From positions 1-36,799 of the forward strand of contig CACMXM010000007.1 of the NCBI GenBank assembly GCA_902617645.1: a stretch of 36,799 nt of DNA, in the 5' to 3' direction. Made by a program: the position numbers and the translations under genes. This document shows, piece after piece, positions 1 to 36,799 of this stretch. The notes below the pieces were generated by a model. The model was given only the letters and a program-made list of their open reading frames with translations. It made no database searches and had not been told where the DNA came from. Each line of letters starts with the position of its first letter. The first letter of the stretch is position 1. Origin of the DNA: an uncultured Pelagibacteraceae bacterium. Lineage in GTDB: Bacteria > Pseudomonadota > Alphaproteobacteria > Pelagibacterales > Pelagibacteraceae.

Positions 1-470
1 GCCTGAGTATCTTCAATGTTTAAATAAAACTTTTCCGATTTTGAATTAATTTCATCTATTTTTTGCTGAAAACTTGAAGATATATTTACATTGTATTTTT
101 TGGTTTTAGATACTTGGTTATCTAATGTTTGTCCTTTTAGGTTACCCGTATTAAATTTTGTATCATTTAAACGATTATAAATTATTGTCTCTCCTATTTT
201 TAAATTTTTAGGTAATTCTTGATTTATGATATTTGCTGCTCCTTCAACACTAATAAAACTGCCTGGAATTTGACTATCAAAGTACCTTTTTATTGCTTTA
301 TTTTTTTTTTTTAAAGCAGCGTCGAAACAAAAATATTTTTCAAACTTCTTTAATATTCTATTGCTTTGACCATTAACTTTAATTTTTGCAGCTCTTATAA
401 GTTCACTTTTACTATTCCAATTTGTCTTTCCAATTTTAATTTGGTTTTTTAAAAAATTATCAAAATCCAT
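1..470 (-). CDS. Unknown protein, N-terminal 156 residues (runs off the left edge)
   Basis: An open frame reads leftward from an ATG at 470 and is still open at base 1, so only the first 156 codons are visible. The start is supported by AAAAGGA 4 nt upstream; this Shine-Dalgarno overlaps the rmuC stop codon (478-480), so the gene is probably translated from the same mRNA as rmuC. The protein starts MDFDNFLKNQ, is rich in lysine, asparagine and isoleucine, and has no visible signal peptide or membrane segment. I do not recognise a family. A 12-T run at 301-312 (codons for lysines) is a possible place for sequencing or replication slippage. Its only functional hint is co-transcription with rmuC. 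Confidence 0.7.
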   Translation of the reverse strand, partial: MDFDNFLKNQIKIGKTNWNSKSELIRAAKIKVNGQSNRILKKFEKYFCFDAALKKKNKAIKRYFDSQIPGSFISVEGAANIINQELPKNLKIGETIIYNRLNDTKFNTGNLKGQTLDNQVSKTKKYNVNISSSFQQKIDEINSKSEKFYLNIEDTQ

Positions 471-477
471 AATCCTT

Positions 478-1506
478 TTATTCTTTATTTTCTAAATTAT
501 TTAGTTCTTCCTTTACCCTTTGCATCTTAGTTTTCATTTTTTCTGCTGAAGACGTAACTGCTTGTGCATCCGTATAAGCTTTTTTCAAATTATTTTCATG
601 CTTTGAGGTTGCCTCATTCAGTTGGTCTATTGAGTTAGTTAAAGCTTCAAGATGTTTAACAAACATTTTTGCTTTTTGATCTCCTTCAATTTGATTAAAA
701 CCTAAAAGTATTGCACTACAATAGGCTGAAAAAGTTGAAGGACCCATAAAAGTAACTTTAGTTGCTTCTTGTACCTTAGATATCCATAGTTCCTTTTCTT
801 CATTCACATGTGTTGTTACCTCATGATAAAGACCTTCAGCTGGAATATAAATACAGGCAAAACCAGCACTTATTGAACTATCAACGTATTTTTTATTTAC
901 TTCTTTGGCTTTGTCTCGGTAATCATTAATTATTTTTTTAAATAAATCTTCTTTTTCTTTATTTATTCTTTGCTGTTCTATTTCATCTGTAGTTTCAACT
1001 TTTCTTAATTCCAAAAGTCTTTCATAGGATGTTTTAGGCCAATGTGCATCGATAGGTAAATACAAACCTGTTGGATGCTTTATTGCAAATTCAACACTAA
1101 GACTTTTACCATCTTTTTGTATGGTTAGATTTTTTACCCATTGTTTTTCATAAACAAGACCAGAATTTTTAAACAAACTCTCTAGTAATAATTCACCAGT
1201 TTTACCAAACCGTTTACTGCCTGTAAGGCTGTCTATTAGCCTTTGATGTTCTTTTAAGATTTGATCTGACTTGGTCTCAAGTACACCTTTGTTTGTTCCA
1301 GCATCTTTAGAAATAGTTGTTAAAGTATCTGAAAGATCTTTTTTTACTTGATCAACCCTAGCATTAATATCTTTAATTATGTCATCTTTAAACCCTTCGT
1401 GATCCGATTTACTATAAACGTCACCATCGTTTTTCTTTTTTATAAAAAATAATGCTAATACAATAATTATAACTACGATTAATGCTAAATTAATATAATC
1501 AATCAT
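478..1506 (-). CDS. rmuC: RmuC-family DNA recombination protein
   Basis: RmuC-family proteins are membrane-anchored, predicted-nuclease-fold proteins that limit DNA rearrangement at inverted repeats in E. coli; the biochemical activity is poorly defined. This 342-residue protein has the expected layout: one N-terminal transmembrane helix (about residues 5-22), a coiled-coil linker (about 35-95), then the RmuC domain (about 95-300), which includes the family segments FGKTGELLLE, LPIDAHWPK and FACIYIPAEGLY. It ends in another coiled coil. It is shorter than E. coli RmuC (about 475), mainly in the coiled coils. AGGAAAG before the ATG supports the start. The start overlaps the preceding small gene by 8 bp and the next gene follows after 7 nt, so it sits in a compact minus-strand operon beside the defence locus. 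Confidence 0.9.
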   Translation of the reverse strand: MIDYINLALIVVIIIVLALFFIKKKNDGDVYSKSDHEGFKDDIIKDINARVDQVKKDLSDTLTTISKDAGTNKGVLETKSDQILKEHQRLIDSLTGSKRFGKTGELLLESLFKNSGLVYEKQWVKNLTIQKDGKSLSVEFAIKHPTGLYLPIDAHWPKTSYERLLELRKVETTDEIEQQRINKEKEDLFKKIINDYRDKAKEVNKKYVDSSISAGFACIYIPAEGLYHEVTTHVNEEKELWISKVQEATKVTFMGPSTFSAYCSAILLGFNQIEGDQKAKMFVKHLEALTNSIDQLNEATSKHENNLKKAYTDAQAVTSSAEKMKTKMQRVKEELNNLENKE

Positions 1507-1792
1507 TTACTTTCCTAATTTTTTCATGGAAAAGTTCTTTTGTAAGAACTTTAATCTCAATTTGGTTTTTTTTATATTCATGACACATTCTAATAAATTT
1601 TATTAGTTTCAAAAAATTTATTGGGATAAAATATACATCTAAAATCAATTTAAGTAATGGTCTAGTTCTGTAATATTCATCATCAGTTTTTTTATATATT
1701 TCTTTATTTGCTAAATAAATATCAACATTTTTTTTCCAATATAAACAATACTGTAAACGATCTTTCATCCTGTTCCTTAAATAATTTCTCAT
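1499..1792 (-). CDS. Small basic protein of unknown function (97 aa)
   Basis: I place the start at the ATG at 1792 (MRNYLRNRMK) rather than the in-frame ATG at 1822. The 1792 ATG overlaps the TGA of the preceding 53-codon gene in an ATGA junction typical of translational coupling. The frame ends 8 bp inside rmuC. The protein is rich in Lys, Arg and Tyr and has a hydrophobic stretch around LLKLILDVYFIPINFLKLI (about residues 45-65) that could be a membrane-associated or amphipathic helix. I recognise no family. Its position suggests co-expression with rmuC; any functional link is inference. Confidence 0.6.
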   Translation of the reverse strand: MRNYLRNRMKDRLQYCLYWKKNVDIYLANKEIYKKTDDEYYRTRPLLKLILDVYFIPINFLKLIKFIRMCHEYKKNQIEIKVLTKELFHEKIRKVND

Positions 1793-1950
1793 TTTAAATA
1801 CCTCGCTTCTTGTTTGTAACATTGAGGTTTTACTGAAGACTTACCAATTATTTTAATTTTTCCATTTTTATAATAATAGATCCAGTAATAGTCTTGATCA
1901 TTTTCTTCATCAATTACATGCTCTATTCTAATTTCTGTGATTTTATCCAT
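1789..1950 (-). CDS. Small acidic/tyrosine-rich unknown protein (53 aa)
   Basis: A short frame reads MDKITEIRIEHVIDEENDQD and then a Tyr/Lys-rich strand-like stretch (YYWIYYYKNGKIKIIG), ending in TGA at 1789-1791. Its ATG (1948-1950) shares one base with the TAA of the upstream 92-codon gene (TAATG), and its TGA overlaps the next gene's ATG (ATGA). Being joined at both ends this way is the main evidence that it is translated despite its size. The alternation of hydrophobic and polar residues suggests a small beta-sheet protein. No family recognised. Confidence 0.6.
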   Translation of the reverse strand: MDKITEIRIEHVIDEENDQDYYWIYYYKNGKIKIIGKSSVKPQCYKQEARYLK

Positions 1951-2228
1951 TAGTGCAAAATTCTTTCTTCATGAATTTTATGCTCATGATGTATTTTTGA
2001 TAATATTAATCTAATTCGTCTTGAAAGTTTTGCCCAGTTTTTAGTACCTTTTTTATGTGAATTAAGCCAAGGTAAATCAGATTGGTCTATTTTTAAAAAC
2101 TTAATGATCAGCTCATCCACTTCTCTTAGAAAATTTTGTCTTTCTAGGGGTGTGTATTCACTAAGCAAATATATTAGCTTTTGATGATCATTTTTTTCAG
2201 TTTTGACTATTTTATTTCCTTTTTTCAT
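1950..2228 (-). CDS. Unknown helical protein (92 aa), first gene of the rmuC run
   Basis: The frame begins MKKGNKIVKTEKNDHQKLIY with an AAAGGA Shine-Dalgarno a few bases before the ATG, and ends in a TAA that shares a base with the next ATG. The sequence looks helical and charged, with a His-rich C-terminus (IHHEHKIHEERILH), and has no signal peptide. It is the first of five minus-strand genes (92 aa, 53 aa, 97 aa, RmuC, partial) that overlap or nearly touch. I do not recognise it; the C-terminal histidines could bind metal, but that is speculation. Confidence 0.65.
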   Translation of the reverse strand: MKKGNKIVKTEKNDHQKLIYLLSEYTPLERQNFLREVDELIIKFLKIDQSDLPWLNSHKKGTKNWAKLSRRIRLILSKIHHEHKIHEERILH

Positions 2229-2283
2229 ATTTTTCCTTTCAAATTAAAGCTTTGCCATGGAAAAATGCAAATTTATCAATTAT

Positions 2284-2311
2284 CCAAAAGCAAAACTTAT
2301 GTTTTGTTTGG
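2284..2311. repeat. Inverted repeat / hairpin in the spacer
   Basis: CCAAA-AG-CAAAAC, a TTAT loop, then GTTTTG-TTTGG: eleven base pairs interrupted by one 2-nt bulge. No T-run follows directly on either strand, so it is not a standard intrinsic terminator. It lies about 55 bp upstream of the 92-codon gene and could be an operator or a leader hairpin of that transcript. Confidence 0.5.
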
Positions 2312-2333
2312 TTAATATGATAAAACTGTCTGA

Positions 2334-2365
2334 AATAATTTAACGATTTGGTCAGTTAAATAATT
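2334..2365. repeat. Second inverted repeat in the spacer
   Basis: Arms AATAATTTAAC (2334-2344) and GTTAAATAATT (2355-2365) pair at 10 of 11 positions around a 10-nt centre. The spacing and AT-rich arms suit a dimeric repressor operator as well as an RNA hairpin. It lies only 22 bp from the first inverted repeat, so the two may work together. Confidence 0.45.
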
Positions 2366-2435
2366 GTCTAAACAAGTAAATCAATTAACTTATGATACTT
2401 ATAACAGATAAAAAATACTAATCAAGTAAAATTTT

Positions 2436-2570
2436 TTATTTATACTTCTTTGAATCTGCAAAACCTTTCATATACATTTTTGCAGATGTAACGGGTTTTT
2501 TAATACCTCTTTTTTTATAAAGAGCAATCATAGATTTTAGAGTTGGTTTTGTTTTATTTTTATTTTTCAT
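2436..2570 (-). CDS. Possible small basic protein (44 aa)
   Basis: The ATG at 2570 opens a 44-codon frame (MKNKNKTKPTLKSMIALYKK and on to a terminal DSKKYK) that ends in TAA at 2436. The peptide is strongly basic, with about 14 lysines. It contains apparently non-random patches (LKSMIALYKKRGIKKPVTS, KMYMKGF) with better amino-acid variety than the surrounding poly-A noise. No clear Shine-Dalgarno precedes it, though leaders in this genome are often poor. It could bind nucleic acid or be a remnant of a longer gene. Conservation in related genomes would decide. Confidence 0.4.
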   Translation of the reverse strand: MKNKNKTKPTLKSMIALYKKRGIKKPVTSAKMYMKGFADSKKYK

Positions 2571-2791
2571 ATTATGAATTTAAAATTAAATGTTACAATA
2601 AATGATGAAAAAAAATCAACAAAATACTAGTAAAATAAGATTTGGGAAAGTCCATGACCATGAAGATAGCAAGCATTTTATAGAATTTACCTTTATTATA
2701 GTATTGGAAAAATAAAGATAATGGGAGAGAGTAAAATAAAGCCTATCCTAGCAAGATATGTTTCCAAATTATATTAAATTTTTTTAAATTT

Positions 2792-5425
2792 ATGAATGAT
2801 GAATTTTTCAACAAAATTATTTCTGACGACAAAACGATTTCAAAATTAATAACTAATAAAGACGAGGATAAAAATCATAGAATATTTTTTTTGATAAATA
2901 GAATAATAAGTAATTTTAAAAATGATTTAATTATAGTAAGTCCTAACAATAAAGACCTATCATTTATATCAACGATATACTCATGTTTAGTTTCATATTA
3001 CAATAATTATGAAAATAAAATCTCTAACTTTGAGAATTGGTTAAAACCAGGAACATATGTAGAGCTTATCTCAAGCGGTGAATATGATGGAACTATTTTT
3101 AAATATTTGGGAAGAAAAGATAATGGTATTGAATTAGAGACAGTGCCCAATCAAAGAGATCATATGCCAGGTAAAATTTGGCAAAAGGTAGATAATATTC
3201 TTCAATTTTCTCCAACAAGTAAAAGAAAAAACAAATCAAACAAAGTGGTGTCAAAAGTTGGAAAGGCTATAGTTCCAAACATAGATAAAATTTTAGGAAT
3301 AAAAAGTTTTAATAATCCAATGATATATCAAAATGAATTAATTTTTTTAAACACAAAAATTGACTTTGAAAACAAATTATATGCATCAGCAATATTTAAG
3401 GATAATAAAGCCTATCAAATTAACGATTTGATTTCATTTGATTATATCAATGACTTCGGTGAATTAGAAAATCCAGTAAAACTAGAAGACAAAATTATAA
3501 CAAAAAATCTTTTATTAGCTCCAAAAATTTCAAATATTTATAATTATTTTGTTAATCATGATTTTAATAAAACTATTATCTGTCAAGATATAAAAAAAGT
3601 TTCAAATCATAAAAATTACATACAATATAGGCAGATTAAAAAAATTCGACCAAATTCAAAATTTTTAATTTTCGCTAGCGATAGTGATTATGAAATTATT
3701 AAAGATTTTAAGGAAAAAAATAATATAGATATCTATAAATTTTTTAACAACGATATAAAGAAACTTTATTCGGAAAATAAACTTTGGGTTAATTCTTTAC
3801 AATCAAAAATTATTTCTAACAAAAAATATGAATTTGAAAAAAGAATAGTTACTATCAAAGTAAAAGAGCAAAAGTTTGATGAGATCGATAATCTATTTAC
3901 TCACATTAATAAGATCGTTAAAAAAGAAAATACTGATACTCAAACAGATATAAAGATTATATTAGCCGCAATTAATAACTTAAGATTTAAGATTAAAGAT
4001 CATATTTTTGGATTTCCAACTAATTTGATAAATGAAATTAAAGAAAAAATTAGAAGTTTGCTTATAGAAATAAAATCTAGACAAACAGAATTAAAAGAAA
4101 CTTTATATGATCAAATTATAAAATTAGTAAATAAATTTAACGAGATTCCCCTTGATGGCAAATTAATTTTTGATGCAAGATTAAAAGAATTTCATGAATT
4201 ACTTAAAATATATAATCCAGAAAATACAATAATTTATACATATAATAAAGACAGAAAAGATTATTATGAGAAAAACATTAAAAAATTTTGGAACTTTGAT
4301 CATAAAAGTATATTAAATTTAAATTCCGAGGTAAGTTTTGATAATCTGATTATTCCATCTGAGATAATTACAAGAGATATCAATAAACTAATTAATTCTA
4401 AGAAGTATAAAAACTTTTATTTCATCGGATCAGAAACTTTAATAAAAAAGATGAATTATATTAAACAAAATTACGAATATAAGTGGCAAAATCTTGTTAT
4501 TAATGAAGATAGAAAAATCGAAATTTTAAGAGTTGATAGTTCTTATAAACAGGAACTTCAAAATCCGGATTTTATAAGAAAAAAAATAAATGAAAATATA
4601 AATATTTTAGATACCGAGGATTTTTATGAACAAGATGATGATGAGGATTATACAGATGACAAAAATGATGAAAAGACAGTTCCCACCATACCTATTACAT
4701 TATTTGGAGATCAAAAAATCTATTTAACTGAGAATTTTAGTACTATTATTTTAAATCCTATTTTTGATCAATATTCTTATAAACAATTTAATAAAAAAAA
4801 AAAATCTGAGGAAATTGAGGAAGATGACATATTTATGATAAGAGACTCATCTGATAGAGATATATTAGAAACAGAGTCATCAATTCTTTATGCGCATCGA
4901 AAAATTTCATACTCACATTTAAAAAGTATAGCTTTTAGTACTAGAGACGAAATTTTTAAATCATTTGGGATAAATGTAGATATTGGTAAATTAAGTGATT
5001 TATTAAAAAAACAAGGATGGAAAGGGAGCAACCAAACATTAAGAAATTTAATATCTGGCGAAACTAAGTGTCCAGAAAAACACAGAGATATTGATAGGAT
5101 TTTAAAAGTTTGTGAAATTAATAATCCAAAAAAATATAATTATGAAAAATCATTATCAAAAAAAATATTAAACCATAAAAAAGAATATGATAAGTTACGT
5201 ATTACAGCTGGGAAAAATATTACACCAAAAATCTACAAAGCTTTAAGATCAAATCCAAATATATCTTTTGATGGTTATCCGTTAAGAGTTGACTATAATT
5301 CTGATGGATCCATATCTCTAGGAAAAGAAAATTCAGATAAGCCAGAGGCATGGATTGTACAAGTTAAAAAAATCAATAAAGATAGGAAAGTAAAAAAAAA
5401 TTACAATATTGTTAATAGACTATGA
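2792..5425 (+). CDS. drmE: Probable DrmE-like DISARM protein (877 aa)
   Basis: This is the first gene of the plus-strand defence operon; its TGA overlaps the next ATG by 4 bp. DrmE is the class 2 DISARM subunit of unknown biochemistry, about 800 residues in known systems. I assign it mainly by size and position before drmA and drmB in a locus that also has a cytosine methylase, as class 2 systems do. I cannot confirm homology by eye. Visible features: an N-terminal strand-like part with LIIVSPNNKD (about residue 47); alternating hydrophobic strands near 290-310 and 475-560 (IIYTYNKDRKDYYEK, LIIPSEI, FYFIGSE) that resemble a RecA-like or helicase fold without Walker motifs; an acidic stretch at 607-628; and a possible helix-turn-helix at about 733-775. 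A 12-A run lies near 4793-4804. No Shine-Dalgarno precedes the ATG. Confidence 0.55.
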   Translation: MNDEFFNKIISDDKTISKLITNKDEDKNHRIFFLINRIISNFKNDLIIVSPNNKDLSFISTIYSCLVSYYNNYENKISNFENWLKPGTYVELISSGEYDGTIFKYLGRKDNGIELETVPNQRDHMPGKIWQKVDNILQFSPTSKRKNKSNKVVSKVGKAIVPNIDKILGIKSFNNPMIYQNELIFLNTKIDFENKLYASAIFKDNKAYQINDLISFDYINDFGELENPVKLEDKIITKNLLLAPKISNIYNYFVNHDFNKTIICQDIKKVSNHKNYIQYRQIKKIRPNSKFLIFASDSDYEIIKDFKEKNNIDIYKFFNNDIKKLYSENKLWVNSLQSKIISNKKYEFEKRIVTIKVKEQKFDEIDNLFTHINKIVKKENTDTQTDIKIILAAINNLRFKIKDHIFGFPTNLINEIKEKIRSLLIEIKSRQTELKETLYDQIIKLVNKFNEIPLDGKLIFDARLKEFHELLKIYNPENTIIYTYNKDRKDYYEKNIKKFWNFDHKSILNLNSEVSFDNLIIPSEIITRDINKLINSKKYKNFYFIGSETLIKKMNYIKQNYEYKWQNLVINEDRKIEILRVDSSYKQELQNPDFIRKKINENINILDTEDFYEQDDDEDYTDDKNDEKTVPTIPITLFGDQKIYLTENFSTIILNPIFDQYSYKQFNKKKKSEEIEEDDIFMIRDSSDRDILETESSILYAHRKISYSHLKSIAFSTRDEIFKSFGINVDIGKLSDLLKKQGWKGSNQTLRNLISGETKCPEKHRDIDRILKVCEINNPKKYNYEKSLSKKILNHKKEYDKLRITAGKNITPKIYKALRSNPNISFDGYPLRVDYNSDGSISLGKENSDKPEAWIVQVKKINKDRKVKKNYNIVNRL

Positions 5426-7251
5426 TTTTAATACCCCCCTATTGTCATCACGAAACACCGAATAGTGAAAGAAAAGTTTTTGAAAAACTCAAAAATGATA
5501 AGAATCCAAGAACAAAAAATTGGATCGTTTATCATTCTTTAAATTATCCAGTTAATATAAAAAAAAAGGGTAGATTATCTTATACATATTTTGGCGAGTC
5601 TGATTTTTTAATTTTAGCAAAGGACATTGGAATAATAAATATAGAGGTTAAAGGTGGATCAGTGACATGCGAAAATGGAATATGGACCATATCGAATAGA
5701 ATAGAAAAAAAAAAATTAAATAAAAGTCCAATCAAACAAGCACATGATACAAAATATGATATTCAGAGATACATAAAAAAAAAATTCAACAAAAAATATC
5801 CTCAGGAATATTTGGTAATTTTTCCAGATTGCAGTTCTGAGGGAATTCAGGATAATATTGAATTCTCTAAAGAAAATTTGCTAGATGTAGATCAATTTTA
5901 TGGAAATTTTTCCGAAAAATTATTTTCAATAACAAGAAATATGTTGAGTGGGGGTGAAATAAATGAGTTTAATAATATTGAATTTAATAAGGTTCAATTT
6001 TATTGCAGACCAAATTTTTATTCCTATGTCAAACAATCTACAATTTTAAAAGAAAGTGAACATGAAATCAATAAATATACAGAAGACCAATTAAGTGTAT
6101 TAGAAAATTTAGCTAATGAACCAAGGTTATTGATCACTGGTAGCCAAGGAACAGGAAAAACTGCCATGGCTGAGGAGATTATTAATATTTTTGGAAATTC
6201 CTATAACAATATATTATTTATTAATAGCGGGAGATTAGCAAACGTAAATACAAAAATAAAATTTTCAGAAAGATTTAATAATATTACTTTTACTACTTAC
6301 AATAAATTTTTAAGAAATATAAACAAAAATTTCAATTCAGTCTTAAATCTACCTATTGAATTTATAGATTCAAATAATACTCTAACAAAAAGCGCATATA
6401 GTATTCTAAAAAATAATCAGACAAATAAATATACCTATGATTTAATAATTATTGATGAAATGCAACATTGTTTCTTTTATGATGACTTTTATTTATTAAT
6501 AGATAAAATTTTAAAAAACGGATTAATAGATGGAAAATATTATTTTTTTGGAGATTTTGATAATCAAAATATTATTGGAAAAAAAATTGACAAACAGCTT
6601 TTAACAGACAGAGATCCTAAACAGAATTTACAAAATTATAAAGGTATTCACTTATGGCATAATGTTAGAAATTCAGAGGATGTAGCTTTAGAAGCTCCAA
6701 TTATTTCAGGGTTATATGATGATACACCTTTGCCTTATACAATTAAAAAAACAAAAGGCGTTGTAAACCATTCTTTTTGCAAAAATGAAAATGATAAAAA
6801 AGAAAAATTAATCAATATCTTAAAAAAATTAAAAAAAGAAAAAGTGTTAGGTAATGATATAGTAGTTTTATCAAATTATACTCTTCAAAATAAAAAATGC
6901 GTAATGTCCTCCTTAGATATTTCAGAAATTTATAATATTTGTGATTTGTCTAATGTCAGAGATGATAAATTATTAGAAGATGCAATTAGAAATCTTAACA
7001 AAAAAGAGACTATATTTTTTTCAACTGCTTTAGCTTTTCAAGGATTAGAGAGCAAAATAGTTATTTATATTGATCCTTTAGACATGGATTATTCAAATAT
7101 TGATGGAAAAAAAACAAGTGATGCATCACATTTAACCCTGTTTAATGCGATGGGAAGGGCAAATACAATTTTATACTTATTATGGGATAAACACTATGAA
7201 AGTTGGTATAATAATAGATTAAAACTGTTAGGAAAATTGACACCAAAATAA
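5422..7251 (+). CDS. NERD-domain nuclease fused to a UvrD-like helicase (609 aa)
   Basis: The N-terminal part (about 1-130) matches the NERD nuclease-related domain: E16 in NSERKVFE, D61 in GESDFLI and the E75-V-K77 of INIEVKGG give the spaced acidic-acidic-lysine set of a PD-(D/E)XK-type fold. The C-terminal part is a superfamily 1 motor: Walker A GSQGTGKT (240-247), Walker B IIDEMQH (D345, E346) with the DE-Q pattern of UvrD helicases, and a late motif FNAMGRA (574-580) where UvrD proteins carry the arginine-finger motif VI. It overlaps drmE by 4 bp and drmA by 1 bp, so it is an integral member of the operon. As far as I know it is not one of the canonical DISARM subunits (DrmA, B, C, D, E, MI, MII). 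It occupies the locus that lacks DrmC and may supply the nuclease; that role is inference. Confidence 0.85.
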   Translation: MILIPPYCHHETPNSERKVFEKLKNDKNPRTKNWIVYHSLNYPVNIKKKGRLSYTYFGESDFLILAKDIGIINIEVKGGSVTCENGIWTISNRIEKKKLNKSPIKQAHDTKYDIQRYIKKKFNKKYPQEYLVIFPDCSSEGIQDNIEFSKENLLDVDQFYGNFSEKLFSITRNMLSGGEINEFNNIEFNKVQFYCRPNFYSYVKQSTILKESEHEINKYTEDQLSVLENLANEPRLLITGSQGTGKTAMAEEIINIFGNSYNNILFINSGRLANVNTKIKFSERFNNITFTTYNKFLRNINKNFNSVLNLPIEFIDSNNTLTKSAYSILKNNQTNKYTYDLIIIDEMQHCFFYDDFYLLIDKILKNGLIDGKYYFFGDFDNQNIIGKKIDKQLLTDRDPKQNLQNYKGIHLWHNVRNSEDVALEAPIISGLYDDTPLPYTIKKTKGVVNHSFCKNENDKKEKLINILKKLKKEKVLGNDIVVLSNYTLQNKKCVMSSLDISEIYNICDLSNVRDDKLLEDAIRNLNKKETIFFSTALAFQGLESKIVIYIDPLDMDYSNIDGKKTSDASHLTLFNAMGRANTILYLLWDKHYESWYNNRLKLLGKLTPK

Positions 7252-10200
7252 TGAAAATTAAGAATGCTATAGAAGCTCGTGAATATATTATTGAAGAATT
7301 GAAGAGAACATTTGTTGGTCCCGGAAAAGGACATTTTATCAAAGATATAGCTTCGTTTCAATTTGATCCAAAAAACATAGACAGACATAAACAAGAGATT
7401 TTAGAACAAAGTCCTAAGCAAACATATCTTTCAGGACTTTTATATCCACAAAAATTAAATGATGATAATTTTGAGCAAAATAATGAAGACGAAGAGGATG
7501 AGAATGCACAAGATAACATTAACGACGAAAATAGTACAATTGAGAAAAACTTTTCAGAGCTTGATGCATCTCAATTAGAAATAAATGAAAACGATGTTGA
7601 AAATGATAATCAAATAGACAACAATAGAGACATAGATCTAACAAATGAGTATAAACAAAGCGCTATTGGATTGTCTGTCTTAATTAAAGTTCCTGAAACC
7701 TTAGTTATTCGAATAAATGACATGGGGCTATATAGAAATCTGAAAAAAGATATTCCTCAGGAAATATTGATAATATGTTTATTTTTGTCGAAATTTGCTA
7801 AAGATAAAAAATCATATGATTGGTTTAAAAATAATTTCTTAATTAAAAATAACCAAAGAGGAAAAATTCATTTATTCTTATTTCACATATTTAATATAAG
7901 AGTTAATAGAATTAAAAATATTGAAGATTATTACGATAAGTATTTTAAATTTAGAAAGGGATGGAAAAATAGAATAAATAGTGAATATGATCGCATATTT
8001 TTGAAATATGGATCCCAAGACTTTGAATATTTATCTCAAATAGTAAAAAAAATTTTAAATACACAAATAAAAAATAATGAAAATAATAAAGATCAAGAGG
8101 AGGATGCTGTTGGATATGCCAGAGAAAAAATAAATTCTTCAATTATTATTCAAAAAAGAGAATTATTAAGTAAAAAAAGATTTATTGAAAAAATTTTTGA
8201 AAAACAAAATGGTGAAAAAATACCACTTAAATTATCAATAACAATAAGAGAATCAAAAAAATCAGAAGATATTAAATATCTCACATTAGCCATAGTTAAT
8301 ATAAATGAATATGATGAAAAAATTCCTTTAAATAAAATTTTTTTCCAATCTAATTTTTCAATTGAGGATGAGAATAATAAACCAATTTTTTTAGGTTTTG
8401 ATGACATAAATAAAAAAGATTTGGATCCAGAAGAACAATCAATTTATTTGCTTCATCATTTAAGAGAAAATTATGCTATCGGTCACGGTTGTTCAGTTAA
8501 TTGGTTAATGAATAGTAATAATGAATGTATTAAGGTTTTCAGTGAAGTTATTCCTGTAAGCGAAGTTAGGCCAATAACTGCTGTAAAAATACCAAATATA
8601 AATCTGAGTATGAAAAATTTTTCTGAAAATATAGATTTTGCTATAGATGAGTTATCAAAACTTATTAATTTATATAGTGAATGGCTTTCAAATGAAAAAA
8701 AATACGGAGAAAAATTAGATGATAGTATTTTTAAGAATGCTTCAAAAAAAAATTTAGAAAATTGTTACTTGATCCTAAATAGAATTAATGAGGGACTTGA
8801 AATTCTTAAAAAAGATAAAGTTATTCAAAAGGCATTTAAACTTATGAATCAAGCAATGTATATGCAGCAGGTACATTATATAATTGATCCAAAACAATTT
8901 GAAAAAAATATAAATTACGATCAGATTTTAAATGAACTTGAAAAAGGTCAATGGAGAGCGTTCCAAATCTGTTTTATTTTATTAAATATTAAATCTATAT
9001 CAGACCCAAATTGTTCTGATAGAGAGATTGTAGACCTTATTTGGTTTCCTACAGGTGGTGGAAAAACAGAAGCATATTTAGGATTATCAGCTTTAGTAAT
9101 TTTTTTAAGAAAATTAAAAAAAAAAAATAGTATCGGTTCAGCAATTTTGATGAGATATACTTTAAGATTATTAACAACTCAACAATTTCAAAGAGCATCA
9201 TCCTTAATTTGCGCATGTGAAAAAATAAGAAGAACAAATGAAGAAGAATTTGGTAAAAATATTATTTCCATTGGTCTTTGGGTAGGTAGCAATGTAACGC
9301 CTAATGATTTAAAAGATGCAGAATTTAATTTAAGTGAATTATTAGAGCCGACAGAAGAAAAAGATGCAACTAAAAATAAGTTTATAATTTTAAAGTGTCC
9401 TTGGTGTAATACCAAAATGAAGCCTGAGGACTACCAAATATATAAAAAAGAATTTAAATTTGTATGTGGTAATACTGTTTGTGATTTTAGTAATATAAAT
9501 AATAGCTTACCCATTAAAGTTATTGATACAGAAATTTACAAAAATCCACCAACTTTGTTGATTGGTACAATTGATAAATTTGCAACACTTCCGTGGAGAG
9601 AGGAGGCAATCAATTCTTATGATAGCGCAAGAGACAAAAATTATGAACCGCCAGATTTAATTATTCAAGATGAATTACATTTAATATCAGGGCCGTTAGG
9701 GTCTGTAGCGGGTATGTATGAAATAATAATAAAAGCAATATCCGAATCAAGTTCGAAAGATAATTCTAGCAAAAAAGCAAAAATTATTGGCTCAACCGCG
9801 ACTATAAGTAGAGCAAACTTACAAATAAAAAATTTATATGGAAGAACTTGTAATATTTTTCCACCACAAGCAAATAAGCTTGAAGACTCATTTTTTGCAA
9901 AAGAAATTAAAGATCCTAAAATTTTAGGGAGAAAGTATGTGGGTCTATTCGCTCCCTCTGCTTCATCTATGGAAGTAACTCTATCGCAAATTATGTCAAC
10001 ATTAGTTTTAGCAGGCGGATATTTAAAAGAAAAATCTGGAGAGAATTTAGATGTGTACGACCCTTATTGGACCAATTTAATATATTTTAATAGTATAAGA
10101 GAGTTAATGAAAGGCTCGTCGCTTATTGACGGCGACGCGAGTGAATTAACAAGAAATAAATGGCTTAAAAAAGGAATATTACCTAGCTTCTTTGGTGGTA

Positions 10201-11207
10201 AAATTGTTAAATATGTTGGAAATTATTTGGTATCCAAAAAATATAGTATTAATGAAATTGTTACTCAAAACAATCAAAATTATATTTGTGTTCAAGATCA
10301 TGAGGCTGGCACCAAGGCAGTTATAGAAAATATGTATTGGGAAAAGTACATAAAAAATATTGACGATATAAAAGAGAAAAAAAATAATAAAAAATTAATT
10401 TTTGAGAATGAAAGTTTAAAAAAAAGTTATGAAAATCTAAGGCGTATTTTTTCTAATGATACCTCAGAACTTACATCAAGAATTGATAGTTCTTTAATCC
10501 CGAAAGAACTTGAAATTTTAGAATTAAATGCAAATGAAGATGAAAGCCTCAGCGCTTGTTTAGCAACTAACATGATTCAAGTTGGTATTGATATAGGAAG
10601 ATTATCTTTAATGACAATTGTAGGACAACCAAAAACAACATCTGAATATATTCAAGCATCAAGCAGGGTTGGTAGAGAAAAAGAAAAACCTGGCCTTGTA
10701 ATTACTCAATTAAGTCATACAAAATTAAGGGACAGATCTCATTACGAAAAGTTTTCAAGCTATCACCAAAATCTTTATAAATTTGTTGAACCTACTAGCG
10801 TAACAGCACATTCAGACCCTGTCAGAAAGAGGTGTTTGCCAGCAATTGTAATATTTTTGATCAGATTTTGGTCTAAAAAGCATAGAAAATTACCAAATAT
10901 ACCTGATGATAAAATTATTGAAAAAGTAAAAAAATTTATATGTGAGTTTGTTGAAAATGCTGAACCAGATCATAAAGAGGAAATAAATAAAACAAGACAA
11001 GAAATTGATTACATAATTTCTAGATGGAAAAGCGATACTCCAGAAGACTATGGATCAATTGGAACAAAAATTGTAAAAACAAAAAAGTCTGTTTTAATGC
11101 GTCCTTCTGGAAGTGAAAAAAAATTAGAAGGAAATTCTTTTGAAACCCCAACATCTATGAGAAATGTTGATAAAGAGTGTGCGGCCTCATTAATACAATC
11201 GGATTAA
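7251..11207 (+). CDS. drmA: DISARM helicase DrmA
   Basis: DrmA is the large superfamily 2 helicase that forms the DISARM core with DrmB and engages invading DNA. The 1318-residue protein has Walker A TGGGKTE (601-607), DELH (807-810) followed by the family-like HLISGPLGS, motif III GSTATIS (847-853), and a C-terminal helicase domain with SSRVGRE (about 1137-1143). A four-cysteine, probably zinc-binding cluster lies between the motifs (C716, C719, C739, C744). The N-terminus carries the DrmA-like YLSGLLYP, then an acidic, Asn-rich low-complexity stretch (about 71-130). TAATG joins it to the NERD-helicase gene and a single base separates it from drmB. The reading frame appears intact, so the system may be active. 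Confidence 0.9.
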   Translation: MKIKNAIEAREYIIEELKRTFVGPGKGHFIKDIASFQFDPKNIDRHKQEILEQSPKQTYLSGLLYPQKLNDDNFEQNNEDEEDENAQDNINDENSTIEKNFSELDASQLEINENDVENDNQIDNNRDIDLTNEYKQSAIGLSVLIKVPETLVIRINDMGLYRNLKKDIPQEILIICLFLSKFAKDKKSYDWFKNNFLIKNNQRGKIHLFLFHIFNIRVNRIKNIEDYYDKYFKFRKGWKNRINSEYDRIFLKYGSQDFEYLSQIVKKILNTQIKNNENNKDQEEDAVGYAREKINSSIIIQKRELLSKKRFIEKIFEKQNGEKIPLKLSITIRESKKSEDIKYLTLAIVNINEYDEKIPLNKIFFQSNFSIEDENNKPIFLGFDDINKKDLDPEEQSIYLLHHLRENYAIGHGCSVNWLMNSNNECIKVFSEVIPVSEVRPITAVKIPNINLSMKNFSENIDFAIDELSKLINLYSEWLSNEKKYGEKLDDSIFKNASKKNLENCYLILNRINEGLEILKKDKVIQKAFKLMNQAMYMQQVHYIIDPKQFEKNINYDQILNELEKGQWRAFQICFILLNIKSISDPNCSDREIVDLIWFPTGGGKTEAYLGLSALVIFLRKLKKKNSIGSAILMRYTLRLLTTQQFQRASSLICACEKIRRTNEEEFGKNIISIGLWVGSNVTPNDLKDAEFNLSELLEPTEEKDATKNKFIILKCPWCNTKMKPEDYQIYKKEFKFVCGNTVCDFSNINNSLPIKVIDTEIYKNPPTLLIGTIDKFATLPWREEAINSYDSARDKNYEPPDLIIQDELHLISGPLGSVAGMYEIIIKAISESSSKDNSSKKAKIIGSTATISRANLQIKNLYGRTCNIFPPQANKLEDSFFAKEIKDPKILGRKYVGLFAPSASSMEVTLSQIMSTLVLAGGYLKEKSGENLDVYDPYWTNLIYFNSIRELMKGSSLIDGDASELTRNKWLKKGILPSFFGGKIVKYVGNYLVSKKYSINEIVTQNNQNYICVQDHEAGTKAVIENMYWEKYIKNIDDIKEKKNNKKLIFENESLKKSYENLRRIFSNDTSELTSRIDSSLIPKELEILELNANEDESLSACLATNMIQVGIDIGRLSLMTIVGQPKTTSEYIQASSRVGREKEKPGLVITQLSHTKLRDRSHYEKFSSYHQNLYKFVEPTSVTAHSDPVRKRCLPAIVIFLIRFWSKKHRKLPNIPDDKIIEKVKKFICEFVENAEPDHKEEINKTRQEIDYIISRWKSDTPEDYGSIGTKIVKTKKSVLMRPSGSEKKLEGNSFETPTSMRNVDKECAASLIQSD

Positions 11208-11208
11208 G

Positions 11209-13161
11209 ATGATTAAAAATAAGCCATATTATAAAAAAAATAATAAAGAAAAAAAGTTAAAAAGATCTATTAGAAGAGGTGATGTGGTTTCGATAAACGG
11301 TGTGGGCTCAATTTATTCTTTCAAAGATCATTTTAGTAGATCTGGAAACCAAGACTCACTTATGTTAGCAGGACTTGAATTTTGGCAGAAAAGAATGCCA
11401 AGTGGAATACCAGAGGAGTTAATTATTGATGAACCACGCTTGAAAAGCATTTTAAATAAAGATTTTTTTGTATTACCACCAGATTTTAGAGAAAATACTG
11501 ATAATAAAAAATTAGAAAGAAAACGCCTTCCTTATTTTAGATTTCCTAATTGGCATTATTGCCCACATCAATATTGTGGTTTGATGAAGAGATTAGGACC
11601 AACAAGTGAAGGAAACCAAAAATGTGAAAAAAAACACAAAAACTCAAAAAATTTAATACCGGTTAGATTTTTAGTAATTTGTAAAAATGGTCATATTGAT
11701 GATTTTCCATTTTTTGAGTGGGTTCATTCTAAAAAAAATACAGAAGAAGATAAAAAAAGTTACAATCCTGATCATTGCAATGACTCAACTCTTATTTATC
11801 AAGCAGGAAAAGGAGGTAATAACTCAGTATATGATATCAGAATTATATGCTCAAATTGTAAAAATTCTAGGTCTCTAGCGGAAGCGTTCAGAAAAGATGG
11901 TAAAAATCCTTTCAAAGATATTTTTGATAATGAAAATTCTTGCCAAGGAAAACGTCCTTGGCTTGGATCTAATGAGTCAAACGAAAATTGTGTGAGTTTA
12001 CCCGAGGTAGTATTAAGGAATGCAATTAAAGTTTATTATCCAGTAATAAAAAGTTCAATTTATATACCAATTGACACTAAATCTGAAAGAAAAATACATG
12101 AATTTTTAAACAATATTAATCACTGGTCCAAAATAAAAAAAAGGATTGAAGATAAAGAAAAACTAAAATCTTGGTTAGAAGGGTATTTAGATGATCCAAA
12201 ATATAAAGAATTAGATTTTGAAAAAGTATACAAATCAATTTTAGAGAAAGAATTATCTGAAAATAAAATATCTTTAGAAACTAAGAAAGATGATGACGAA
12301 GCATACAGGTTTCAAGAGTATCAATTTATTAAAAATCCCGAAACAATAGAAAGCCCATATTTAGAACTTAGCATTAAAAAAAAACCTATTAAAGAATACG
12401 GTATATTGGAAAAATTTTTCTCGAATATTTACTTAGTCGACAGATTAACAGAAACTAGAGTTCAAGTTGGATTTACTAGATCAACACCCTACGAAGAAGG
12501 CGTTGATAAAAATTTGATTCAAAAATTAACAACAGATCAATCTATAAAGTGGTTACCAGCAACAATTGTCAAAGGGGAGGGGATTTTTTTCGAATTTAAC
12601 AAAAAAGCAATTCAAGATTGGGAGAAACAATTTAACTTTAATGATTTGAATGAAATAGTTAAAAACTTAAATGAATTAAGGAAAATAAGAGGTTTAAGTG
12701 AAAATAGAAATATAAAAAATAAATTTTTTTTAATACATACATTTGCTCATTTGATGATAAATCAATTAAGCTATTCTTGTGGTTATGGAAGTTCAGCCTT
12801 GAGAGAAAGAGTTTATTGCAACTCAAAATCTAATGAAAATTCGATGGAAGGCGTTTTGATATATACAGCATCAGGAGATTCCGAGGGAAGTCTTGGAGGT
12901 TTAGTTCGAGAAGGTGAACCATTGAATATATTAAAAACAATAAGAAAAATGCTAAGAAAAGCAAATGTTTGCTCATATGATCCAGTTTGCATTGATCATA
13001 AACAACAAGGACTTAATGGCACAAATGCATCTGCATGTCATGCTTGCTCATTTTTACCTGAGACCTCATGCGAAGAATCAAATCAACTATTAGATAGAAC
13101 AACAATCATTGGTAACTTTAAAAATAATTCTAGGGGTTATTTTGAAGATTTAATTAAATAA
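11209..13161 (+). CDS. drmB: DISARM core protein DrmB (DUF1998)
   Basis: DrmB is the DUF1998 partner of DrmA; the two form the DISARM core complex. This 650-residue protein has the N-terminal DrmB pattern RRGDVVSINGVGSIY, a Cys/His cluster (C118, C123, C139, H143), and RFLVICKNGHIDDFPF (about 153-168), typical of the family. The C-terminal DUF1998 region (about 505-630) contains HTFAHLMINQLSYSCGYGSS, YTASGDSEGSLGGLV, and a Cys set ending CHACSFLPETSC, likely a zinc site. It starts one base after the drmA stop. Its TAA (13159-13161) directly abuts the stop codon of the convergent methyltransferase, leaving no room for a terminator. Confidence 0.9.
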   Translation: MIKNKPYYKKNNKEKKLKRSIRRGDVVSINGVGSIYSFKDHFSRSGNQDSLMLAGLEFWQKRMPSGIPEELIIDEPRLKSILNKDFFVLPPDFRENTDNKKLERKRLPYFRFPNWHYCPHQYCGLMKRLGPTSEGNQKCEKKHKNSKNLIPVRFLVICKNGHIDDFPFFEWVHSKKNTEEDKKSYNPDHCNDSTLIYQAGKGGNNSVYDIRIICSNCKNSRSLAEAFRKDGKNPFKDIFDNENSCQGKRPWLGSNESNENCVSLPEVVLRNAIKVYYPVIKSSIYIPIDTKSERKIHEFLNNINHWSKIKKRIEDKEKLKSWLEGYLDDPKYKELDFEKVYKSILEKELSENKISLETKKDDDEAYRFQEYQFIKNPETIESPYLELSIKKKPIKEYGILEKFFSNIYLVDRLTETRVQVGFTRSTPYEEGVDKNLIQKLTTDQSIKWLPATIVKGEGIFFEFNKKAIQDWEKQFNFNDLNEIVKNLNELRKIRGLSENRNIKNKFFLIHTFAHLMINQLSYSCGYGSSALRERVYCNSKSNENSMEGVLIYTASGDSEGSLGGLVREGEPLNILKTIRKMLRKANVCSYDPVCIDHKQQGLNGTNASACHACSFLPETSCEESNQLLDRTTIIGNFKNNSRGYFEDLIK

Positions 13162-14172
13162 TTAAGCAACCTTTTTATAATTAATATTCTTTGTCATCAA
13201 ATACTTTAAAATATTATAGCAAATTCTCTCAACAACATTGATCGGAACAGCATTTCCAGCTTGTTGATAAGCTTGGGTATTTGATACGGGTATTTTGAAT
13301 TTTTCAGGAAATCCTTGAAGCCTAAAAACTTCACGAGGAGAAAGCATTCTTGGATTTTTATTTTCTCCCCGATAAATTAAACATTCGCCACCATCTTTAA
13401 AATATCTAGATGATATTGTTCGTGTATATTTATCTCGTGGGTAACTTAACTTATATCCAAAACCTTTGTTAGCTTTTTCGTTTCTTAATCTTCTTTTTTT
13501 ATGACTTTTCCAAAGTAGATTAGAGATAATATATTTTTTTTTTGGATAACGATCCAAAAAATCAGAAACAATCGTTTTTTTGAAAGTAGGTTTCGGATAA
13601 ATAAAATCGGTATTTTTATCCAAAAACCCAACAATAAATATTCTTTTTCTTTGTTGTGCTAATCCAAAATCTTTTGCATCTAAAATCTCAGGCTCTGGAA
13701 CATAATAATTATTTCTAAGTAATTTAAGTATTAATTTTAAAATGTTGCCATTATCATAATTCATTAAGTGCTGAACATTCTCTAAGAGAAAAGCCTTTGG
13801 TTTTTTAATGTTAATAATATCAAGAATATTAAAAAACAAATCACCTTGTTTTTTATCCTCTAAACCATGTTTCATATCTAATGATTTTCTTTTTGAAACT
13901 CCCGCTTTTGAAAAAGGCTGACAAGGAAACCCGGCAAGTAAAATATCATGATCCGGTATTCTTTTTTTTATTTCACTTTTTTTTAAAGTTTTTAAATCCT
14001 CTATCAAATTTGTATTTGGAAAATTAGCCTGATATGTCTGCTGACAATAAATATTAATTTCTGAATACAACTTACAATTATCCTTAAACCCTAACTTTTT
14101 AATTGCTTTATCAAGTGCAATTCTCATTCCGCCAACTCCAGCAAATAAATCTATTGAAGATATAATTTTCAT
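13162..14172 (-). CDS. drmMII: C5-cytosine DNA methyltransferase (DrmMII-like)
   Basis: It transfers methyl from S-adenosylmethionine to cytosine C5 in DNA; in class 2 DISARM this marks host DNA as self. The 336-residue protein has the full motif set: DLFAGVGG (8-15, cofactor site), PCQPFSKAG with catalytic C84, ENV (131-133), QQRKRIFIVG (173-182) and GNAVP (306-310). The target-recognition segment (GFGYKL ... TRTISSRYFKDGGECLI) resembles that of the Dcm group, whose site is CCWGG, the site reported for the Bacillus DISARM methylase; the specificity here is inference. It is transcribed against the operon, with stop codons abutting, from its own promoter (TATAAT at 14189-14194). A solitary Dcm-type enzyme is possible, but its position makes DISARM membership likely. 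Confidence 0.85.
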   Translation of the reverse strand: MKIISSIDLFAGVGGMRIALDKAIKKLGFKDNCKLYSEINIYCQQTYQANFPNTNLIEDLKTLKKSEIKKRIPDHDILLAGFPCQPFSKAGVSKRKSLDMKHGLEDKKQGDLFFNILDIINIKKPKAFLLENVQHLMNYDNGNILKLILKLLRNNYYVPEPEILDAKDFGLAQQRKRIFIVGFLDKNTDFIYPKPTFKKTIVSDFLDRYPKKKYIISNLLWKSHKKRRLRNEKANKGFGYKLSYPRDKYTRTISSRYFKDGGECLIYRGENKNPRMLSPREVFRLQGFPEKFKIPVSNTQAYQQAGNAVPINVVERICYNILKYLMTKNINYKKVA

Positions 14173-14188
14173 TTGTGATTCTTTTTTA

Positions 14189-14216
14189 ATTATATCTATT
14201 TTTCAACAAATTTCAG
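14189..14216 (-). promoter_or_regulatory. Candidate promoter of the methyltransferase gene
   Basis: On the minus strand, CTGAAA (14216-14211; 4 of 6 to the -35 consensus), a 16-nt spacer and a perfect TATAAT (14194-14189) end 16 nt before the ATG at 14172. The leader would be only about 10 nt, so the gene may be nearly leaderless. A separate promoter would let modification be expressed independently of the effector operon. Confidence 0.5.
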
Positions 14217-14237
14217 TCTTAATAATAACTAGATGTT

Positions 14238-14810
14238 ATGATTAAAGAAACTGTGCGAATATTTTTATTTTTTTTTCTTCATCTTTTAGTTTTTTTAATA
14301 TTAATCATAGCCTCATCAAATGCTGAAGAAAAATTGTTTACCTGCAAGCCTACTATAGCAGGACTTCAATTAGATAACGGCAATTATTACTTTGAAAATG
14401 ATTATGACGATAAAACGCCATTAATAGATAAACTAACTACTACACAATTCATTTTAAAAGAAGAGAATATATTTTATAAAAATAATAAAAATAGAATCTT
14501 TGAACAACTCATACCATATAAGTCTTTCTTGAATATAGATTTACCAAGTGACGATCTTAATTCAATATCAAAAGCTATAAAAATTTTTCAAAAATGGGAT
14601 AAAATTTTAGATCTACCAGCATTAACAAAAGACTTTGAAACATATATTTATCTTTATTCATTCCATCATAAGGATAATAATTTAAACCATTCATTAAAGC
14701 GTATTAGTATAGATGCTAAAAACTTTATGGTCTCAGAAATTACTGTGCCGATGACTAGCAAAACACCGCCTTATTTTGTAGCTAGATTATGTACAAATTC
14801 TCGATTTTAG
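14238..14810 (+). CDS. Secreted protein of unknown function (190 aa)
   Basis: The N-terminus has a basic start (MIKETVR), a long hydrophobic core (about residues 8-26) and an Ala-X-Ala-like end (ASSNA before EEKLF), a plausible Sec signal peptide for export to the periplasm. The mature part has one Cys near its start (FTCKP) and one near the C-terminus (RLCTNSRF), which could pair as a disulfide. I recognise no domain. It is divergent from the methyltransferase with a 65-bp gap, so it is probably not part of the DISARM locus. No strong Shine-Dalgarno is seen before the ATG. Confidence 0.7.
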   Translation: MIKETVRIFLFFFLHLLVFLILIIASSNAEEKLFTCKPTIAGLQLDNGNYYFENDYDDKTPLIDKLTTTQFILKEENIFYKNNKNRIFEQLIPYKSFLNIDLPSDDLNSISKAIKIFQKWDKILDLPALTKDFETYIYLYSFHHKDNNLNHSLKRISIDAKNFMVSEITVPMTSKTPPYFVARLCTNSRF

Positions 14811-14896
14811 ATAGATATTTTATGAGAGAATTAATTAAATATTTATTTTTATTTTTTGTTTCTTTTAATATTAAAATTATATTATAGAAATATTAA

Positions 14897-15724
14897 ATGG
14901 ATATTGATTTAAAAAAGTTTGAAACAGAAGGATACTTGGGACCATTTAGTATAAATGATCAGTCTTATTTTAATTCTTTACTTAAAGAAAGGTATATCCC
15001 AAAAAATTTGTATACTTGGTATAAGTCTCCTCATGAAAAATCACAAAAACTTGTAAAAATAGCCAGTGATAAAAATATATTAAGTAAATTGAAAATTTTA
15101 CTTAAAGAAAATATTTTGCTCTGGGGAAGTCTTTTTGTAGATCAAAAGCCCGACGGTCAACATGCATGGCATCTAGATGTTGAGCATGGCAGTTGGAATG
15201 GGGTAACAGTCTGGATAGGATTAAATAATTTATCCGAAAAAACTTCATTATCAATAATCACTCATACACATTTATTAAAAACCGCCCCGCTAGAATTGAA
15301 AAAAAAGCTCAATGTAGATCATACAAAAGATCAAGCAGTTTTGGAAGAAGCAAAAAAATTAGATCCACGATGTGAATTAAAGAAATTTTATCTTAAAAAT
15401 GGAGAATTTATTATTTGGAGTGGTAGAATTTGGCATTCAACTTTAAATCAAAGTAGCAGAATAAGACAATCAATAATTTTACAATACTGCACACCAAATA
15501 ACAAGGTAAAGATTCCTACTAACTTTGATTATCCAAATACAGCTTGGTCAAAAACTGAGCCACCCTGTATTTTAATATCAGGAAAAGATGAATTTAATTT
15601 CAACAAAGTTTTATTAAAAAAAGATTTAAAGTTTATTGATAGTTTCAAAATACTAACTGTATATAGTTTAAGATATAAAATTAGTCATTTTTTACGAAAA
15701 TTCAGAAAGGTTTTAAGCAACTAA
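14897..15724 (+). CDS. PhyH-family Fe(II)/2-oxoglutarate dioxygenase
   Basis: Members of the phytanoyl-CoA dioxygenase (PhyH) superfamily hydroxylate or otherwise oxidise small molecules using iron, oxygen and 2-oxoglutarate. In this 275-residue protein the iron facial triad is visible as H92-x-D94 (HAWHLDVEH) and H180 (WSGRIWHST), with R188 or R190 (SSRIRQS) placed to bind 2-oxoglutarate. The surrounding WIGLNNLSE and NGEFIIWSGRIWH segments fit the double-stranded beta-helix. The substrate cannot be read from the sequence; relatives act on lipids, amino-acid derivatives, secondary metabolites and phosphonates. It is convergent with the pnp operon, with a 14-nt gap, and has no Shine-Dalgarno. 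It lies between the defence locus and the housekeeping block, so it may be accessory. Confidence 0.8.
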   Translation: MDIDLKKFETEGYLGPFSINDQSYFNSLLKERYIPKNLYTWYKSPHEKSQKLVKIASDKNILSKLKILLKENILLWGSLFVDQKPDGQHAWHLDVEHGSWNGVTVWIGLNNLSEKTSLSIITHTHLLKTAPLELKKKLNVDHTKDQAVLEEAKKLDPRCELKKFYLKNGEFIIWSGRIWHSTLNQSSRIRQSIILQYCTPNNKVKIPTNFDYPNTAWSKTEPPCILISGKDEFNFNKVLLKKDLKFIDSFKILTVYSLRYKISHFLRKFRKVLSN

Positions 15725-15738
15725 TATAAAGATATTAA

Positions 15739-15969
15739 TTAGCAACAACCGCAGCTTTTCTTTTCTTTTTTTTTTGATGAAGTAGAATTATTAGATTTCA
15801 TTTCTTCTAATTCTTTTTTTTGTTTTTCAAGAGCTTTTTTTTCTTGTAAAATTTTATCTTCAAAATAAGCATATAGCGATGTAAAGCCAAGCTTCGTTGC
15901 TTTTTTTTCCTCGTAGCCTCTTCGGCCCTTTAAGTTTTCAATTATTTTTATTATTTCTTGATTTTGCAT
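15739..15969 (-). CDS. Small coiled-coil protein with CGCC tail (76 aa)
   Basis: An N-terminal helical part (MQNQEIIKIIENLKGRRGYE) is followed by a coiled-coil-like Lys/Glu stretch (about 38-58), a Ser/Asn linker, and a lysine-rich tail ending KKSCGCC. The terminal cysteines could bind metal or form a redox pair. It starts 10 nt after pnp stops and is the last gene of the nusA-pnp run, so it is probably co-transcribed. No known family recognised. Confidence 0.65.
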   Translation of the reverse strand: MQNQEIIKIIENLKGRRGYEEKKATKLGFTSLYAYFEDKILQEKKALEKQKKELEEMKSNNSTSSKKKEKKSCGCC

Positions 15970-15979
15970 ATTTCATTTT

Positions 15980-18052
15980 TTAAATTGCTGCTTGTTTTAT
16001 TGATAGTTTTACTTTACCTCTATCAAAACCAATTACTTTAACTTTTACCTCATCGCCTTCTTTTACAACGTCAGTCACTTTAGCGACTCTTTTATCTGCA
16101 AGTTCAGAAATGTGAACAAGTCCGTCTTGTTTACCCAAGAAGTTTACGAATGCACCAAATTCCATTATTTTCATAACTTTTCCGTTATAAATTTTATTTA
16201 ATTCAGCTTTTGCAGTTAAATCTTTAATCATTTGCATAGCTTTGTTTCTGGAGTCTTCATCTGGAGCAGCAACTGTTACAACGCCTTCATCATTAACATC
16301 CACTTTTGCTCCTGATTTTTCAACAATTTCTCTTATTGTTGCGCCACCTTTACCAATCACTGTTGCGATATCTTTTTTATCAACAGTAATTTTTTCCATC
16401 TTAGGTGTATGTTTTCCAACATTATCTCTTGATTTAGCTAAAGCTTTATTCATCTCACCAAGAATATGAATTCTTCCATCTTTTGCTTGTTTTAGAGCCT
16501 GCTCCATAATTTCAAATGTTATACCTGTAATTTTAATATCCATTTGAAGGGATGTGATTCCGTCTTTAGTGCCAGCTACTTTGAAATCCATATCGCCTAA
16601 ATGATCCTCATCTCCAAGGATATCTGATAGAACACTAAAATCGTCACCTTCTTTGATTAATCCCATTGCAATACCTGCCACTGGCTCTTTTATTGGAACT
16701 CCAGCATCCATTAATGCTAATGATGAACCACAAACGGTTGCCATTGAAGATGATCCATTGGACTCCGTGATTTCAGATACTATTCTAAATGTATAAGGAA
16801 AACTTTCTTTTGGTGGCAAAGATGAATTAATTGCTCTCCAAGCAAGTTTACCATGACCAATTTCTCTTCTACCTGTCCCAATCCTTCCAGTTTCACCAAC
16901 TGAAAATGGTGGAAAATTATAGTGAAGCATAAATCTTTCTCTTTGAAGACCATCTAAACTTTCAATCCTCTGTTCATCATCTGAAGTTCCTAAAGTTGTA
17001 GTAACAATTGCTTGAGTTTCTCCTCTTGTAAAAAGGGCAGATCCATGGACTCTAGGCAATATACCAACTTCGCACATTATTGGTCTAACATCTGCTAAAC
17101 CTCTACCATCAATTCTATTTTTATTTTTAAGAATATCTGTTCGTACTATTCTTTTTTCTAAATTTTTAAGTTCGTAATTTACGTCTAGCTCAGTGTAATT
17201 TTCATTATCTTCGTAGAGTTTTTTTGCTTTTTCAGTGATTTCAGATATTTGATTTGACCTATCTTGCTTGTCTCTTGTAGAAAAAGCTTTTTTTAAATCA
17301 TCTGTAAACTCTTTTTCTAATTTTTTCTTAACTTCAGATAAATCTTTTTTCTCAACAACCCAATCTGGTTTTCTACATTCTTTAGCGAGCTCCTCTATCA
17401 TTTTAATAACTGGAACAAAATTTTCATGACCAAATTTAACAGCATTCAACATCTCTTCTTCTGTTAATCCATTTGCTTCAGACTCAACCATTAGAACTGC
17501 ATCTTTAGTTCCCGCAACAACAAGGTCTAATTTAGAATTTTCTAATTCTATTTTTGATGGATTTAAAATATATTTTCCATCGATAAAACCAACTCTTGAA
17601 GCTCCAACTGGACCAAGAAATGGCATTCCAGATATTGCTAAAGCTGCAGATGAAGCAATTATAGATAAAATATCAGCTTCGTTTTCTTTGTCATAAGATA
17701 TTACTGTTGGAAGCAATTGAACTTCATTTTTAAATTCATCTGGAAACAAAGGTCTTATCGGTCTATCAATTAATCTTGAAATTAACGTTTCACTCTCTGT
17801 TGGTCTCGCTTCTCTTTTAAAATATCCACCAGGAATTTTACCAGCAGCATAATATTTTTCCTGATAATTTACAGACAGTGGGAAGTAATCAACCTCGGGA
17901 TTGACTTTTTTTGCTCCTACTACAGTTGCTAATACAACTGTTTCCCCACACGTTGCAATAACAGCTCCATCTGCTTGTCGAGCAATTTTACCTGTCTCTA
18001 ACTTTATTTTTTTACCATTTAACTCAATTTCTTTTTTAAATTCTTTAAACAT
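15980..18052 (-). CDS. pnp: Polyribonucleotide nucleotidyltransferase (PNPase)
   Basis: PNPase degrades RNA 3' to 5' using phosphate and releases nucleoside diphosphates; it is a trimer and a component of RNA-decay complexes. The 690-residue protein has two RNase PH domains with the family signature [20 protein letters not shown] near residue 85, and the active-site segment [20 protein letters not shown] holding the two metal-binding aspartates. A KH domain ([12 protein letters not shown], about 555-605) and a C-terminal S1 domain ([13 protein letters not shown], about 615-685) complete it. Length is near the usual 700. The order rpsO-pnp with a 4-nt gap is the conserved bacterial arrangement. 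Confidence 0.97.
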
Positions 18053-18056
18053 TTTT

Positions 18057-18305
18057 TTACTTTCTTATATTTAGTTTACTTATTACATCCTTATAAGACT
18101 CTAATTTATTTCTCTTAAGATAATCTAATAATTTTTTTCTTTTATTGACTGCTTTCAACAAACCTACTGATGAATGTTTGTCTTTTTTAAACAAATTCAT
18201 ATGTTTTGATAATGTCTCAATTTTTTCTGTTAATAGTGCTATTTGTACTTCGGATGAACCAGTATCTTTATCGTGTATAGCTACTTCTTTGGCCTTCTTA
18301 TTCAT
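18057..18305 (-). CDS. rpsO: 30S ribosomal protein S15
   Basis: S15 binds the central domain of 16S rRNA early in small-subunit assembly. The 82-residue protein shows the core motifs [21 protein letters not shown] and [22 protein letters not shown], and is slightly shorter than the usual 88-89, with the missing residues at the N-terminus. It overlaps rbfA by 8 bp and precedes pnp by 4 nt. truB, which normally lies between rbfA and rpsO in this cluster, is absent. Confidence 0.97.
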
Positions 18306-18684
18306 GTTTTTCCTGTCTGTTAGTATTTTTTATTAAGTTTTCTATTTTTTCCGCATAATCAAATGACTCGTCTTTTACAAATAATATTTTTGGAAGAAAT
18401 TTCATTGTAATTCTTTTTGAAAGTGTTTTTCTAACCAAAAATGAAAAATCTTTCAAAACATCTATAATCTCATTTGCATTTTTACCACCAAGCGGTAATA
18501 CAAATGCTTTAGCGGTTTTAAGATCTGGACTCATCCTTACCTCTGTAACCGTTATGTTGCTTGTTTCAATATTGGGCAATTTTGCTTCACCTCTCATGAA
18601 TATGTTGCCTAAAGCTTGTTTTATCATTTCCCCTACTCTTAATTGTCTTTGTGAAAGAGTTCTAGCATTTTTTTTTGATTTCAT
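18298..18684 (-). CDS. rbfA: Ribosome-binding factor A
   Basis: RbfA helps mature the 5' end of 16S rRNA and binds the 30S subunit. The 128-residue protein has the family hallmarks: RQLRVGEMIKQALGNIF at the N-terminus and the central ITVTEVRMSPDLKTAKAFV, then LRKTLSKRITMKFLPKILF-type beta-alpha elements of its KH-like fold. It overlaps infB by 4 bp and rpsO by 8 bp, so translation of all three is probably coupled. Confidence 0.95.
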   Translation of the reverse strand: MKSKKNARTLSQRQLRVGEMIKQALGNIFMRGEAKLPNIETSNITVTEVRMSPDLKTAKAFVLPLGGKNANEIIDVLKDFSFLVRKTLSKRITMKFLPKILFVKDESFDYAEKIENLIKNTNRQEKHE

Positions 18685-20891
18685 ATTCGTCTTTCTGTTA
18701 TTTTAGAGTTGTAAGCCTCTATAATGTCGTTTTTCTGAAAATCATTAAAATCCTTAAGTGTTATCCCACACTCAAGACCAGCTGAAACTTGTTTTGCTTG
18801 ATTCTTTTCTCTAAAAATTGTGTTGATTTTTCCATTATAAATTATTGCACCATCTCTGATTACTCTTGCATTCGCATCATTTAAAATCTCACCATCAATT
18901 ACTTTTGAACCAGCTACTTTTCCAACCTTAGACACTTTGAATATCTCAAGTATTTCTGCTGAGCCAATAACTTGCTCTTGAATATCTGGGGATAATAAAC
19001 CTGACATTCTATTTTTAATAAAATCTAGTACCTCATAGATAATATTGTACGATGATATAGAGACTTTTTCTAGTTCAGCCAATTTTTTTGCTTCCTTAGT
19101 TGGCTTTACATTAAAAGCAATCAATAATGCTTTAGAAGCTTTTGCTAAACTTACATCAGTTTCTGTGATCATTCCTATATCAGATAAAATTATTTTTGGT
19201 TTTATTTCATCGTGTTTAATCTGCATAACGGCGCTAATAATCGCCTCTGAAGATCCGTGAACATCTGATTTGATAATTATATTTAATTCTTCAGTTTTTT
19301 TATCTTTAAAAGCTGATTCTTGTGTTGCAAATGTAATTGGATTTTTACCAATTTTAGACTCCTCAATTCTTGCATCAGACAAGGACTTAGCCTCTTTTTC
19401 ATTTTCCAAGACCACAAAGTCATCACCTGATTTGGATGCACCATTTATACCTAGAACCTCAACTGGAGAAGCTGGATATGCCTCTTGGATGTTTTGTCCT
19501 AAGTCATTTATTATAGCTCTAACCTTGCCCCACTTTAAACCACTTACAAAGTAATCACCTTTCTTTAACGTGCCGTTGGTAATAATTATATTTGCAATAG
19601 GGCCTCTACCTATATCTACTTTTGACTCTAAAACTACTGCATTAGCTTTTACATTGTAGTCTGCTTTTAAATCTAAAAGCTCTGACTGAAGGATTATTGA
19701 CTCTACTAATTTAGGTAAGTTTTGTTTAGTTTTTGTAGATATCTCAACCATTAAAGTATCACCTGATAATTCTTCTGCAATTAATTCATGCTCTAACAAT
19801 TGATTTTTAACTTTCATAGGGTCAGCTTCTGGTAAATCACATTTATTTATTGCTACAACTATTGGTACATTTGCGGCTTTTGCATGTTTAATAGACTCAA
19901 TTGTTTGAGGTTTTACTCCATCATCTGCTGCAACAACTAAGACTACAATATCTGTCAATTTTGAACCTCTTGCCCGCATTTCTGTGAACGCGGCATGACC
20001 AGGCGTATCTATAAAAGTAATTTTGCTTGAGTTGTGCTCAATTTGATATGCTCCAACGTGCTGCGTAATTCCACCAAACTCTCCTGATACAACATTTGCT
20101 TTTCTTAAAACATCTAAAACGGAAGTTTTACCATGATCAACATGTCCCATAACTGTAACGATTGGAGGTCTACTTTTAAGGTTTTTAGTTTTTGCTTCTT
20201 TAATTTTTTTAATAATTTCCTCAGCTTTTTCCTCTTTTATTGGATTGTGGCCAAACTCTTTAACAAGATATTCAGCGGTATCTGAATCAATAGAATGGTT
20301 GATTGTTGCCGTGACCCCCATCCCCAAAAGATGTTTTATAATACTGCTAGATTGCTCAGCCATTCTATTAGCCAATTCTCTTATTGTTATAACTTGTGGA
20401 ATATTTACGTCTCTTTTTACTGGTTTTAGATCTTCTCTTAAATTCTCTTTTTGTATATTTCTATTTTCTTTTTGTTTAGCTCTTTTTAGTGAGGCTAAAC
20501 TTCTTGCTCTACCCTCATCTGCACCACTCAAAGCTCTTGATACTGTTAATTTAAGTTCCCTTCTTTTTGAAATAGTTTTATTTTTAACGTCTTTTTTTTC
20601 AGGGTCTGCTTTTAGTCTTCTTGTTGCTCTTTGCTCTGCAAGTTTTCTTTTTTCATAATCATTAGAAGGTACGTTTGGTTTATCATAAATTTGTGTTTTT
20701 AATTTTGTTGAATTATTTTTTTTAAAATTAGTGTCTTGGCGGTTAAAATTAAAGGATCTTTTATTTGAAAATTTATTACTTTTTTTTTCAATTAATACTG
20801 AGTTTTTCCCTTGAGTTTTAGCTCTTTCAATATTTGATATGGATTTTTTTAAGTTTCCGGATAATTTTAGTTTGGTTTTTTTTTTTTCCAT
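18681..20891 (-). CDS. infB: Translation initiation factor IF-2
   Basis: IF-2 is the GTPase that places initiator tRNA on the 30S subunit and promotes subunit joining. The 736-residue protein has a short basic low-complexity N-terminus (1-160), an IF2N domain (about 165-215), and the G domain: G1 GHVDHGKT (249-256), G3 DTPGH (295-299), G4 NKCD (349-352). Domains II-IV follow to the C-terminus. It is shorter than the E. coli long form (890), mainly in the N-terminal linker. It starts 10 nt after nusA; ylxR, often found between them, is missing. A poly-A tract in codons 3-5 is read through normally. Confidence 0.97.
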   Translation of the reverse strand: MEKKKTKLKLSGNLKKSISNIERAKTQGKNSVLIEKKSNKFSNKRSFNFNRQDTNFKKNNSTKLKTQIYDKPNVPSNDYEKRKLAEQRATRRLKADPEKKDVKNKTISKRRELKLTVSRALSGADEGRARSLASLKRAKQKENRNIQKENLREDLKPVKRDVNIPQVITIRELANRMAEQSSSIIKHLLGMGVTATINHSIDSDTAEYLVKEFGHNPIKEEKAEEIIKKIKEAKTKNLKSRPPIVTVMGHVDHGKTSVLDVLRKANVVSGEFGGITQHVGAYQIEHNSSKITFIDTPGHAAFTEMRARGSKLTDIVVLVVAADDGVKPQTIESIKHAKAANVPIVVAINKCDLPEADPMKVKNQLLEHELIAEELSGDTLMVEISTKTKQNLPKLVESIILQSELLDLKADYNVKANAVVLESKVDIGRGPIANIIITNGTLKKGDYFVSGLKWGKVRAIINDLGQNIQEAYPASPVEVLGINGASKSGDDFVVLENEKEAKSLSDARIEESKIGKNPITFATQESAFKDKKTEELNIIIKSDVHGSSEAIISAVMQIKHDEIKPKIILSDIGMITETDVSLAKASKALLIAFNVKPTKEAKKLAELEKVSISSYNIIYEVLDFIKNRMSGLLSPDIQEQVIGSAEILEIFKVSKVGKVAGSKVIDGEILNDANARVIRDGAIIYNGKINTIFREKNQAKQVSAGLECGITLKDFNDFQKNDIIEAYNSKITERRI

Positions 20892-20901
20892 AACTCATCT
20901 T

Positions 20902-22455
20902 TCAATCTTTATAAACTTTACTTCTAGCTGACATGATAAGTTCATCAGCCTCTTTTTTTGATAATGCAAAATCCTCTAAATGACCCTGAATTCTTACTCT
21001 TTCTCCCTTTACAATATCGTAACCTCCGGTTAATTCATCAGATGCAAGATCTGCAAAATCATTTAATGTTAATATTTTTTGCTCTCCAAGTGTAACTAGC
21101 ATACCTGGTGTTAATCCTTCATGATTTATCAAATCGTTTTCAAGTCCGAGTTCTTTTATTTTTTTCGAAATCTCTTCTTGGTCTTTCTTATAAAATTCAT
21201 TTGCTCTATCTAATAACTCTTTAGCTGTATCTTCTTCTATGCCTTCAATCTTCATAATATCCTCAACTGTTGTGTCTTTTAAATCATCTATAGAAGAGAA
21301 GCCTTCTGCCACTAATAGCTGTCCTAATGTCTCGTCTAACTCTAAATTTTTAACGAAATTTTCTGTCTTCTCTTTAAACTCAGTTTGTCTTCTTTCTGAG
21401 TCTTCCTGATCAGTCATAATATTTATCTCGTAATTCATTAGTTTAGTTGCTAACCTTACATTTTGTCCTCTACGACCAATTGCTTTACTTAAGTTTTCCT
21501 CAGTTAAAATTACATCTAATTTTTTATTTTCAATATCAACATTTACTCTTTGAACTTCTGCAGGGGATAATGCGTTTGAAACAATTACCGCTGGGTCTTC
21601 AGACCAATTAACGATATCTATTTTTTCACCTTGTAATTCGTTTACCACAGCTTGCACACGGCTTCCTCTCATGCCTACACAAGCTCCAACTGGATCTAAT
21701 GAATTATCGATTGCTTTCACACAAATTTTTGCTCGACTCCCAGGATCTCGCGCAGAAGAAATAATCTCTATTAAACCATCATAAATTTCTGGCACTTCTT
21801 GTATAAATAATTTTTCCATAAATTTAGGGTGAGCTCTTGATAAAAATATTTGTTGACCTCTTTGTTCTCTTCTTACATCACTGCAATAAGCTTTAATTCT
21901 ATCTCCCGCTTTTATATTTTCTCTTGGGATTAATTCATTTTTTTGAATTATTGCTTCCGTTCTTCCTAGATCAACAATTATGTTTCCAAATTCAAGTCTC
22001 TTAACAATTCCACTTAATATTGTATCTTTTTTATCTTTAAAATCGTTAAATTGTCTTTCTCTTTCAGCCTCCCTAACGTTAAAACTTATCACCTGTTTTG
22101 CAGTTTGTGCAGCTATACGACCAAAATCAAATGAAGGCAATGTTTGCAGAATAGTATCGCCAATTTTTTTGTCCTTATTTTCATCACTCAAATTTTGAGC
22201 ATCATTTAAACTAATTTCGGTATTCAAATTTTCAGGGTTTTCTGTGATTACAAGTTTTCTAAAAATACCTATGTCGCCATTTTCTCTATTAATTTGGACT
22301 TCAATTTCATTTTCCTGTCCAAATTTGGATTTAGCCGCTTTTGCTATGCCAGTTTCCATAGAATTTATTATTACTTCTTTGTCTATAGATTTCTCTAAAG
22401 CTACAGCTTCTGCAATTCTTATTAATTCTAGTTTATCTGCTCTTCTATTAAGCAT
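20902..22455 (-). CDS. nusA: Transcription termination/antitermination factor NusA
   Basis: NusA binds RNA polymerase and nascent RNA, promoting pausing, hairpin-dependent termination and antitermination. The 517-residue protein shows the N-terminal polymerase-binding domain (1-125), an S1 domain (about 135-200), two KH domains (GACVGMRGSRVQAVVNEL, then SKAIGRRGQNVRLATKL), and C-terminal helix-hairpin-helix repeats (TLGQLLVAEGFSSIDDL and LTPGMLVTLGEQKILTLNDF). A strong GGAAGGA Shine-Dalgarno supports the start at 22455. rimP, which normally precedes nusA, is absent. A promoter and an intrinsic terminator lie in the 95-bp gap to metK, so nusA expression may depend on read-through. Confidence 0.97.
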   Translation of the reverse strand: MLNRRADKLELIRIAEAVALEKSIDKEVIINSMETGIAKAAKSKFGQENEIEVQINRENGDIGIFRKLVITENPENLNTEISLNDAQNLSDENKDKKIGDTILQTLPSFDFGRIAAQTAKQVISFNVREAERERQFNDFKDKKDTILSGIVKRLEFGNIIVDLGRTEAIIQKNELIPRENIKAGDRIKAYCSDVRREQRGQQIFLSRAHPKFMEKLFIQEVPEIYDGLIEIISSARDPGSRAKICVKAIDNSLDPVGACVGMRGSRVQAVVNELQGEKIDIVNWSEDPAVIVSNALSPAEVQRVNVDIENKKLDVILTEENLSKAIGRRGQNVRLATKLMNYEINIMTDQEDSERRQTEFKEKTENFVKNLELDETLGQLLVAEGFSSIDDLKDTTVEDIMKIEGIEEDTAKELLDRANEFYKKDQEEISKKIKELGLENDLINHEGLTPGMLVTLGEQKILTLNDFADLASDELTGGYDIVKGERVRIQGHLEDFALSKKEADELIMSARSKVYKD

Positions 22456-22466
22456 TTATTCCTTCC

Positions 22467-22494
22467 AAAAAAAAATGGGCCGAAGCCCATTTTT
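22467..22494 (-). terminator. Intrinsic terminator between metK and nusA
   Basis: On the minus strand a perfect 10-bp stem (AAAAATGGGC / GCCCATTTTT) closes on a TTCG loop, giving the very stable C(UUCG)G arrangement, and is followed by a run of T that reaches nine in total. The nusA Shine-Dalgarno (GGAAGGA) starts at the next base. It can end metK transcripts and also lies inside any nusA leader that begins at the promoter at 22517-22544. Confidence 0.88.
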
Positions 22495-22516
22495 GAAATT
22501 TCAATAATGTGAATTT

Positions 22517-22544
22517 AATATAAGTATTTTTCTTAAATTTTCAA
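22517..22544 (-). promoter_or_regulatory. Candidate nusA promoter upstream of the terminator
   Basis: On the minus strand TTGAAA (22544-22539; 5 of 6) and TATATT (22522-22517; 5 of 6) are separated by 16 nt. They sit between the metK stop and the terminator. The predicted start point is near 22510, giving a leader of about 55 nt that contains the whole terminator hairpin before the nusA start. Confidence 0.6.
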
Positions 22545-22550
22545 CTTTAT

Positions 22551-23714
22551 TTACTTACTAAATACTGATGCTTTATCAGTCTTTTCCCATGAAAACGATC
22601 CGTCGCTGCCTGGATCTCTACCAAAATGTCCATAAGCAGCTGATTTTTCATAAATTGGTTTATTTAATCCTAGCATTTCTCTAATTCCTCTTGGGCTTAG
22701 ATCGAAATTTTCTTTTATAAGTTTCTCAACATGAAGATTTTTTTCTTCATCGTTGTTGAACAAATCTACATAAATAGACAAAGGTTTTGAAACTCCTATT
22801 GCGTAAGCTAATTGTATCAAACATTTGTCTGCAATTTTCGATGCCACAATATTTTTTGCTAAATATCTTGAAGCATATGCTGCGGATCTATCAACTTTAG
22901 TTGGATCTTTGCCTGAAAAAGCTCCCCCGCCGTGAGGTGCCGCACCTCCATACGTATCAACAATTATTTTTCTTCCAGTCAAACCACTGTCCCCATCTGG
23001 ACCACCAATTACAAAATTTCCTGTGGGATTAATATATATCTCATTTTCATCAAGACTCCCGAGTAAGTTTTTTGGGATAGATCTTTCAATATAAGGCATA
23101 CAAAGATCTTTTACCTGCGCTAAATTCACATCTTTGGAATGTTGTGTAGAAATCACAACTGATTTTACAGCTTTTGGCACGCCATCTTTGTATTCAATGG
23201 TAATTTGACTTTTCGAATCTGGTTCGATTCCTTTAAGCTTTCCAGATTTTCTATCTTCAGCCATAAGTCTTAATATTCTGTGCGAAAAATGAATTGGAGC
23301 TGGCATAAGCACATCCGTCTCGTTACATGCATAACCAAACATAATTCCTTGGTCCCCTGCACCTTCATCTTTATTACCAGATGAGTCAACTCCCATAGCA
23401 ATGTCAGCTGATTGGGAGTGTAAATGACATTCAATTTTAGTTGCTTCTTTATAAGTAAAACCATCTTGGTCGTAACCAATATCTTTAATACAATCTCTAA
23501 CCTTAGAAATTAATTCATCTTTTTTTATATCTGGTCCTCGTGTTTCTCCCGCCAAAACAACTTTATTTGTTGTGGTCAAAGTCTCACATGCTACCCTTGC
23601 TTCAGGTTCCATGCCTAAATAGGTGTCTACAACCATGTCTGAAATTCTATCACAAACTTTATCTGGGTGACCTTCGGATACCGATTCACTAGTGAACAAA
23701 TAATCTTTTTTCAT
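22551..23714 (-). CDS. metK: S-adenosylmethionine synthetase
   Basis: MetK makes S-adenosylmethionine from methionine and ATP in the cytosol. The 387-residue protein is full length and has the N-terminal [12 protein letters not shown] with the catalytic His, the [12 protein letters not shown] signature (about 118-129) and the Gly-rich [16 protein letters not shown] signature (about 258-273). It starts one base after lnt ends, so there is no room for a SAM riboswitch leader. trmB and rimP, which often follow metK in alphaproteobacteria, are missing. A terminator follows it. Its product serves the methyltransferase and MiaB in this window as well as the rest of the cell. Confidence 0.97.
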
Positions 23715-23715
23715 T

Positions 23716-25257
23716 TTATTTTATCTCCCTATTTGTTTTTAAAAAAAAAATTAAGCTAATATAAATAGTGATAAAATAAAAGAACATATTATTCCCATAT
23801 TTAGAAAAAAAAGTTTTTTTAGGGTTTTTTATTTGGTTTATTTCAATTACTCCCTCGTAAGTTGACTCTGTTATTTTCGAAATTTGTCCATAAGGATCTA
23901 CTAAAGCTGATGTTCCATTATTGGTTGATCTTATGATGCTTTTACCTTCTTCAATTGATCGAAAAATAGAGTGAGAAAAATGTTGATGAGGTCCGATTGA
24001 TTTTCCAAACCATCCATCTTCTGAAATATTTATAATTAAGTCGTAATTATTTTTCTGTGAAAGTCTACCTGAATAAATAATTTCGTAACAAATTAATGGC
24101 AGAAAACTTATATCGAATTCATAATTTTCTAAATTAATTATATTTCTTTTTTCTCCAGATGAGTAGGAATTATAAAAATTCGTAATAGATTTTATACCTA
24201 AATTTTTTAAATACTTTTCTAAAGGTAAAAATTCACCAAATGGAACTAGTTTGTTTTTATTATAAACTTCTATTTTATCTAAATTATTATTTACTACTGC
24301 CAAAGAGTTAAAGGTTTGGTTATTAACAATATTGTTAACCCCAAATATTATTAAATGCTTATCGCTAAATTTTTCGTTAAAAATAGATTTGTATTTTTTT
24401 AAATTATCCAATTCTGTGTTATTAAATACACCTTCGGGCCATACAAATATAGTTTTAGTATCTTTATTTGGTTTGCTTAATTTTATTAAACTTTGAAGTA
24501 TATCTTCCTCATTTTCAGTATAGTAAAATCTCTCAATTGCAATTTTTGGAGAAACGATCTTTATTAAAAAATTATTATTTTTAAATGAAGTTTCTTTCGA
24601 TTTTTGAAGATTCAGATGACCAAATACAACTCCAGAAATTAATAATAATCCATATGAAATTACAAAATATTTATCGTATTTACCTTTATTTAGGAAAAAA
24701 AACGAAGGCAGGACAAATAATGTCAAACAAAATAAATTAAAACTGTATGTCCCGATCAACGAAAGTGTTTGCAACAAATAAGAAAAATCAGAGAATGAAA
24801 ATGATATTAAGTTCCAAGGAAAACCTGATAAAATATTTCCTCTTAAATATTCAAAAATTGAGAGTAAGCCTGAAAAGGCTAAGACTAAAGATATATTGCT
24901 AAACTTTTTAAAATAAGAGAAAAAGTATGTAGCTAGTCCGTAAAATATTCCTAGAAACAATGGAATTAAGACTAGAGAGATTGGAATAAGTATTTTAAAA
25001 TTTTGATCAAATGTAAGAGATATAGTTATCCAATATAAACTAGATATAAAATAACCAAAACCAAACATCCAACCATAAAAAAAATACTCCATTTTAGAAA
25101 ATAAAAATCTTTGATTTACAAAAAAAATAAATAATGCTGAAAATGTAAAAAAATTTATCAAAAAAAAGTTATAAGGTGGAAGACTGAAGGAACTTAATAT
25201 TCCAAGAGAAATAATATAAGTATAAGATAATAATTTTTTTTTTACAATTTTTCTCAA
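23716..25257 (-). CDS. lnt: Apolipoprotein N-acyltransferase
   Basis: Lnt adds the third acyl chain to the N-terminal cysteine of lipoproteins at the inner membrane. The 513-residue protein has six or so N-terminal membrane helices (about 10-210), a periplasmic nitrilase-like domain (about 230-470) with catalytic E275 (VWPEGVF), K336 (NKLVPFGE) and C390 (LPLICYE), and a C-terminal membrane helix (about 485-505). It overlaps ybeY by 4 bp; corC, normally between ybeY and lnt in this cluster, is missing. Confidence 0.95.
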
Positions 25258-25709
25258 ATCTTATTTTTCACCAAATTATAGATTTTATTTTCTTCTATTT
25301 GCATTTTATAAAAATCCTTGTTCTTTTTATGGTTAAATCCATTTAAATGCAAAAAACCATGAATAAATATTTTTACAACTTTTTTTTTAAATTCTAGTAG
25401 TTTTATCGTTTTTGGTTTGTTCATAAATTCATAACTTATGATTATATCTCCTAAATAAAAAAATTTATTGTCAATTCTTTTTTTAATTGGAAAAGATAAG
25501 ATATCTGTAGCTTTATTTTTTTTTCGAAAAATTCTATTCAGTTTTTTTATTTTTGAATTACTTGATAATAAGACTGTAATTATTGTTTTTTTATTTTTTA
25601 AAACATATTTTTTAGGTAAATTTTTTAATATTTTATTAAATAAAAGGGTAATGTTTCTTATTTTCTTTTTCCAAGCTTTGTTATCTATGATAACTTCAGC
25701 TTTAATCAT
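25254..25709 (-). CDS. ybeY: Endoribonuclease YbeY (rRNA maturation factor)
   Basis: YbeY is a metal-dependent RNase involved in 16S rRNA 3'-end maturation and ribosome quality control. The 151-residue protein ends with the zinc motif HGFLHLNGFNH (H117, H121, H127) and has the family segment KATDILSFP. It overlaps phoH by 8 bp and lnt by 4 bp. The N-terminus is very lysine-rich, as elsewhere in this genome. Confidence 0.95.
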   Translation of the reverse strand: MIKAEVIIDNKAWKKKIRNITLLFNKILKNLPKKYVLKNKKTIITVLLSSNSKIKKLNRIFRKKNKATDILSFPIKKRIDNKFFYLGDIIISYEFMNKPKTIKLLEFKKKVVKIFIHGFLHLNGFNHKKNKDFYKMQIEENKIYNLVKNKI

Positions 25710-26703
25710 CTTTTTGATCTGAATAGGCTTTTACTATTTTCGAAACTAGTGGATGCCTAACCACATCTGAATGATCAAAATCAACTACTGAAATTTCATC
25801 TAGGTGACCTATAAGATTTTTAGATCTATTTAAGCCTGATAAAGATTTATTTGGCAAATCTATTTGTGATGGATCGCCATTAACAACTATTTTAGAGTTT
25901 TCGCCAATTCTAGTCAAAAACATTTTAATTTGTGTGTCAGTTGCATTTTGAGCCTCATCTAAAATTGCAAATGAATTTTTTAATGTTCTTCCTCGCATAA
26001 ATGCCAGTGGTGCGATTTCAATATCTCCGATCTCTATTTTTTTTTGAATTTTTTCAAAGTCCAACAGATCGTATAAAGAATCGTATAAAGGTCTGAGATA
26101 AGGATCAACTTTTTCCCTCATATCTCCAGGCAGAAAACCAAGCCTTTCTCCAGCTTCAACTGCGGGCCTAGATAAAATAATTCTTTCAATCTTTTTTTCC
26201 AAAAGCATAGTTAATGCAACCGCAACAGCTAAAAAGGTTTTTCCAGTTCCTGCTGGACCTGTGGAAATTATTATTTCACTTTCTTTTAAAGCTCTAACAT
26301 ACTCTTTTTGTTTTTCAGATCTTGGAATAACTGATTTTTTTGGTGTCTTAATTATATATTCAATTTTTTGACCAGTATTGCTATTCTCGCTTATCATAAA
26401 TTTGTTTATTGAAGATAATATATCTTTTTTCTCTATCGATCCATTATTTATAAATTGATCAGAAAGAAACATAATTGCATTTTTCACTATTTCATTATTC
26501 TTTTGATCACTTTTAATAATTATAGAATTACCTCTAAAGTATAAATTTGTTCCAGTTAATTTCTCAAGTTCTTTAAGATTTTTATTAAATTCACCAACTA
26601 CACCCATCAATAAGTCATTATCTTGAAATATTACACTTAGGCTATCATTATCAGAGTAAACAAAATTTATTTTACTTTTAAAATTTGAACTAGTTTTATT
26701 CAA
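25702..26703 (-). CDS. phoH: PhoH-like ATPase
   Basis: PhoH-like proteins are P-loop ATPases, probably RNA-linked, that are nearly always encoded beside ybeY. The 333-residue protein has an N-terminal KH-like part (about 20-85), Walker A GPAGTGKT (149-156), SRPAVEAGERLGFLPGDMREK (about 180-200) and Walker B ILDEAQN (about 243-249), followed by the NGDPSQIDLP motif. It starts 2 nt after miaB and overlaps ybeY by 8 bp. Confidence 0.95.
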   Translation of the reverse strand: MNKTSSNFKSKINFVYSDNDSLSVIFQDNDLLMGVVGEFNKNLKELEKLTGTNLYFRGNSIIIKSDQKNNEIVKNAIMFLSDQFINNGSIEKKDILSSINKFMISENSNTGQKIEYIIKTPKKSVIPRSEKQKEYVRALKESEIIISTGPAGTGKTFLAVAVALTMLLEKKIERIILSRPAVEAGERLGFLPGDMREKVDPYLRPLYDSLYDLLDFEKIQKKIEIGDIEIAPLAFMRGRTLKNSFAILDEAQNATDTQIKMFLTRIGENSKIVVNGDPSQIDLPNKSLSGLNRSKNLIGHLDEISVVDFDHSDVVRHPLVSKIVKAYSDQKDD

Positions 26704-26705
26704 TT

Positions 26706-28046
26706 CTATGCTGCTTTAAATTTATTTTTATTACTAAATTCACCAATCAATGTATTTTGATTTGTCTTCACCACTTTAACCTGAACTACTTTTCCAATTA
26801 ATTTCTTACTACCCTCAAAAATAACTGAATTCATATATACATTTCTTCCAAATAATTTGTTTTGGCCCTTAATTTCATTTTCCACTAAGACATCAATATA
26901 TTTATTTTCAAAAGATTTATTTTTTAATTTTTGGTATCCAAATAATTTTTCTTGTATAATTTTAAGTCTCTCCTTGGAAATTTTTTCATCGATTGGTTTT
27001 AATTTTGAAGCAGTTGTACCTGGTCTTGGACTAAAAATAAAAGAGAATGAGTTTATAAATTTAATCGTATCTATTAATTTTATTGTATTTTCAAAATCTT
27101 CAATCTCTTCTCCTGGGTATCCAATAATAAAGTCGCTCGAGAATTCTATTTTCTCATTAATTTTTTTTAAATAATTAAATGTAGAAATATATTCCTCAAC
27201 CTTATGTTTTCTGTTCATTAATTTTAATATTTTGTCAGAACCAGATTGTATTGGTAAATGAACGAATGGCATCAGTTTTTTCGAACTTTTGTAACAGTCT
27301 AATAAATCTTTAGTCATATCTCTTGGATGAGAAGTTGTATAACGTATTCTCTCAACACCGTTAATTTTCTCAAGAGACATAATTAAATCTGAGAGTCGAA
27401 ATTCTTTACTTGCTTCTTTATACTTATATGCATTCACGTTTTGTCCTAATAATATTATTTCCTTAGAACCATTTTGAACCATCATATTTGCTTCATCGAT
27501 TATTTGATTAAAAGGTCTTGAATATTCTGGTCCTCGTGTATACGGAACGACACAGAAGTGACAAAATTTATCACAACCTTCTTGTATCGTTAAAAATGAA
27601 GATACTCTACTATTATTATTTTGTATTTTGCTTAAATAATTAAATTTTTCTAAGGTATCAAAATCTGTAATCTCACTTTTTCTTTTATTTTTTTCAAATT
27701 GTAAAATAGTTTCGTTAAGCTTATGATATGATTGTGGTCCAATAACTAAATCTATGTAAGGTTCTCTATTTAACATCTCAGAATTTTCAGCTTGTGCAAC
27801 ACATCCAGCGACTATCACTAATGGTTTTTTTTTATTAAGAAACGCCTCTCTTACTCTACCAATTTCGTGGTAGACTTTTTCTTTAGCTTTATCTCTTATG
27901 TGACAAGTATTTAAAACAAAACAATGCGCTGAGTCTAAATTTTCAGATTTTTCGTATCCAATAGTTTTAAGAGTATCAGTTATTTTATCAGAGTCATAAA
28001 CATTCATCTGACAACCAAATGTTTTAACAAATACTTTTTTTGACAT
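26706..28046 (-). CDS. miaB: tRNA-2-methylthio-N6-isopentenyladenosine synthase MiaB
   Basis: MiaB is a radical-SAM methylthiotransferase that modifies A37 of tRNAs reading UNN codons. The 446-residue protein has the three N-terminal cluster cysteines (C12, C48, C82), the radical-SAM triad C158-x3-C162-x2-C165 (EGCDKFCHFCVVP), and a C-terminal TRAM domain (about 370-440). All six cluster ligands are present. Its ATG overlaps the fur stop by one base (TAATG). Confidence 0.96.
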   Translation of the reverse strand: MSKKVFVKTFGCQMNVYDSDKITDTLKTIGYEKSENLDSAHCFVLNTCHIRDKAKEKVYHEIGRVREAFLNKKKPLVIVAGCVAQAENSEMLNREPYIDLVIGPQSYHKLNETILQFEKNKRKSEITDFDTLEKFNYLSKIQNNNSRVSSFLTIQEGCDKFCHFCVVPYTRGPEYSRPFNQIIDEANMMVQNGSKEIILLGQNVNAYKYKEASKEFRLSDLIMSLEKINGVERIRYTTSHPRDMTKDLLDCYKSSKKLMPFVHLPIQSGSDKILKLMNRKHKVEEYISTFNYLKKINEKIEFSSDFIIGYPGEEIEDFENTIKLIDTIKFINSFSFIFSPRPGTTASKLKPIDEKISKERLKIIQEKLFGYQKLKNKSFENKYIDVLVENEIKGQNKLFGRNVYMNSVIFEGSKKLIGKVVQVKVVKTNQNTLIGEFSNKNKFKAA

Positions 28047-28477
28047 TAATTATTTTTTTTTTTGACGCCGTATAATTCAAGTTTATGATCAACTAGTTCA
28101 TATCCATACTTTTCTGCAACTTTTTTTTGTAAATTTTCAATTTCGTTGTCAACAAATTCTATAATCTCTCCTGTTTTAACATCAATCAAATGATCATGAT
28201 GACTCTCTCTCAATTCTTCATACCTTGCTTTCCCACCTTTAAAATCGTGTTTGGTTAAAATGCCTGCTTCTTCAAAAAGCTTTACAGTTCTATAAACTGT
28301 AGCAATACTGATTTTAGGATCAATTTTAAGTACCCTTTTATAAAGTTCATCGACGTCTGGATGATCAGACTCTCCATAATTTTTTTTTGATTCTGAAACA
28401 ACTCTTGCAATGGTTTTTCTTTGGTCAGTAAGTTTTACTCCTTTTGCTAAACATTTTTGCTCAATTGTATCTGACAT
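28046..28477 (-). CDS. fur: Fur-family metal-responsive transcription regulator
   Basis: Fur-family dimers bind metal and repress uptake genes. The 143-residue protein has a winged-helix N-terminal half (ISIATVYRTVKLFEEAGIL, about 57-75) and the metal motif HHDH (93-96) ahead of the dimerisation region (IEFVDNEIENLQKKVAEKYG). The only cysteine is C9, so the CxxC structural-zinc pairs of E. coli Fur are absent, as in some alphaproteobacterial Fur/Mur proteins. Iron or manganese may be the true signal. It lies between tsaB (9-nt gap) and miaB (1-bp overlap); rimI, normally between tsaB and fur in this cluster, is missing. Confidence 0.93.
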   Translation of the reverse strand: MSDTIEQKCLAKGVKLTDQRKTIARVVSESKKNYGESDHPDVDELYKRVLKIDPKISIATVYRTVKLFEEAGILTKHDFKGGKARYEELRESHHDHLIDVKTGEIIEFVDNEIENLQKKVAEKYGYELVDHKLELYGVKKKNN

Positions 28478-28486
28478 ATTTTTATT

Positions 28487-28897
28487 TTAACTTAAATAAA
28501 TGGGTTTAATCAAATTTTTTTTAATATTAAATTTATTACATAAATTAGGCAATTCTCCTAGATTTTTTAAGTTCCATTGATAATCAAGATTCTTTTTTTT
28601 ATGTTTTAAATCGAGGTGGCTATACGCATAATAATCAATCTTTTTTGACATATGTATAGCTTTAACAATAGATAATGAATTCCTTATACCGGCATAACTC
28701 CCTGGTCCTCTATTGACGTATATTCTTTTAATTTTCTCTAATTTAGTTTTATATTTTAATATAAATTTATTAATTAAAATTATCAATCTATCATAATTCT
28801 TTTTACTATTAATGTAAGTGCCTGTATAAATATTTTTATCTAAAATGAGGCCTAATAAAATTTTTTCACCTGTTGCATCTATTATTAATGTTTTCAT
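28487..28897 (-). CDS. tsaB: Short TsaB (tRNA threonylcarbamoyladenosine biosynthesis)
   Basis: TsaB is the partner and activator of TsaD in making t6A37 on ANN-decoding tRNAs. The first 90 residues match the family: an actin-like start (KTLIIDATGEKILLGLIL) and RIYVNRGPGSYAGIRNSLSIVKAI (about 59-82). The protein is only 136 residues against about 230 normally; most of the second domain is missing, yet the C-terminus ends in PIYLS, which resembles the family's usual end. It therefore looks like an internally shortened protein and not a frameshifted one. Its 5' end overlaps the divergent deacetylase frame by 53 bp. Confidence 0.85.
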   Translation of the reverse strand: MKTLIIDATGEKILLGLILDKNIYTGTYINSKKNYDRLIILINKFILKYKTKLEKIKRIYVNRGPGSYAGIRNSLSIVKAIHMSKKIDYYAYSHLDLKHKKKNLDYQWNLKNLGELPNLCNKFNIKKNLIKPIYLS

Positions 28898-29903
28898 AAT
28901 ATTTTTCTTTCTTACTATTAGTGTAAAAACAGATGAAAATAAAATTAAATTTTTTGCAAATGATAAAGGCGTTCTTTCAATTATGTATCATAGATTTGAT
29001 GAAAATAAATATCCATCAACTAATATACGAATGGAAATTTTTAAAAAACATATGGAAATTATAAGAGAAAAAAAATATAATTTTTTAAGCCCAGAAGATT
29101 TCGATAAAAATTTTCATAAAGTGAAATCAAGTAAAGATATACTGATTACAATTGACGATGGGTTTTCATCTTTCTATAAACATGCTTGGCCATATTTAAA
29201 AGAGAGAAAAATTCCATTTATATTATTTATTTCCACTGAGGCAGTTGGAAAAACTGGATACATGAACTGGGAACAAATAAAAGAAATTGAAAAGGAAAAT
29301 TTTGCATTTATAGGAAATCATTCTCATTCTCATAAGTACCTATTAGAATTCAGTCTCGATCATTTTAAAAATGATATATTAAAGTCCATAAAGATTTTTG
29401 AGACCAATCTTGGATATAATCCTATTTATTTTTCCTATCCATTTGGTGAATTTAGCCTTGAACAAACTTCTTTTATAAAAAAATATTTTAAATATGGTTT
29501 TGGTCAGCATTCAGGAGTTATAGATGTAAATAAAGATCCATATGAATTGCCAAGATTTCCTATAAATGAAAAATATGGCGAGTTAGAAAGATTTGCATTT
29601 AATATAGATTTATTACCCTTAGAGTATAAGAAAGTAATACCTAAAGATAAGTATATTATTAATAACAATCCTCCTAAATTAGAAATTGAATTTTTCAAAA
29701 ACCAAAAAAATTTAGATAAAGTTAATTGTTTTTCGGATGAAGGTGCTGGATGGAAAAAAACAAATATTATGTATAAGGGAAAAAAACTAATTGTAAACTT
29801 TTCTGATAAATTTAATTTTCGAAGAGGAAGAATTAATTGCTCACTTAACGATACGGATGGTTGGCGATGGTTTGGTTTACAATTTTCTGTAAAATTAAAT
29901 TAG
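28845..29903 (+). CDS. Secreted polysaccharide deacetylase (NodB-type)
   Basis: Carbohydrate-esterase-4 enzymes remove acetyl groups from peptidoglycan, chitin or exopolysaccharide. The 352-residue protein has an N-terminal hydrophobic segment (about 12-26; signal peptide or anchor), then the NodB core: LSIMYHRF (44-51), TIDDGF with D104 and D105, the metal histidines H159 and H163 (NHSHSH), and FSYPFGEF (196-203). A C-terminal beta-rich part of about 120 residues is of unknown role. The start at 28845 overlaps the tsaB start region, but no later ATG precedes the signal-like segment, so I keep it. Its TAG overlaps the stop of the convergent bax-like gene. The substrate is uncertain. Confidence 0.88.
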   Translation: MRPNKIFSPVASIINVFIIFFFLTISVKTDENKIKFFANDKGVLSIMYHRFDENKYPSTNIRMEIFKKHMEIIREKKYNFLSPEDFDKNFHKVKSSKDILITIDDGFSSFYKHAWPYLKERKIPFILFISTEAVGKTGYMNWEQIKEIEKENFAFIGNHSHSHKYLLEFSLDHFKNDILKSIKIFETNLGYNPIYFSYPFGEFSLEQTSFIKKYFKYGFGQHSGVIDVNKDPYELPRFPINEKYGELERFAFNIDLLPLEYKKVIPKDKYIINNNPPKLEIEFFKNQKNLDKVNCFSDEGAGWKKTNIMYKGKKLIVNFSDKFNFRRGRINCSLNDTDGWRWFGLQFSVKLN

Positions 29904-31027
29904 ATTATATTTTTTAACTGAAAGCTAGATGGTAATAGTTTTACTTTATCGAAATCTTGTAAATCATTTTGTTTGATAATTTGTTTTATTATTTTTGTAT
30001 ATTCTTTACCTGTAGCTGCATATTTGTCCAAATAATCTGCTAAAATTAAACTATTTAATTCTTCATCACTGTCTCTCATATTTGCTCTTTCAGATCTAAA
30101 ATCTTTATAACTTCCATGCGTATTTAAATTTCTCTGATATGCTCTTACCGATGCTTTTAAAACTTTAAATTTCATTACTTTATGTTTTTCTTCAGAATCT
30201 GTCCCTGCAGGCTTTATACCTTCGCCTGACCACGTCCACTGACCAAAAAGTGCATTTCCCTCAATTGCAAACCTAGAGGTTCCCCATCCACTCTCTTTTG
30301 CTGCTTGAGCAATTGCAAGGGAAACTGGTACAATATCCATTCGAACTTTTAAAGTAGATAAATCTTTATTCAAAACACCATATTGTTTAAATTTAGAATT
30401 TAACCATTTTTTTTCAGAGTCTGAATTCATATTTTTATTGAGGATTTTAAAGAGTTTTTTTCTATCTATTATAATTCTGTTATTTTCTTCAAGAATTAAA
30501 GGCAAGACAATTTTAATGAATAAATTTTTCTTTTTTTTTGTGTTTTCGATATTTCTTATTTCTGATGGGAGCAAAGACAGATTTATTGGTTTAACTATTT
30601 TACTCTTTCTCACATTATCTAAAGTGTATTTAGTATCTTTAAAAAGTTGATTTATTGTTGCGGCACTTAATCTTACTGTATCAGTTGGGACTTCTTCGAT
30701 AGATAAGATATCTTCGAATAAATTTTCTAAATCTAAACCCTCATCAATACTTTTTTGATTAATTGACTTACCATCTAACACTTTCTGAAAATTGACATTT
30801 GAATTATTATCAATTGTCGATTTGCTTACGTTTATATCATCTTTAATATTTACAGACAAAGGTATCAGTGTAGAAACTAAAATTAATGCAAAACTGAATA
30901 AAGCAGTAAAATAAAAACTTTTGAAATCATTTAAAAAAAAATTATTTTTTCTCTTTTTAATCACAAAACCCTTTTCTGTAAGGATTTTCTTTATCTTTGA
31001 AAGATTAAATTTTTTTGATTTAAGCAT
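29900..31027 (-). CDS. Membrane-anchored Bax-like glucosaminidase
   Basis: This family (Bax/FlgJ-type glucosaminidase domain) cleaves the glycan backbone of peptidoglycan. The 375-residue protein has a cytoplasmic basic N-terminus, one membrane helix (about 37-59), a low-complexity periplasmic linker, and a catalytic domain (about 225-365) with VSLAIAQAAKESGWGTSRFA, where E245 is the likely catalytic acid, and GNALFGQWTW. It starts 17 nt after nfuA, so it is probably co-transcribed with it. It converges on the deacetylase with overlapping stop codons; both may act on murein. Confidence 0.88.
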   Translation of the reverse strand: MLKSKKFNLSKIKKILTEKGFVIKKRKNNFFLNDFKSFYFTALFSFALILVSTLIPLSVNIKDDINVSKSTIDNNSNVNFQKVLDGKSINQKSIDEGLDLENLFEDILSIEEVPTDTVRLSAATINQLFKDTKYTLDNVRKSKIVKPINLSLLPSEIRNIENTKKKKNLFIKIVLPLILEENNRIIIDRKKLFKILNKNMNSDSEKKWLNSKFKQYGVLNKDLSTLKVRMDIVPVSLAIAQAAKESGWGTSRFAIEGNALFGQWTWSGEGIKPAGTDSEEKHKVMKFKVLKASVRAYQRNLNTHGSYKDFRSERANMRDSDEELNSLILADYLDKYAATGKEYTKIIKQIIKQNDLQDFDKVKLLPSSFQLKNII

Positions 31028-31044
31028 AAAAAATTATATATCTT

Positions 31045-31587
31045 TTACTCTGCCTCCACTTGTTTTATGTCTGGAATATAATGTTGAAGTAAATTTTGAA
31101 CTCCACGTTTAAGAGTAATTGTTGAACTTGGACATCCAGAACAACTTCCCTGTAGTTTTACTTTTACAACTCCATTACTATAATTCAAAAATTTTATATC
31201 TCCACCATCATTAGCAACCGCAGGTTTTACTTTAGTTTCTAAAATATGAATAATTTTTTTTTCTATATCCTTATAACCCTCCTCAGTTTTACTTTTTAGA
31301 TTGTTATCAAGAATAAATTTGTTTCCTTGCGCAAAAAAATCATTAATCAAAGAAATTACAATGTGTTTTATATCCTCCCATCTCGTTTTTTCATTTTTAT
31401 TTACTGATAGAAAATCTAAACCCAAAAATACACTCTCCACACCATCAATTGATAAAATATCTCTTATTAAATAATTATCTGTTTGATCCTTTTTTAAAAA
31501 TTCCACAGAATCAACATTTGAGATTTTAATTCCAGGTAAGAATTTTAGAGAATTCGGATTTGGTGTTTTTTGTGTTTGTATAAACAT
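31045..31587 (-). CDS. nfuA: NfuA-type iron-sulfur cluster carrier
   Basis: NfuA-type proteins carry [4Fe-4S] clusters to target enzymes such as MiaB. The 180-residue protein has the Nfu N-terminal domain (FIQTQKTPNPNSLKFLPG, 2-19) and the C-terminal NifU domain with the cluster cysteines C149 and C152 (GSCSGCPSS). The domain order matches the alphaproteobacterial/mitochondrial NFU1 type, not E. coli NfuA, whose N-terminal domain is A-type. It follows trpS by 43 nt. Confidence 0.93.
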   Translation of the reverse strand: MFIQTQKTPNPNSLKFLPGIKISNVDSVEFLKKDQTDNYLIRDILSIDGVESVFLGLDFLSVNKNEKTRWEDIKHIVISLINDFFAQGNKFILDNNLKSKTEEGYKDIEKKIIHILETKVKPAVANDGGDIKFLNYSNGVVKVKLQGSCSGCPSSTITLKRGVQNLLQHYIPDIKQVEAE

Positions 31588-31630
31588 ATAATTATATATA
31601 GTTATTATGATTTAAATTTGAAGTATTTTT

Positions 31631-32632
31631 TCAAAATCCTATTTTTTTTTTGATATCATTTACTTTTTTACTAGCTATTTTTTCAGCTTTTGATGCTCCC
31701 GATAATAATATTTCATCAATATATCTTTCATCCTTAAGAAGTTTGTTTATTTCCAGAGATATTGGATAAATTTTTTCAACTAATGCATCGGATAAACTAT
31801 TTTTAAAATCTGAAAAATTTTTACCTTTAAATTCATCTATAGTTAGATCTAAATTTTGATCCTGGATACTCGAAAATATCCCATACAAATTATTTAACTC
31901 TGGTCTTTTTTGAAGATCACTGTCATTGTCAGGCAATATTCCACTATCAGTTTTCGCTTTTTTTATTTTATTTACAATCTGGTCCTTATTATCAGTCAAG
32001 TTTATTCTGCTTTGATCGGAAGGATCAGATTTGCTCATCTTTTTTTTTCCATCTTTTAAACTCATTATTCTTGAAAAATTCTGCTGGATTAAAGGTTCAG
32101 GCTCAATTAAAAAATTTGGAGCATTAAAATCTGAGTTAAATTTTTGCGCTATGTCTCTTGTAAGTTCAAGATGCTGTTTTTGATCTTCTCCAACAGGTAC
32201 GTGTGTTGCATCGTACAGAAGTATATCTGAAGCCATTAAAATTGGGTAAATATAAAGTCCAACACTAGCTTTTTCTTTGTCCTTACCAGCTTTTTCCTTA
32301 AATTGTGTCATTCTGTTTAACCACCCCATTCTAGCAACGCATCCAAGAATCCACGCACCCTCAGCATGAGATGAAACCATTGATTGGTTAAAAATAATAC
32401 TTTTTTTTGGGTCTAGCCCGCTAGCTAAAAACACAGCTGTTGTCTCCCTTATATTTTTTTTTAAAATCTCGGGATCCTGCTTAATTGTTATTGCGTGAAG
32501 ATCAACAACACAATAAATACAAATGTTTTCTTTTTCTTTTTGCAAATTCACAAAATTTTTGATTGCACCTAAATAATTTCCTAAATGTAAATTTCCGGTG
32601 GGTTGCACTCCTGAAAATATTTTTTTTGACAT
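31631..32632 (-). CDS. trpS: Tryptophanyl-tRNA synthetase
   Basis: This class I synthetase charges tRNA-Trp in the cytosol. The 333-residue protein is the standard bacterial length. It has [13 protein letters not shown] with the HxGN signature (H16, G18, N19) and the KMSKS loop at 198-202, both needed for adenylate formation. It follows murJ by 5 nt, so the two are probably co-transcribed. Confidence 0.97.
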
Positions 32633-32637
32633 TGTAA

Positions 32638-34167
32638 TTAATACTTTATTTTAATATCGGATAATTTGAAAGCTTTTGTAAATATTGATATAAGCATATA
32701 GATTAGAAAAGTTATAGCAACAATCGTAATAATTGTTAAAAGTTTATATTTACTTTCGTAGACTAAAAAATCACTAAAATAATTTAATAGATTATAAAAC
32801 AAAAACGATGTTAAAATTGAAGAAAATAAAATTTTTATTAAAATTAGATATGAAATACTAATAATTGCAAAATATTTTTTTTTAATTAGATAAAAAAATA
32901 AGATTATTGCATTAAACCATGAGGAAATGGTTGTTGCTATTGGAATTATAATAAATCCTATATCTGAAAAAAAATATAAACTTATACTAATATTTATAAT
33001 TACTGAATAAACTGAATAAATAAATGGTATTCTAGTATTGTGTCTAGCAAAAATGAAACTTGAGAAAACTTTTATGAGAGCAAAAGCTGGCAGTCCTATA
33101 GCAAAATAAAATAATGCATTAGCAGAATTTTTTACACTTAAAATATCAAAAGATCCATATCCAAAAAGTGCTGAGGTAATTTGTTCAGATGAAATTAAAA
33201 GTGCGAAAGTAGCTGGTAAACATAAAAATAAGCTCAGTTCTAGAGATTTATTTTGAATTGTATTTATTTTTTTACTATTTTTTTGTTCAACATATTTACT
33301 TAAATTAGGAAGCAATACTGTACCGATTGCGATTCCTGCTATAGCCAAATTAATTTGGTATATTCTATCTGCATAATAAAGGTATGAAACTGCACTTGCC
33401 TGAAAAGATGCAATAATTGTTCCAACCAAAATATTTATCTGCGTGATGCCAGAGGAAAATATACTGGGTATTAATTTTTTAAAAAAAAATTTTAATCTTT
33501 GATCGAAAATTATTTTTAAATTTAATTTTGGAAAAAAGTATTTTCTTGTAAAAAAAATTAGAAATATTAGCTGAACAAAACCTGCTATGGTAACAGCATA
33601 AGATAAATAAAAAACTAAATCATCATTTAAATAATTTGCAAAAAATAGAGTTAAGATTAAAAATATATTTAAAATTATTGGAGCCGCTGACGCGATAGCA
33701 AATTTGTTATATGAATTTAATATTGCTCCAAAAAAAGATGATAAACTTACAAACAAAAGAAATGGGAAGGTAATTCTTGTTAAATTAATAGTCAAACCCA
33801 ACTTGTCTGAACTCTCTGTGAAACCAGGAGCAATTAAAAAAACGAATATTGGCATGAAAATTTCTACAATCACGATAATAAAAAGAAGGCTTAAAATTAA
33901 AGAGTTAAATATATTGTTCGCAAACCTCCTTGCATTCTCTTTTCCTTTATCTAATTCGGTCATATAACTTGGCACAAATGCGGAATTAAATGTTCCCTCG
34001 GAAAAAAGCCTTCTAAATGTGTTTGGAATTCTAAAAGCAACAAAGAAAGCATCTGCTATAGGTCCTGAGCCTAAGAAAATAGCAATTAAAACGTCTCTCA
34101 CATATCCTAGAACACGGCTAATGATAACAAAGATACTATATGTGCTTGTTGACTTAATCAGATTCAT
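32638..34167 (-). CDS. murJ: Lipid II flippase MurJ
   Basis: MurJ flips lipid II across the inner membrane for peptidoglycan synthesis. The 509-residue protein is almost wholly hydrophobic, consistent with about 14 helices. It has the conserved N-terminus [19 protein letters not shown] and the family segment [23 protein letters not shown] (about 45-67) with its essential arginines. It is the first gene of the murJ-trpS-nfuA-bax run and diverges from maeB with 53 bp between the starts. Confidence 0.96.
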
Positions 34168-34177
34168 AAATCATATT
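34149..34177 (+). promoter_or_regulatory. Candidate maeB promoter
   Basis: TTGACT (34149-34154; 5 of 6 to the -35 consensus), a 17-nt spacer and CATATT (34172-34177; 4 of 6) lie before maeB, giving a leader of roughly 35 nt. The -35 box lies inside the first codons of divergent murJ. TATAAA at 34183-34188 is an alternative -10 with a poorer -35. Confidence 0.35.
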
Positions 34178-34220
34178 AGTCTTATAAATTAGTTCTATTT
34201 TTATATCTATTTAATAAACA

Positions 34221-36509
34221 ATGAAAAAAAATAAAATTGAACATTACTCAGAAAAAGAGGCCTTAGAATTCCATCATAAAAAAAAATCTGGCAAGATTGA
34301 GATTATATCATCTAAGCCTATGACTACAAAAAGAGATCTTGCACTTGCTTATTCGCCAGGAGTAGCTGCTCCAGTTAAAGCAATATCAAAAAATCCCGAA
34401 GCAGCTTATGATTATACTAGTAAAGGAAATTTGGTAGCTGTAATAAGTAACGGTTCAGCAATTCTAGGTATGGGAAATCTTGGGGCGCTTGCTTCTAAAC
34501 CTGTAATGGAAGGTAAGGCAGTTTTGTTCAAACGTTTTGCAGATATAAATTCTATAGATATAGAAATTGACTCTTCCAACACAGAAGAAATAATTAAAAG
34601 TATAAAAAGTATTTCTGGAAGTTTCGGAGGAATAAATTTAGAGGATATTGCTGCTCCAGATTGTTTTATTATCGAGGAAAAATTAAAAAAATTACTAGAT
34701 ATCCCAGTTTTTCATGACGACCAACACGGCACAGCAATAATAACCACAGCTGCACTTATAAATGCATTAGACATATCAAAAAAATCAATCAAGAAAATCA
34801 AAGTAGTCGTAAATGGTGCAGGAGCATCAGCTATTGCATGTACGAACTTACTTAAAAAAACAGGTGTACTACCAAAAAATATCATAATGCTAGACAGTAA
34901 AGGCGTTATTTACAAAGGTAGAGACAACGTAAACCAGTGGAAAATTTCTCATGCAGTAGATACAAAAAAAAGAACTCTTGAGGATGCAATTATTGGGGCA
35001 GATGTTTTTTTAGGATTATCTTCAAAAAGTATATTATCAAAAGAAATGGTGAAGAAGATGTCAAAAAATCCAATAATTTTTGCATGTGCAAATCCTGATC
35101 CGGAGATTACTCCAGAAGAAGTAGAAGAAGTAAGAAAAGATGCAATCATAGCAACAGGAAGATCTGACTATCCTAATCAAGTAAATAACTTAATAGGATT
35201 TCCATATATATTCAGAGGTGCCCTTGATGTTAGAGCTAAGACTATAAATGAAGAAATGAAAATAGCTGCTGCTAATGCTATCGCATCATTGGCAAGGGAA
35301 AGGGTGCCTGATGAAGTGGTTGCTGCAATGGGAGGGGATAGGCCTTCTTACGGCAAGGATTATATTATTCCGTCAACTTTTGATCCAAGATTAATTAGTG
35401 TAATACCTGTTGCGGTTGCAAAAGCAGCAATGAAAACAGGTGTAGCACGAAAAAAAATTGAGAACTTTGAAACTTATTCTGAACAACTTAAACAAAGACT
35501 AGACCCTTCAGTTACAATTATGCAAGGTATTAATAGTCAAATTAAAAAGTATCAGAAAAAAGTTGTTTTTGCAGATGGTGAGGATGAAGAAACATTAAAG
35601 GCTGCTATTGCATTTAAAAAAGGCGGTTTAGGAATTCCTATAATAGTAGCTAAAGAAGAAATTATAAAAAGAAAACTAAAAGAAATTGGATATAGTGAAA
35701 ACCTTGACATTGAGATTATAAATTCAAAAAATAAAATTTTACGTGAAAAATACGTAAAATATTTATTTGAAAAATTACATAGAAAAGAGGGCCTTCTAGA
35801 AAGGGATTGTGACAAGTTAGTAAGAAATGATAGGGTAGTTTGGTCTTCTTGTATGGTAGAATGTGGTGATGCAGATGCAATGGTTACAGGTAATACTAGA
35901 AGATATTCATCATCTCTTAAGAAAGTGATTAAAGTAGTTGATGCAAGACCTGGTGAAATAATGTTTGGTTTAAACATGATTATAAATAAAGGTAAAACTG
36001 TTTTTATTGCAGATACAACAGTTCATGAATATCCAACTTCTAAACAAATGGCTGAAATTGCTATATCTGCTTCTAGAGTGGTAAGATTGTTTGGATTTGA
36101 TCCTAAAGTAGCATTTTTATCTCATTCAACTTTTGGTCAACCTATTACAAGTAGAACTAAACATATTAGGGATGCTGTAGATATATTAAAATCAATGAAA
36201 GTAGATTTTAAATTTGATGGAGATATGCAGCCCGATGTTGCTTTAAGTGAGGAATATAAAGATTTATATCCATTTTCAGAAATTGTAGGTAAAGCAAATG
36301 TTCTAGTTATGCCCGGACAGCACAGTGCCGCTATAGCCTATAAAATAATGAAAACTCTTGGGGGTGCAAAAGTAATTGGACCTCTTCTTATTGGACTTGG
36401 AAGAGCAATAGAAATTGTTCCCCTAAGATCTTCAACATCAGAAATATTGAATCTTGCCTCTGTTGCTGCTTATTCTGCAAACGTTATAAATTACGGAAAA
36501 GTTAACTAA
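34221..36509 (+). CDS. maeB: NADP-dependent malic enzyme with phosphotransacetylase-like domain
   Basis: MaeB decarboxylates malate to pyruvate with NADP, linking the TCA cycle to NADPH and pyruvate supply. The 762-residue protein matches the E. coli length (759). The malic-enzyme part (1-430) has LALAYSPGVAAPV, the acidic metal site segment FGGINLEDIAAPDCF, HDDQHGTAI, and the dinucleotide fold VVNGAGASAIACTNLL. The C-terminal part (about 435-755) is the Pta-like domain (KVVFADGEDEETLKAA, MPGQHSAAIAYKIM), which in MaeB proteins is thought to be regulatory, without transacetylase activity. It has its own candidate promoter. The next gene starts 5 nt after it. Confidence 0.96.
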   Translation: MKKNKIEHYSEKEALEFHHKKKSGKIEIISSKPMTTKRDLALAYSPGVAAPVKAISKNPEAAYDYTSKGNLVAVISNGSAILGMGNLGALASKPVMEGKAVLFKRFADINSIDIEIDSSNTEEIIKSIKSISGSFGGINLEDIAAPDCFIIEEKLKKLLDIPVFHDDQHGTAIITTAALINALDISKKSIKKIKVVVNGAGASAIACTNLLKKTGVLPKNIIMLDSKGVIYKGRDNVNQWKISHAVDTKKRTLEDAIIGADVFLGLSSKSILSKEMVKKMSKNPIIFACANPDPEITPEEVEEVRKDAIIATGRSDYPNQVNNLIGFPYIFRGALDVRAKTINEEMKIAAANAIASLARERVPDEVVAAMGGDRPSYGKDYIIPSTFDPRLISVIPVAVAKAAMKTGVARKKIENFETYSEQLKQRLDPSVTIMQGINSQIKKYQKKVVFADGEDEETLKAAIAFKKGGLGIPIIVAKEEIIKRKLKEIGYSENLDIEIINSKNKILREKYVKYLFEKLHRKEGLLERDCDKLVRNDRVVWSSCMVECGDADAMVTGNTRRYSSSLKKVIKVVDARPGEIMFGLNMIINKGKTVFIADTTVHEYPTSKQMAEIAISASRVVRLFGFDPKVAFLSHSTFGQPITSRTKHIRDAVDILKSMKVDFKFDGDMQPDVALSEEYKDLYPFSEIVGKANVLVMPGQHSAAIAYKIMKTLGGAKVIGPLLIGLGRAIEIVPLRSSTSEILNLASVAAYSANVINYGKVN

Positions 36510-36514
36510 TAAAA

Positions 36515-36799
36515 ATGCTGACCGAGATAGTTTTATTATCAATTTTATATTTTATTTTTTTGTGGTCTACGGCATGGATAAGATATTTTAATAAAATGGA
36601 TAAAAGGTTTGGCAACTCAGTATGGAGGTGGAGCTATGATTACCCAGTAAAAGGTAGAAGAGATGTATCATTTTTAGATGATAAAGAATTTGTTTTGCTT
36701 AGAAGAAAAAGAAATAAAGCTGTAACAATTATGTACTCGATTGTATTTTTGAGTTTTATAATTTTAATGTCTTTTGTTAGTCAAATACTATTGATAATA
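36515..36799 (+). CDS. Unknown membrane protein, first 95 residues (runs off the right edge)
   Basis: The ATG at 36515, 5 nt after maeB, opens a frame that stays open to the end of the window. It reads MLTEIVLLSILYFIFLWSTA (first membrane helix), a charged loop with a Trp/Tyr-rich patch (SVWRWSYDYPVKGRRD), and then a second hydrophobic helix (about 73-95). I recognise no family. The short gap suggests co-transcription with maeB. Confidence 0.7.
   Translation, partial: MLTEIVLLSILYFIFLWSTAWIRYFNKMDKRFGNSVWRWSYDYPVKGRRDVSFLDDKEFVLLRRKRNKAVTIMYSIVFLSFIILMSFVSQILLII

What the first reader, a model, noticed from the sequence alone, without database searches (positions are those of the whole stretch)
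2792..14172. DISARM-like locus without DrmC but with a NERD-nuclease/UvrD-helicase inside the operon
DrmA, DrmB and a C5-cytosine methylase are clear from motifs, and a DrmE-sized protein leads the operon, so this resembles class 2 DISARM. The phospholipase-D subunit DrmC, usually counted with DrmA and DrmB as core, is absent: all four plus-strand genes are accounted for and none carries an HKD motif. In its place a NERD-helicase is joined to its neighbours by 4- and 1-bp overlaps. I infer a DISARM variant where the NERD nuclease replaces the DrmC nuclease, with a second helicase added.
Basis: partly seen in the sequence, partly recalled or inferred. Interest (0 to 1): 0.88.

Follow-up and report, generated by a model that had tools for sequence, protein, structure and literature searches.

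The report
DISARM variant with NERD nuclease-helicase
An ocean bacterium carries a relative of the DISARM anti-phage system that lacks the usual nuclease gene but has a predicted nuclease-helicase built into the operon, and similar arrangements recur in distantly related bacteria.

Summary
Window 2792-14172 encodes a DrmE-like protein, a NERD-helicase, DrmA and DrmB (+) and a DrmMII-type methylase (-), in a SAR11-type (Pelagibacteraceae) genome. No DrmC was found in this 68%-complete assembly or in seven other NERD-type genomes, one a complete single contig. The NERD-helicase is no passenger: in 397 family genomes the five that have it are the five with a strong drmA match, adjacent. A gene found by NERD-helicase sequence alone in a new genome (G968) also lay beside drmAB. 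A separate clade carries a NERD-helicase after drmB, in the drmC slot. Of 43 drmAB loci, 17 have a NERD-helicase, 9 DrmC, none both, 17 neither. Catalytic residues are invariant in 14 of 14. G009 also lacks any PLDc_2 match, so a borrowed PLD nuclease is unlikely there. 'Replacement of DrmC' is only partly supported: the two kinds lie on different DrmA branches. Verdict: a drmC-less DISARM-like lineage with its own nuclease-helicase, a new variant of a known kind. Function is untested.

The parts
2792..5425 (+). DrmE-like protein, 877 aa; first gene of the operon
   Evidence: NCBIfam NF038316 59.4 bits over residues 31-778 (cut-off 80), Pfam DrmE_C 19.1 bits (cut-off 27); homologues at 30-34% identity at the same place in L026, L027, L030. 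Low-confidence model (pLDDT 57.6): residues 348-570 resemble the second helicase domain of RIG-I/Hef-type SF2 helicases
5422..7251 (+). NERD-domain nuclease fused to an SF1 UvrD-like helicase, 609 aa; 4-bp overlap with the gene before, 1-bp with drmA
   Evidence: PF08378 at residues 15-135, 40.4 bits; helicase part of the family profile matches DNA helicase IV, UvrD, PcrA, SLFN11, GajB in PDB; E16, D61, E75, K77, K246, D345, E346, R416, R579 invariant in 14 of 14
7251..11207 (+). DrmA, SF2 (YprA-family) helicase, 1318 aa
   Evidence: PADLOC DrmA 1e-203; NCBIfam DISARM_DrmAS 2.6e-259; PDB 7s9v DrmA 3.9e-120
11209..13161 (+). DrmB, DUF1998/MZB protein, 650 aa
   Evidence: NCBIfam DrmB_fam 425 bits (cut-off 240), PADLOC DrmB 1.7e-76, Pfam MZB 33.9 bits
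13162..14172 (-). DrmMII-type DNA cytosine-5 methyltransferase, 336 aa, convergent with drmB
   Evidence: PADLOC DrmMII 5.5e-98, Pfam DNA_methylase 268 bits; same place and orientation in L008, L010, L028, L031; in L009 it precedes drmE instead

Best explanation
This is a drmC-less, DISARM-like anti-phage system in which a fused NERD nuclease and SF1 helicase is a dedicated part. Proposed working: DrmAB, gated as in known DISARM, loads on exposed single-stranded 5' ends of incoming phage DNA and moves along it. The NERD-helicase acts on the same DNA and supplies the cutting that DrmC is assumed to supply elsewhere. DrmE is a helper or sensor, and the cytosine methylase marks the cell's own DNA. 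Shown by computation: the gene set, its conservation, intact catalytic residues and no detectable DrmC. Inferred: all biochemical steps, the partnership with DrmAB, and the defence function.
For: Gene identities. Co-occurrence of NERD-helicase and a strong DrmA match in the same 5 of 397 family genomes. Order lead gene, NERD-helicase, DrmA, DrmB kept in Pelagibacteraceae loci, in G685, whose lead gene passes the DrmE-family cut-off (88.7 against 80 bits), and in G968. The gene before it overlaps the NERD-helicase by 4 bp in window, L008, L009, L053 and L137. G968 was found by NERD-helicase sequence alone and lay beside drmAB; its DrmA passes the curated DISARM cut-off, 988 against 950. NERD-helicases upstream of drmA group together (92% of 200 bootstrap trees) and score higher with each other than NERD-helicases outside DISARM do. 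Catalytic residues invariant in 14 of 14. No DrmC (PDLC02592) in 8 NERD-type genomes or 6 plasmid records. The single-contig, 100%-complete genome G009 has no PLDc_2 match at all. DrmAB loading on 5' overhangs: PMC9142583, passages and one section read.
Against: No experiment. NERD-helicases of the same broad family occur without drmA (8 of 12 genomes; L068). DISARM without DrmC is reported to keep working (PMC9142583), and in 17 of 43 loci here neither nuclease was seen, so the NERD part need not be the essential nuclease. Some Pelagibacteraceae copies have split frames (L010, L030, L031), which may be assembly errors or decay. The NERD-helicase model was too poor (pLDDT 59) to confirm the fold. 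PDLC02592 scored its positive-control plasmid only 33.9 bits, so a divergent DrmC could be missed. The drmC-slot NERD-helicases score lower (59-81 bits) with the Pelagibacteraceae profile than two non-DISARM ones (92-93 bits), so the two positional types need not share a role.
Confidence: 0.7

Rival explanations
1. The NERD-helicase is a loosely attached accessory module, as in other defence islands, and DrmAB with DrmE and the methylase work without it.
For: PADLOC lists NERD-helicases in other systems (RTasNERD-Hel, C3a187 NERD+UvrD). 8 of 12 Pseudomonadota genomes with relatives have no DrmA match; the regions of 5 of these 8 were read and hold none. In 17 of 43 drmAB loci neither NERD-helicase nor DrmC was seen.
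Against: Same place between the lead gene and drmA in distant genomes, often with overlapping ends; one-to-one co-occurrence in 397 family genomes; position-specific sequence clades.
Confidence: 0.2
2. The NERD-helicase senses or processes DNA ends for DrmAB (DrmC is dispensable in known DISARM), and protection comes from blocking replication; the NERD site trims ends rather than destroying phage DNA.
For: PMC9142583 reports that DrmC is non-essential and proposes blocking of replication. In the drmC slot of L056, L060 and L079 the helicase part occurs without a detected NERD domain (Pfam run for L056 and L079), so the helicase alone can be the conserved role there.
Against: NERD catalytic residues are invariant at 19-47% identity to the window protein, which argues for a used active site.
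Confidence: 0.25
3. A decayed DISARM that lost drmC by chance, with the NERD-helicase inserted by chance.
For: Copies with split frames exist (L010, L030, L031).
Against: The window operon is fully open, and a NERD-helicase beside drmAB recurs in Pseudomonadota, Actinomycetota and Deinococcota.
Confidence: 0.03
4. DrmC or another PLD nuclease is encoded elsewhere in the genome and does the work.
For: G000 is only 67.6% complete; PMC9142583 proposes host PLD nucleases as substitutes.
Against: No DrmC in 7 other NERD-type genomes, among them single-contig G009, which also lacks PF13091.
Confidence: 0.07

Closest known systems
DISARM class/type 2 (PADLOC: DrmA, DrmB, DrmC, DrmE, DrmMII)
   Same: DrmA, DrmB and DrmMII by profile; DrmE-family lead gene below cut-off
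   Different: No DrmC; a NERD-helicase inside the operon, which is not part of that definition
DISARM class/type 1 (DrmD, DrmMI, DrmA, DrmB, DrmC)
   Same: DrmA and DrmB core; the solved Serratia DrmA 7s9v is its relative
   Different: No DrmC, and no DrmD or DrmMI among the seven proteins scanned at 2792-15721; a different DrmA branch
RT-associated NERD-helicase of DRT systems (PADLOC RTasNERD-Hel)
   Same: Best PADLOC model for the NERD-helicase, 78.8 bits in the window and 56.6-198 bits in the seven others scanned
   Different: No reverse transcriptase among the neighbouring proteins scanned; sits with drmAB
TALON (Bell et al. preprint, PMC12458937)
   Same: A YprA-family helicase with a NERD nuclease (section read)
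   Different: [quoted passage not shown] here DrmA and DrmB are separate DISARM proteins and NERD is fused to a second helicase
Gabija GajB / UvrD-Rep-PcrA SF1 helicases
   Same: Helicase part of the NERD-helicase
   Different: No GajA match among the seven proteins scanned; NERD nuclease fused at the N terminus

Membership tests
DISARM type II (PADLOC definition, PMC9252829) | DrmA | tested here: met
   PADLOC DrmA 1e-203; NCBIfam DISARM_DrmAS 863.6 bits, under its 950 cut-off; G968 homologue 988, above it
DISARM type II (PADLOC definition, PMC9252829) | DrmB | tested here: met
   NCBIfam DrmB_fam 425 bits against 240
DISARM type II (PADLOC definition, PMC9252829) | DrmE | tested here: inconclusive
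   NF038316 59.4 bits against 80; PF24957 19.1 against 27; no PADLOC match. The lead gene of the related G685 locus passes (88.7)
DISARM type II (PADLOC definition, PMC9252829) | DrmMII | tested here: met
   PDLC02653 5.5e-98, next to drmB on the other strand
DISARM type II (PADLOC definition, PMC9252829) | DrmC (PLD nuclease) | tested here: not met
   No HKD motif in the operon; no PDLC02592 match in G000 (67.6% complete), G264, G396, G202, G009, G685, G673 or G968
DISARM type II (PADLOC definition, PMC9252829) | Anti-phage activity | not testable with these tools
   Needs an infection assay
DRT with NERD-helicase | Reverse transcriptase next to the NERD-helicase | tested here: not met
   PADLOC, Pfam and NCBIfam scans of the seven proteins at 2792-15721 show no RT; a Pfam scan of the three at 3-1822 shows none
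TALON | TPR-CSD and TATA-binding protein genes in the operon | tested here: not met
   Pfam of the seven proteins at 2792-15721 shows neither
NERD nuclease (PF08378) | Profile match over the curated cut-off, with conserved D...ExK residues | tested here: met
   40.4 bits against 22.1; E16, D61, E75, K77 in 14 of 14
NERD nuclease (PF08378) | Nuclease activity | not testable with these tools
   Needs purified protein

The most novel reading that the evidence does not exclude
A third kind of DISARM whose effector is a dedicated NERD helicase-nuclease, recruited to drmAB at least twice: once upstream of drmA (window type) and once in the drmC slot after drmB (Rhizobium/Azospirillum type), so that a motor-driven nuclease has independently taken the place of the PLD nuclease.
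Probability: 0.45. Interest if true: 0.72.

Novelty: new variant of a known kind. Interest (0 to 1): 0.62.

Why it matters
How DISARM destroys phage DNA is open: the structural paper says it has remained a mystery, because DrmC is dispensable and often missing, and suggests borrowed host PLD nucleases (PMC9142583, passages read). Here is a lineage with a built-in candidate nuclease, in one complete genome with no PLDc_2 match, which makes the question testable by point mutation. By PADLOC's published rule that type II needs DrmC (figure-legend passage) such loci would not be reported as type II. It also shows a large defence operon in some of the small-genomed SAR11 bacteria (5 of 397 genomes).

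Tried and rejected
AlphaFold model of the NERD-helicase (6-row alignment): mean pLDDT 59, pTM 0.35; Foldseek gave nothing at E<=0.001, so no fold claim rests on it. DrmE model: pLDDT 57.6; Foldseek and VIA-align point to RIG-I/Hef-type SF2 helicases, but Foldseek's TM-scores for its 22 matches at E<=0.001 are only 0.12-0.24: a lead only. PDB sequence search with the DrmE profile: 0 hits up to E = 1. hhalign of DrmE against lead genes of other NERD loci: L011 521 aa probability 76, L137 1109 aa 19, L053 507 aa 0.1, so the lead gene is not shown to be one family throughout.

Considered and rejected: that every NERD-helicase belongs to DISARM (8 of 12 genomes had no DrmA match; L068 has none in 18.7 kb). 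The very high scores of G673, G685, G000 and G009 are partly circular, as all four are in alignment A2; the held-out runs and the new genome G968 are the cleaner tests. With a profile of the drmC-slot type alone, some non-DISARM NERD-helicases outscore window-type ones, and with a Pelagibacteraceae profile two non-DISARM ones outscore the drmC-slot type, so the two positional types are not shown to be sisters. The Fisher test (p = 0.007) treats related loci as independent and is indicative only. The H-x-K-x4-D text search is loose: in NERD loci it also matches inside helicase, methylase, Cas4-like and other frames, among them an unassigned 499-aa frame of L137 (no NCBIfam or PADLOC match). With the window protein as tblastn query only 2 of 72,556 plasmid records match the NERD-helicase, one of them beside drmA (Rhodococcus opacus) and one not (Paracoccus versutus); the drmC-slot plasmid loci were not among them. 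Promoter and terminator scan: no more than in shuffles. A canonical Bacillus class 2 reference could not be obtained.
Full report
WHAT IS THERE. The window is one whole contig (C7, 36,799 bases) of an 856-kb, 48-contig genome estimated 67.6% complete. The six named relatives found with the NERD-helicase profile are all Pelagibacteraceae, so the host is a SAR11-type bacterium. At 2792-13161 four plus-strand genes lie end to end: a DrmE-like protein (877 aa), a NERD-helicase (609 aa), DrmA (1318 aa) and DrmB (650 aa). A cytosine-5 methylase of the DrmMII kind (336 aa) follows on the minus strand. The first two genes overlap by 4 bp and the next two by 1 bp. Profile matches: DrmA 1e-203 and DrmMII 5.5e-98 in PADLOC, DrmB 425 bits in NCBIfam (cut-off 240), NERD 40.4 bits in Pfam (cut-off 22.1). 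DrmA is under NCBI's equivalog cut-off (863.6 against 950 bits). The lead gene is DrmE-like only below the curated cut-offs (59.4 against 80 bits; 19.1 against 27).

DRMC IS NOT FOUND. A text search for H-x-K-x4-D in window ORFs of 150 aa or more finds only a 736-aa frame that I read as infB. The only PLDc_2 match in the assembled genome is a polyphosphate kinase. The PADLOC DrmC model PDLC02592 finds nothing in G000, G264, G396, G202, G009, G685, G673 or G968, nor in six plasmid records that carry a NERD-helicase beside drmAB; it does ring in the positive-control plasmid, though weakly at 33.9 bits. G009 is a single contig estimated 100% complete and has no PLDc_2 match at all; of the other three genomes searched, G396 and G202 have none and G264 has one 724-aa frame of the size of the polyphosphate kinase. 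This matters because the DISARM structure paper suggests that a host PLD nuclease stands in when DrmC is missing (PMC9142583, passages read).

CO-OCCURRENCE IN THE FAMILY. In 397 family genomes, 5 have the NERD-helicase and 8 have a DrmA match. Three of those 8 are weak partial matches (E about 1e-4, 443-aa frames) and are not counted as DrmA; the other five are the same five genomes. In G264 and G009 the order DrmE-like, NERD-helicase, DrmA, DrmB is intact with the methylase beside it; G396 is cut by a contig end inside drmE and has split drmA and drmB frames; G202 has a more distant set. A genome-collection scan gave six loci, all Pelagibacteraceae; three are the same places as already held, and L028, L030 and L031 are new. 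L010 with L028, and L008 with L030, are near copies. L010 (drmA, drmB), L030 (NERD-helicase) and L031 (drmE) have split frames, left as they are.

CO-OCCURRENCE BEYOND THE FAMILY. Of 398 Pseudomonadota genomes, 15 have DrmA at E<=1e-30. Two are not usable (G581, 3.4-kb contig; G404, 188-aa fragment). Of the 13 others, 4 have a NERD-helicase beside drmAB (G000, G009, G685, G673), 6 a DrmC (G745, G415, G675, G734, G432, G651; G734 by HKD motif and place only), 1 a helicase without NERD after drmB (G612) and 2 neither (G764, G619). On plasmids, 78 records match DrmA; I opened 23 of these 78, mostly the best-ranked, plus one NERD hit. NERD-helicases beside drmAB were seen upstream of drmA in Rhodococcus opacus and Deinococcus gobiensis, and after drmB in Rhizobium ruizarguesonis, Azospirillum ramasamyi, Rhizobium rhizogenes and Shinella. 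In all, 43 drmAB loci were compared (42, plus L137): 17 with a NERD-helicase, 9 with DrmC, 0 with both, 17 with neither. Four of the 17 'neither' loci (L056, L060, L067, L079) have a helicase without a detected NERD domain after drmB, and some are cut at the record's start next to drmAB (L055, L059), so 'neither' is an upper bound. Dropped before the count: L026, L027 and L029 (duplicates), L076 and L083 (fragments), L068 (no DrmA). Fisher p is 0.007, but the loci are related and were not drawn at random.

A BLIND TEST. I searched 327 Alphaproteobacteria with the G685 NERD-helicase alone. Three genomes matched at E<=1e-30: G000, G009 and one not seen before, G968. In G968 the gene lies between a 1109-aa DrmE-family protein (64.4 bits, cut-off 80) and drmA, with drmB next and a cytosine methylase on the other strand. 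Its DrmA passes the curated DISARM cut-off (988 against 950 bits). One new prediction, one correct.

LINEAGES. In the DrmA tree (42 rows, quick method, rooted at the midpoint for drawing only) the seven window-type Pelagibacteraceae loci and G685 form one group (97*), the five loci with NERD-helicase after drmB form one group (99*), G202 and Rhodococcus fall together in a neighbouring group with three 'neither' loci, and the DrmC loci fall elsewhere. In the NERD-helicase tree the 'upstream' set is one group in 92% of 200 bootstrap trees (support 89/90) and the 'downstream' set in 100%; NERD-helicases outside DISARM lie between them, with some long branches and a weak midpoint root. Two recruitments are therefore likely but not proven. 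With a profile of five Pelagibacteraceae sequences, the held-out upstream-type proteins score 112-200 bits, the non-DISARM ones at most 93, and the drmC-slot ones 59-81. NERD-helicases as such are not DISARM-specific: of 12 of 398 Pseudomonadota genomes with a relative at E<=1e-30, 8 have no DrmA match, and the regions of five of these were read without finding one.

THE PROTEIN. E16, D61, E75, K77 (the NERD nuclease site; its assignment is recalled knowledge of the PD-(D/E)xK superfamily), the ATP-binding G240...K246-T247, D345-E346-x-Q348, R416 and R579 are invariant in 14 of 14 aligned sequences at 19-47% identity to the window protein. The helicase part matches SF1 helicases of known structure: DNA helicase IV, UvrD, PcrA, SLFN11, GajB. 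PADLOC's best model is RTasNERD-Hel, described there as DRT; no reverse transcriptase was found among the window proteins scanned.

GENOMIC SETTING. In nine relatives whose region beside pnp was read, no frame of 90 aa or more matched the window genes on the operon side of pnp, and DNA similarity starts at about window 15,793 in the nearest and 15,974-15,990 in the other eight. The operon thus lies in a variable block beside pnp (the name pnp is my recognition of the gene at 15980-18052), together with an rmuC gene and a PhyH-type oxygenase gene; the block runs off the contig end.

HOW IT MOST LIKELY WORKS. From PMC9142583 (abstract, passages and one section read): DrmAB is held shut by a loop, opens on single-stranded DNA with a 5' overhang and needs ATP hydrolysis; DrmC is dispensable and did not co-purify. 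I infer that in this lineage the NERD-helicase is the nuclease that acts on DNA engaged by DrmAB, with the methylase protecting self DNA. That DrmC has been 'replaced' is one reading; a separate drmC-less lineage is as likely.

PRINT AND DATABASES. Searches of the held open-access library for DISARM with NERD, DISARM with drmC and DrmE, NERD domain, drmA/drmB with nuclease-related domain, NERD with helicase and anti-phage, DISARM-like with DUF1998, drmC with drmMII, and Pelagibacter with DISARM showed no paper whose listing describes a NERD-helicase in DISARM. The two that hold both DISARM and NERD were read in part: PMC12458937 places NERD in TALON and says the DISARM-like clade holds many uncharacterised classes (outline, passages, sections); PMC10952713 lists NERD for Mokosh and Nhi-like (passages). 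PADLOC's published rule for type II requires DrmC (PMC9252829, passage). Supplements and subscription papers were not seen, so an earlier mention is possible.

Noticed in passing
window 478-1506 (-): An RmuC-family gene (PF02646, 115 bits) in the same variable block, divergent from drmE. ShdA (Shield, RmuC-domain) homologues are reported inside DISARM-like operons of Pseudomonas (PMC10270631, passages). No homologue of the window gene was found by BLASTP in the other compared loci.
   Followed up: partly
window 2792-5425: The DrmE-like protein may be a worn-out SF2 helicase of RIG-I/Hef type: residues 348-570 match RIG-I's second helicase domain region (best Z 10.5, rmsd 6.7 over 208 residues), on a low-confidence model.
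   Followed up: partly
L056 7652-9028, L060 13541-14920, L079 5052-6569: drmAB loci with an SF1 helicase but no detected NERD domain in the drmC slot; L079 carries DUF5710 (72.5 bits, cut-off 26.5) and L056 a match below cut-off (21.2). A possible further DISARM-like type.
   Followed up: no
L058 (Tsukamurella plasmid) 4243-20565: A cytosine methylase, a RelA/SpoT-domain protein, a UvrD-helicase without NERD, DrmA, DrmB, a DEAD/DEAH helicase and a restriction subunit M in one row: a mixed DISARM-like operon with a possible nucleotide-signalling enzyme.
   Followed up: no
L011 2000-5819: In the distant Pelagibacteraceae set (G202) drmB is followed by a methyl-directed restriction enzyme (AspBHI-type) and a Cas4-like PD-(D/E)xK nuclease.
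   Followed up: no
window 7251-11207, DrmA residues about 70-135: A stretch rich in D, E and N, read directly from the translation; it might correspond to DrmA's autoinhibitory loop. The PDB alignment starts only at residue 337, so this is untested.
   Followed up: no
L063 6114-8474, L064 5436-8222, L070 6350-8362, L078 7219-9732, L086 6686-8557: All five loci with a NERD-helicase after drmB also carry a second UvrD-like helicase just before drmA. No NERD part was seen in it, but Pfam was run only for L070.
   Followed up: partly
L138 3-11934 (G686): A NERD-helicase outside DISARM beside frames of 1000 and 2094 aa, perhaps another defence operon.
   Followed up: no
window 14897-15724 (+): A PhyH/JmjC-like oxygenase gene (Pfam PhyH 28.6 bits, cut-off 22) between the operon and pnp; no match beside pnp in nine relatives.
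   Followed up: partly
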